This document shows positions 1-64,000 of a stretch of 64,000 nucleotides of DNA, in pieces. Both the position numbers and the translations under genes were made by a program. The DNA comes from Ahaetulla prasina (taxonomy: Eukaryota; Chordata; Lepidosauria; Squamata; Colubridae), in NCBI RefSeq assembly GCF_028640845.1, contig NC_080546.1, forward strand, positions 32,261,020 to 32,325,019, read 5' to 3'. The notes beneath the pieces were generated by a model. It was not told where the DNA came from and did not search any database. It saw only the letters and a list, made by a program, of their open reading frames with translations. Within the stretch, counting starts at the first letter, position 1. Each line of letters begins with the position of its first letter.

Positions 1-110
1 TAATCTTTCTTGGATTTGCAGTATTTTCTGATCAGAAGGTGATCTGTAATAAGACATAGCCTAACTTTATATTATGCAGACATACATCTACAACTGTAAG
101 GTAAGGCAAT

Positions 111-185
111 ATCACTTTGGTTTAGTGGTTAAGGCACCACGCTAGAAAGTGGGAGACTCTGAATTCAAGTCCTTCCTTAAGTATA
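111..185 (+). mobile_element. tRNA-derived SINE head fragment
   Basis: TTTAGTGGTTAAGGCACCA resembles a pol III A box and GAATTCAAGTCC a diverged B box. The same head occurs in other copies here (3209-3411 on this strand; 2530-2783, 15434-15662 and 19108-19305 in reverse). The rest of 1-2500 shows no gene. Confidence 0.6.
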
Positions 186-2340
186 CCATCTACTTCCTTA
201 AAAGACACAGAATAATACCTTCCCAGCTAATGAAACAAAAAATAAATATTTTTACTTTGACTGGAACAGCTTAATCAAAATAAAGCTATCAGCATTTTTG
301 AGAACCCTTTTCACCAGATTGCTTTGGATTGTGTGATTTGAGTAATCCAAGAAAAGATTCATCTGAAAATGGCTATTTGTCACCTATATGTGCATGTGGT
401 AACCATATATAAATAATTATATTTCACTGCTCTATTACAGCAATGTAATCTTTAATATGAGAACTTGGACAAGCTTTTAAGATTTTTTTTTCTTACCCCT
501 ATAATAATAAAGTAGCATTCCTGAAATTCTGGTATCTTATTTTTTATCTGGTATACCTCAGAGTACTGATAGCCCCGGACACAAAGCCCACCAGAACCTT
601 AGGAAAAACCCTAAGCTGTTGCTGAAATCCTCCAGGTCCAGTACTGCCTGGGGCAGACCTATCTAATGGTTCTACCTAATTTTAAGGGTGGAGTAGCTCC
701 AGCAAGCTGCAATACCGTTAAAGACTAATCCGATTATGATAGAGGAGTAATAGTAACATCTTTACCTTCAAATCATGTTGCAATGCCCCAAGACAAAAAA
801 TAGATCATGTGTTTCCTTTAGGATACTTCAAGATCTTAAATGTTTTTCGATCAGGATCATAATTGATAGAATAAGTCTGTGTTATCCAGAAACGTGTTAA
901 AATCCTCAAGGACTACAAGATTTAGGGATTTCACTGCCAGCTTGTAGATAGAATCATCTTTTGCATCAAGGTCTCTCATCCAGTTTAAATGCATTACAGA
1001 ACCTCTGAAAGCCATCAAGCTTTCCCAAATGACAACTGCTACCTCATCTTTGTTGATCTGGAGTCCAAGCTGATATCACCTAGGAAATCCAGACAGGCAC
1101 AATTTTGAAAGAGAAACACTGACCCTCTGGGTCTACGCAGGTCTCATTTATATATGGAAGGTAGGCTGCTTTTTTCATGATCATTTATAAAGATGGTCTT
1201 GTAATCGTTCTGGTCTTTAATAGTAACAACCAAGAACAAGCACTATCGATAAAGGGCATAAAACTATAGGCATAGCCTTCTTTTCCTCTAACATTCATCC
1301 ATTAATTGGATGAATAGCAAACAAAACAAATGTTCCTTTTTTTAACCAAAACGAGATGAACAGCTATATATTCATTTTAGACTTCATTTTAAAGCCTCCA
1401 AGTAATTTGCCTTCTATATAGTACTACATAGTACAGCTCTGAATCTATCCGTCTGCTTGCCTGCCTGCCTGTCTTTCTAAACCACCATGGCAATTTTAAG
1501 ACATTCAGATGATAGTCTACAATATGCTTTAAAACTTCTCAACTATACCAACGTAAATGGAGCAACTATTTTATTATAGGATACTGGTTATGAAGAAATT
1601 ATAGAGTGGAACTCAATATTGGTTCCTCAATTTTGAATTTTGGCTTCCTAATAAGTTTTCCTCCTCTTCCTCCTCATAATAAGGATATAATTTTTATAAT
1701 TAATAATTTAGTATTTACATTTGCTAACTTTAAATTTTAAAAATTGTTCTTGCAACTATTTAAAATAATTGTGCATGAGTAAATAACCTGCACTTACTTA
1801 GGTTGCAGCTTGAGGGAGCTGATTGCCTTCTCTAACAGATCAGAGTATTCTTGATTCCTTCATCCTCACTTGATTCCTTTTTATGCCTGATTTATTTATT
1901 ATTATTACTGGAAAGTTGTTAATTAAGTATTTGTTTTTGACAGACTTAATCTTGGCACCTCAATTCTTTTTGTAAATTGTGGACTTTCATTTCTTCCCCC
2001 CTTACTATTGAGACAACAGCCTAATTTCCTGTAAATTTTTATGTTATTACCTTATTTAATACCAGCTTTTTTCCTGAATTTTGGAGAATTTGTCATAATA
2101 AAATGAAACACAGGAGTCCATTAAACTATGCTACATATCTGTTTTGAAGAGAATAGAGGTATATCTGAAAAAATAATGATTAAAATAATATTAACTTCTT
2201 ACTTCCTCTAGAAATTTGTTTTGCATGCCAACAAGATACAAAATATATCTAATAACTGTATCAAGAATAGTTGGAGAGACCAGGTGTAATAAGTCTTTAA
2301 GGACGTAAAGTGAACATTTTGTTTGACTTTCTCCACAGCA

Positions 2341-2399
2341 AGTCTATCATCTCATCACTTCATAGACAAAGTCTATCATCTCATCACTTCATAGACAAA
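2341..2399. repeat. Two tandem copies of a 29-bp unit
   Basis: The unit starting AGTCTATCATCTCATCACTT and ending CATAGACAA occurs twice in direct succession with no mismatch seen. Confidence 0.9.
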
Positions 2400-2529
2400 G
2401 ATACTTTGTAACTTTTTAAATGGTTTGAATCTAGGGCATGTATTTGGCCATTGAGTTACTTCTTGTCTATAAACCTGTTGTGTTCTAAATTGGATATTGT
2501 ACTGTGTGATATTTCAAATAGATTTTTCT

Positions 2530-2783
2530 AACTAAATTTATTTATTTTATTATATTTAATTTATTAGATTTTTATCCTATCTTTATTACTTTATAAGTAA
2601 CTCAAGATGATAAGCATACATAATATTCCTTCTATTTGTACTGTAGTAGTAACTGTATGAAGTGGGGTGGGCTTAAAGAGAGTGGCTGCCATTAAGTCAC
2701 CAAGCTGGCTTTCATGTGGACTAGAATTGACTGTCTCTGATTTCTAGGCTAGCACATTAACCACTACACCAAACTGGTTCTGC
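2530..2783 (-). mobile_element. tRNA-derived SINE, full-length-like, reverse orientation
   Basis: Read on the minus strand, the head (AACCAGTTTGGTGTAGTGGTT) is at about 2783 and the AT-rich tail ends near 2530. The tail includes the motif for a stretch like 'cttgagttacttataaag'. It is old and diverged. A (TATG)n microsatellite follows at 2801-2835. Confidence 0.6.
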
Positions 2784-3208
2784 TATTTGTGAATTATCCA
2801 TGTATGTGTGTATGTGTGTGTATGTATGTATGTATACAGTATACAATATATACTGTATTGGTGCCCCATGTTTATCCTGGGGTACATATATGTACTCTCC
2901 TAAACTGTTCCTACGATGAAATAATATAGAAACTAGTTTTTCATTCTCTAATATTACTGGAAAATCAAATTTTCATCAGAAAATTTATCAGGGTTTTGAA
3001 TTATAAAGGTTCTACATAAGCTGGCTTCCTATTCCATACTTAATTTCCAATATTCAGAGGTAATGTGGATGGAAGGGGTGATGTGACTGACCAGGGAAGA
3101 AAAGCAAACAAGATCCCACTATCTGTTGTCATGAGACTGTAATTAGATGAGAATAAACATGCAATACTTGTATGTCTTATTGGTTATCTCTATATAGAAT
3201 TTTGAAAG

Positions 3209-3411
3209 TCAGTCTGGTGTAGTTGTTAAAGCATCAATGTAGAAACCAGGAGACTATGAGTTCTAGCCCTGCATTAGGGACAAAGCCAGATGCGTAAACT
3301 TGGGCCAGTCACTTTATCTTAGCTCTAGGAAGGAGGCAATGGTAAACCACTTCTGAAAAACCTTGCAAGAAAACTATAGACAGTCTAAGAATTGGACACA
3401 ACTGTACAGAA
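3209..3411 (+). mobile_element. tRNA-derived SINE, forward copy
   Basis: Head GTCTGGTGTAGTTGTTAAAG with a B-box-like GAGTTCTAGCCC, then the family body (TTGGGCCAGTCACTTTATCT) and an A-rich tail ending near 3420. Confidence 0.7.
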
Positions 3412-3580
3412 GAAAAAAAATACAGAATTATATCTTATGTTTCATAATATGGCAAGAACTGCACTGTTTCAGGACTGTATGCTAAGCAATTATGCTAAGC
3501 AATAGCATAAAAAGCAAATATATAGCAATCATTAAATGGTTTAAATATATTTTATTCTCTGCAGCATTATTGTTATCTAA

Positions 3581-3954
3581 TACAGGTAGTTCTCAATTTA
3601 GGACTACATTTGAGCTAAAATTTCTGTTACTAAGAGAGACAGTTAAGTGAGTTTTGCCCCACTTTATGGCTTTTCTTGCCACAGCTTAATCACTGCTGTT
3701 ATTAAGTTGTTGTCACACAATTGTTAAGCAAAGTTCCCATTGACTTTGTTTGTAAGAAAGTCTCAAAAGGTGATCACATGACCCTGGGACACTGCAATTG
3801 TCATAAATATAAGTCAGTTGCCAAATGTCTGAATTTTGATCATGATTGATGCTGCAACAGTCATAAATGGGGAAACCAATCATAAGTCACTTATTTCAGT
3901 GCCGTTGTAAGTTTGAATGGTCACTAAACAAACGGTTGTAAGTCGACGACTTAC
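3581..3954 (+). mobile_element. Non-autonomous inverted-repeat element (family M, copy 1)
   Basis: The left end TACAGGTAGTTCTCAATTTA and the right end GTAAGTCGACGACTTAC belong to a roughly 375-bp element with inverted ends of the type TACAGGTAGTCCTCGACTTA. It carries conserved blocks such as GATCACATGACCCTGGGACA. There is no coding capacity. TA at the edges suggests a Tc1/mariner-type MITE. Other copies are at 10405, 17153 and 32018. Confidence 0.75.
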
Positions 3955-5289
3955 ATATATAATGTGTATAATTCTTACATTGCTTATGATTGGAATTAGC
4001 ACAACGATGCAAATGTATCACAACAATCATGGTGTGTGGAGTTGCTTACTAATAGATAATAAGTTAGAAACTCACATATTCTATGCACACTTAAAAAACA
4101 GCAACCAAGAACCATTTTTAGCGTAACAAATTACTTGAAGGGAATTTTATTCAAGTAAATAATACTGTAGACAAATTAAGTAGTATTTTAAAAAATGAAA
4201 AACGTTTTCTTAATATTTTATACTACAGTACGAGGGAGGCAAAGTACAGTGTTAATGGCAAGGATGCCATCTGGAGAAACTATGAACATATCTTGCAGAC
4301 AAGTGCCATTCTGCAGTTATTAACAGTAGAGAAAGCATCATGTTCAGAATATGTGATAGTTCTACTTGATTTAGCAAACTTCTGCTGATCGTTTTTTGTT
4401 TGTCATCTAGAACATACTGAATAATGTTGTACTGCTTTTATCTCCCTGCAGTATAATTTATTTTCCTTTTATAGATGTTGAACTGCTATATATATATAAA
4501 TCTGGTTAGCTCTTCGTAGCAATGACCATGGCTTTGTCCATGATGTGTTAGCTGAAGAAGTGATGATGGTTTATTCCTCTTAAAATCAACATAAGAAATC
4601 AAGAATTGTGTCTTGCTCCGAGTTGATACATATTTTAAAAAAGTTTCTTTTCTTCCTTTTATTAGTGAGCTGTACTTACTAATAGTAGGAACTAATCAAA
4701 GGGAACATGGCACTGCTTGTTTCCTGATAGGATATGCAAGCCTTCCCTTTGAATGTCCCTCCTTATAGGCTACTGTGGAGTATCTAATGGTGAAAGAGAA
4801 ATTGGTCACATGACTCCTGAGATATTGATTCAGTTAACATTTCTAAGTAACTTTCATTTTTTCATTTCATACTTTCTGAATAAAGGCTACAATTAGTATA
4901 TCTTAAAACAAGGAATACAGATTTAAAAATACACTTCAAAAAAAGTGTGATGGAAGCAAGTTACTATGGAAAGTCATGGAAAAAATATTTTTCATTTTAG
5001 TTTTAACCAAAAAGCAATTAGAAAACATTTTCAGCATGCCACATTTAAGATGAATTAGATGATCTCATTTTGGAATTGCAGCTTAATATTTGTATCTTCC
5101 TGGTAGATGATGCTTAATAAGATTGGATTGAATGTTAAATATTCCAATGTCATGAGCTTTTTTTCTCAAATAAATGAGATTGCCAAAAGGAATGCTTACC
5201 TCAGATTATTATACAATTAACTGTACTTTATGGAGCATTGTCTGTACCCATTAGGTTTGGCTTAAAGGTGCAGACAGCTTGCCTGAGGG
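3955..5289. other. Intergenic or upstream-intron sequence, nothing recognised
   Basis: AT-rich, with no ORF, tRNA, or repeat family that I recognise. If the alpha isoform starts upstream of the window, as in mammals, this is intron of the alpha transcript. Confidence 0.5.
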
Positions 5290-5735
5290 CCACAGTACAG
5301 TTGTAATGAGAGAAAATTAACTTGTTTGCTGCAGCTGGCAATTTAGAATTAGCCAGTACTATTCGGCTTGTCTAAAACGAGAGAGATAAATTATCGGACT
5401 CGGAACGATAGAGTTTCCGTGTTTCCCCAGTCCCAGTGGCCAATGTGAGCAAGGCATGGGGCTGCTTTAATTTCCTGCCGAAGTCCTTCCCATGCTGTAT
5501 GCTCACAGGCTCCTTGGAACGGAGCACCATGTAATTGATGTGCAGTCTGCATTGCTGAAACTTGGACTGCACCATTCTCAGCGTGAGGGAAGATGTAATC
5601 CGATCTCTCTGCGCCGCTGAGGGAGGAATCCTTTCAGTCGAGGCTTTGACTGGGCAAAGTCTCCTCCAATAATCTTCCCTCCCGATCTCATTATTCCTTC
5701 AAGTTCTTCTTCGACAAGCCCCTGCGTATGTATGT
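5290..5735 (+). promoter_or_regulatory. FBXW7: Candidate promoter and 5' leader of the FBXW7 beta transcript
   Basis: This stretch sits directly upstream of the beta first exon. It is richer in CpG than the surrounding AT-rich DNA, for example around 5377-5415, 5580-5640 and 5710-5765. No TATA box stands out and no transcription start can be read from sequence. The assignment rests on position and base composition only. A short GTAT repeat at about 5726-5739 runs into the start codon. Confidence 0.4.
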
Positions 5736-5829
5736 ATGTGTGCCGGGCGAAGCTGTTGGACCGCGAGCTTCCTTCTCGTTCGCAGCGGAGTTTGGCTGCT
5801 GGTTCTGTTGCCCAGTCTTCCTTTTCTGA
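5728..5829 (+). other. Upstream ORF overlapping the FBXW7 beta start (33 codons)
   Basis: The ATG at 5728 lies 8 nt before the chosen beta start and in another frame. It reads through 33 codons to TGA at 5827-5829. A second ATG at 5732 opens the remaining frame and ends at TGA 5873-5875. All three ATGs come from one GTAT tetranucleotide run and have poor context (no purine at -3). They matter only if the beta transcript starts upstream of 5728. Ribosomes would then have to leak past two out-of-frame starts. Confidence 0.45.
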
Positions 5830-5996
5830 CGTGCCCGAGCATGTCCACATTAGAGTCTGTGACATATCTACCTGAAAAAGGTTTATATTGTCAACGACTA
5901 CCAAGCAGCCGGATACTTGGGGGCACAGAATCTCTAAAGGGGAAAAATACCGACAACATGGGCTTCTACGGCACTTTAAAGATGATTTTTTACAAA
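5736..5996 (+). CDS. FBXW7: FBXW7 exon, beta-specific N-terminus (residues 1-87)
   Basis: This exon encodes the isoform-specific head of FBXW7 beta. It starts MCAGRSCW, has a hydrophobic run (FLLV...[12 protein letters not shown], about residues 11-33), then the conserved [20 protein letters not shown] and [13 protein letters not shown] blocks. In mammals the beta isoform is placed on cytoplasmic and ER membranes, and the hydrophobic run fits that. The exon ends in phase 0 at AAA|gtaagt. M36 (ATG at 5841, A at -3) has better start context than M1. Starting there would remove the hydrophobic segment. Confidence 0.95.
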
Positions 5997-8900
5997 GTAA
6001 GTAACTCGCGCGCTTTCGAAAGAGGCATTATTATTCTGTATGTTAGGCAGAAGAGGAAGGGAGGAAAAATCCGTATCATTGTAGATGGCTGCAGTATCTC
6101 CGTGGTTCCCCCCGCCTCTTGGTGGGTGGCTGGATGCTTAAAATTCTGTGTGCTGGATAAAGGCAAATAGCGAAAAGGCTCAGCGAGATGCGAAATGCTT
6201 TTATTTTAAAATCAGCATGAGAAGCCAGGGAAAGATCAAATTATTTACCTTCGACTGAAATGGGTCTTCACATTCAGCTCGGCACTCTAAGCTGTTTATT
6301 AAAGCAGACTTTCTCTCCATATTCTCTTTTGCATATTGCCTTTACAAAAGTATTTTTATTAATGCTGCTGCCCTTGAAGCAAATAATTCTATTTGCTTCT
6401 AGGTAAATATTTGCATCAGGGAGGAATTTTAAAGATGTGCCTGGTGCATTCCTAATAGCAGTGCAGAAAACAGGCTACAGGATCTGTTCTTTCAAATAAT
6501 AATGCTAATACTATATAATACTTTGCTATAAAATGCAAATGTTTTCATAAGTATTTATGAATTATGTTTTACATTATGTAGTAGCTCTGCATTAGATTAT
6601 TCTGGAGGAAATAAACTTCTTTATAGGATGATGTATAATAATTTATTACGATCTTTTTTTTAATACAGTGTGCATTGCAGAGCTACTGCATATTTCACAA
6701 TCTAGATTAAACAGGGATTGAAAAAGTTTATAATATAAATATTGAGAAAATTAGAGTTTGGCAACTATAGAAACTGTTTTGAATATATCCTGTACTTCTC
6801 AGACAATGAAGTTGTGTTTAAAGTGGGAGTTTGTTACAGCTCTGACTCCCAAAATTTGCCTGAAGAAAAATATTTTTTTTCTGTGAACGCCTTTTTTTAT
6901 CATGCTATCCCTTAGGAAATCAAATTAAAGATTGAAAACGTTTTTCCTGAATAAACATGTTAATGTTAATATGGGGTTGTCCGTAGTAATATGAGGAGTC
7001 CTTTTTCAGTGGTTTCCTTATTCTGCACATGGGTAAAAATATGGTTTCTGTTATTCTGTGTCTTGTTTTAAAGAAGAGGCATGCTTGTAAAAGAAGGTTG
7101 TTTTCACATTTTGGTTTTTAGTTTTGTTTGGTAACATGCGGAGTTCTGCTCCATATGAGCCAGAATCATAAGATAGGTTAACTGTATGAACAGCTTCAAT
7201 ACTGAGAAAGTAAAATGAATATGCAGAGCAATTTACATAGAATATTGTCCAAAATGAAATGTAATACATTGGGTTAAAGCCCATAAGTACATTTTAAAGC
7301 CTTGGAAAATGTTACTGTATCTTTGTTATCCTCACCAAAGCACCAGTAGCAGCTCAATAATTAACGTATATCCATTTAATATAAAAAATAAGCATAATTT
7401 GCTTTGAAGGGCAGTGTACCTTGGACATTACAAAGGCTATTTTAAAAAACCAATATGAAAATTAGTATTGGTATGATAGCAGTTATTTAAAACATTTATT
7501 GTATTATAAAATATCTACAATGATAAAAATCCATGCATTTCTATATTCATCATTCTGCTCAAACATATGCTATGTTATTTAGCAAGTGTACAGCAAGTTA
7601 TGGCTGCATTGGTCAAATTTGAAAAGTTTGCATATAAATAGATTTTAATAAACTTGTTCTAAGCAATTTCATACAGTAATGAAACTATTTTATAAAATTC
7701 TTGCATACAGTTTTAATTTCAATTGCTTCCCTAGAAGTTTCTAAAAATCACTGAGCGCATTAACGTTTAATAATTTGTTTGATTCAATATGTTGTTTACT
7801 GGGTATATTTTCTTTTTAGATATACTTTTAAAACAAAACCTTTAAAAAAAACTCGCTGCAAATTGGAGTTAAATCACCATACATTCACACTCCCCCCCCC
7901 GCATTATTCTCATTAAAAAAAAAATTATTAAATCTGTCAAGAGGAGTTAGAAATGCAAGGAACATCTCACAGAAAAGGAATTTAATGTCTTTGATTCCTT
8001 TTCATAAAATGTTTTCCAAATAATTATGCAAGAACCTTTTTGTATATTTATTCATTCAGTTATAGGCCACCCGAATCCTCAACTCTGAACAACTTACAAT
8101 TAAAAAAAAATAGGGAAAAAATATATATGAAAGAACACAGCTGATCGAAAAAAACTTCATAGGACTTCCATAACTATCCAATACCAAGGCCCAGGAGAAT
8201 AAACATATTTTAATCCTTTTCAGAAAGTTATTAAAGTGAGGGCAGTGTGGATCTCATTTTAATCTCATCCTCCTTTGTATTTTTATGCAATTTTTTTCAT
8301 TCTGAGCAATTTAAAAAGCTAGTACATATAAACCTATGTAACCAGATTATAGAAGACAAATTATAATGTGTAAGCATGTAAAAATAAATATAGCAAATAT
8401 TCTGGAAGCCTAATAATTATGGCATGCAAGATTGCACAGAAGGTTGTTGAACTGTTGGAATTATTTAAATTGTATTTTTTTAAATTATAAATCAGAGTGG
8501 TCATTCAAAAGGGCTAAAGGGTTGATAAAAAGAAGGTTCTCCCCCCCCCCAAAGTAATATAAACTGTTCATTACAGTTCTACCTTAAGGTAGTAAGCTAA
8601 CATCTTTTCTCTTGTCCCATTTTACAGATGAAAAGAAAGTTAGACCATGGCTCGGAGGTCCGTTCTTTCTCACTGGGAAAGAAGCCCTGTAAAGTCTCAG
8701 AATATACAAGGTAATTTGGTATAATAAACTGTCATCTGTTTTCAGATACTTTATCATATGCTGTCCAGGCACCTATTTCATGTTTATAGTCAAACCAAAA
8801 TTCAGTTCTCTGCAAAGGACTGAAATTTGACATTTAAGTGCTAACTGCAGAAATATTTCAATTCTGAATTAGAAATAACGGGTCATAGGGCTTTAATAGC

Positions 8901-11900
8901 ACTATCTTCATGCAAAGACTCTTGCAGGTCAGGACACTTAACAGTTTACTGGATTGTTTGGAATATAGAATTGACAATATATTTGATGCTAATCATAATA
9001 TTCTTGCATGCAACAGCATGATACTTCCTGACTCATTGAATTATAACCGTACCAGAGTGTGGAGTTCCATTTATAAATTAAAGCAACATACATTCATCAT
9101 GAGCCAGCCTTGTCAGTTTATCAACCCTTTAATTTCTTTTGGCCAGGAATTTCAGTATCAGTGCATTCAGTTCAGCTTTACTACTAACTGGTTGCCATAA
9201 CAACTAAATACAATTCTGCTGCATTTTGTCATGTACAAATCTGCATCACTGTAAAACTTGCTTTAACAGGCTATCTATTATTTAAATATAAATTCTTTTC
9301 TAAATTCTTTATGAATTGAAATATATTCATTTATATGTTATTCACAATTATGTCTTCAACACTGCTAACTTTAAGATATTAAAAAAAATTCTCTATCATA
9401 CTCAGAGTTTCTTGGAACTGCAAGATGAGCAGCAGATAAATTTGATAAATAAATATTTGTATGATCGCCAGCTTACAAAAGTGTGACTCTGGATTTAAAT
9501 TGAGACTGAAGTTAACATTAAAAATATGAGAACTCCATTCTAGCCTAATCGTTCTGATTGTTTCTTTGGTGGGGGTGGGATATTATAAATACTCCTATAA
9601 AACAATGCATTTTTAAAGACAATGTTACTATGAAGCAATGTCACTTTTTGGATTTGAATTACGGCACGAATATTTGGAATTGATTTCACATCATTTAGTA
9701 ACCTGTATCCATGAAATCAAAAATTCCTTGAATTTTTATTAGACAAATGAAAATAATAGTTAATACAAAGGAATTCTTACTATAATCTTAAGAGAAAATT
9801 TATTTAACTCTATGAAAAATCAATTTAATTTGCACTGTAATACCATCCTTAATAGACATTCTTTCAGTGAGAGAATATAATGAAAAATGATGCTGTTAAA
9901 CACAAAAGGCTATCTTATACACTGAAGCAGTTAACTGAGCCAGCTGAGTGTTTTTGACTTCTGGTCTACCTAATTGTAGTCTCTGAAGCAGAAGTTTTTT
10001 TTCGTAGTCCTACTTCCTGAAGTCCTTCTTAAGTGTAAATACTTGAGAATTGAAAACCATAGCTCCATTTTTAAAAAAAATACATTTTAGTATTCCTACA
10101 CAAATGTTTTTCAAATATTTAGCCCTATAGTAATTGAGTCTCAGAAAAACTGGGAAGGAAATAAGTCAGCAGCTAAGTATTCAAATGTATGTTAGCAATA
10201 GATGCACTGATTAGAAAAACGGAGTTCAAGCTTTGAATTTCTAAGCAAAAATTATTGCTATTCAGACATTTTGCTAAGTATTTTTCATAATTTAGTCTGT
10301 TCAAAGGCAAGTCCATATGAAATATGCTTGTAATCAACAACATACCATAGAGGTTAAAATTATTTTAAAACGTGAATATTTTCTTAGCTCTACTTTTTAA
10401 TACACATAGTCCTCGACTTACAACAGTTTGTTTAGTGACCGTTTAAAGTTACAATGGCACTGAAAAATGTGACTTATGACTGTTTTTCACAGTTGCAACC
10501 TTTGTGGCATCCCCATGATCATGTGATCAAAATTCAGATACTTGGCAACTGGTTCATATTTATGCTGTGTCCCAGGATCATGTGATCACCCTTTGTGACC
10601 TTCTGACAAGCAAAGTCAATGGGAAAGCCAGATTCACTTAACAACTGGGTTACTAATTTATCAACTGCAATGATTCAATTAACAACTGAGACAAGATCAT
10701 AAAATGGGACAAAACAGAAATTTTGGCCTCAATTGTGGTCATAAGTCGAAGCTACTTGTACTTTTAACTTGGAAGATGATTAAAATTCTATTTTTAGTTT
10801 TGATATTTATATAAAGATAATTCTAAAATTATATTTTCTGGACAATCCAGAACAGATTTAGATAGCTTATAAAAGGGAGAAGGAAAAAGAAAAAGTTGAA
10901 TTAGTCAGCGGTCCAGTTACATAATGATATGGTCAACTGACGGCTATAGTACCACTTGCATATTAATTGTTAACAAGTAAAGGTGCAATAAAATATCTGT
11001 GCATTATGCTTCTACTCTTGATAGTAATTCCAGCCCTCTATGTCTTTCCGAGCATACTATAAGCTGTAAAATACTCAACTAGTGTATTTTACTCCTTACT
11101 GTTTTCAGTGGACAGTCATCATTCCATGATAACTGGATGTACTAATTCTTCCTGACATGTTTTCAAAAGTTTTATTGGTTTATTTGCTTTTGCTTTTCAG
11201 TGTGCATATGGAGGGGGGGTATATTTGTTTGTTTGTTTATTAAAAAGTCAAGTTTCCTGTGTATAGTGTTGCTCTCTTTAATTCCCAGTGGCTATGTTTT
11301 TCTCTATTTTTGTTTGCACTTTCTGCATGAATTCACTTTGAGGTTTTATGGCTAAGATTTAGCATAGTACCTTGCAATGCCCAGATGACTATAAACTGGT
11401 ATATAAACACCAGGGATCATGAGATTTAAAGTAATTTGACTACATAACTGAAGCTCAAAAATACTAGTGAATCAGTGTAAGGCCTTTGATACATCTAAAG
11501 TAGTACTTCAAATTCCTTGTTACTCTTTTGGATAATATCCCTTCTTCAATAAACTTGACTCACACTTTAAAATTTTTATAGGGTTTAAGTACAACTTTTT
11601 TGGAAGTTTCATAGTCATAAAATATCAAAACACTGAATTTGTAAAGGAGAAGGGATTGGGTAAAATGTGCTAATAATAATGAAATTTGCTTAAATAATTA
11701 GAATTGAGCTTGCTAAAGGAAATATGATATTTAATAGAAATAAATATTTCTGGAATCTGAATTAATTATACTTCCTGCCATAGCACTACTGGGCTTGTGC
11801 CTTGTTCAGCAACACCAACTACATTTGGAGATCTGAGAGCAGCCAATGGTCAAGGACAGCAACGCCGTCGCATTACATCTATCCAACCGCCAACTGGGCT

Positions 11901-14900
11901 TCAGGAATGGCTGAAAATGTTTCAGGTAATAATAAGTTTCTTTAATTAGCTAATTGTAATAATTCAGAATACCCTTTTGTGAATCTATTAGAACAAATGC
12001 AGAGTATTTCACTATAAAGTTACACCACTTTAGTTTTCTCTCTTTACTCTTCTTTTGAAATAATGAAAATTAATAAACTGTGTGTTGTGTGTATCCTGCT
12101 CTTTTTTTCTCTTTTTCCCAATCTTTATTATAATAAAATAAAGGTAACATTTACAAAAGGTTTTAAAACCTTTTAAACCTGTGTATTTTGTCCACAAGTC
12201 ATAGCTGACTTTAGGGGGCAGCGCTCATCTCCATTTCTAGGCCATTAAGCCAGTGCTGTCTGAAAACGTTTTTGTGGTCATGTGGCCAGCATGACATCAC
12301 ACTGCATTGGAGAGCATGTGGTGAAACACAAAAACACTTATTTTCCCGCCGCATTTATATACTGTTAAATTTCTAGCAGGGCAGGAGCTGAGGCAAGTGA
12401 TGGGAACACATTCCATCATGCAGTGGTAGGACTTGAACCACTAGAGCACAGACCTTCTCCAGCATGTTTAAATTGAGCCACCACGCCTCTTTGATTATCT
12501 TTATTAAATTTCAAAGTCAAACAATAAATTATAATGCAGTACACATTTAATTGGTCCTGTATCGGTGTTTTAATTAAGTATGTTTAAAGACACAGTACCA
12601 AGTATAAAACAAGGTGGATGGACTTAATTACATTGGTGATGGTTGCATTATTGAAAAACTAGGTTAGACACAGGTAGTCATGGAGAAAATCTATTTTAGG
12701 TGGCTGCTACGAATTAACCCTGACTTGATGGCACATAATCAAAAAAGATAAAGTTTTATAGATCTTAGTTATAAATTAAAATGAAAGATTTCTACTTGAA
12801 ATACTTCATATATTAATTTTTTTTTAAAAAAACCACTTAATATAGAAATCATTGTGTATGGTATTGGTTTAAAAAACATTAAATGCAATAACATCCATAG
12901 AAATCAGCATGTTGTAATTTCAAATTTTTTAGTATAGTTGAATATAGTTACTGACATTGAATATTTAAAAATATCAGTTCAGCATATAATATACCATATT
13001 AGCTATTTACTAGCACAAAACCTAAAAAACTAAAATTCAATCATCCTTATTAGACTATGTTCGATTGTTATAAAATTAATGAATAATAGTAACAAAATTA
13101 ATACTTCTTGAATAAGCTTAATTACATAATTCCAAAATACTTTTTATAAATATATGGTCAAACAATGAACATGCATATTATTCAAGAACAAAAGTGCATA
13201 TTACTAAAACTGCATGCATATTTTGATTCCCTCAATATGTTAGAAAATGTCCCATGTAGAATTTCTGCTTCCTAAAATCTCATCCTAATGCAACTTTCTT
13301 GAAATAAATATATTTTTTAAAAAGTGAAGTGTCACAAGGTTCTGGGTGGTATATAACAAAGCAAATACTGAAAAACATACATGTACAAGATATATCTCCA
13401 GGGTGACCAGAGTATAATGCAACCTGGGTGCTTAAATTGAGGAACTCTCCAGCATTCCTGAGATAAATGACAGAGTTAGATTTGGCAAAAGTATATCTGA
13501 TACTTGTAAAAGTGTATAGAGAATTTCCATAATACAAAAGAAACATAATTAACATAACATAACATAACATAACATCAGAGTTGGAAGGGACCTTGGAGGC
13601 CTTCTAGTCCAACCCCCTGCCCAGGCAGGAAACCCTACACCATCTCAGTCAGATGGTTATCCAACATTTTCTTAAAAATTTCCAGTGTTTAAAAATTTCC
13701 AGTGTTGATCATCTTTAATGGATATTAGAGAATTGGGTAATCATAAAGATAAAGTGATTTATCTTTTAAATAGGCAAACTTTAAATAGGATTGTTAATTG
13801 TTAATCCTATTTTAAAGTATAGAAGGGTGAGCTGATTCAATTATTAATATGTATCTTAATTATAAGGAAATTTTAGCAAATTTCCAAATTAGCTAAATTA
13901 GCAAAATTTAGCAAATTTTGACAGCTAATTGTCAGCAGAATTTTCATACAGTCAAAATAAGCGTATTTATTTTATTTTTATTTATTTTATTTTATTTGAT
14001 TTTTATACCGCCCTTCTCCCGAAGGACTCAGGGCGGTGTACAGGCATAATAAAACCGACAATACAATATACAAGTTTAAAATACGATTTAAAAAACTTAT
14101 TTAAATTAGCCCAGTGATTAAAATTTACCATACTAAAAAACCCCGTTTAAAATTAATAAATTTAACATTAAAATCCCAATTTAAGCCAGCCCCGCGCGGA
14201 TAAAAAGATGAGTCTTGAGTTCGCGACGAAATGTCCGAAGGTCAGGTATTTGGCGTAAACCCGGGGGAAGCTCGTTCCAGAGTGTGGGAGCCCCCACAGA
14301 GAAGGCCCTTCCCCTGGGGGCCGCCAGCCGACATTGTTTGGCAGACGGCACCCTGAGAAGTCCCTCTCTATGGGAGCGTACGGGTCGGTGGGAGGCGTGT
14401 GGTAACAGCAGGCGGTCCCGTAAGTACGTATTTTAAGTATAAAATACTTAAACATCAGGGGTTTAAATATCACTAAATTATTTTCTGTGTCCATATAAGA
14501 ATGACCTTATTTGCAGTCAGTGAGCAAATTACGTACTCCTAAATCTCAAATGATACTTTTTGATCGATGAATCATAATACAATAAAGCAATCTATGCTTA
14601 TCTGTATAATTTGCATACTCATGTTTAAGGAAGTACATTTTAAAGACTGAATATGTGGCATTTTTCATTGCTATCTAACTCCAGGAATCAATAATAGAAC
14701 AGAATAAAAAAGTTGCAAGGGACCTTGGAGGTCTTCTAGTCCAGTCCCTTTCTCAAGCAGGAGACACTATACCATTTTGGGCAAATGGCTGTCCAATCTC
14801 TTCTTAAAAACCTCACTTTTGGAGGCAAGCCATTTCACTGAGTTCACACTGTCAGGAAATTGCTCCTTAGTTTTAGATTGGATTTCCTCTTGATAAATTT

Positions 14901-17900
14901 CCATCCATTACTTCTTGTCCTTCAGCTGCTTTGGAAAATAGGATAACCCCCTCTTCTTTCTGACAGCCTCTTAGATATTGGAAGACTGCTGTCACGTCAG
15001 TTCTAGTTAGATATACCAATTCCTACAACCATTCTTCATTCCTTTTTAACCTCCAGTCCCCTAATTATCTTTGTTCTTTTCTGTACTCCAGAGGGTCAAC
15101 TGCATGCTTCTCTCCATATACATGCAGTTCCATTAAGGAATACACGTTGAGTGCAGTTTGTCAGCCAGTTATGAACCCATCTGATTGTAATGCTGTCTAA
15201 CCCACATTTAGGGGGTAATTCTCAAAAAAGTCAAAATGGTAGTCACTTCCTTTGTTATCTGTGTTGATGTCACACAAAAATACAAAGGAGTACAGCTTTG
15301 ATCACATGGTTATCTGCAGATAACTGCTAAAAACTATGAATATAGAACTCCTGTTTTAATCTGTTTTATTTTTATTCAAAACTTTAAAAAAATGTATAAC
15401 TAAACATTTTTTTTTGCTTACATTCTGCTAACTTTAAGTTTGTGCCTTCGAGTCAGTGTTGACTGTGGTGTCTAACTGGACAAGTCCCTGCAGTTTTCTT
15501 GACAAGATTTTAGAAGTAGCTTGCCCTTCCGTTCTTCTCAGGGCTAAGAGAGACTGACTGGCCCAATGTCATCATCTGGCTTTTGCTTAAGGTGGGACTA
15601 GAACTATGGACTCCTGGTTTCCTGCCTGTCTTATTCCTTAACCACTATACCAAACTGGTTCTCTTAAACATACCTGTTAGGTTTTAGTAATTTTAGTAAT
15701 CTTTCTTAGGGTTCCAGAAAGCCTTGAAAACCTGATTCTAGTCCCAACCTGGGGTTGATATTTGTCACATTTAATGGCCCCTATTTTGTGTTGTGCGATT
15801 TGTTAGCAGAGTATTTCAGTCTAGGATGCCTGTTGATTTAATATTTCTTGCTGCTTTTTTGTTTATTAATTGTACTCCACCCTAAGTCCACTGGAGATAG
15901 CTGACCAGTGAATTTAAATGATTAAATAAAATAAGAATATTTTTTTAATTCAAGAGTTCATTATAATAGTTTCCAAATGTTATAAAGATTTTCTAAGTAC
16001 AGTTTGTTGAAACAATAGTATGAAAAGGAACTGCAATTTTGTATATCTCAGAGCTGGAGTGGACCGGAGAAGTTGCTTGCCTTAGATGAATTGATTGATA
16101 GTTGTGAACCTACCCAAGTGAAACATATGATGCAAGTGATCGAACCCCAGTTTCAAAGAGATTTCATTTCCTTGCTCCCCAAAGAGGTGAGGATTCTTAT
16201 TTAATATTGGGCTCTGGGTACTGTTTGACTATATAATCTATCATTTGCCACCCTTAAGCATTTCCTAACTAATTATAGTCCTCAATATTTTCAGCATAAC
16301 ACTGTTAATTGGTGTTAAAAAAAGTCTGGAAGATGAAAACTATGATTTAATAATGTAGTTCTTAGCTTAAATAAAAATGCTTGCAAGACCAATGCTTCAT
16401 TTCATTGATTAACTTACTTTTGTTATGGTCATTTTGTTATTTGTAGTGTTTTTGAAGCTTTACAATTAATTTAAAATAATTTAGATTAAATACTTTCTAC
16501 GTTGTTGGCATTTAGCTTCCCAAAGGTTGCATATTATCTTTCCTGGGGGGACTAGTTTCATTTTGTGTGACATAATCTCTTGTAGAGTTTGTAGAATTTT
16601 CCTTGAACAAAATGGACAGAGGACCTATTTATTTAAATATATAAATCTTTATTGCAATCTTATTGCAGTCTTATTCATTTATTCAGTTTTTATGGCCACC
16701 TATTTATACATGACCCTAGTTAACTCACAAATTTTAAGAAAGTAGAACAGTTAAAACAAAATTCTTACAACCATGCGGGGGAGGATGGGTAGACAGTGAC
16801 AAAATATTCAGCCATACTAAAGGACACTCTTTATGCCTTATCTCAGTGACCGGGCAGAAAGAGCCTGGTCTTCAGTGCTTTCTTGAAGGCAGATAAAATT
16901 GGATTTGGTTAGATGTTAAAGAAAATGTTCCAGAGGGCATATACAATGACAGAAGCACCACACTTCATGAACTGACACTGTTTAATAGATGAACCCAAAG
17001 CATGCTGACTTTGTTGGGTATTATCAAATGGGCAGACATAATAGGATATAACCAGTCCTGCTTCTATATATGCAGGACATGTTAGATAACAGTTAGCACC
17101 TTGAATTGAATTCACAAATTCAATTACTAATACTAATAACAAATACAACTTGTATACCGGTAGTTTTCAATTTACAACCATATTTGGGACCAGAATTTCA
17201 GTTCTTAACTAAGGGGGTTGTTAAGTGAGATTTTATGACTCTCACTTGTCACAAATCACTGAAGGTCTTAAGTGAACCATGCAGTCATTAAGTACCTCCC
17301 CCTTGACTTTGCTTGTCAGATGCTGGCTGGGAAGGTTGAAAATGATTCTGGGATGCTTCAACCATTGTAAACATATGCCACTTGCCAAGAGCCTGAATTT
17401 TAATCACGTGACTATGGGGATACTGTAACAGTCGTAAGTTGTGAGGGCCAGTTGTTAGTCCTTTTTTCAGTGCTGTTGTAACTGAACTGTTGGTAAACAA
17501 ATGATTTTTTAGTCAAGGACTACCTGTAATAGTGTTACAGGAGGGTACCATGCTACAGCTGGTGCCAACCATACTGTACCAATTGTAGTTTCTGAGTGGT
17601 CTTCATGGATAGTCTCATGTTGAACATATTGCAGTGATTTTAAAGGGAGGAGGACTAAGGCATGAATGATCATGAGTAGGGCCTCCCAATCCAGGAAAGG
17701 ATGCAGTTGGCCCATCAGATGAATATATCAAAAAACCTTCCTAACCAAAGAGGTCATCTGGTCCTTGACCAGGAAAGAAACGCATATTGTGAGCTAGCTC
17801 TGACTAGGGAAATGTCACCCAATCCACAGATAAAAGTTGGTAAAGCTCCAGAAATATGTAAATGATTCTTGCTAGAATGAGCTTTTCTCTAGTTAAAATA

Positions 17901-20900
17901 ATTTTGCTTAAATAGAAGATCCTGCTGTTATTTCTTCAAATCTTTTGCCTAAAAATTAAATGTTCAGTTTACCTAAAATCCTTTCTCATAGAAGGATGTC
18001 TACTATGTCTTTGAAGAATATCAGTAAAGTTGTCACTGGGAGTACATGTGCTAAGTATCCTATCCTATCCTATCCTATCCTATCCTATCCTATCCTATCC
18101 TATCCTATCCTATCCTATTAATTAGAAAGGAAAGATTAAGTGGACAAGTAGGTTTTAATCATTTTTTTTAGTTGACCATTTTTCCAAAGAATGCTTTCTG
18201 TTTCAATTAATTGGTTTTTTTGTCAATCTGTGAAAATAAGGTTGAAAAAATGTCATGAGAATGCTGTATAATTTTGAGTGTAATCTTATTTTGTCAAACG
18301 CCTTTCCCCTCCCAGTCCCAATATCTTTTGGCAAATTTTAATGAACACATTTAACAGTATATCATCCTGTTTTGATGGATGTATTTTAAAATGCATTAGC
18401 TAGTTTTGAACAGCCACATTCAGCCTATCAGGATAGATGTTGTTTGGTTGACTGTATTTTTAATCATTTCCATCACCTATACTATATTTCAGGAAACTGA
18501 ACATTCTAAACATATTTGAGGTCTTAACGTTTTGTTGCAATGTGTACAGGGAAAGGAAGGCACAGGTATTATGGTGCAAAATGATGATAATTTTGGCCTA
18601 AAGGAAAGTAATTCAGATTGCTGCATTCCACTAGGCTTCCCAACTTTACTAACTGTCTGCTTCCCAGCAATATCTTCAATATATCTTCAATATATTCAGC
18701 TTAAGGAATTCTTACTTAAATAATATTCTGATTCACTTATTTATGGGATGGAACATTGTCTTGTCTCATATTATGAAGATCAAATTGAATATAGAGGGAA
18801 TTATTAATTTGGGAATTAATAATTCTCAAATATGTGTTTCATGGTCTTTGACAAAATGGTAGTCTTGACATGGGAAATGGAGAAGGTGAGTGAGTAGCCT
18901 GGATTTAGAACAATTGTATGTTCTCATTTGAAAAGCTTATTATAGCAGTTAACCAGTTCCGTAGCCAGTGTTGGGAGCCTGATGGAAGCCCTGGGCCTAT
19001 TTTTTTTTTTTTAGCATAGCAACAACCCAATTACCTAACAAGAGTCAGGTGAGGTTTATCTGGACGGTTTCTTTAAGCTAGGTGTTTTTGTTTTTTTAAA
19101 TTTACTCTTGGCAGCTGCTTGGACAAGTCCCTGCAGTTTTCTTTGCAAGGTTTTTCAGAAGTACCTTACCATTGTCTTCTTCCTAGGATTGAAAGAGAGT
19201 GGCAGCCCCAAGGTCGGTTAACTAGCTTTGTGCTTAAGATGGGAATAGAATTCATAGCCCTCCAGTTTCTGTCTGATGCCTTAACCACTACATCAAACTG
19301 ATTCGCTTAAAAGAGTTTGGTAGCTTTTAGAATTTCAACATTGCATACAGCAGCGTCCCCCAACCTTTGCGGTTTTGCAGCCCAATGGGGAGGGGAGAGG
19401 GGAATTGGGCCATATTGAGTAGTGGGCTGGTGCACACGTGCAAATTCAGTTCAACTTGCTCAAGCAGCAGGCTGGCGCACATGCACCTGGACTTGTGCAA
19501 GTTGACTTGTGTGCATGTGTGCACACGCCAGCCTGCCGCTTGCGTGGCTTAATTGCAAATAGGCCACAGCCTGGTAGTGGGCTGTGGCCTGGAGGGTTGG
19601 GAACCCCTGGTATATAGGTAGTCCTCGGCCATCATGTATCACATAAAGAAATAAATGAATGTGCAACAAATTGATTCGTTGCACAAAATAATTTACAGAT
19701 AATTTACTATGGCAGGTAAAGGGTTTGGAAGGAGATAGCTATATTCAAGAGGTAATTTCTAATGGCCCCATACTCTATAATTTTCTAAACCATCCTGTAA
19801 TTGAGAAGATAGGATTATGATTAGTTCAGAAATATTTTGAATTTGATCTAAGATACTCTCCTTGGACTCATATATATCCCTTAAATGGAAGTATTTAGAG
19901 TCTTAGACTTTACAGTTTTATTTTAGAACTACTAAAATAAAGTAGATTTAGAACTACTACCTTTACTTATAATTTGCCCTAATTCTCAGAATGATTTTTG
20001 TTCATTTCAATGATTTGAGTGTAAAATAGAGTAGTATTTTTCTTTTATATTTTTTTCATTGATGTGCTGTTTCTTTCCAATCATGGTCTCATTTTTTCTT
20101 TATATAATTGCTTTGAATTAGGTTTTTAGCCTGTTAAAATATGTCAATACTATTAAGAACATTTAGGACAATATGCACATTTTACAGAGCATAAATTGCC
20201 AGATTAAGAACTGAAGAAAATTCAAATGCAGAACTATAAATATTTTTGATTAAATCAAGGAGACCAAAATACATAATGCTTCATTAAATAAATAAGGCAA
20301 TATAATATTGTTATATATAGTTTCACAACTCAGGATCACCTCATAAATGAACATCATTTATTTTCAGCAAAATAATTAGAATCACAGATTATATTGTGTA
20401 GTTATGCTGCAACCTGTTTTCCTCAGAAACCATTCTTATTGTTTTAAATTAAGTCTTCAACTCTTCTTATTAGTTATATAGAAATTCCATTTATTCTCAA
20501 AAATTATAGTCTATTCTACTGTTTTATTATTTTTACCGTAACCTGGTAGTTTGAAATACATATAGTACCAATAGAGGAGACTGTATGTAGTTCATGGTTG
20601 AACTGTGGAGTCCTTGGTGCTTTCTGAGTATGATTGGTTGCAGAAGTTTCATTACCCTCCTGGGTAACATCATCAATGTGAGTGAGTATGAATTTGCTCC
20701 CTGATTAACATTCAGTAGCTTCCCCTACCAGTTTTGGTGGAGATGTGTTTTTCCCCCCTTGGTAGAATCTTGATTAGGGTATTGTTCTCTGCTTAAGTGT
20801 TTATCTGGTATTAATCTCTGCTTATTTGGATGTTGACTGCTAAAGAGAATGTGTTCTGGTCTTTTGGTTTCCTTCTTGGCTTTCTTACTGTCTCTTTTTA

Positions 20901-23304
20901 ATGGAGAGTAAAAATAGTTTTTGTCTGTGTGTCTATTGATGGCCGATTTGTCTGAATCTTCCAGGAATTCCCTAGTATTTTTGGATTTACCTTGGATGCT
21001 CACAGTTTCACAATTGAAACTATGGTTGAAAGTGACCAAGTGTTGTGAGATTAAGGAGTTTTCGTGTGTCTTCTAAGAACTAGTTTATGTTTTATATTTA
21101 TATTTTATATTTATATAGTTAATGTTTAGTTTAGTTCATGGATACTCTCTGCTAATGTTCTATCTCTGTTCCTTTTGGTGGCTTTTACACTCCTTACACT
21201 ATAGCAATAGCACTATAACTATGTGTTATAAATGGTTTCTGTTTTGTATTCTTGGGCTCCTGGATCATTTACTTAAGATGTTTTGGAGGGATTTGTTTGC
21301 TTTTTGTGCTCTGGCAATGTTGTGTGGTTATAATTGTCTGTTAATTATTTCTGATATATTTTTGGTATATTGTCCATTTTATATCTTGTGTTAGTTGGGT
21401 GGGTTGAGTGGTCAGGCACTTTTTGATAAACTTGTAGGAGCATCCATTTTATTGGAAGATACCATATAGGCAGTCTTGTTTCCTTTTCTGGTGTTCCCTG
21501 TTGCTGCTGTATAACATTCTTACACAGATCCACTTCTGTGAGGTTGGATTGTTGCTTGGTAATGGAGCACTTGATTAGTGTGAGTTATTTTTCAATAGAA
21601 TTACATTTCTAATTTGCCATTGTTTCCCTTGCTGGTGAAGATATCCAGGAGTGCTAGTGTGTTAATGTTTTCCTCTTTCCTTATTACTTAGAAGATGTTC
21701 TTCTTCAGTATTCTTCTGCTCTGTGGTATGATTGATAGATTGCTTTATGTTTTCTTGGATTTCTTGTGATGTTTAATGCTGCTGCTAAGACTGCAAAGAA
21801 TTCTAACTGATAAGTAGTGTCTATGTTAAATAGTTGAGACCTTTCTGGAGGATATTGTGCTCTATAGTGGCAGCTGGATATGTTGACTACCCATTTGGGT
21901 TCAGGTGTGTCTTTGTTTCTTGGTTTAGTTTGTATAGTTTGGTTTGGAGTTTTGTTTTGTTTTTTTCCAGCTTGTCTTAGAGATTTAATCTTGATGGGTT
22001 ATCAGCATTTTTCTGTGTTCTGGGATTAGGGATTGCTCCAGTTTCTCCTTGAGATTATTTATGGTGTGCTGGTGTTTGTGAGCATCTATGATCATTAGCC
22101 ACATCATTTATCAATTGCTTTGTTGAGTTATTTTCCATCCAGCTGTGCAGTTTATTAGAGGTTTATATTTGACTGTGGTGGGCAGGGCATGTTGTCGTAG
22201 GCATTCATGCAGAAAAATAGTCATTTCTTAATCAAGGTTTGCTACATGCAATTATCTCCCATTTGCATGCTTTCTGAAGCATTTGACACCCATAGATGAT
22301 TCCAATAGAAGAGAATATATGTAGCTTAGGTTTGAAAGGTGGAGTCCTTGGTGTTGTCTGAGCTTGGCAGAAGAGTCTATCCAATGAATGCAACACTATA
22401 AAAACTTCTTGATCTTACCACACATGGATTGGCTAAATTACAATTTCAACTGGAAAATTGAGCATCCTTTTGTGTTTGTGGTGTGCATATGTGTGTGTTC
22501 AAGTCAAGACAACTGCCCAGACAAGTCCCTGCAGTTTTCTTGGTAAGATTTTTGGAAGTGGGTTGTTCATTTATTTTTATCCCCCATTAATTATTTTATT
22601 ATTTTTAAAAATATTGTAACTCAACAGGGCAAACATGCATAATACTTCTTCATCCTCCTATGTTCTCCATAGCAACAATCTTGTGAGATGAGTTGGACTG
22701 AGAGAGAAAGAGTGCTGAAAGTCACCCAGCTAGCTTTCATGCCTAAGGAGAGAATTATGGTTACTAGCCTGATACCTAGATCAAACTGACTCCCAGCCCT
22801 CCTTCCTAGGGCTGAAAGAGAGCCCTAGTTGATTTTATGTCTAATGTGGATCTCCTGGTTTATAGACTGCTGGCTACAAATTGGCTTGTGAACAAGCTGG
22901 CTCATGAGCATCCTAGACCAATCTAAATCCAAAAACGCTATGGAATTCCTGGAAGCCTAGCATTCAGACAAATCAGCCATAAGTCGACACCATATAAAAC
23001 CATATTTATACACCGTTCAAACAAGACAATAGAAAAGCTAAGAAGGAAACAAAAAGATTAAACACATTCCTTCCAACAGCTAACACCAGATTAACTGGAA
23101 TTTCCATCAGAGAAACAATGAAACAGAAAACAATGCCCTAATCAAAAAACTACCAAGGACAAAACCACACACCAAAACTGGCAGGCTACTGAATATTAAT
23201 ACGGGAGCAAACCCCATACACATTCATATTGTTGATGTCACCCGGCAGGGTAATGAAATATCCACAAGCAAACAATTAAGTTAAGAGCGTACCAAGGACT
23301 CCAC

Positions 23305-23372
<68 letters not shown>

Positions 23373-26300
23373 AAGATGCCTCTAAAATTCAAGGCTATTT
23401 CTTGGGATTTTGGAGAAGTTGGGAAGATACAGGCATTGTGCATGTTGTGTTTGTTATAATCACTCTTTCTTGATTATATAAGTGAATCTATAAAGCCCAG
23501 TAAATTGCCTAATTCTTTCAATGAGTTTCAACTTCCACTTTTTTTTTTTTTTAATTTTTGTAGCTGGCTCTATATGTGCTTTCTTTCCTGGATCCCAAGG
23601 ACTTGCTGCAGGCAGCACAAACATGTCGATACTGGAGAATTCTGGCAGAAGACAATCTTCTATGGAGAGAGAAGTGCAGAGAAGAAGGTAAGGTTAAAAT
23701 TTTTAACTTCTGAGATTCATTGAAAAAATGCCTCTGGTTATGGAAAGATAATTATTTTGAATATTTATATTTCACCAGCAATACAGATCCAAATACATGT
23801 TAACTTGTTACGTTAAATCGAACAAGCCAATAAATACAAATTCTGGTATTTGAGGCTGCAATTGTAGAATTCACCTGAGAGTTGCTGAACCTTTTGTTTG
23901 TAGATTCAAAGAACAGAAAGAGATGTGCCTCATGTTCCTCCAGATCATATATAAAGCTTGAAAATGAGTCACAGCAGCTCAGCTATTATACAGAGAATAG
24001 TAACTATTTATTTTAAAAAGTTTAAATGAGATATTTGAGATAACAAATAAATAGGGGTTCTAGTGTAAGGCTTTAGGATAAATTGGATGGAGGATAGAAT
24101 AGTTTTGAGTTGCATGACAAACAGGTGAGAAACGCTAAGTATGTTACACATTTGGTAATAGTTTATCATTTTGGAAAAGAAGGGTAATGAAACATGCAAC
24201 TAACATCATTTTGGGTTTGTTTAAAATATATAGGAATTGATGAACCGTTACATATCAAGAGGAGAAAAGTAATAAAACCAGGCTTTATTCATAGCCCATG
24301 GAAAAGTGCTTACATCAGACAGCACAGAATTGATACTAACTGGCGGCGAGGTGAACTTAAATCTCCTAAGGTAACTAATCATCTTTGAATAGACTATTAT
24401 GAACATAGTAAAATCACATGTTAGTATCGATCTGTTCTGATTATTTTTAATATTTAAGAATCTAACTTTGTTCAAATAATTTGCAAAAGTTCAGCTTCAA
24501 TATTTTGTATTATCTTTTTCTCTCACATGTTATAAGTACTGCAGCTCAAAACAATTTTATCAATTCTTGTTATGCTGGCAGCTATATCCATTTTAATGCA
24601 TACATTGCAATTTAGCATATCCTATACAAAATGTATAAATGCTTCCATTTATATGTTAATTTTCACAGTCAACAAAAATTGAATTTAAAAGTGAGCTGTA
24701 TTCAGTTTTCAATGCTATTTATTGAGAAATTCAAGTTAGAAATTATGGTAGGTAAAACTGCTCAGAACACATCCATTTTCTGAATAATGGAAGTTACTCT
24801 ATATCTTACTGGTCTCTGTGTGGCTTTTCTTCCTTCCAGAGGCTCCCTAGCAGGTATAATATCCTACATTAACAGATACTTGCTTTCTTTATGGATTTCT
24901 GCAATTGTCAGGGTCTTACCAAATGAGGGGGCAAATATTTCTAAAAATAAGGCAAATTATAGTATGCAAAATATAATAGTTAAATCATCAGTTCCAATGG
25001 TGTTATCCTTTTGCGAACTTTGCAAACAGTTAAAGGTGCTCCTTCAATATGCCAAGGCATCAAGTTACACCTGTATCAGTGTATATTAACAAAATTGGAT
25101 GTGACTGTAAATACATGTCACTTAACCAATAGTATTATGATTAATCATAGCTTATGGAAATTGAATTTGGTCATGATACCTCACAGATTAAGTACTAAAT
25201 AATTCAAACTAGGAGAATATTTAACAAAGTTAGATTGAAAAGCAAAATCTCCAGTTGTTTTCAAACCACAACAGGTTGCTGCAAGAACCTCCTGGGAAGA
25301 TGTATATATCTTACCTTAATATGTCATAAACATGAAATGAACACAGTAAATTTAATACTTCCAGATTGTACTAATAGAACAATCACATTCTATTCTGAAG
25401 GAGCTTTTTGGTTGAGAAGTGAAACATGCTCAAAAAACCAAACAAACAAGGAAGTTTGTCCTCTTGAAAAAACTTATTTGGGATATTTAGATCTATTAGT
25501 TCCTCTGAGGGAAGAACTAGTAAGGGACTTGCCTATGCAAACATTATCATATGGAAGTTTATATAAAGCTTGTGAATGCCTTTTAATTTTTTATGGAAAA
25601 AAATATGATATAAATTATTTCACCAGTAAACAGAGAAAGTCTGCTTTTTGTCTAATTTCACAATGGGATTGGCTTCTTTTTTCTTTCCCAGTCCAGTGAG
25701 TAATGAAATCCAGATATCAGGTTAGTAAAAAGTCAGCAGAGACTCAGATGGATTTGTAATGTTGCTCATTTGAAAAAGCCTATATATATAGAAAATGGAG
25801 TCACAATTAATAGTAGGAAACTGATACTAGAAAGAAGCATAGAAAGATAAATCATGTTATATATTGCAGTATGGCAGCTTGCTATGGGTTGATTGCTACT
25901 TGTTCACATAGGTAAACTGGATTAAACAGCCGAGAGCTAAATGAAACACATGTTCCATCGTATTAGGATAAATATATCCTAATTAAAAACAATAACTACA
26001 ATTCTTATTTTAATGGTATGATCAATTCTGGTTTTTTCTGAGATGTGTGGGTTTTTTTCTTATATTATTAGGTGCTCAAAGGTCATGATGATCATGTAAT
26101 CACATGTCTACAGTTTTGTGGTAACCGAATAGTCAGTGGTTCTGATGATAATACATTAAAGGTTTGGTCAGCAGTTACAGGAAAGGTAAATCAAATATGT
26201 TTATTGCATTTTTAATAAAGTTCATCCCAAATATATTCCTTGCTTTGTAAAACATGCTTTCTGTAGTTCAGTCTGATATTCGTAATGCATAGTTCTATTT

Positions 26301-29150
26301 CATCTTCTATACTTTCCTATTCACTTCAGTCCCCATTTTAAAACAGAATTCCCTATTAATATATGAAATGTGGTATTCTGCTTTATAACAGAGCAGGCCA
26401 TCTTACAAGATGGAGAACAAAACCCAAAGCCTGGGGATGATATAAGGTTCATAACCAATAATTTTTTAGGCACGTTTGAGCTAAAAACTGAACTACTACT
26501 TGAGCATCACTTTAATGTTAAGTGGAGATCAATATCATACTTTGCACTATATGCACTATTCTTTTATATGAATCCAGTATTGTCACTGGCAGCATATTAG
26601 CAGTTCTTGTATTCCCACATAGCTGTTCCCCCCCACAAATGATTTTAATATAATTGTAGTGCATAAACAGGAAAAAAATGCAATGTTACAGATAGAATGT
26701 GGCATTTAATTTAATTTAAATAACAATTAAATAAATATGTGTTTATTTATAATAATTTGTGTGTCTCCTCAGATGATGATATAGCTAATTCATTTAGCGC
26801 TGTTCACTAGAATTCAGACTACCTTTATGATGGTGTTTAAGCTACTAAGCCAAACTAATTACTCGAATTTAACCCATTTCATTTATTACAGTCTGGGTAA
26901 TACCTGTTTGAAAACCATTATATTTAAAATACTGTGAACTTTCAAATTCCAATTAAATTGTCTTTCACATTTCCAGCACTTATACACAACTAAAATTAGT
27001 AGCAGAAAGTGCCCAAAGAAACAATAGGGCTATTTAGAATATTTTCCAGCCCAGGACAAAGGTACCATATGTACTAGCCACAGTTTAGTTTTTAAAATTA
27101 GGTCACTGGCCAAAATGTTGAATTAGTTGCAGTTTATGAAAATTATGAATCTTTTAGAATTATTCAAAGCAAAAAATTTAAAAGCTATTTTCAAGTAACC
27201 CTGTCTGTCTGTCTGTTTCTCTCTCTCTCTCTCTCTTTCTCTGTAATTTAAGATAATCCATATGGAATTTGTGCATGAAATTATCTCAATTTTTTGTTCA
27301 ATTAATATATCAACCCCTCATGGATATGATTCTGCCAGATTGCTATAAGCCCTGTTGGAAAAAAAGAAATAAAATTTGTATCAATATGGCTTTCCCACAT
27401 GCTTGTTAATTTCTTGGAGTTTGCAAGTTCTTGGCTAATACAAAAGCTATTTCAAAACAATCTGAGTGGCTAACCATGTTTAAGGGAAGCTTGAAAAAAC
27501 TGTAATCTAACCAAATAATTATTAATATTCTCCACAGAAGAGTGTTAATTCTAACATGGTTTAATGCTTTACCCTCTATGTTCTTGGAAGGAAAATGCTT
27601 CTAAGAAATAATAAAGAAATGCTTTAGGGAAGTACTCATAAATCTGAGTTTATTTGTTCTTATTAATTGGGAAGAATGATCAATTGGGAACAACGAATAC
27701 TTCTGCAAACCTCTTTTGCTAGAGGTGTTTGAATGTAGACCTAATTTCTGATTTTCATACATTTCTTCTTTAGCTTAGGAAGATGGGGTGCACATTATAT
27801 TAATTATAAGGAGTCTAGTTTCCCTCCCCTCAAGTTAGAAAAAACTACCGTATTTTTCGGAGTATAAGACACATCTTTTTCCGTCCAAAGAGAGGGTGAA
27901 AATCTGGGTACATCATATACACCGAATGTAGCCCCACCCACCCCCACCCTTCGGAGGTTGCCAGCCTCCATGTGTCGCATTTTCCGGCACTTCCACTCGG
28001 ATTTTGTTAACGAGCAGCACAGATCTTTTTATCCATTTAAAACAAATCCTATCACTCCACGTGCATTTAACTGTAATGGATGGGGTGGGGGATGATTTTT
28101 ATGGGGGGCAGAAGAGGGACTTAGCACCAAAGGCTCCACTCTTGAGACATCCCCATCTTCCTACCTGTAGCAGTAGGAGTTGAAAGCCTGGCTTTCTTGC
28201 AGCAAGGCCAGATAGAGATGCAGCACCTCAATCCTCCTGGACGCTGCCATCTCATAAACACAGTGCTGGGCTTCCCGGCAAGCCCCCTGCGCCTTTGCTG
28301 CCTTGGTTGGAGCCTGATTCCAGAAGCGGCCTGGGAAAGTGCAGATGTCGGAACTCAGTTGGCGAAATGGGTGCTGCGCAGGGGGCATAAGGCAAGGCGC
28401 TGCTACCCACAAACACTGTTGCTTCAATCTCCGCTGCCTGGAACTGCCCAAAAACGTGATGCTCTTTTTTTGCCTCCGCACACCCCGTTTTTGGAATTGG
28501 GGAGGCAGCGGAGATCTCCAAGCAGTGGAGAATCGCGGCAACAGTGTTTTCAGGTGGCAGCACCTTGCCTTACATCTCCTGTGCAGCGCCTGAAAACGCG
28601 ATGCTCTTTTTCTTCCCTGATTTCAAAAACGGGTTGTGCGGAGGCAAAAAAAAGAGCATCACATTTTCGTGGTGCATGGTGATTTTTACTAATGTCCTTG
28701 TATAGAACAGCATTTGTTTGTATTTATATCCCTGATGCTACTATCCCTGAAACTATTAGCTTGCAGTGATTTGTAATATTAATAAAACTATTAACTTCAA
28801 TGTTAATTTTTTAAATTCTAAGATAACCAAATTTAAATCACTGTCATTTAAAGTCTGTTCAAGAGCATTTTAAGCATGGATGTTTTCAGCATAAGCACTG
28901 CATCCTTAAAGTGAATTTCTTCTAAAAAGGGGTAAAGCTGCAGCTGGTAAAATGTGTTTCTGCCTGTTGTTTCAGCCTGGGAGATCAGAGAGAGATCTGG
29001 ATGCAGTGGTGTTCTCAAACCTCATATATTTATTCTTGGTAGTATAATATAGATCTATAGCAGTGGTAGTCAGTCTGATGCCTACCGCCCACTAGTGGGC
29101 GTTCCAGCTTTCATGGTGGGCGGTAGGGGTTTTGTCCAATACTGAAGCAC

Positions 29151-29232
<82 letters not shown>

Positions 29233-32200
29233 TTGTATACCGCCCATCTCCCGAAAGACTCAGGGCAGTTCACAGCCAAAAAACAACAGAAAACATATAA
29301 TACATATAAACAGCTAAAAGAATAGACAGTTAAATTCAATTGATGCCCTAAAACTTTTAAATACAAATTTAAAACCTCAATTAAACCCCTTTTTTAAAAA
29401 TCCCAATTTAAAAACTACGTTCAAGCTAGTCCTGCTCTTCGAAACAGCAACGTCTTCAGCTCGCGGCGGAAGGACCTGAGATCGGGGAGTTGACGAAGCC
29501 CCAGAGGCAGCTCGTTCCAGAGGGTAGGGGCCCCCACAGAGAAGGCCCTCCCCCTAGAGGTCGCCAGCCGACATTGTTTAGCTGACGGTATCCAGAGGAG
29601 GCCCTCTCTGTGAGAGCGCACTGGTCGGTGAGAGGTTAATGGTGGCAGTAGGCAGTCCCGTAAATATCCCGGCCCTAGGCCATGGAGCATTTTAAAGGTG
29701 ATAACAAGTACCTTGAAGTGAACCCGGAAGACCACCGGGAGCCAGTGCAGACTACGCAGGAGGGGTGTTACACGGGAGCCACAAGGTACTCCTTCTATCA
29801 CCCGCGCAGCCGCATTCTGGACCAGTTGGAGTCTCCGGGTACCCTTCAAGGGGAGCCCCATGTAGAGAGCATTACAGTAGTCCAGGCGAGATGTAACAAG
29901 GGCATGAGCGACCGTGCATAAGGAAGCCCGATCCAGAAAGGGGCGTAACTGGCGTATCAGGCGAACCTGATGAAAAGCTCCCCTGGTGACAGCTATCATA
30001 TGATCTTCTAAAGACAGCCGTGCATCCAGGAGGACGCACAGATTACGAGCCCTTTCCGTGGGGGCCAATAGTTCGTCCCCAATGGTCAGTGATGGAATTA
30101 GCTGACTGTACCGGGCCGCCGGCATCCATTTTTAATTTAATTGACTTTTTAAAAATTTTTTATAGCATTATTTAAAAACATTTTCATTAGGTTTTCATAA
30201 AATACCCCATGACAATTTAAATTTCTGAAAATATACTATTTGTATTGCCTGCGCAAAGTTTAGTTCAAGTTACATAAGTGAAACTAAATGGCCCTATAGC
30301 GCGACGGCAAACGAGCCTCATCCCAGAATAGCTCGCGCATCTCCCCCCACACCACCCAGCTGTAACAGACAAGCAGAGCTGGTAGCCCGCAACCCCCCCA
30401 AACCCAATCCACGATGCGCGAGGGACATGTGCAGACAATGATACACTTTATAAATCACCATTACTGTGGAACTGGTGGGCGGTTAGAAAATTTTACTACT
30501 AACAGAGATACAAAAGTGGGCGGTATAAAAAGGTTGACTACCCCTGTTCTATAGTACAAGTATAGAAACTACTGTAATTCTAGTCTCATTCTCCTAGAAT
30601 TATGAACCCCTCCAACAGGTAAGCAACCCATGGGTCTCATGAGCTCCTCATCCAGGGACATAAGTTAGTTCTGGACAGCAAAAAACCAACAAAGTTTGAA
30701 GATGCAGTAACATTAAAAAGCAACCTGTTCCTTTCTTACACATGTTGCAATAACATACAGTTTTATGCTGTTCCTGTGTCATATTCAAATCAAGTATACA
30801 TTTCAATGCATCCTGACTAACTTGCTGGTGCAGTTCCACTAATCCATTTTTATATAATGGGACAATTGAAGAAGGCCAATGAGAAAATTGTTGTGTTCAT
30901 GTTACCACATGACTATCTCAGGTATCAGCCTGAAGAATGCAGAATATTACTATGTGCAATAATAATTCATCTGTATTTTGTTTGTCTAAATGATAACCAG
31001 ATTTAATTGTCTATTTTCAGTGTTTAAGAACACTTGTTGGACATACAGGTGGGGTCTGGTCTTCACAGATGAGGGACAATATAATCATCAGTGGATCTAC
31101 AGACCGGACCCTGAAAGTGTGGAATGCAGAGACCGGAGAATGTATACATACATTATATGGGCATACCTCAACTGTGCGTTGCATGCATCTCCATGAAAAA
31201 AGGTAAGCATTTATCTTGCATCCTTTGTTTTAAATGTAACAAACATACTTTTGACATTTAAGTATTATATTTTATGTATATAGTTTGTTGAAGTTTTATA
31301 TTTAATATAAAAATATTAGACAACTTGTAAATACAAATAAACTGTTATGCGTTATACATTTTATTCTTTTGTTTATGTTCAAATTCAGAGAAATCAAAAT
31401 TTTCCTGAGAAAAAAAAGGTTTATTTATTTATTTATTTATTTATTTCTTGTTCATACTTTTATACCACCCTATCTCCCTAGGGACTCAGGGCGGTTTACA
31501 GCCATATAAAAAACATATATATATACAAAGTAAAACATTAATTTAAAAAACTTATTACATAAGGCCGAATATTTAAAATAGAGATATAAATAATAAAACC
31601 CCATTAAAACCAGATTTAAAATTTAAACATTTAAAAATTTAAAAATACTAGTCCAGTCCTGCGCAAATAAATAGATGTGTCTTAAGCTCGCGGCGGAAGG
31701 TTCGAAGGTCAGGAAGTTGGCGAAGTCCAAAAAAGAATACAAAAAGATGTGATAGAAAACTGCTTAACTTAATTACTCAATATGAAGGCTCTTCCTGCTG
31801 TTTTTTTCTTTTACTGTAATATTTATTTGTACTAAGTACTTCACACATTTTCTTGCAAAGAAAGTAAACAGTTATAGTTTCTAAGTCAAGATATTAAAAT
31901 ATAAGGCAGATCAGGTGTGACACCTGCAAGTAGGTTAAACCTGATATCATGTTCAATATGATTATTTTGTAATCAGGTGTTCCAAGTAAAATAATGTGAT
32001 ATTAAATAGAAGAAAAATACAGGTAGTTCTCAATTTATAACCATTCATTTAGTGACTGTTCGAAGTTTCTGCAATTCTGAAAAAAGTGACGTGACCATTT
32101 TTCACATTTATGACCTTTTCAGCATCCCCATGATCACGTGATCAAAATTCAGATGCATGAAAACTAGTTCTTATTTATGACAATTGCAATGTCCCAGGGG

Positions 32201-34155
32201 CCTTTTGATCACCTTTTGTGACCTTCTGACAAGCAAAGTCAGTGGAGAAGGCAGATTCACTTAACAACCATGTTAGTAATTTAACAACTGCATAATTCAC
32301 TTAACAACAGTACCAAGAACATTCATAAAATGGGGCAAAACTCAACAGTTGTCTTGCTTTGCAACAGACATTTTGGACTCACTTGTTGTAAATTGTTGTA
32401 AATACCTGTATAAAGATGTTTAGAGGACACATTTTAAGAGTCTTAATCTCAATCTTTATATGTTAATGTGTTGCTAAATTCCATATCTCCTGACGAAGAC
32501 AAATTTATTTCTGAAATCCCAGAACTTACTGGAAATATATTTTCTTTTTCAGCCTAAAAATCTGGTGGTAATATTTCAGTTAAATATTTTTTATCATCCT
32601 ATCTATAAGTTGGGTCAATTTAAATGTCTGCTTAAACATACAACCCTGGATTTAGTCTGGACTAAATACTGCTAAAACAGCCACATTATTTTTATTTTTC
32701 CACTTCCTAGAGTTGTCAGTGGGTCTCGAGATGCCACCCTGAGAGTTTGGGACATAGAAACAGGCCAGTGTTTACATGTTCTGATGGGTCATGTAGCTGC
32801 AGTCCGATGTGTACAATATGATGGCAGGAGGGTTGTTAGTGGAGCTTATGATTTCATGGTCAAGGTTTGGGATCCAGAAACTGAAACCTGTCTACACACC
32901 TTGCAAGGGCATACTAATAGAGTCTATTCATTACAGGTAAGCATTTTGTACTGTGCCTTCAGTATTCAACCAAAGTAATTAATTGGTGCCTAATATTTGC
33001 TAAGCACCCAGTACATTATTGGCAACTAACGAGGTCAAATCATTTGGCCTATGCATTCTATATTTTCCTTTTTCTTCTTTTCCCTATTTGTCTAATCTTT
33101 TATGTTATGACATTAAAAAACAGAGCACAGCCAGAGTGTTCAGAATTCTTGTAAAAGTGCCACAGAGCACTTTTACAAGAATTCAGTTCAGATAATCTGG
33201 AGTGCGCTAGCTGTTCTGACTGCATATCCATTTGAGATGAGTTTCTTAAATTTAGCTCAGAGATAAATTTAAGCATATCTTTTAAAATTGAACAACTTGT
33301 GCAATTATATAATAATCATTGAGAATGAATAGGGATGTTTATTATATATTATTATGGTGTTTTCTTGTATTACAGAAAGATCTGTAAAGATTTTTTTCTA
33401 ATAAGTTACTAATTAATTGGGTAAAATATTTTAGATGGACTTTGTAAGTTTTAAATATACTTAAATTGAAAAAAATAATTCTAATTGAATGTGTCTGTTA
33501 ATGACAATAAATGTCTATTTATATTTAAAGCATTTCTTAGAGTGTCAGAGATACTTTTGTTATTCCAAGAAATAAGTTAATAAGAACCATGAAATAGTGG
33601 TACTTGTGTTTAAAGAAAGTGTTTTGCAAACAGTTATAACAGTTTTATTTTAATTGTCTTCTTTTTCATGCACATACTTAAACATATAACTACTTCTAAA
33701 ATAGAAAGTGTACATATAGTTGTATTGATTAATTTGCTTCATTGAATCAAATTGAAATGTTTTAAACATTAAGATGAATTTTTAAACCAGTTTAATAGAG
33801 ATTATTGCATTTTTCATTTATTGGATCCACTTCTACTATACTTGCTACAAATAAAAGAAAAACATGAAATTATTTTAACAAGGGTTATTTTTTTTATTTT
33901 TCAGTTGCATTGTGGAGATTAGAGAATCTGATCTATAGCACTTGAAGTTACATTCTTTTTTTGACAATTAGATATTTATCATGGCATGTTGTCCATAACC
34001 ACTGATTGAGGTTCATTGAAAGCCAGTTTAATAACAGAACATCATTATAGAGAATTTTCTAATATTATGTAGACTAACAAACTTATTATCGTGTAAGTGA
34101 ACTACAAATCACTTTATCAGAATAACTTCCTAGATAAGAATATGTCTATATACCC

Positions 34156-34194
<39 letters not shown>

Positions 34195-37100
34195 CATGTA
34201 TGTATATGTGTACACACACACACACACACACATATACGTACAAAGTGAGATTTAATGGTAGTGAAATGTAGAAGATGTCAGTGACCATAATATTGGCAAT
34301 AGAAATATCACAAAACAGTTATTAGATATGACACTGGCATTATTATGCTGAGCTAATTAACATGTACAAATCTTTACTATCTAATTTATAAGAAAACTGA
34401 ATCCCTTAGTGGAGCATAGCTCAGGTATTTGGGAGTAAAATCTTGTTTGCTTGCTTAAGGCTACCCACATCAATATCAGGTTTGGGTTGTACTAGGGAGA
34501 AGAAGACTTACTATGCCTCTTTTTTTGGTACTGACATTTCAGTGCTAGATTTGAATCTAGTTGTTCTTTTGCATAGAGATGGATCAATTTATACAATGCA
34601 AAGTATAATAAGAGGTTGCTTACAAAGAATGGCATGTGTATCATTAGTAAATGAAGAGGTGTGCAGCTGCTGGCACAAGTAACTATTAGATTCTGTAACA
34701 ATTACTAGATTCTGTCCGATAGAGATCAGATATAAAGTCCACTACGTGATGACAGTGTATCTTGCAGGGTTTGAAACAACATTTAATCTTAGTATGTCTG
34801 AAAGGTGGCAAGCTACCTGGCATTCTGTCATACACATTCACACAGATATGAACATTAATTGAGTCATATATGTCAAGGTTAGGCACTCATGGTCTACATG
34901 CAATGCACAGTTTCCATTTTCCAACTTCCAGTTCATCATAATATTAAAATAGTTAATTTTTGGTGTGTTGTCTCGCCCTTCTCCTTTTGCAGTGGAGACT
35001 AAAAATAAGGGGTTATATTTCTTCTCATTAACTTTTAAATACTTTTTCAAAAGTTACCCAGAGTTGATAACCTGTAAAGAGAAAAGGAATAAACTGTCTT
35101 GTGCAATAGTGAAACATTTGAAATTTTTAAAAACAAGCTTTATAAATGTGTAAGATACTTTGATTGTAGAATAATAAATGTGTAAATCCAGCTTTTGGGA
35201 AGGACAAAAATCTTTTAAATTTGGTTTTACAGTATCTATTTAAATCTATTTATTTGCAAATGTACTTTTTAATGGTAAAGGAACGATCTTCAAATTATTA
35301 AACAATCTTCAAATTATTAGACATTCTTGAAAGGCTACAATTTCTTCATAGCTATATGTCATAATTAAATTTTACATTTTATATTTTGATTGTTTGAGTG
35401 GGTTGGATCCAGACTGTCAGATTTAAACTAAATCCATGCAAACTACTGGGATAGGCTAGTCATGACTACATTTTTTGATGATTTTAGTCAAACTACTAAA
35501 AAGTCTAACAACATCTGTATCTAAGGATGTTTAACAAGTACGCCTTGTTAAAATTTCTCTATTGCAATTCTTTAAGGATATGGAAGGTTGACACTTTGAC
35601 ATAAATATGACTTACTGTCCATGAAGAATATAGAATATTTGTTATAACTGTAAAACATGTATCCAGAATGGCTTAAAAACATTTATGTTCAAATTTTAAC
35701 CATATAATGGAGAATTTAAATTGTGTTGACCTTTATTTTAGCTAATCATTCTCAGTTTTGTTAACTATAGTTGAGAATATAGTCTGTGTTTTATAATTAG
35801 TAACCCATATCTGCTAGCTTTTTTTAAAAAAAGAACAAGTGCTTCTAATTTGAATGGTTTTAAAATCAAAATATATCAGGAATAAAAGAAAATATGCATT
35901 AATGTGCCCTATATTGTAGTATGCCTTTCAGATATAGAATTACAGGTGAGCAGAAATGATTTTCAGTCTGTTAATAGATATCAGAAAATGAATCTTTCAT
36001 CCTGTCTAAATCATATTAAACTTTAAATATATGGGAATAACTTTCACTGTGATAACATTGTTCCAGGTTGCACTTCCTCCTACAAATAATGCCGGCACAT
36101 ATGCTCCGAATCATTTTTAAAATGCAAAGTTACTCCATATCCAAAACTGACTTCTTGTTCCAAATGAGTAGGAAGTAGCTTCCTGAGGCAAAGTGTTTAT
36201 TCTTAACAAAAACTGGATAATTTTGATAAATTTGTCATATCATACGTTCCCTTAATATATATTGAACTTAGTAATATCAAACTATTCACAGATTTGTATC
36301 AACTTACATTCTGAAGAGATAAAACTGTGAATACAATTAGGCAACTAAGAATAATCACAATTCAATATAAATATGTTGATATATGTAAACTTCTTTTCTC
36401 ATAGTTTGATGGTATCCATGTGGTGAGTGGATCTCTTGACACTTCAATCCGAGTTTGGGATGTGGAAACAGGAAATTGCATTCACACATTAACAGGTCAC
36501 CAGTCATTAACAAGTGGAATGGAACTCAAAGACAACATTCTTGTGTCTGGGAATGCAGATTCTACCGTCAAAATCTGGGATATCAAAACAGGACAGTGTT
36601 TACAGACGTTACAAGGTAAGATTTCACAGCCTTGTGTAACTAAGTCATAAAAGTGTTTCAGTACTAATCTATATACATGTATGCATGTCTATATATTATT
36701 GCATATTTGTGAACTATATATACTTTTAAAAAGATTTCCTTGCACTCTTTTTGGTAACAATATTTGATCATGCTCCAGATACATTATAAATGGTTTAGAA
36801 ATAAATCTTCAGTTTTCTCCAGGTGGTATTTTAATGCTTCACTCTTAAATTGTCAATGTGGATTTTGAGGTTTGAGATATTTTTCTTCAATTAGTAAAAA
36901 CAACTCAAGGGTTTTGTTGGATGCTTTCAAAGGTCTTATAAGGGTATATGTTTCATGGAAGGAAAAATATTATTTGGATTTGGAAACCAAGTTAAAGAAA
37001 TTGTAAATAGAAATTGTCAGCTGTTGACTGTTGGAGGCGAGTTATTGGCCCCAAAGGATAGGGTGCGCAACTTAGGTGTCCTCCTGGATGAACGGCTGTC

Positions 37101-39086
37101 GTTTGAAGATCATTTGACGGCCGTCTCCAGGGGGGCCTTCCACCAGGTTCGCCTGGTTCGGCAGTTGCGCCCCTTCCTTGATCGGGATGCCTTGTGCACG
37201 GTCACTCATGCGCCTGCTACCTCTCGCTGGATTATTGTAATGCTCTCTACATGGGGCTCCCTTGAAGTGCACTCGAGGCTTCAGTTAGTCCAGAATGCAG
37301 CTGCGCTGGTGATAGAGGAGCTCGCGTAGCTCCCATATAACACCGCCTCCTGCACAGACTGCACTGGCTACCTGTGGCCTTCGAGTGCACTTTAAGGTTT
37401 TGGTTACTACCTTTAAAGCGCCCATGGCTTAGGGCCTGGGTACTTACGGGACCGCCTGCTGTTACCATATGCCTCCCACCGACCCGCACGCCTCACAGAG
37501 AGGGACTTCTCAGGTGCCGTCCGCCAAGCAATGTTGGCTGGCGGCCCCAGGAAGGTCCTTCTGTGGGGCTCCACACTCTGGAACGAACTTCCCCGGTTTA
37601 CGCCAAATACCTGACCTTCGGACATTCCGTCGCGAACTGAAGACATATCTTTTATTCGGGCTGGCTTAAATTGAATTTTATTAAATTTTAATTTCTTATT
37701 AACTAATTTTAAATGGGGTTTTTAGTTCATTGTATACTTTTCAGGCCAATTTTTAAAATAAGTTTTTTAATTGCATTTTAAATTGTATATTGTACTATCT
37801 GTTTTATTTTGCCTGTACACCGCCCTGAGTCCTTCGGGAGAAGGGCGGTATAAAAATCAAATAAATAAATAAAATAAAATAAATATTCATGTAAGAATTC
37901 CTACCACAGAATTATATAGTAGTTTTAGGTCTGCCAACCTGATGTTTAGCTATTTGTATGCCTCTGAAATTGAATATTCATTGAAGAGTTTTAACTAGAT
38001 TTTGGCAACAGGAAAAAACTGAAAAATCTGGCTTCTCAACTAAAACAACTGAACTATACTATATCTATACTGAAGCATTCTATGAGAAAAATAATCTGAG
38101 ACAACGTATTTCAGTTTTTTGAATTTTTATACTCTTCCTCATAAATAAAACCTTCAACTACCTTATAGGAACTGATTTTTTAAATAATAGATTAAAATTT
38201 CCACAAAAGGTATCTTTGTTGGATTAGCACACTTGTAATGTGGCAGCAACAATTAAAAACAATTAATTGTATTCAGTCTGGTGTGAGTTTCTTATAGAAT
38301 AAGACCAAAACAAAACCTGTACAGTATTTTTTTCAAATAATTTTATTAAAGCTCTTAATAAAACAATTAAACATAATAGAAGCTGGGGGGTGGAGAGAGA
38401 ATTGCAAGAAAAATAAATGTATAAAGAAAAACTTTCCGTCCCCTAAGGAAAAAACTCCTGTTTGTGGCAATTGTTTAATCTCCTTACCTTCTCTTAGCTA
38501 ACAGAAATATAAAACCATTCATCCAATTACCGTATATACTCGAGTATAAGCCGAGTTTTTCAGCACGTTTTTTGTGCTGAAAAGCGCCCCCTCGGCTTAT
38601 ACTCGAGTCTACGTCTTGATGTACTTCGGGAACGCCGCACAGGAGACGCCAAAGAGGCGGGATTTGCCCAAGGCTGAGCAGTTCGCCGCGCGGACCCGAG
38701 CCAAGCCGGTCCCAGTCCAGCCCCTTCCTCTTGCAGCGAGTCCTTTCTACCGCAGGCAGCTAGCTCTCGTTAGTGCGCAAGACGCTGCATTTATTCCTAT
38801 GTGGACACACACGCGCACACCCCCTCACGCACAATTACCCACGCCTCCTTTTCGCAGAACCAAAAATAGCCTCGCGTGCTTATTGCGCCCCCAGCCACCC
38901 ACTCCCTACTCCATTCTCTTTCTCTTCCGAGCCTGCCAAGAGCATCTTGCGAGCGGGCAGGAAAGGCCTTTTTGTGTGTGTGCGTGTGTGTGCGCGCCTG
39001 TGTGCCCTAGTCCCCTTCCTTCTCTTCGGCGGCGCTGGAAGAGAGAGAGAGAGAGAAAGGAGGGGCCGTTCCTCCCCTTCTTTCAT

Positions 39087-39143
<57 letters not shown>

Positions 39144-42100
39144 CGCCTGGCCGAACTGCTTTTGACGGCGCTGCGCGGAGGCGCTTGGCCATCTTTGGAG
39201 AGAGAGAGAGAAAGGAGGGCCGTTCCTCCCTTCTTTCATTCTTTCATTCTCTCTCTCTCTCTTTCTTTTCTTTTCTTTCGCCTGGTCGAACTGCTTTTGA
39301 CGGCGCTGCGCGGAGGTGCTTGGCCGTCTTTGGAGAGAGAGAAAGCCGGGTGAGGGGCGGCTACAAGCCAGTCCCGGGAAAGCGGGATGGTTCCCGTTCG
39401 CCCTGGCCTCCGTCCTCCGATCTCCTGCGCTGGGAGCGAGCGAGCGAGCGAGCGAACGGCTTCGGGCACCGCCGACTTTGGCCCTTTAGCAAGGAGGAAG
39501 GTGGGAGGGAAGCGGAGCTGCCGGCTGTGGCGCTCCGCTCGGAGCCGCCGCCGCCTGGAAGAGGGAGGAGGTGACCTTCACGCGCGGAGAGGGTGGGGGA
39601 TGGGGGGGTTGAGGGGCGTGCAAGAGGAGCGAGCGTGGAGGAAGAGGAGGAGGCGACGGCCCCGCCGGGACAGCGCGGCTTCTAAGACCAGCCCACGCTC
39701 CGAAGAGGGAAAGGGAGCGAGTGGGTGGGTGGCTGGGACGAGACCCCCACCACAAACACACACACACACGCCCCGTGAGACGTCTTGCTTGCATGTCACA
39801 CACACGCACCGCTCGCTGGGGAAAAAAAAGGATGGATGGATGGATGGAAGGAAGGAAGGATGGATTGATGGATGGAGGCGACCGCTTTGAAGCGCAACCC
39901 TTCTCCCGCAACTAAGGGGGGGGGTCAATGTTTTCCCCAATCCTAGGGTGTGGGGAAACAGTCATTCTTTCTTCCCCCCTAGTCTCTCCCGAGATCGCAC
40001 TGCAGCGCCCATCATCCCCAGCCGGCAATCTGAGCTCGTGCCATCGATGTGGTCCTTGAACTTCCCCCTCCTTGTTTCTAACCCAGCCTAGGATGGCCGG
40101 CGTGGAGGGTGTGGTGGTGGTAAAACGGCCAGGAGAAAGCTTTCGCTCTTTTCGAGAGGTCCTCTTGGAAGGCTGCCTTGGAAAGGGAAAGTGGGAGGGG
40201 CAGAGATTTCTCCTCAAAGGTCCCCTTGGAAGGCTGGGTTGGAAAGGGAAAGTGGGAGGGGCAGAGATTTCTTCCTCGGTCCTTCTAGAGTCCTTGAGAA
40301 ACTGAAATCATACAAGGTTAATAAATTATACTCCTCCTCCTCATTGATGAGTTTTTCATCCTGAAATTGATTGAAACATTGTACCATCATATGCTGCCAT
40401 AGTATAGTGTTAACAACATCTGTAAAGATGATATATGAGCATGACACTAAGTTTTTCTATATTTCCCTTTATTGAAAAACTTCCATCATGCTTCTTTCTG
40501 AAAACAAAGGTCATTATAATATACCTCATTATATATTTGATTTGATGATATTTCAGTTAATAAATACCATTTAAGGTGTTAAGCTTCTTTTCTTTTCAGC
40601 AGCAAAGTGAATTACAACTTTAAAGAACTTTATTACTTTATATTCATTTATTTTAAGTATAGATTTTAGATTTTTAAACAAATATGTTTAGAGCTTTTAT
40701 ATCTTTCAAGTTATTCAAATTATCCTCAGCAGGTATATAATGGCATCCAATTCCAATATCATGTTGGGGCTTTTGAGCAAGGGAGGAGGAACGCGAGCAC
40801 CGCCTTTCGCGCTGGCATTCCGGGATTTCCCTTTGTTTAGAGCTGGGAATCCTCCTTCCCCCTTTTGCACTTTTATTGTTTTTCGTTCAAATAAATATTC
40901 ATGTTATTTTACTTGGCTCTATCTTTATTTTTTACATTGACCAGTAGCTGCCTCATTTCCCACCCTAGGCTTATACTCGAGTCAATAGTTTTTCCCAGTT
41001 TTTTGTGGTAAAATTAGGTACCTCGGCTTATATTCGGGTCGGCTTATACTCGAGTATATACGGTACCCATTTCTTAATAGCAAATCAGATAAGTAACATC
41101 TTCAATCCAGTTACCAGCAAAAATATCCATTCAAAGCTTTAACGTTAATTAACATATATAAAACTGAACATTCCACAACTCGCCTCTTAACTGTAACAAA
41201 ATTCATTTAAAAGTCATGAAATTGTCCCAACATCATAATATAAACAAATGTAAAAAAAAAACAAAAAACCCAAGCTTAACCTGACAAAGAGGAACCATTA
41301 CCCTTTTAAAAAAGATAAACTCCAATGCACAATATTCCGAAAAACATCTTATCTTCAGATACACATTCATATGTCCACTCTATTGACAGATCCACATTTC
41401 ACCAGTCTAAAATAATCTGTGTCCTAATAGAGAAAATTTTGAAGATAAATGTATCAGCAATAAATAAATTTTGCATTTTTTAAAAACAAAAATTTCCAAA
41501 TTTCCTTATTTTAACCAAAGAAAATAGTTAAATGTAAAACAAATGTAAGGGCTATAAAATCAGTACTACATAAATTATAATTTAATAAATTATAATTATA
41601 TGTAAAAAAGCTTTTACATCACATCCGGTAAGTAAATACCCCTTTGCCCAAGCTGCACTGGTTGTCTCCAAACCTAGGCCTGCTGTTTGGTCTGGATCTC
41701 TGATGACATTCCATGCTGGAGGTCATTAGTAGACTAGGAGAAAGAACCCATTTCCACCTATTGTATTTTGGATTTTAATTGATTTAATGTCCATCCTCTG
41801 CTAAAAAACAGACATGGGGACCGTTTCATAGAGTCAGACACGACCAGACAAGGAAAATCTTTATCTTTATAGAAAAATATAGTATTTTCTAGTTTAGTAG
41901 ACTCTGATGTTACTTTTTTTGCTAACTTAATTTTGAATTTTTATTTACTCTAGGTCCCAACAAGCATCAAAGTGCTGTGACCTGTTTACAGTTCAACAAG
42001 AACTTTGTAATTACCAGCTCAGATGATGGGACTGTAAAATTATGGGACTTAAAAACGGGTGAATTTATCCGAAATCTAGTTACATTGGAAAGTGGAGGAA

Positions 42101-42222
42101 GTGGAGGTGTTGTATGGCGGATCAGAGCCTCCAACACAAAGCTAGTGTGTGCAGTTGGAAGCCGGAATGGGACTGAGGAAACCAAGCTGCTGGTATTGGA
42201 CTTTGATGTGGATATAAAGTGA
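5736..42222 (+). CDS. FBXW7: FBXW7 (beta isoform), F-box/WD40 ubiquitin ligase receptor; 11 exons
   Basis: FBXW7 is the substrate receptor of an SCF (SKP1-CUL1-F-box) ubiquitin ligase. It binds phosphodegrons in cyclin E, MYC, NOTCH, JUN and similar targets and sends them to the proteasome. The coding exons are 5736-5996, 8628-8710, 11784-11925, 16052-16186, 23564-23687, 24234-24370, 26072-26185, 31021-31202, 32711-32936, 36405-36615 and 41954-42222. They sum to 1884 nt, which is 627 codons plus TGA, the known beta-isoform length. All introns are GT-AG and the phases agree. Residues 1-87 are the beta-specific N-terminus with a hydrophobic stretch at about 11-33. The F-box lies at about 199-244 and eight WD40 repeats at about 298-621. 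The degron-binding arginines equivalent to human R465, R479 and R505 are intact. No frameshift or stop was seen. The gene is ordinary and highly conserved, so identification is certain; the choice of start is less so because of nearby upstream ATGs. Confidence 0.97.
5997..8627 (+). other. FBXW7 intron 1 (of the beta transcript)
   Basis: 2.6 kb, mostly without recognisable repeats. About 8041-8230 looks like an old LINE 3' end in reverse (TATTTATTCATTCAGTTATAG followed by a diverged 'gccaccc' block). In mammals the gamma first exon precedes the first common exon; I searched this intron and saw no convincing copy. Confidence 0.6.
8628..8710 (+). CDS. FBXW7: FBXW7 first common exon ([11 protein letters not shown])
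   Basis: This is the first exon shared by all FBXW7 isoforms, beginning [19 protein letters not shown] and holding a basic nuclear-localisation-like patch. The acceptor is TTTTACAG and the donor AAG|gtaatt. It ends two bases into a serine codon that is completed by the next exon. The exon itself starts with ATG. Confidence 0.97.
8711..11783 (+). other. FBXW7 intron 2
   Basis: 3.1 kb of AT-rich DNA. The only element I recognise is the inverted-repeat MITE at 10405-10762. Confidence 0.7.
10405..10762 (-). mobile_element. Family M inverted-repeat element, copy 2
   Basis: Reverse-oriented relative to the copy at 3581. It begins ACATAGTCCTCGACTTACAA, holds GATCATGTGATCAAAATTCA and ends CATAAGTCGAAGCTACTTGTA. 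Ends and interior match the other three copies, with scattered substitutions. Confidence 0.75.
11784..11925 (+). CDS. FBXW7: FBXW7 exon 3 of the beta transcript
   Basis: Encodes the linker with [20 protein letters not shown] and [21 protein letters not shown]. The latter leads into the dimerisation region before the F-box. The exon opens by completing a serine codon (AG|C) and closes in phase 0 at CAG|gtaata. Confidence 0.97.
12190..12498 (-). mobile_element. tRNA-derived SINE of a second squamate family, reverse
   Basis: On the minus strand the 3' part contains the typical 'ggccacatgaccac' and 'ggagatgagcgctgccccct' blocks. The head end near 12498 has a B-box-like 'ggttcaagtcc'. This family is widespread in squamates. 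Confidence 0.7.
13551..13710 (-). mobile_element. CR1-type LINE 3' end with (AACAT)n tail
   Basis: GAGTTGGAAGGGACCTTGGA and AGTCCAACCCCCTGCCCAGG are hallmark blocks of the amniote CR1 3' region, read in reverse. The microsatellite AACAT repeats at 13551-13575 mark its 3' tail. A 16-bp direct duplication (AAAAATTTCCAGTGTT) lies at about 13674-13706. Confidence 0.85.
13964..14431 (-). mobile_element. CR1/L3-like LINE 3' fragment
   Basis: Minus strand: the C-terminal ORF2 remnant ([11 protein letters not shown] end) is followed by the family 3' tail. On the plus strand the tail reads ATACCGCCCTTCTCCCGAAG, and a (TTTTA)n run at 13964-14010 follows it. Same family as 29231-30129, 31419-31728 and 37014-37887. 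Confidence 0.85.
14690..15200 (-). mobile_element. CR1 LINE fragment with internal deletion
   Basis: Starts with the CR1 3' block TTGCAAGGGACCTTGGAGGT. It jumps at about 15105 to a reverse-transcriptase-region block (ATACACGTTGAGTGCAGTTT ... CAGCCAGTTATGAACCCATC). The part between is missing relative to the usual element. Confidence 0.8.
15434..15662 (-). mobile_element. tRNA-derived SINE, reverse
   Basis: Carries the family body (GACAAGTCCCTGCAGTTTTC) and ends at the head complement AACCACTATACCAAACTGGT. Confidence 0.75.
16052..16186 (+). CDS. FBXW7: FBXW7 exon 4: dimerisation region and F-box start
   Basis: Forty-five whole codons, from [15 protein letters not shown] to DFISLLPKE. The first part belongs to the helical dimerisation region and the last residues open the F-box, which binds SKP1. 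Acceptor CTCAG, donor GAG|gtgagg, phase 0 on both sides. Confidence 0.97.
16650..17870 (-). mobile_element. Old LINE (CR1/L3-like) split by a MITE
   Basis: Two diverged pieces, 16650-17150 and 17529-17870, align in order with the minus-strand LINE at 29231-30129. An example is the GGCCTCCCAATCCAGGAAAG block against the 'agcccgatccagaaagg' block there. The MITE at 17153-17528 sits between them. All reading frames are broken. Confidence 0.55.
17153..17528 (+). mobile_element. Family M inverted-repeat element, copy 3
   Basis: TACCGGTAGTTTTCAATTTA at the left, AGTCAAGGACTACCTGTA at the right, with TA flanks. It interrupts an older LINE, which gives the order of insertion and supports mobility. 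Confidence 0.8.
18056..18118. repeat. (TATCC)n microsatellite, about 12 units
   Basis: Uninterrupted pentanucleotide repeat. Confidence 0.97.
19108..19305 (-). mobile_element. tRNA-derived SINE, reverse
   Basis: Body GACAAGTCCCTGCAGTTTTC, head complement TTAACCACTACATCAAACTG. Same family as 15434-15662. Confidence 0.75.
19351..19609. mobile_element. Short hAT-type non-autonomous element
   Basis: Ends CAGCGTCCCCCAACCTTTGC and GGTTGGGAACCCCTG form hAT-like terminal inverted repeats. The flanks GCATACAG and GTATATAG are a degraded 8-bp target duplication (6 of 8). The interior is GC-rich and not coding. Confidence 0.7.
20560..22370 (-). mobile_element. Degenerate retroelement 3' region, possibly Penelope-like
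   Basis: On the minus strand an open stretch at 21039-20725 reads [17 protein letters not shown], which resembles the C-terminal part of squamate Penelope-like elements. Downstream comes a conserved untranslated part ending in a GGACTCCAC block at about 20605-20615. That part matches the forward copy at 22895-23304. No full reverse transcriptase remains. The family name is tentative. Confidence 0.45.
22476..22885 (-). mobile_element. SINE nested within another SINE
   Basis: The outer SINE runs 22476-22560 (GACAAGTCCCTGCAGTTTTC) and resumes at about 22793-22885 (CTTCCTAGGGCTGAAAGAGA). Between them, 22560-22790 is a second reverse SINE with an AT-rich tail and its own head complement (CTAGATCAAACTGACTC). 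Confidence 0.6.
22895..23304 (+). mobile_element. Retroelement 3' end, forward copy of the 20560 family
   Basis: Encodes a broken EFLEA...SDKSAISRH stretch and then ACCAAAACTGGCAGGCTACT ... ACCAAGGACTCCACAG. This matches the minus-strand element at 20560-21040. An (AGT)n repeat begins exactly at its 3' end. Confidence 0.5.
23305..23372. repeat. (AGT)n microsatellite, about 22 units
   Basis: Pure trinucleotide run attached to the 3' end of the preceding retroelement, as expected for tail-seeded microsatellites. Confidence 0.97.
23564..23687 (+). CDS. FBXW7: FBXW7 exon 5: core of the F-box
   Basis: Encodes the main F-box helices ([37 protein letters not shown]). Two conservative differences from the mammalian protein as I recall it are Asp for Glu in SFLDP and Arg for Lys in KCREEG. 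The acceptor follows a long T-tract (ttttttaatttttgtag). The exon ends one base into a glycine codon at GAAG|gtaagg. Confidence 0.97.
23688..24233 (+). other. FBXW7 intron 5
   Basis: 546 nt, no recognisable element. Confidence 0.8.
24234..24370 (+). CDS. FBXW7: FBXW7 exon 6: linker between F-box and WD40 propeller
   Basis: Encodes [20 protein letters not shown] and [18 protein letters not shown], the helical linker that positions the propeller relative to SKP1. It completes the split glycine (G|GA) and ends in phase 0 at AAG|gtaact. The acceptor has an A-rich tract (aaatatatag) with few pyrimidines. Confidence 0.97.
24371..26071 (+). other. FBXW7 intron 6
   Basis: 1.7 kb. Its middle (24787-25699) carries the unassigned coding relic described separately. 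The remainder is AT-rich without recognised features. Confidence 0.7.
24787..25699 (+). pseudogene. Unassigned coding relic resembling a secreted or envelope-like glycoprotein
   Basis: Three open stretches on the same strand follow one another within 900 nt. They are 24787-25089 (100 codons, hydrophobic signal-like start [12 protein letters not shown]), 25011-25202 (63 codons, another frame) and 25235-25699 (154 codons). The last has at least nine cysteines (for example [27 protein letters not shown]) and N-glycosylation sequons (TNRT, KNQT). A signal-like start with Cys-rich glycosylated segments would suit a secreted protein or a retroviral envelope remnant. I recognise no family. Frame changes mean it is broken. 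It could be chance, but a 154-codon Cys-rich ORF in an AT-rich intron is unusual. Confidence 0.35.
26072..26185 (+). CDS. FBXW7: FBXW7 exon 7: WD40 repeat 1
   Basis: Thirty-eight codons, [12 protein letters not shown] through [14 protein letters not shown], forming the first WD40 blade with its GH and VW signature dipeptides. Acceptor ATTATTAG, donor AAG|gtaaat, phase 0 on both sides. Confidence 0.97.
27848..28690. mobile_element. TA-flanked element with GC-rich cargo, right end not found
   Basis: The left end CCGTATTTTTCGGAGTATAA, preceded by TA, is the terminus of a widespread amniote DNA element. The complementary right end is absent, so it is truncated or its boundary is wrong. The interior (27940-28680) is far more GC-rich than the intron and contains an exon-like fragment at 28165-28541 on the minus strand. 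It also holds two similar blocks, GATGCTCTTTTTTTGCCTCC and GATGCTCTTTTTCTTCCCTG, at about 28459 and 28600. Confidence 0.55.
28165..28260 (-). pseudogene. Exon-like fragment with splice donor inside the GC-rich element
   Basis: On the minus strand this reads [20 protein letters not shown] then [10 protein letters not shown]. It runs exactly into CAG|GTAGGAAG, a strong splice donor (GT at 28164-28163). The sequence looks protein-like and helical, and the open frame extends upstream to 28541. I do not recognise the parent gene. It is best read as a host exon end captured by a transposon. Chance cannot be excluded. Confidence 0.35.
29152..29230. repeat. (ATT)n microsatellite, about 26 units
   Basis: Pure trinucleotide run joined to the 3' tail of the LINE that follows. 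It reads as homopolymeric amino-acid ORFs on both strands, which are not genes. Confidence 0.97.
29231..30133 (-). mobile_element. CR1/L3-like LINE, 5'-truncated, ORF2 C-terminus open
   Basis: An uninterrupted 234-codon minus-strand frame (30125-29421) ends [16 protein letters not shown]. It contains [44 protein letters not shown] and LHWLPV, all standard in the region after the reverse transcriptase of vertebrate CR1-clade LINEs. The RT and endonuclease domains are absent, so it cannot move by itself. The intact frame suggests a young insertion. The 3' tail (ACCGCCCATCTCCCGAAAGA on the plus strand) meets the ATT repeat. Confidence 0.9.
31021..31202 (+). CDS. FBXW7: FBXW7 exon 8: WD40 repeats 2-3, with Arg equivalent to R465
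   Basis: Encodes [35 protein letters not shown] and [15 protein letters not shown]. The arginine in TVRC (codon CGT, 31177-31179; residue 385 in beta numbering) corresponds to human R465, a phosphodegron-binding residue and cancer hotspot. The exon ends two bases into an arginine codon at AAAG|gtaagc. Confidence 0.97.
31419..31728 (-). mobile_element. CR1/L3-like LINE 3' end with (TTTA)n
   Basis: GGACTCAGGGCGGTTTACAG and AGCTCGCGGCGGAAGGTTCG place it in the family of 29231-30133. It is truncated to about 300 nt. Confidence 0.85.
32018..32410 (-). mobile_element. Family M inverted-repeat element, copy 4
   Basis: Edges TACAGGTAGTTCTCAATTTA and AATACCTGTA. The interior reads in the same orientation as copy 2 (CATGATCACGTGATCAAAAT). 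Confidence 0.8.
32711..32936 (+). CDS. FBXW7: FBXW7 exon 9: WD40 repeats 3-5, with Arg equivalents of R479 and R505
   Basis: Encodes [48 protein letters not shown] and TNRVYSLQ. The arginines at 32727-32729 (GSRD) and 32805-32807 (AVRC), both CGA, match human R479 and R505, which contact the phosphodegron. The split arginine is AG|A. The donor is CAG|gtaagc in phase 0. Confidence 0.97.
33143..33184. repeat. Perfect 18-bp stem hairpin with 6-nt loop
   Basis: GAATTCTTGTAAAAGTGC, loop CACAGA, then its exact reverse complement. Outside the stem there is weaker complementarity (CCAGAG at 33131 against CTCCAG-like sequence at about 33198). This suggests a palindromic MITE relic or a small RNA hairpin. 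Confidence 0.85.
34159..34232. repeat. (GT)n followed by (CA)n, an inverted microsatellite pair
   Basis: 33 nt of GT and 23 nt of CA are separated by about 18 nt of TATG-type sequence. The two arms can pair into a long stem. Confidence 0.9.
36405..36615 (+). CDS. FBXW7: FBXW7 exon 10: WD40 repeats 5-7
   Basis: Encodes [38 protein letters not shown] and [20 protein letters not shown]. The acceptor is CTCATAG. The exon ends one base into a glycine codon at CAAG|gtaaga. An in-frame stop lies just inside the intron, so the splice is needed. Confidence 0.97.
37014..37887 (+). mobile_element. CR1/L3-like LINE 3' fragment, frame broken
   Basis: Plus strand: [39 protein letters not shown] and RQLRPFLD, then frameshifts. 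The tail is ACCGCCCTGAGTCCTTCGGG with (AAAT)n. It is the same family as 29231-30133 but with a damaged ORF. Confidence 0.9.
39036..39336. repeat. Two tandem copies of a 135-150 bp GC-rich unit
   Basis: Each unit has GAGAGAGA, AAAGGAGG..CCGTTCCTCC, TTCATTCTTTCATTCTCTCT, a CTTT-type run and then GAACTGCTTTTGACGGCGCT GCGCGGAGG. Unit 1 is about 39036-39195 and unit 2 about 39196-39336. They differ mainly in microsatellite length. Confidence 0.85.
39828..39876. repeat. (GGAT)n/(GGAA)n microsatellite
   Basis: Runs of GGAT and GGAA tetranucleotides inside the CpG-rich cargo. Confidence 0.9.
40156..40284. repeat. Two tandem copies of a roughly 62-bp unit
   Basis: GTCCTCTTGGAAGGCTGCCT ... GGAAAGTGGGAGGGGCAGAG is followed by a second copy starting GTCCCCTTGGAAGGCTGGGT, with few differences. 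Confidence 0.9.
41954..42222 (+). CDS. FBXW7: FBXW7 last coding exon: WD40 repeats 7-8 and C-terminus
   Basis: Encodes [52 protein letters not shown] and the end [11 protein letters not shown], then TGA at 42220-42222. It closes the eight-bladed propeller. The final DIK differs from the DMK I recall for human, a conservative change. The acceptor is ACTCTAG and the split glycine is G|GT. Confidence 0.97.
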
Positions 42223-42403
42223 AGCTTGAAAAGATTATTTTGTCCAGAAATGCAAATGATGTTCTTGTCCTTTCTCCCTCCCTCTACAAAAAGGAAAAAA
42301 CAAAACAAAACCCTTGTCCTTGGTGGTGCAGGATGTTGGCTTGGGGCAACAGATCCTAAAGACCTACAGGCTACAAAAGAGAAGACACAAAATTGAAAAC
42401 TGT

Positions 42404-42411
42404 AACTGACA
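42404..42411 (+). promoter_or_regulatory. miR-223 8-mer seed match (1 of 3)
   Basis: AACTGACA is the full 8-mer complement for the miR-223 seed. FBXW7 is an established miR-223 target. The other two copies in this 3'UTR are at 43332-43339 and 43435-43442. Function here is inferred from the seed match. Confidence 0.6.
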
Positions 42412-42499
42412 AAAGAGGCATTTGCTTTTCTCTTTACATCAAAGACTTCACCTTGGAAAGGGCCAGCTTTGCAAAATGTGACTTTCTGTATCAAGCCAG

Positions 42500-42506
42500 G
42501 TGCAAT
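42500..42506 (+). promoter_or_regulatory. miR-25/32/92/363 family 7-mer seed match
   Basis: GTGCAAT matches the seed of the miR-25/92 family, which is known to repress FBXW7 in mammals. A stronger 8-mer is at 43752-43759. Confidence 0.5.
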
Positions 42507-42703
42507 TATTTCTTTTCTGTTTTCCTCTCAATGATCACTGAGCTTTGTTGAGATGTAGAAGTTGTTACAATTCTTGTTAATCCTGTTCTTTTACTCTACC
42601 TTATTCTAGAAAGGAGATTCATATCTCCATTATCAGTTATTGTCTTTCAAACAAGACAGCATCTGGGAAAGCAGAGTCCTTTATGTGTGGAAAAGCTAAA
42701 CTT

Positions 42704-42711
42704 ACTGTGAA
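42704..42711 (+). promoter_or_regulatory. miR-27 8-mer seed match (1 of 2)
   Basis: ACTGTGAA is the miR-27a/b 8-mer target. FBXW7 is a known miR-27 target. A second copy is at 43545-43552. Confidence 0.55.
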
Positions 42712-43331
42712 TTGTTTTGTACAGTTTTACAGCTTTTTTTTTTTTTTGCCAACCATTGCCAATGTCAATCACAGTATTAGTCTTTGTTGATCTCTTTTAC
42801 TCTTGCTTCCATCTATGTTCTTCAATGCATAAGTTACTCTGAGGTGGCAAATTGTCCTGGATTTGAAGATTTCTCAGATGGATTTAATATATGATGCTGG
42901 TGCTAGAAGTAGGTCTTCAATTATGGGATTGTTGTCCCAGCCCTGTACTGTATTCCCAGTGGCCAAACTTATTTATGCTGCTAAATGAAAGGAAAAAAAA
43001 ATATTTTTATTTTTTTTCTGCTGTGACGTTTTAGTCCCAGACTGAATTCCAAATTTGCTCTAGTTTGGTTACAGAGAAGAGACTTTTTTGCCACTGAAAC
43101 TTGAGCCAACTGTGCCTCTAAGAGGCTGTGAATGGAAAAGTTTCAGACAGTTTAGAGTGAAGTTTGCTTGCAAGTAAAGAGAGTGTGTGCAACGCTTATT
43201 TTCTTTTTTCTTTTTTTTTCTTTTTTCCTGGACAAAAATTAAAATACATTCCTTAGAACAAAGCTCTTGCAGCCTGTTCTGTGGGGAAGTTTCTTTGTGA
43301 GGGCTGTGGTGAATGGAATAAACAGACACGA

Positions 43332-43339
43332 AACTGACA
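43332..43339 (+). promoter_or_regulatory. miR-223 8-mer seed match (2 of 3)
   Basis: AACTGACA within the proximal 3'UTR, about 100 nt upstream of the third copy. Confidence 0.6.
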
Positions 43340-43434
43340 ATATATTTAAAAAAATATTCGAAAGTGAAAACAAAATTGCTGGTCGGTTGTAGTGTTTTAC
43401 AGAATTTGAGAATAGCTGTTACAGTTGGGTGAGT

Positions 43435-43442
43435 AACTGACA
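43435..43442 (+). promoter_or_regulatory. miR-223 8-mer seed match (3 of 3)
   Basis: AACTGACA. Three full 8-mers in one 3'UTR are well above the chance expectation of roughly 0.02 per 1.5 kb. Confidence 0.6.
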
Positions 43443-43544
43443 AAGCAAAAATGCTTCAGTTTTTCTGTTAAAGTTGTCATATAAAAAAGAATGCAATTGT
43501 CAAATTGATTTGCCTCATTCTCCAAGAGCCACAACTCAAGTTGA

Positions 43545-43552
43545 ACTGTGAA
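43545..43552 (+). promoter_or_regulatory. miR-27 8-mer seed match (2 of 2)
   Basis: ACTGTGAA, just upstream of the duplicated block. Confidence 0.5.
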
Positions 43553-43596
43553 AGTGGTTTAACACTGTATCCTAGCTGATCTTTTTTTTCCTCCTT

Positions 43597-44760
43597 TTTT
43601 GTTTTATTTATAGTCTGTTTCTTTTAAAGAAATCAGATTTCAATTTGTTAATTTTAGATATGTAACAACCTGACAGGATGGAGGAAAAACCTTTAAAGGG
43701 ATTGTGTCTATGATTTGATTCACTTAGAAATTTTATTTTCTTATAAATTAAGTGCAATAAAATGTGTTTTTTTCATGTTAAAAAGTCTTCCTACTAATGA
43801 TTTAATACTGCAATATTTCCAAGTTTGGATGGAATGGAACATTACAAAAGCATTTATATCTACTTGTGTGATAGGATAAACATACACATTTTGAATTGAC
43901 TTTTCAGATTTCCAGCAAAATCCTCATTTCCTTGGTTGTTAGAATCAACTGAAAATCATTTTTGATTCCATGTTTTGAAGGAATTGGAGCAACAGTTGGA
44001 TTTTATAAATGTAAACAGCCTAAGTTAAGTAAAAGTAAATAAGGTATTGAATATTTTCCTACATGATCTACAGAGCAATAAGGACTCGCCTTTCTGACAT
44101 AATTACCTAAAGCAATTAGAACAAAAAAAGTTAATCAAAAGCACCAAAAATACATCTGTAAACTAGAAAAGTAGGGTATTGACAGGTCAAATACGGTTCA
44201 GTATTAGTCATTTTTAAAGTGATGGTACCAAAAAAAAGGTTAATTTCATGATAATTGGTAATTGAATTGGTAATGAATAAGAAAGAAATCTTGGAAGCAC
44301 AACTGGTAGCTTAATGAAAACAAAGTAATACACAGCTTCTATGCAAAGAACAAATGTTTTGGAGGTAAGTAGAAGTGGAAATAAAACAAATTATTGTTTT
44401 TCATTACAAATTTAACCAGATCTAGAATAGTTATTTTTAAAACATTGAGATATTGTAGAGAAAATTGCAAAAAGGCACAATAATCAATAGACCGGTGTTG
44501 CTCCATTATGATGATACTTGGAACATGGGGGCTTTTTGGATTGGAAAAGGGACAGCAAGCAAAGGGACAGGAAATTTCATATGATTAGAAAATTGGTACG
44601 TAGAATCTTTTTCCCTTGATAAGCAGAATAAAACTGGATCACTAACTCAAGCTGCATTCTGACGATTCCAGATGGATGAGAACAACTTCTGTGAATCATG
44701 AGTTTTAATAATAGCTACCAAAAGGAAGTTGCAATTCATAGAGAATAACCCTATTAATGG
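43597..44760. repeat. Tandem duplication, copy 1 (1.16 kb)
   Basis: This block begins in the terminal FBXW7 3'UTR, includes the poly(A) signal and continues about 980 nt downstream. It is followed at once by a near-identical second copy. Compared by eye along the length, I found only two differences: C at 44087 against G at 45251, and one extra G near 45825 in copy 2. The boundaries share a TTTT(G) microhomology. Confidence 0.93.
43752..43761 (+). terminator. FBXW7: FBXW7 proximal poly(A) signal overlapping a miR-25/92 8-mer
   Basis: AATAAA at 43756-43761 is followed by a T-run (TGTGTTTTTTTC) that fits a downstream element. GTGCAATA at 43752-43759, the 8-mer target of the miR-25/92 family, shares four bases with the signal. 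The first good poly(A) signal after the coding region lies here, so this is the likely main 3' end. Confidence 0.75.
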
Positions 44761-45925
44761 TTTTGTTTTATTTATAGTCTGTTTCTTTTAAAGAAATCAG
44801 ATTTCAATTTGTTAATTTTAGATATGTAACAACCTGACAGGATGGAGGAAAAACCTTTAAAGGGATTGTGTCTATGATTTGATTCACTTAGAAATTTTAT
44901 TTTCTTATAAATTAAGTGCAATAAAATGTGTTTTTTTCATGTTAAAAAGTCTTCCTACTAATGATTTAATACTGCAATATTTCCAAGTTTGGATGGAATG
45001 GAACATTACAAAAGCATTTATATCTACTTGTGTGATAGGATAAACATACACATTTTGAATTGACTTTTCAGATTTCCAGCAAAATCCTCATTTCCTTGGT
45101 TGTTAGAATCAACTGAAAATCATTTTTGATTCCATGTTTTGAAGGAATTGGAGCAACAGTTGGATTTTATAAATGTAAACAGCCTAAGTTAAGTAAAAGT
45201 AAATAAGGTATTGAATATTTTCCTACATGATCTACAGAGCAATAAGGACTGGCCTTTCTGACATAATTACCTAAAGCAATTAGAACAAAAAAAGTTAATC
45301 AAAAGCACCAAAAATACATCTGTAAACTAGAAAAGTAGGGTATTGACAGGTCAAATACGGTTCAGTATTAGTCATTTTTAAAGTGATGGTACCAAAAAAA
45401 AGGTTAATTTCATGATAATTGGTAATTGAATTGGTAATGAATAAGAAAGAAATCTTGGAAGCACAACTGGTAGCTTAATGAAAACAAAGTAATACACAGC
45501 TTCTATGCAAAGAACAAATGTTTTGGAGGTAAGTAGAAGTGGAAATAAAACAAATTATTGTTTTTCATTACAAATTTAACCAGATCTAGAATAGTTATTT
45601 TTAAAACATTGAGATATTGTAGAGAAAATTGCAAAAAGGCACAATAATCAATAGACCGGTGTTGCTCCATTATGATGATACTTGGAACATGGGGGCTTTT
45701 TGGATTGGAAAAGGGACAGCAAGCAAAGGGACAGGAAATTTCATATGATTAGAAAATTGGTACGTAGAATCTTTTTCCCTTGATAAGCAGAATAAAACTG
45801 GATCACTAACTCAAGCTGCATTCTGGACGATTCCAGATGGATGAGAACAACTTCTGTGAATCATGAGTTTTAATAATAGCTACCAAAAGGAAGTTGCAAT
45901 TCATAGAGAATAACCCTATTAATGG
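44761..45925. repeat. Tandem duplication, copy 2 (1.16 kb)
   Basis: Direct head-to-tail repeat of 43597-44760 at an offset of 1164, becoming 1165 after the one-base insertion. The copies are over 99.8% identical by eye. This means a very recent event, ongoing homogenisation, or an assembly artefact from two haplotypes. Confidence 0.93.
44916..44925 (+). terminator. Duplicated copy of the FBXW7 poly(A) signal and miR-25/92 site
   Basis: The same GTGCAATAAA with the same T-rich downstream sequence, 1164 nt after the first, carried by the second copy of the tandem duplication. Read-through of the first site would extend the 3'UTR by about 1.16 kb to here. Confidence 0.6.
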
Positions 45926-46627
45926 TTTTTGTTTATTACATGTAAGTTGATATACTTCTGATATACTTCTTATTGCCTTAAGACTCAACAAATGAACAGC
46001 AAAATACACTTCACAGAATCTCTGTCCTAAAAGCTGCCCTATCACCAAATAGGGAAAATGTCCTGCAAATTTAATAATCAGCCAGGAAATAATGGGACAT
46101 TCCTCGCTATAGAAAGCTATTTGGAGTCTATGGGGAGCCACCAAGAAGGTCTGTTGGCAGATTCCTATCCTCATTTCATAATGGGTTACATCTTTCAGTA
46201 TTCCTTTTTTAATACTTGAGATGGTCAGCCCATCTTTCAGAAGAATGAACTTCACATATTTCTTTTAGTTACTAGTTATTAGAAAATTATAATCAGGAAA
46301 TGCTAAAATCTAATTCAGAAATTTGCATCAATAATATTCAGTTTAATGAAAAATAAGGAGAAGTTAAAGAGCATAAAGTAAATAGAAATATGATGAATAA
46401 AGAGTTTCATAAGCTTGCAATTTTTTTTCACTTGGGGAAAATCATCATACAATATCTAGGAAGTATAACAGGTTCTACCGGTACCAAAAGAAGCTAATTT
46501 GGAATTCTTGGAGATAGGAGGAAATGTCTACAGTCTTGAGGCAAATAACTGGAATGTTGCACTAAATCAAAGTGGTAATTAAAACACTGCAATATAATAT
46601 TGAAAATTCTTTCAACCCTCCCTATAT

Positions 46628-46652
46628 GCACACACACACACACACACACACA
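46628..46652. repeat. (CA)n microsatellite
   Basis: About 12 dinucleotide units. Confidence 0.95.
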
Positions 46653-49600
46653 TAAGTAAATTAATTGGAATAAATAGCAAGGGTAATTACACCATAATTG
46701 TGATATTCATGTACATGCCTACAAATAGTATATGTGGACTCAAATAATTAGAAATAATGTCTGTCTATAGACACTAGGAAAAATTATTTCACCACATTAT
46801 GATCTTTGTCATATGAGCATAAAGGTAAAGAATAGTATTTTATTTTGTTCTATTAGCAGTCTTCTTCCTTCAAATTTTGTCATGGAAAATAAATTTGAAA
46901 TTGAATAAACAAAAAGGGTAAAAACAAAGCAAAGATCCTAAGTCACTAATGTTAACCATTTTTTTAATATATACATTCAAATACAAATTTTTGTAGAATT
47001 ATTTAAGATACAGAACTGGGTTACATGCAGAAATTGAATGAATCTCAAGAATGGGAAAATGCATGTTATAATACAGTCATTTCACTGTGATTCCTACCTT
47101 CCTGATAATATAAAATTATGCAGAATGCTCACTTTAGCCTAATGCAATTAGATACTTTATATATGCCTCCTTATAACAGTTACCAAATTATAATTTTATG
47201 CTTTCCAAATTCCCAATAAACAGTTTATTCTCAATAAACTGAATTTGAACCTGAAAAAGCAAGAAATGTTCAATAACATTTTATAAAAATAAATTACGCT
47301 TCTTAGCAGGCACTGATACCAATATTCCCAAAAATCAAATATAAACACTAATTTATTTGGTTTAGATGAATAAATATATACACAAGCTATCCTGTACTGC
47401 AAACTGCTACACTAAAAATTCTAAGGTAGATTTAATTTGGGAAAACCTTAAATTTTATTCATTGTACTGCCTTTCTGACTAAGCATGTAGGTAAAATTGT
47501 ATTTCAATGCTATCTTCATTTTTCAAAGTTGCTTCAATTTTATTCCCAACAAACTTCTGTTTCGGCCAGAAATACAATATGCTTTTTAAAATACTTGAAT
47601 ATGGATGTCTGCCTTTAACCTGACATTATGTCATTTGTTGGTTTGAAATTTCAGGAAGCACATAATATATATGGAATAAACTGACAGTTTGAAAGCTGCA
47701 TAACAGCTGAAGTAAAACAGTAACTCCTTGATATGTCTATAAACAGTTGTTATCTTTCTGATATTCATTTCAGTTGGGTGAAATTCAGATTTTATATTTA
47801 ATAATTGAAAGGTTTGAACGGATTGGTATAATTTGAAGGTTTGTGGCTTCATGATTCTTATCTTTGCACACATTTTTTACACACTTTTGCAGGGGTTTTT
47901 GAAGGTATATGTTGCTAATTTAAAACTGCTGTTTAATGGACTGCTAACTGATATATAAGTTAATGGTTTATGAGATTATTTTGCTTTGACAAAGTCAATT
48001 TTGCTATTTAAAATGAGATCAAGCATATAAAAATGCCTCTCCTTATGTCAGTCGCATGCAATATTTGGAAACCTTTTATTTCCACAATTCATTCAAAGCA
48101 TGAAAAATCACAACAGTAACTAAAGTAATAATTCAATGAAAATTAAGTTTGCAGAAAATATATTTAAGATTTTGAATTTTGAAATACATTACTTCCACCT
48201 TTGAGAGAAAGGGCCTTATAATTATCAGTTAAAATAGTTTGGGTAATAGACAAAAGGTTAATTACTTTTCAACTATCCTTTAATTATTCTCTGCTGTCCA
48301 GAATTTTATTTTTTATTATTTATTTATTTGGTGACTTCTGGTCAGTGTTGAATCCTGGGAACTGCTTGCTCAAGTCCTTGCAACTCCTGCAACTAAACTG
48401 ATTCCAATTCTGTTCTTTGCAAATCTTTTAGAAGTTAACATTTTCTGCTTATCAGACTTCAAGTATATGACATGGTCAATCAATCTATAAGAGACCAACT
48501 AATAAGCACAAATCACCGCTCTTATTTAATGCAAAATACAAATAGTCTTGATTGTTCACTTGTCACTGCATAGAATTAGTAGGTCACTGATCTTTGCCAG
48601 ACACAATCCCTAAAGGCATATGTTGCTATAGTGGGACTATCTCCATTATTTTGGGCTATTATAATTGGCATATTGGGCTAAATCACTGAACCTCACCTTA
48701 GCAGTTACGTTTCCCCCTACAATTATATATGAAGATGCATTATTATTCACAGTAGGAAATATATCTCTCTAATCCACTTCATAAAAGTTTGATCTGAGAA
48801 TGCTGGCTTTATTGGAGCAGCTATGTTAATAAGTAATGAAACAAAAATGTGTATGTTCCAGTTGCACATATGAGCCTCGAATTAGCATAAAATTGTACCT
48901 AAGCAACTTCAGTTTGAAGATGCTAAAAATCAATGGTTTTATACCATTCCTAGATCTGCCCTTTTTTCTCAACAAGAGGCATTATTCAAATTTGAGCAGT
49001 AACTATTTACAATATATTCAACACTCCCTAAGTGCAAGATTCCTGCATAAATAAAACATCTAACTTGGATAAATATCAGTACTTGTAGCTAACCATCCAC
49101 CAATGTTCCATGAAGTGAATGAGCTACTACATCAATTTGAAAAAATTATTGACTTTTTTGCCATACAAAACAAGGTTTTGGAGGGGTATAAGATTAACAG
49201 TCAAACATCCAACATATAAATAAAATTGCATAAAAATAAAACAACCAAATTGCCCATTAAACCACAAAGATAAAAATTAATTCAAAAAGCAATAAAAATA
49301 GAGGGCATTATAAATGTTAGTATATTTCTAAATAATTCTCTCTGGAAGATGTCTGAATTTTGGATCAGGACAGAAATAATCTGTTTTGCATAGATGTTGG
49401 CATAAGTTTTCATCGATATTGCTATTTTGAAATTAGTAAAGTAATACAAAATTAAATATCTGGTGCACATAAAAATTACCACCCGTCAACGGCAAAAGGC
49501 AACTTTCTTTAGAACAGTTTATATTCTGCAATGGTACCTTTAAAATTATTTTAAAATATGCTATCTCAGGTCCTTAGGAATGTCAGCTCTATCTGGCTGA

Positions 49601-49777
49601 CTGTGTGACCAACCATAATCATTTATTAAATCTATATGCTACCTCATTCATAATGACCCTGGATGGCAAGAATAGTAAAGCTGTAAGCCAGCGAAGTGAA
49701 TATTTATGATTACCATTGAACTTTAGCTTCTAGTGTATTACTGATAAGAGGGTAGGAAAGTAGATAGGTAGGTAGAT

Positions 49778-49823
49778 GAAAGAAAAGGAAAAAGAAAGAG
49801 AAAGAAAAAGAAAGAAAGAAAGA
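49778..49823. repeat. (GAAA)n purine-rich repeat
   Basis: AAAGAAAGAGAAAGAAAAAG-type strand-asymmetric purine run. Confidence 0.9.
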
Positions 49824-50149
49824 TGGTTAAAATGTTGGAACAGGAGTAGGAAGATTCTACCATCTATGGAGGCTCATTGAATGGCTGAGTTGGCTCATTT
49901 CTTTCTTAGCTCAGGGAAAATAGGAATAGCTCTGCATGCACCAATATATTCTCAGTGAAAGGCAAGATGTAAGTAAAATAAAATCAAATAAATGATTTTA
50001 CTAATCAATTAACTAATAAAATAATTGATTTACTATAGTTTGCATCCTAATAGAGAGTCTTGAATTTCTTCATGGTAATACTTGTCGATGAAACCTCCAG
50101 TTTATAAGAAAGTGCTTCTAAAGATTGAGTCCTGCCAGTTATCACTTAG

Positions 50150-50350
50150 ATCAATTGGCCCCCAATCTTTTGGGCACCAGGGAATGGTTCTGTGGAGAGA
50201 GGTTTTTCTGTGGACTGGAGGGGGTGTGGTTTCATGTGCTGCCTGTATCCTGTGGATGAGGTTTCAATTGTTTGTGCGGCCTGGTTTCTGGCATGCTGTG
50301 GACTGGTGCCAGTCAACAGACTGGGACTTAGGGACTCTGACCTAGATCAT
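50150..50350. mobile_element. hAT-like element fragment
   Basis: GGCCCCCAATCTTTTGGGCA and CCAGGGAATGGTTCTGTGG resemble the start of a known amniote hAT family ('ctttttggcaccagggactgg'). The right edge is unclear. Confidence 0.5.
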
Positions 50351-50876
50351 TAATACTTCCCTTTTGAAGCATGTGTTTAAAAAACATTTTTTCTATCTAC
50401 TTAATTTTTAAAACTATTGGACATCCTGCAGCATTCCATACTAGTATTAAGTTACAAAGGTAGAAAAATTGCTGATGGTATAGTTTCAAGGCATCTTTGA
50501 TGATATTTGGGTTATTGTTTAAGTCTGAACTTACAATTGGATTGCTAGATAACAATGCTTATATATGGATACCCTTAGTTGTACATAGAATACAACACAC
50601 TTGGGAGGTTTGGTAAGGAAATCTGAAAATTAACTGCCTTCCAATAGTTAAAATAAAGAGTTATGATACACTTGATCTAGGCAGAAGAAATAGCCCTTCC
50701 TACTTGGGTTTTTCTAATACCTGTTCTGATTTGTCAGCTGAAGGATGGCTAGGTTAATATAACTAGGTTAAATGGAAGAGTTAAGAAGTGTACAATAGGG
50801 AGGACGCATTACAAATAAATAATGCAATCTTTCATATTGATATTATACAAAGTTTGCTTTTTGTTTATCTCTCCAG

Positions 50877-51024
50877 GCTCAAGGTTGGCTCAGCCTTCCG
50901 TCCTTCCCAGGTCGATAAAATGAGGACCCAGATTGTTGGGGCCAATATGCTGTTTCTGTAAACCACTTAGAGAGGGCTGTAAAGACCTGTGAAGCGGTAT
51001 ATAAGTCTAAGTGCTATTACATTA
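50877..51024 (+). mobile_element. Squamate SINE 3' half
   Basis: GGTTGGCTCAGCCTTCCGTC, ATAAAATGAGGACCCAGATT and AAGCGGTATATAAGTCTAAG are diagnostic blocks of the 3' part of a common squamate tRNA SINE. Confidence 0.85.
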
Positions 51025-51034
51025 ATGTTTAGTC

Positions 51035-51464
51035 CAGTGATGGCTAACCTTTTTGCCATCACATGCCAAAAGCGGGGGAGTGCATGCCCACACACATAAT
51101 TCAATGACTCCCCATGCCCCTCCCTCCCACGCATGCATGTGACTCCCCCGCACTCCACCCGCTTTTGGCATGCGATGGCAAAAATGTTACCGATGTGCCT
51201 GGTATGCCTGTTTTTCGCCCTCCCCAGGCTCCAGAGGCTTTCTTGGAGCCTGAGACGGCGAAAATGGCCTCCCCCACCCTCCAGAGGCCATCCGGAGGCT
51301 GGAAAAAGCCCGTTTCCCAACTTCCAGTGGGCCCGGAAGACCCAAAAATCAGCTGGCTGGCATGCACATGCACGCTGGAGCTGAGCTAGGGCAACGCTCA
51401 CGTGTCCACAGATATGGCTCCCCGTGCCACCTGTGGCACACATGCCATAGGTTCGCTGTCATGG
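51035..51464 (-). mobile_element. hAT-type non-autonomous element with perfect 8-bp TSD
   Basis: Ends CAGTGATGGCTAACCTTTTT and AGGTTCGCTGTCATG are inverted. The flanking octamer GTTTAGTC occurs exactly on both sides (51027-51034 and 51465-51472). The interior is GC-rich and non-coding; the ORFs over it are incidental. Confidence 0.92.
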
Positions 51465-52091
51465 GTTTAGTCAGTAAATCCCTTGCAACTGTTTGCAAAT
51501 ATGAAAGCAAAAGCAAGAGAATTGTGAAACTTAAAATGAGTATTATTTTCAATGCAACTTAAAAAGCTGATAATTTTTTGAGGCAAGTCTGCCAGGAATG
51601 AAAGCTTTTTTCCTTCCTTCTAGATATGTTGTCGTGAAGATACCAGGCAAGACGTATGGTAAGGATATTACAAAAATAAAAGTACTTTGCAAGGAAAATT
51701 AATTTCCTTTTCAAACACTGGATGTCTAGAAGAAAAACCTCTGAGACTGATCTCTCATCAATCAAGCAAGAAATAGGGCCTATTCAAATAAACATCCTCT
51801 TCATAGCCTATCTATTCAGAGCTTCAGAACCAACATTTTCAATTGGATTTGAAAGCTAAATGTCAACTCGCAAAGCATCCCTGACCTGCTTTCGAGTTTA
51901 ATTAATACATTAGCAATTAATACATTCCAGTCAGGTGGAATCATCCATTCAAAATCACTATGTCCTTTTCTCACTGCTATGCATTAACTGGAGATTCGGA
52001 TATATCTTCACATATAGCTCTGCATATAACATACTGTGGTAATCCAGGTTTATTTCATAAGGGGAAGCTAAAATATAAGTATTGCTTAGAA

Positions 52092-52226
52092 TAGGAGTGT
52101 CAAGCTCGTGTCGTCACGGCGTTGTAACGTCATGTATTGTGACTTTTCTCCCCTTCGCTAAAACGGGCGTGAGTGTGGCCAGCCTGTGATGCATCTGGCC
52201 TGTGGGCTGCGTGTTTGACAGCCCTA
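52092..52226. mobile_element. 135-bp hAT-type MITE with perfect 8-bp TSD
   Basis: Ends TAGGAGTGTCAAGCTCGTG and TGTTTGACAGCCCTA. The octamer GCTTAGAA is duplicated exactly at 52084-52091 and 52227-52234. Confidence 0.9.
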
Positions 52227-52254
52227 GCTTAGAAGAAAAATGAAAGAAGGTTGG

Positions 52255-52345
52255 AGTTATGGAGCAGCTTTGCTGGCTGAAGAATTCTGGGAGTTGAAGT
52301 CCACTAGTCTTAAACTTGCCAAAGTTGGAAACCCCTGTTATAGAG
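52255..52345. mobile_element. Short squamate interspersed repeat fragment
   Basis: GCTGAAGAATTCTGGGAGTT GAAGTCCAC followed by GTTGGAAACCCCTG is a familiar amniote repeat, a hAT-like end. It is too short to classify firmly. Confidence 0.5.
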
Positions 52346-53954
52346 GAAAGAAGTTGAAAAACTGTGGTTCGTAATCTATTCTAAGACATGGGAAAACATC
52401 AATTGTGTATTGTTTGGTTTCATAATCCAAACTATAGAAAGCAGATCAAGGGTTTAAATACACTATCCAGAGCCAGTTGCTCAAGTTTGAAAGAATTAGG
52501 CACTGTGCAAGTTATTAATTACAAGTTTTCTTTGCAACTAACAAATATAACTAAAACAGTTTCTACAATTTCTAGGATTACTGACATCCAGCACAGCTGG
52601 GATGGAACAAGTTGTCAGTGTGTATTAAAAATAATGTTTAAAAACCTGCCCAACATAATCTGCTCATGCTGAGTTTGTGAATGTCTAATACACCATGGCA
52701 GTTTATGGGGCTTCATTTTACGATATTTCTTAACTATACTGTCAATGCATTTGCAATTCTCAGGAGTTTTTAAGGAACATTTGAAAACCAAGAATCCGTT
52801 TTTATTACATTAAAACTGTATAATGGAATTCAAAAGACATTAACATTTAGAACATACAACCTGTCAAAAGATCAAATTATACACAAGAAACAATTAAAAA
52901 GAAACAAATGTTATTTTAACTTTTATCTTTGTGACACTTTTAATTCCATTTTAAGAACTTTTAAGAACTTTTTATACTCCTTTCAATGTGTAATCATTTT
53001 ACTTTACGTATATTTGGCTCAAGTACTTCCTTTTTTTTTTACTTTTAACATTGTGGTTGTTTAAAAAGGCAAAACTTTCAAAGGATTTACTTAGCATTTT
53101 TGGTCTGTTTCTCATTACTATGACCTCTATATTAGCAGAGGCCAATTTTGTACGAATAAATTAACAGAAAAATAGTAAATGCTAATTTATTCTTGTGGTA
53201 GAAACAGGTGTGGTACTAAATCTGGCTTGCTGTTTCTGCTTCATTATAAAAAGACAGATTTATGTTTAGCAATTGGAGAGTTGATTAAAATGGCATTTGA
53301 TGCAGAATCACGATCCAGTAAGCATAGCACTTTCCTCGAGTCTTTTCTCTTTGTATCCCTAATGTTCAAACTCTAAAGATCTACCTCAAGTTACTACATA
53401 TATTAATCTGGTTGTATGGCAAAACATATTCCTTTTTTACATGGAGATTTATTATTTCTTCCTTTTCATAAAAGCTCAAAATAAAACTAATTGAAGTATC
53501 TGACTGATTTGCAGAACTGCTCACTTACACAATACACGACAACCAGTGATGCATGGAGGGAATTCCTTTCGTCTTTTCTGCCTTATTATATTTGGTTCTC
53601 TATTTAGTACCCAAGTCCCTTTATTTATGCCCACCCATTCAAGATGTATTTTCTGCCTCAGTGACACATCCTCATTTAATGAGTTTTGGTGCCAGCAGCA
53701 ATAACAATTAGGCCTTTGCACTATGCTTCCTAGCTTTGTCACTAAAAAAGGAATACTCAAATTTAGCCAAATAAAATAAAATACAGGTCCCCATATAGTT
53801 CTGACATATTCATAAAAGAAAGGTTTTAATTAGAATTTGGTATAGGCACTATCATTATGTATTAATATGACTAGGAATGCTTCTTGTGACTCCTTTTTAC
53901 TAATAATTAATTTCATGTGATTTTCCTATTTCATGAACTTATAGTATTACTAGA
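52346..53954. other. Intergenic, nothing recognised
   Basis: AT-rich, with no ORF of interest and no repeat family that I can name. Confidence 0.6.
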
Positions 53955-54716
53955 CCGGGGTCACCAATCTTTCAGACTTCAGGGACCACTAAATTCATAA
54001 TTTTAAATCCCGCAGGCCACTAATACGATCTGCCTAATCTGCTGGCTGGGTGGACGTGGGTAGGTGATCATGTGACGGGGGGGGCGTGGCCAACTCAATG
54101 TCACTCACTTCAAGCGGCACCTCGCCAGCCTCTACTCACCCCTTTCCTCCCAGCCACTCCTCGCTTGCCTGCCCAGGCTCCTTAGGGCCCAAACAGGAAG
54201 CAGTTATTGAAGCTAAGCAGCCACCATGAGAAAGAGTTGGCAAAACAACTCAGTTCAAATTGGATCAGAAGGAGACGCAGTAGAAACACCACACTGAGAA
54301 CTACGAGCATAGGCTTTCCAAGCAGAGGGAAGCCCTGCAGGAGTGCAAGGCCAGGTACCAGCATCTGGAGGCTCAGCGGGCTGAGATGGTCAGCCAGTTC
54401 CAGGCCATGATGCAATCCCACTGGAACAAGGCCTTCCAGCTCTTTGCCACCAGCGGCACATCCCTCCAGCCTTTGCCCAAAGCCCTGCACCAGGAGGCTG
54501 AAGCAGACCCCAAGTAGGAATTTCTGTCCCCCTCCGACCCACACAAAAAGACCCCAAAGGGGGAGACTCGCTGCAGCAACACAAACGTTCATTGCACATA
54601 TCTGTCCCAGGGGCCGTAGTTAATGCAATTTAATAAATGCAAATAATTTTTCTATGGACCACAAACATTTTCTCGTGGACCAACAGTGGTTCACGGACTA
54701 CCGTTGGTGACTGCTG
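53955..54716. mobile_element. hAT-like element carrying a coiled-coil gene fragment
   Basis: Left end CCGGGGTCACCAATCTTTC and right end ACCGTTGGTGACTGCTG are inverted repeats, flanked by partly matching octamers (6 of 8). Between them lie a GC-rich stretch and, at about 54183-54516, a degraded coding segment on the plus strand. No transposase is present. Confidence 0.7.
54207..54516 (+). pseudogene. Captured C-terminal coiled-coil protein fragment, frameshifted
   Basis: One frame gives HEKELAKQLSSNW from about 54228. After a shift, another runs from 54284 with NYEHRLSKQREALQECKARY, HLEAQRAEMVSQFQAMMQSH and a polar end LHQEAEADPK followed by TAG at 54514-54516. Heptad-like Leu/Glu/Gln/Lys content indicates a coiled coil, and the natural-looking stop suggests the end of a real gene. 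At least one frameshift and a TAG at 54281-54283 break it. I do not recognise the parent gene. Confidence 0.55.
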
Positions 54717-55319
54717 TTCTAGAATATAACTTCTAAATATGACTGCTGGTCATATTGACAGCAGAGGAGAAAAACTTGGTAAAGAAAATATGGCAAAAGG
54801 AAGTTGGAAAATATATCTCTTCTTTCTCCTATTTTCCTACACCAGCATAATTTACAGTGATTAACATGTATAGAATGCATGGTAAGATTACAATTAAAGA
54901 GACCGAGTAATAAAAATTCACTAGTGATTTTGAATGAGGCACAGAAGGAATACTTTTTGAATCTGAATCAGAAAAAAAAAACTGATGGGATAGCAAATAT
55001 CAAGATGATATTTCAGTTACTATCATATATAAAAAATATTGTACTATCACTAATGTAGACGATTGTGCAATGATGAAAGCAGGAATAGCTGGAGTTTTTG
55101 GGCTGAACATGAAGACACTTTCTAATCTAGTTTTATAAAAGTGGAAAAGTTGATATCTGAAATAACATTCACATCATGTTTCATAAAGGTTGGCCTGTTG
55201 AAACTGCTATGCCAAAGAACAAAAGGTGGCAAACATAATTTGTTTCTAATTATATCCATGTGCTAAAGCATGATGCAGTTGAAATATGAGAGTTCACCAG
55301 ATACAAACACATTGGCAGA

Positions 55320-57180
55320 ATATTTATTTATTTTTTATTTATTTATTTTGTCACAACAATATATGTAACTATCATACAGAAAGGTTATATAGTATATAAA
55401 GGTATAGAAGAAAAGAAAAACAATAGGACAGGAACGGTAGGCACGTTTGTGCGCTTATGCACGCCCCTTATGGTCCTCTTAGGAATGGGGTGAGGTCAAT
55501 AGTAGAAAGTTTTTGGTTAAAGCTTTTAGGATTATGAGAAGAGACCACAGAGTCAGGTAAAGTATTCCAAGCACTGATGATTCTGTTACAGAAGTCATAT
55601 TTTCTGCAATCTAGATTAAAGCGGTTGACATTAAGTTTAAATCTATTGGTTGCTCTTGTATTATTGCAATTAAAGCTGAAGTAGTCTTTGACAGGAAGGA
55701 CATTACAATAGATGATTCTATGAGTTAAACTTAGGTCTTGTCGAAGGCGACGGAGTTCCAAGTTTTCTAAGCCCAGGATTTCAAGTCTAGTGGGATAAGG
55801 TATTTTGTTGTTTACAGAGGAATGGAGAACTCTTCTTGTAAAATATTTCTGGACACGTTCAATTGTATTGATGTCAGAGATATGGTGAGGGTTCCAAACA
55901 GGTGAGCTGTATTCTAGAATTGGTCTAGCAAATGTTTTATATGCTCTGGTTAGTAGTGTAGTGTTTTTGGAAAAGAAGCTACGCAAGATTAGGTTTACAA
56001 CTCTTAGAGCCTTTTTTGCTATGTATTTGCAGTGGGCTTTGGCACTTAGATCATTTGACATGAAAACTCCAAGGTCTTTAACAGGATGGGGGTCATCTGT
56101 AAGGTAATGTCCATCAAGCAAGTACTTAGTGTTTGGGTTCTTTTTTCCTATATGTAAGACTGAGCATTTGCTGGTTGAGATTTGGAGTTGCCAAGTTTTA
56201 GACCAAGCGGTTAGATGATCAAGGTCTTTTTGAATGATAGATGTATTATCAGTGGTGTTAAATAGTTTGACATCGTCAGCAAAGAGAACACAATTACTTG
56301 AGATATGGTCACAAAGATCATTAATGTATAGTATGAAGAGTGTTGGTCCAAGGGCGCTGCCTTGAGGAACGCCACTCTTGACAGGAACAGGATTTGATAG
56401 AGCATTGCCAATTTTGACCACTTGTTGTCTGTTAGACAGAAAAGCAGATATCCATTTGTGAAGGGGTCCTGAAATGCCGTAGGATTTTAGTTTTAGGAGA
56501 AGTTTATCGTGTACTACTGAGTCAAAAGCTTTGCAGAAGTCTATGTAGATTGCATCTATTGTTTTGCCTTGATCAAGATTTGTAGTCCATATGTTTTTAC
56601 AGTGGAGAAGTTGTAAGTTGCATGATAATTTTTTCCTGAAACCAAATTGTTTATTGGAGAGTAGGTTGTTTGCTTCTAAGTGTGAGGTAATGTATTGGTT
56701 GATGATTGATTCCATGACTTTGCAGGTGACGCAGCATAGAGAGATTGGTCTGTAATTTTCGACTAAGCTGGGGTCTCCTTTTTTGAAGATGGGGATGACT
56801 GTGGCCAGTGACCACAGTTTGGGAAGGGAACTGGTAGTGAAAGCTTTATCAAAGATTATGCTTAGGGGTTCTGCTTTATTAGTGGAAAGTTTTTTTAAGA
56901 AGTAGGCACATAGTCCATCGGGTCCAATAGATAGCGATGGTTTTATGTTATGAAGAGCTTTTCCAACATTTTCTTCTGTGAAGTCTATATGAGTTAAGTC
57001 ATCATGTTCATTGCTGGTACGTTTGTGGAATGTCGGATATGTGTCATCGCTGTTAACAAAATATATTTGTTTGGGGTATCCTTGGCAAGAAGCAGTCACT
57101 CTCGGCAGGAGGGGTGGAGTTGAAAGAATCATTAGGTTTAAAGTTTATAATGGGAAGAATATTAGTGACCTATTTACAAA
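55320..57180 (-). mobile_element. Non-LTR retrotransposon, 5'-truncated, with reverse transcriptase ORF
   Basis: A minus-strand frame of 554 codons (57132-55468) has no stop. It contains the RT landmarks in order: PIFKKGDPSLVENYRPISL, QFGFRKKLSCN, AIYIDFCKAFDSVVHDKLL, SGVPQGSALGPTLFILYIND and CVLFADDVKLF, where FADD is the catalytic motif. Then come KCSVLHIGKKN and a C-terminal domain ending FLRGP. The endonuclease and 5' part are missing. The type fits the CR1/Rex1/L2 group. The 3' tail has an AT-rich TTTA-type run at 55320-55345. The long open frame points to a recent insertion. Confidence 0.92.
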
Positions 57181-57506
57181 AAAATTGTAAATTAGCTACT
57201 GCATTGTAATGCAGTAAATTGCATTATTGAATGCACAGTTTATAGAATGCATGGTAAGAGATAGATCTGTTCGTACCCAGTTAATGGGATCATTTCTCTA
57301 ATAATTCAGATATAGTAACTACAAGTTCAGGATCTGTAAATGAAGCTGTTTTAAAATAATTGTTAATTAAATTAAATAAGATTATTAACAATAAAGTATA
57401 GAGAAAGTAGTTAAATATCTTGATGGAGCATTCATACTGACATATAAGAAAGCATACTGGTCACCTTTTTTCGAGTCACATTATATATACATCTAAATGA
57501 TGCATA

Positions 57507-57539
57507 TGTGTGTGTGTGTGTGTGTGTGTGAGTGTGTGT
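57507..57539. repeat. (TG)n microsatellite
   Basis: Dinucleotide run abutting the inverted-end element on its left. Confidence 0.95.
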
Positions 57540-58232
57540 TTTCTGAGATTTTCGCAGGTGTTTGTATGTAGGTTTTTGGTTATTCGGGTTTTCTCCTGTG
57601 TAAAATTGGAAGTGTCTTGGCGACCCACAAGACCCACACTCACGAGAACCACACAACATGTCACCACCACACATCCACCCAGAAAGCAGACCCAAACCCA
57701 CACTGATCAGGAAGCACAACCAAGGACCAGAAGCCAGACCGCAGCTGCAACATTAGCCATTTCAAACCCCTCCAATCCATACATGCAGCAGACTGACACC
57801 CACCATGAAGATGTAGCACGACCACGAACGCGAAGCCAAACAACAGCAATGCAGCTCACCAACTTAAACTTCCCTGCAACTCAGACTAACCTGAGCACAA
57901 CCAAGCCCCCACACACCCAAAAAGAACACACACCCATCCAATCAGAGCACAGCCAACCCCACCATCCAATCAGAGCACAGCCAAACCCCCACCCAATCAG
58001 AACACACCTCCACCCAATCAGAACACAGCCAAGCTCCCAACCAATCAGTTCAAACCCCCACTAGCAGTTAAAAGGAAGAAACAGCTGTGATCACACAGAA
58101 GCTGTAAACACCAGCCTGAAGATGACGAATGAGACTTTGTTGAAACGTTGGCAAGACACTTCCAATTTTACGCGGGAGAAAACTCAAATAACCAAAGACC
58201 TACATACAAACACCCACGAAAACCTCAGAAAA
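57539..58232. mobile_element. Element with 81-nt inverted ends and a CCAAT-box array
   Basis: The left arm (57539-57619, TTTTCTGAGATTTTCGCAGG ...) and right arm (58152-58232, CAAGACACTTCCAATTTTAC ...) are reverse complements over 81 nt with eight mismatches, all transitions. TG repeats border the left side and TA repeats the right. The interior (about 530 nt) is C/A-rich on the plus strand and has no transposase or RT. Long inverted ends of this kind occur in Penelope-like retroelements (inverted pseudo-LTRs) and in foldback elements. The 184-codon frame at 57510-58064 is low-complexity and probably not a gene. Confidence 0.7.
57938..58074 (+). promoter_or_regulatory. Five tandem CCAATCAG boxes followed by an AT-rich TATA-like site
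   Basis: CCAATCAG occurs at 57938, 57966, 57993, 58014 and 58041, spaced 28, 27, 21 and 27 nt, within a 20-28 nt minisatellite (CAATCAGAGCACAGCCAA). TTAAAAG at 58068-58074 follows 20 nt after the last. CCAATCAG is the consensus for NF-Y. The array looks like an internal promoter of the element. Confidence 0.55.
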
Positions 58233-58869
58233 CAAACAAATATATATATATATATCATTATCTAACACAAATTATTTAAATTTCCTTAACATTCTCTAGC
58301 ATTGAAAGAAAGTAAAACTAATTTCAACACATCACAAAAGTCTGAAAGGACAGTTGGGTTTCAAAATCTCCAGTGGTTCATTTAAAAGGTACTTTAGAGA
58401 CAAATGAAACTAAGCCAACAGAAAGAAACTTAGGGCTAAACTTCAGGGCAATTTAGACGGCATCCAGTAACTGGAAAATATAACTGGATGTTATATTTCT
58501 TAACCTCTCTAAAAATGTTGTATCTTCCATTTTTATCTAACTTTCCTTTTTATAACATTAGTTAGTGAATATCGGCAGCTGTTATGCCTAACTTCTAATG
58601 TATTTTCAGCAAGCTTATTTTTTCTGAATTAAAAGATGCTGAATGCTATACCACCTTCTAAATTAATTAGGATTTTTAAATTATTATTCTCGTCAATATT
58701 TTGTTCAGTAATGAAATCAATATAGGGCTACCTTTCAAGAGCCGTATCTGTTCTTTATTATCTAAACCTGCTAAGTGAATAGCCAACATTACAGAAAGGA
58801 ATCAATATACAGTGAAATGGAATTAGGCCCTTAATGGTGGAAAATGAAAGGTTTTCTGAGGTAAACTAA

Positions 58870-60260
58870 CTTTCTGGTGATTCTCTTTCCTCTATGGCCA
58901 ATTCCAATCAGTGTCGATGGGAAAGGAGAGGCTGAGTACTAAGCCCTTGAAATGTGTAGTGCCTCAGGACTCAACTCGTTTGCCTTTCCTTTTAATATCT
59001 AAATGAAATTGATTGGGAAGCCATCCATCAATATGAGGTGTGGTATTATCACTATACTAATGATAATGTGCATTGTGCAAGCCAATTATATACCATCTCT
59101 ACCCCTAGTTGGACAGGTGAGGCTGTAGCAGTATTGGCCAAGTGCTTGGAGGTATAAGGGTCTGAATGGGGAGGAACTGGTTTTGCCTCAATCCTGGCAA
59201 GGTAGAGTAGTTCCCCCCAGACCTACATGATATATCCTCTGACTATGAATGGGGTTGCCCTCCTCCAGACTGTTGGTGCACAATTTGGAAATCCTTCAGC
59301 TGGTCAAGGAATAGATGACAGCCATTGCACAGATTCATCTGGTGCTCCAATTGCACCCTTTTCTGGACCAGGTGGTTTTATTCATGGTCACTCATCCCTT
59401 GGTCATTTCCCATTTTGAATACTGCAATGTGCTCTACCCGGGGCTGCCCTTGAATACTACCTGGAAGCTATAACTTGCTGTCAATTCCTTGCGGGTACAA
59501 TTCAAAGTGCTGATTATCACCTTTAAAATTCTACGTGGCACAGGGTCAAGTTACCTACAAGCCTGTCTCTCCATAAGGACATCTACTCATCCTACGAGAT
59601 CAGCTAGGGTAGGCATGCTCCTAGTCCCCTCCCTGAAACATTGACACTTTTTCATAAATGCTCCTACCCTATGGAACACTCTGCCCTTTGAAGTTCAGCA
59701 AGCCTCTACCTTCCTAATCCTCCAAAAAGCACTGAAGAACTGTCTTATCTCCCAAGAATTAGAAAAGGGCGAGATAAGTGAGAAGATTTAAGAGAGAACA
59801 TACGTCTGAAGCAGTGGAGGGTTTCAAATTTTTTTGCTACAGATTCCATGGGTGTGGCTTGGTGGAAGTGGCATGGCTTGGTGGGTGTGGCTTGGTGGAC
59901 ATGGCAGGGGAAGGATACTGTAAAATCTCCATTCCCACCACACTCCAAGGGAAGGTTACTGCAAAATCCCCATTTCCTCCCAATCAGCTGGGACTTGGGA
60001 GGCAGAGAATAGATGGGGGCGGGGCCAGTCAGAATTTTTACTACTGGTTCTCCGAACTACTCAAAATTTCTGCTACCAGTTCTCCAGAACTGGTCAGAAC
60101 CTGCTGAATGGCCTGAAATAACTTTGATATCAAGTTTTTAATGTTTATCGTTTTAATACAATTTTGTATTATGTTGTTTTATTATTCATATTGTTTTAAT
60201 TGTTGTTTGGAAACCACCCAGAGTTTGATCTAAGATGGACGAATATAGAAACACTTAAAT
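58870..60260 (+). mobile_element. Old CR1/L3-like LINE, interrupted by a MITE
   Basis: A degraded RT region (58940-59110, after the PQGS block) and the C-terminal domain (about 59227-59760: GGTTTTATTCATGGTCACTC, TTGAATACTGCAATGTGCTC) are followed by a tail at 60120-60260 (ACCACCCAGAGTTTGATCTA). The insert at about 59811-60115 separates body and tail. Many stops are present. Confidence 0.65.
59811..60115. mobile_element. Squamate MITE (hAT-like) inserted in a LINE
   Basis: GCAGTGGAGGGTTTCAAAT at the left and CAGAACCTGCTGAATGGCCTG at the right are roughly inverted. Internal TGGGTGTGGCTTGGTGG repeats and AGATGGGGGCGGGGCCAGTC are typical of the family. Confidence 0.65.
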
Positions 60261-60281
60261 AAATTATGGATTGATAGATAT

Positions 60282-61330
60282 ATAGTAAGAATCAATCTTG
60301 CTACTTTAAATGAATCTAAGTCTCTCAGACCAAATGAATTATGCACCAGGGTATTGAAAGAACTAGCAGGAATGATCTGTGGACTGCTGACTGTAATCTT
60401 CAAAATCTTCTAAAGACTGAAACTTCCAATAATGTGCTGGAAGACTTATTCAACACAGGGAAGAAGTATTTGGCAAACTATGGATGAGTTAATTTAAAGT
60501 CTGTACTAGAAAGATAATAGAATTGATTGTTAAACAGCATGTCTGGCAGTATATAGAAAAAATGATACTTTACAACGAGAGAGCACAGAAAAAAAATTAC
60601 CTTATAAGCAGGTAGCACATTAGTCAGGAACAATTTTGGGGGGATGAATCACTCTTTTTTATGGCAGAATGATTAGTTTAGTAGAAGAATGGGATATACA
60701 ATAGATTGATCTTGATACAGCATTTGATTAAGGATCTCACAATGTTCTTGTGGATATTAAATAAATGTGACCTAGAAGATACTACAAGCTGTGGATTTGC
60801 AACTGATTGGATAATTAAACAAAACAGCTGTTTGTAAATAGTTCTGCATCAACCTAGTGAAAAAGTATCAAGGGACCCATGCTGCTCAACACATTTATCA
60901 ATGATCTATTGGCAGATATAAAAATAATACATCAATTTATTGCATAAATTATGATGGCTTGCATAAGAGCACCAGCGTGCCTACCGTTCCTGTCCTAATG
61001 TTCCCTTTGGTTGTATTCATTTTGTGTGGTTATTTCATGCTTATACTTATATATATTGCTGTGTTTGACTAAATTAATTAATTAATTAATTAATTAATTA
61101 ATTAATTAATTAATTTTGCAGATGACCCCAAGTGAAGAGGTTGTCTAATACCTTAGAATAAAAAACCATGAATGAAGTGATTTGAGTAGCCTGGATATTT
61201 ACTAATGACAAATATAAGGACTTGCATCTGATAGCAAAAATTCAAATGCAAAAATAGTGCATGTAAAAAGCATATGCAAAGTAAGGACGTTCCTCTTGAA
61301 ACTAGTAATTACTGGATATGTCTTTAGAGA
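60282..61330 (+). mobile_element. Old LINE reverse transcriptase remnant with a younger LINE tail inserted
   Basis: The degraded frame shows LAGMICGLLTVIF, then a diverged RT core, up to FINDLLADIK at about 60895-60920. The catalytic block TTTTGCAGATGACCCCAAG (FADDPK) resumes at 61113. The segment 60956-61112 is a foreign LINE 3' end (GCGTGCCTACCGTTCCTGTC, as at the 3' end of the LINE at 55320) with a (TTAA)n tail. The older element is clearly non-functional. Confidence 0.6.
61072..61115. repeat. (TTAA)n microsatellite
   Basis: Eleven tetranucleotide units at the tail of the inserted LINE fragment. Confidence 0.95.
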
Positions 61331-62320
61331 TGTAATAATGTTCTGAATGAAGTTTCTCTTCAAGAAGAAATGGCAGACTAAAGATCACTAAAAGCCAACG
61401 GCTACAGCAGAATGAAGAGCTGGCTCTTCATCATTCTCTGCACAAGGAGATGACTTGATATCGCTCAGAATTGCTCCAGATATTGGAGTCAGCAATTTTT
61501 GGAAGTTGTCTGCTTTTCAGCTATTAGGGACCTTTGGATTGATATGTTTTATATCGTCAGGTGAATTTTCCTTAATATTTAGTGGCAGAAATATTAAATA
61601 CAAGTTTAATGACTTAAAAGTGTGGAGGGAGGACAGAAAGGGATGATTTTAGAATATTACAAATGGACTAAGGTTTCAGATAAATTAGAAATAAGATTTT
61701 AGAATTAATTATAAGAATCCTTCCCATGGGAAAATACTTTTGACTTGAATTTTGACTTTCAGAAGTGGACACTAGAGGAAATTAGAGGGAACAATTAAAG
61801 GAAAACAGCACTTAAATTTGAATTAAATATAGAATGTTGCAAAATATTTTATTATTGGACATATAGAAGAATATTTTTGAATAATGTACCCAGATGTCTA
61901 CCTCTATAGATTGTGTTTAAGAGAGGCTATGAAAACAGAACAAGTTTTACTTGACAAGGCTGAGACTGATATGAAAGTGGATTTAAAAATGACAGGCTAC
62001 AAGAATGAAATGAAATAAAATATGTAACACTGGGCATAAAAGGGAACCAGCAGGTTTCTTAATAATTATAAAGGGTATACCGAACTAAGAGAGTGACCTG
62101 AATTATTTCCCTACATTGGATTTTCAAAAAATGCTTGCTAAAGCTTGGAAGAATTTTGTGAAAAAAGAGAAAGAAAAATATTAAATACTAAAAATACTGG
62201 TATGGAAAGACTTTTAATAATTGTGAACAGAATTTTAATTCAAACTTGAATTGATTCCTGTACTGTTTCTGGCTCTCCTTTTGATCATCATGGCCCACAA
62301 GTAACCAAACTAAAAAACTA
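61331..62320. other. Unassigned, possibly a decayed LINE-1 or other retroelement
   Basis: Purine-rich with short fragments such as GAAATGGCAGACTAAAGATC and AGTGTGGAGGGAGGACAGAA. It has the feel of an old L1 ORF1 region, but I cannot support a family. No intact ORF above 63 codons. Confidence 0.25.
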
Positions 62321-62768
62321 TGTTGCAAAAATCGCTAATCCACTTCCTCCTCTGGTAATTAGTGACCAGACTAAACTAATTAACTTATGGAAATAATAGC
62401 AGACAGGGAAAATCCTTTCACAATACAGAATTTCCCTAGGAACACACATGATGTACCTGATTACAAAACCACCACATAGGCACACATCAAAGAGAAACAA
62501 TACATTCAGCAAAATAAGATAACATTTCCACTATACCTGCACACCCAACAAATTAAACATTACTGAGTGCAAGTTCATATAAGTACCCACACCCCACCAA
62601 AGGATCACCCATCCTATAAATATTATCAGTCTCTGTAGCCCAGTTTGTAGCTATCTTTTAAGGGCTGTCTGTACACTCTTAAATAAACCTTTTCTTCTTC
62701 AAACCGCTGGGTCTACTATCATCCTATGCAAATCCCAGCTTGAATTGGGGTCCCAAAATTCTTGTGAC
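62321..62768 (+). mobile_element. LTR-like sequence (solo LTR candidate)
   Basis: A TATA box (CCTATAAATATT, 62614-62625) is followed 67 nt later by AATAAA (62682-62687) and then a G/T-containing segment ending TTGGGGTCCCAAAATTCTTG TGACA. This order (TATA, short R, poly(A), U5-like end in CA) is typical of a gammaretrovirus-like LTR. No second LTR, gag, pol or primer-binding site follows in view. A matching target duplication was not found, so the edges are uncertain. Confidence 0.5.
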
Positions 62769-63616
62769 ACTAGATACATTTATTCAACTTGATATGCAGG
62801 ATTATCAGTTTACAGACAAATGATAGTCATTCTGCTTATTATTTAGTATTAAATAATTTGTGAGTATATAAAACCCTGCAGTTCAAAAGCTTAAAAAGTA
62901 TAGAGTACTTAAAGAGTATCTAAAACCCTGCCAGTTTAGTGAAAAATCAGAGCACTTACTTGCTTGACTTTACCTTTTTTTACTTCAGATTTATTTTCTC
63001 CACCTTCTCTACTCTCCCATTTATCAATATATTGCCAAAGCTTCCCTAACAGGATTAATAGGTGAAGAACACTTGACTATCCAAGAAACAGGCATTCATT
63101 TTTTAAAAAAAAAGTGCAATATATATTTTATGGTTGCTAAGTGGAATCTATCTAGGCTTGGCATAGTAATGACTGCACATGTGCTAAGGAACATGTATGC
63201 TTAAATGCCTTAAGGCCTCCTGGCTCACCACTGTTACAGTTTTGACAGATGAGGGAGACTGTTTTAGGAAAGCCTTATTAATTTTTCAGGTGGAATACAT
63301 AGATTGACAGTTGTGGTTATTCCCTACAATAAGACCATTCAGATAGTACTCAAGGCTAAGCAGAATAGAAATGGGATTTGACCTTTCATGTATTTTGTGG
63401 CAGATCAGAAGGAATCACTTAACACTTGTATATTTGAGAGCTTACTTGGTGTATAGTAATTTATACCTACACGAACAAGACATACACAGGTGGGTTTGGA
63501 AAAGACAAGTCATGTGCATAATTATTATTAATTATTATTATTCTGATCCATTCCTGCTTATTTTATAAAAATCGAAATAAATAAATAAATAAATAAATAA
63601 ATTTTGCTTGGCAATT
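62769..63616. other. Intergenic, nothing recognised
   Basis: AT-rich. Only simple repeats near the end (ATT-type at 63521-63542, AAAT-type at 63575-63601). Confidence 0.6.
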
Positions 63617-64000
63617 GCCTAATAGAATAGAATAGAATAGAATTTTATTGGCCAAGTGTGATTGGACACACAAGGAATTTGTCTTGGTGCATATGCTCTC
63701 AGTGTACATAAAAGAAAAGATACGTTCATCAAGGTACAACATTTACAACACAATTGATGGTCAATATATCAATATAAATCATAAGGATTGCCAGCAACAA
63801 GTTATAGTCATACAGTCATAAGTGGAAAGAGATTGGTGATGGGAACTATGAAACGATTAATAGTAGTGCAGATTCAGTAAATAGTCTGACAGTGTTGATG
63901 GAATTATTTGTTTAGCAGAGTGATGGCCTTCGGGAAAAAACTGTTCTTGTGTCTAGTTGTTCTGGTGTGCAGTGCTCTATAGCGTCGTTTTGAGGGTAGG
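63617..64000 (-). mobile_element. CR1/L2-type LINE 3' end, running off the window
   Basis: An (AGAAT)n tail at 63622-63645 is followed by TTTTATTGGCCAAGTGTGAT and, near the edge, a minus-strand coding stretch with RTTRHKNSFFPKAITLLN. This C-terminal motif is common in vertebrate LINEs of the CR1/L2 group. AATAG-type microsatellites at such tails are well known in colubroid snakes. Confidence 0.85.

Follow-up and report, generated by a model that had tools for sequence, protein, structure and literature searches.

A near-perfect 1.16-kb tandem repeat at the 3′ end of FBXW7 in a snake genome assembly: a probable young duplication weighed against an assembly artefact

The DNA under study, a stretch of 64 kb referred to here as the window (C8:32261020-32325019), belongs to a contig of 94.6 Mb, C8, in an assembly of 1,772,332,521 bases (1.77 Gb) distributed over 745 contigs. 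It carries exons of a gene named FBXW7 in the first-pass annotation, and the name is well founded, as a query joined from two exon translations is identical to the human structure 2ovp at 151 of 152 residues, the single difference being the last but one, where the snake protein ends in DVDIK (window 42214-42219) and the human protein in DVDMK. Open frames on the plus strand contain two WD40 exons (32676..32975 and 36405..36647) and the last coding exon (41926..42222), which is closed by a TGA stop codon at 42220-42222. Between the exon frames at 36405 and 41926 there is a CpG-rich stretch (38501-40000), with a G+C content of 0.55-0.63 and a CpG observed/expected ratio of 0.75-1.03, and at 39043-39345 we observe an older short tandem pair with a spacing of ~135-155 bp and copies ~85% alike. 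Further along, the minus strand carries at 55468-57144 an open frame of 558 amino acids with a reverse-transcriptase domain (RVT_1), whose best named relatives come from Naja naja (76% identity over 95%) and from Ahaetulla prasina (87% over 48%), both of them snakes, which makes a snake the probable host. Past the stop codon, the segment 42223..43596 (+) holds 8-base matches to what we take to be the seeds of miR-223 (at 42404, 43332 and 43435, three of the five in the window on this strand) and of miR-27 (at 42704 and 43545, two of the window's four on this strand), as well as an AATAAA at 43317. The AATAAA at 43756, a candidate poly(A) signal, lies 1.53 kb past the stop, in agreement with the length of the human FBXW7 3′UTR, about 1.6 kb. 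Considering these microRNA-type sites and this spacing, together with the three putative miR-223 sites reported in a fragment of the FBXW7 3′UTR in an excerpt of PMC3251856, the segment 42223-43596 is very likely the true FBXW7 3′UTR.

A duplicated unit starts at nucleotide 1375 past the stop codon and therefore, as had been proposed, inside this presumed 3′UTR. Copy A (43597..44760, +; 1164 bp) comprises its last part and about 1 kb of downstream flank, and copy B (44761..45925, +; 1165 bp) follows it head to tail, with a shared TTTT that continues to 45929; a segment that was formerly single-copy is now present twice, at a start-to-start spacing of 1164. Should cleavage follow the candidate signal at 43756, the duplicated portion of the 3′UTR would amount to about 180 nt, the remaining ~1 kb being downstream flank. 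A base-by-base walk along the two copies encounters 490 identical nucleotides, a C/G mismatch (C at 44087, G at 45251), 574 further identical nucleotides, an additional G in copy B near 45826 (45826..45826) and a last run of 103 identical nucleotides ending at 44764/45929. In total, one substitution and one single-base indel separate 1164 from 1165 nt, corresponding to a substitution divergence of 0.09% and to an identity above 99.8% over 1.16 kb, so that the near-perfect tandem duplication first described here stands as described, in its edges as well as in the number of its differences. These differences are compatible with alleles and with young duplicates alike. The unit has a G+C content of 30%, and the 64-kb window contains no N bases. 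A repeat of this length and identity excludes chance as its origin, and a satellite or dispersed repeat is ruled out by a search of the whole assembly with the unit, in which the two tandem copies were the only matches; there is thus no haplotig copy of the unit among the 1.77 Gb searched. No Rfam family in the window scores above its gathering score.

The join itself bears a strict microhomology of 4 nt, the TTTT at 44761..44764 (+), already noticed in the first-pass annotation as microhomology and common to the right edge of both copies; the sequence shared by the two original breakpoints is present in a single copy at the join. With a 1-nt shift of the right edge, nine bases, TTTTTGTTT, become common to both original breakpoints, the actual join having one T less than a perfect join at TTTTTGTTT would have. 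By eye, an imperfect breakpoint repeat of about 12-13 bases can be discerned, TTTTTGTTT(T)ATT. We propose that, at the downstream element, a replication fork or a broken end slipped back to the upstream element and that the segment was then copied again, which would correspond to an event of the replication slippage, MMBIR or FoSTeS type.

The locus is not isolated in this respect. A contiguous sample of 264 kb (C8:32161020-32425019), composed of 20 fetched loci and the window, contains six loci, FBXW7 included, with kilobase-scale head-to-tail pairs at least 98% alike. They begin at C8 32232301 (spacing 1740, then 1661 past an indel of ~78 bp), 32250418 (738), 32304616 (FBXW7, 1164), 32370341 (2137), 32386280 (about 1265) and 32393381 (2018, with an indel of ~225 bp between the copies and a nested duplication of 295 bp at 32396299). 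Leaving the window aside, five loci in 200 kb correspond to one per 40 kb (95% range 17-123), and three other samples of 20 kb, from C1, C3 and C5, revealed no such pairs, a result compatible with this local density (P 0.26). No N bases occur in the 264 kb around the locus nor in the 60 kb sampled elsewhere (324 kb altogether). None of the head-to-tail pairs with a unit above 200 bp in the 264 kb has an identity below 98%, and the short tandem repeats of period 20-114 in the same DNA range from 74 to 100% identity. The FBXW7 duplication is one of a class of young kilobase-scale duplications in this assembly and, the class being common elsewhere in it, no special cause is needed for this one. 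The two indels and the nested duplication, located inside the copies at other loci, are read by us as layered mutation.

The joins of these pairs were compared with random breakpoint pairs taken from the same DNA. Six joins in the 264 kb are clean, and their strict microhomology measures 4 (FBXW7), 11, 6, 2, 11 and 11 nt, with a mean of 7.5 against 0.74 for the random pairs, among which 4 nt are reached in 2.1% and 11 nt in 0.002% of the cases; the sum over the six joins, 45, was attained by 18 of 300000 random sets of six. A seventh join has about 14 extra bases that, by eye, match neither side. Such joins resemble those of real slippage or template-switch duplications, which arbitrary contig ends would not. 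A similar mix of microhomology, blunt joins and joins with inserted bases appears for copy-number breakpoints in PMC4056370, and a mix of microhomology and inserted bases is likewise described for fly duplications in PMC11226609. With simple tandem duplications produced by replication slippage, MMBIR, FoSTeS or MMEJ, the FBXW7 repeat and its neighbours share the head-to-tail copies, the short breakpoint homology and the occasional extra bases; the event itself is no different, but its density, both local and genome-wide, would be unusually high if the copies are real.

To estimate the frequency of such pairs elsewhere, we counted old-repeat copies with a second copy no more than 3 kb away that agrees in score, strand and query span; each search is represented by its best 40 of 2084-6528 candidates, and the pairs were picked by eye from the tables. 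Apparently duplicated loci numbered 1/38, 1/38, 0/39 and 0/39, together 2/154 among the best 40 per search, and the two pairs, alike in score, strand and span and of the same kind although on other chromosomes, lie at C1:79714910 and 79715786 (spacing 876) and at C5:59631472 and 59633406 (spacing 1934). The density implied by these best 40 per search is one per 89 kb (25-732). In addition, an old-repeat match at C32:15483-15679 has the same score, identity and span as one at C7:79036363-79036559, which may be a coincidence or may mean that C32 is a haplotig left uncollapsed from C7.

Coding exons were surveyed in three families. Neither the homeobox exons (0/142 loci, counted from 150 rows after dropping 8 additional ones that fell within three multi-homeodomain frames) nor the RRM exons (0/148 rows) gave any duplicated locus, and on these two families exons seemed to be spared, with P 0.00012 against the local density and P 0.023 against the old-repeat rate. 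In the 139 kinase rows there were two clusters, each of three rows with equal scores, one at C1:330648702-330654038 (near 330.65 Mb; spacings 2286 and 2835) and one at C11:16678863-16685613 (near 16.68 Mb; spacings 2342 and 4223), both being either tandem genes or exon triplications. Merging of rows that share a reading frame was confined to those three multi-homeodomain frames and to the two kinase clusters (4 rows), which leaves two clusters, possibly paralogous genes, among about 425 exon loci. Because this third family yielded the clusters, we have withdrawn exon avoidance as a proof that the duplications are real: 2 of about 425 exon loci do not differ significantly from 2/154 old-repeat loci (Fisher P 0.29). 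Exon duplications do stay low when only the local density is taken as the reference, with 13 expected (P 0.0002). Near one end of C8, a homeobox exon also occurs twice in inverted arrangement, at 12720-12890 (-) and 354153-354323 (+), with equal score and frame length.

Taken together, these observations make it reasonably probable, as far as assembled sequence can tell, that the sequenced animal truly carries the FBXW7 repeat, on one chromosome or more, as a recent tandem duplication of 1164 bp. A true mutation is favoured by the junctions, by the absence of gaps and of a haplotig, and by the layered changes inside the copies. Against it, the strict microhomology at FBXW7 itself is of only 4 nt. 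Both the junction anatomy and the substitution divergence agree with the earlier description as a very young structural variant, whose reality is to be taken with the same reasonable, not high, confidence.

The principal alternative is that two versions of the 1.16-kb stretch, differing as haplotypes or through errors, were strung together by a fault recurring throughout the assembly, and we regard it as a serious possibility, although short of even. The density of the pairs and their uniform youth favour either such an artefact or a very active process: near-identical kilobase-scale pairs are many (six loci in 264 kb, two of the 154 old-repeat loci, two clusters in the ~425 exon loci), the copies differ in the way of allelic SNPs and small indels, and no old kilobase-scale head-to-tail pair accompanies them. 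This lack of old long tandem copies could reflect either their fast loss by recombination or the allelic nature of the copies, and the occurrence of exactly 11 nt at three joins could hint at a word-based step in the assembly. The equal scores on C32 and C7 and the inverted homeobox pair on C8 are further hints of uncollapsed sequence elsewhere. According to an excerpt of PMC9516828, false duplications are widespread in vertebrate assemblies; in that same excerpt, however, false copies are mostly separated by a gap and sometimes by wrongly filled sequence, whereas here no N interrupts the window, the 264-kb block or the 324 kb sampled in all. Moreover, microhomology is far commoner at these joins than at random edges, and the whole-assembly search revealed no haplotig copy of the unit. 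In respect to known false duplications of the heterotype and homotype kinds, the resemblance thus lies in the near-identical copies, the allele-like differences and the recurrence through the assembly, and the difference lies in the absence of a gap and of a separate haplotig and in the microhomology at the joins. The haplotype-duplication artefact first put forward as the other option is in this way weakened on three counts and kept as the main rival.

If the duplication is real, one substitution in 1164 nt dates it to 0.18-0.61 million years, for substitution rates of 2.4e-9 to 0.7e-9 per site per year, the Poisson limits being ~5 thousand and 3.4 million years. The human genome, of about 3.1 Gb, offers a comparison for the density. 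Across 1,019 humans, 17,029 duplications were found, 15,295 of them tandem, as stated in an excerpt of PMC12350158, and this corresponds to one tandem duplication per roughly 200 kb for everyone summed and to fewer per person. Taken alone, the FBXW7 repeat is either a young structural variant of an ordinary kind or a fault of the assembly. We advance only tentatively, and would not expect it on balance, that the genome truly contains tens of thousands of young, microhomology-joined tandem duplications of kilobase scale, one per ~40-90 kb; this single assembly would then be denser in them than those 1,019 humans summed (PMC12350158, from the same excerpt), which would imply an unusually active slippage or template-switch process, coupled to a fast loss of old copies, of which FBXW7 would be one instance. 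Were the pattern real, the birth, the loss and the repair pathway of kilobase-scale tandem duplications would become measurable. Were it an artefact, ~1-3% of the sampled loci (2/154 for the old repeats, 3% from the local density) would lie in falsely doubled sequence, and gene and 3′UTR annotation as well as copy-number studies would be misled. Among the papers listed by literature searches on tandem or false duplications in snakes and on alternative polyadenylation of FBXW7, no entry points to this finding, which is no proof of novelty.

As to the gene, the AATAAA of copy A (43756..43761, +), the candidate native poly(A) signal, overlaps GTGCAATA (43752-43759), which we take to be an 8-base seed match of the miR-25/92 type, and both recur in copy B, the hexamer at 44920..44925 (+) and the seed match at 44916-44923. 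Two candidate poly(A) signals thus stand in line, and of the two identical cleavage signals 1164 nt apart that had been claimed, the repetition and its distance are correct. That they are cleavage signals is only a candidate assignment, because each copy has three AATAAA (43756, 44380 and 44627 in copy A; 44920, 45544 and 45791 in copy B), the one at 43317 precedes the unit and the window totals 107 on this strand. The viral contigs searched contained no match to a 21-base pattern taken from around the poly(A) signal. The signal at 43756 retains its original neighbourhood on both sides, with native 3′UTR upstream (159 nt of it within the unit) and ~1 kb of native sequence downstream, so that the signal of copy B would be usable only on read-through. 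The suggestion that the duplication creates an alternative, longer 3′UTR is weakened accordingly. Transcripts should be cut at the same place as before the duplication, at the candidate signal 43756, and copy B would at most offer a fail-safe site to read-through transcripts, whose 3′UTR, 1164 nt longer, would be rare. With the gene's own candidate end signal still in place, the duplication probably does little to FBXW7: its effect is likely small and a change in FBXW7 output is unlikely. It appears very improbable that the duplication is a functional novelty, with a longer FBXW7 3′UTR isoform in use, an extra miR-25/92-type site and a change in dosage, perhaps kept by selection, since the copy-A signal is unaltered between its native flanks and similar duplications are common elsewhere in the assembly, even though the signal and the presumed seed match are both doubled and the FBXW7 3′UTR is a reported target of miR-92a, with a site said to be conserved across species (PMC6503554 and PMC7049228). 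The arrangement resembles tandem alternative polyadenylation sites in that one candidate signal occurs twice in succession within the same 3′ region, and differs from them in that here it comes from a fresh duplication and the second signal is a candidate only.
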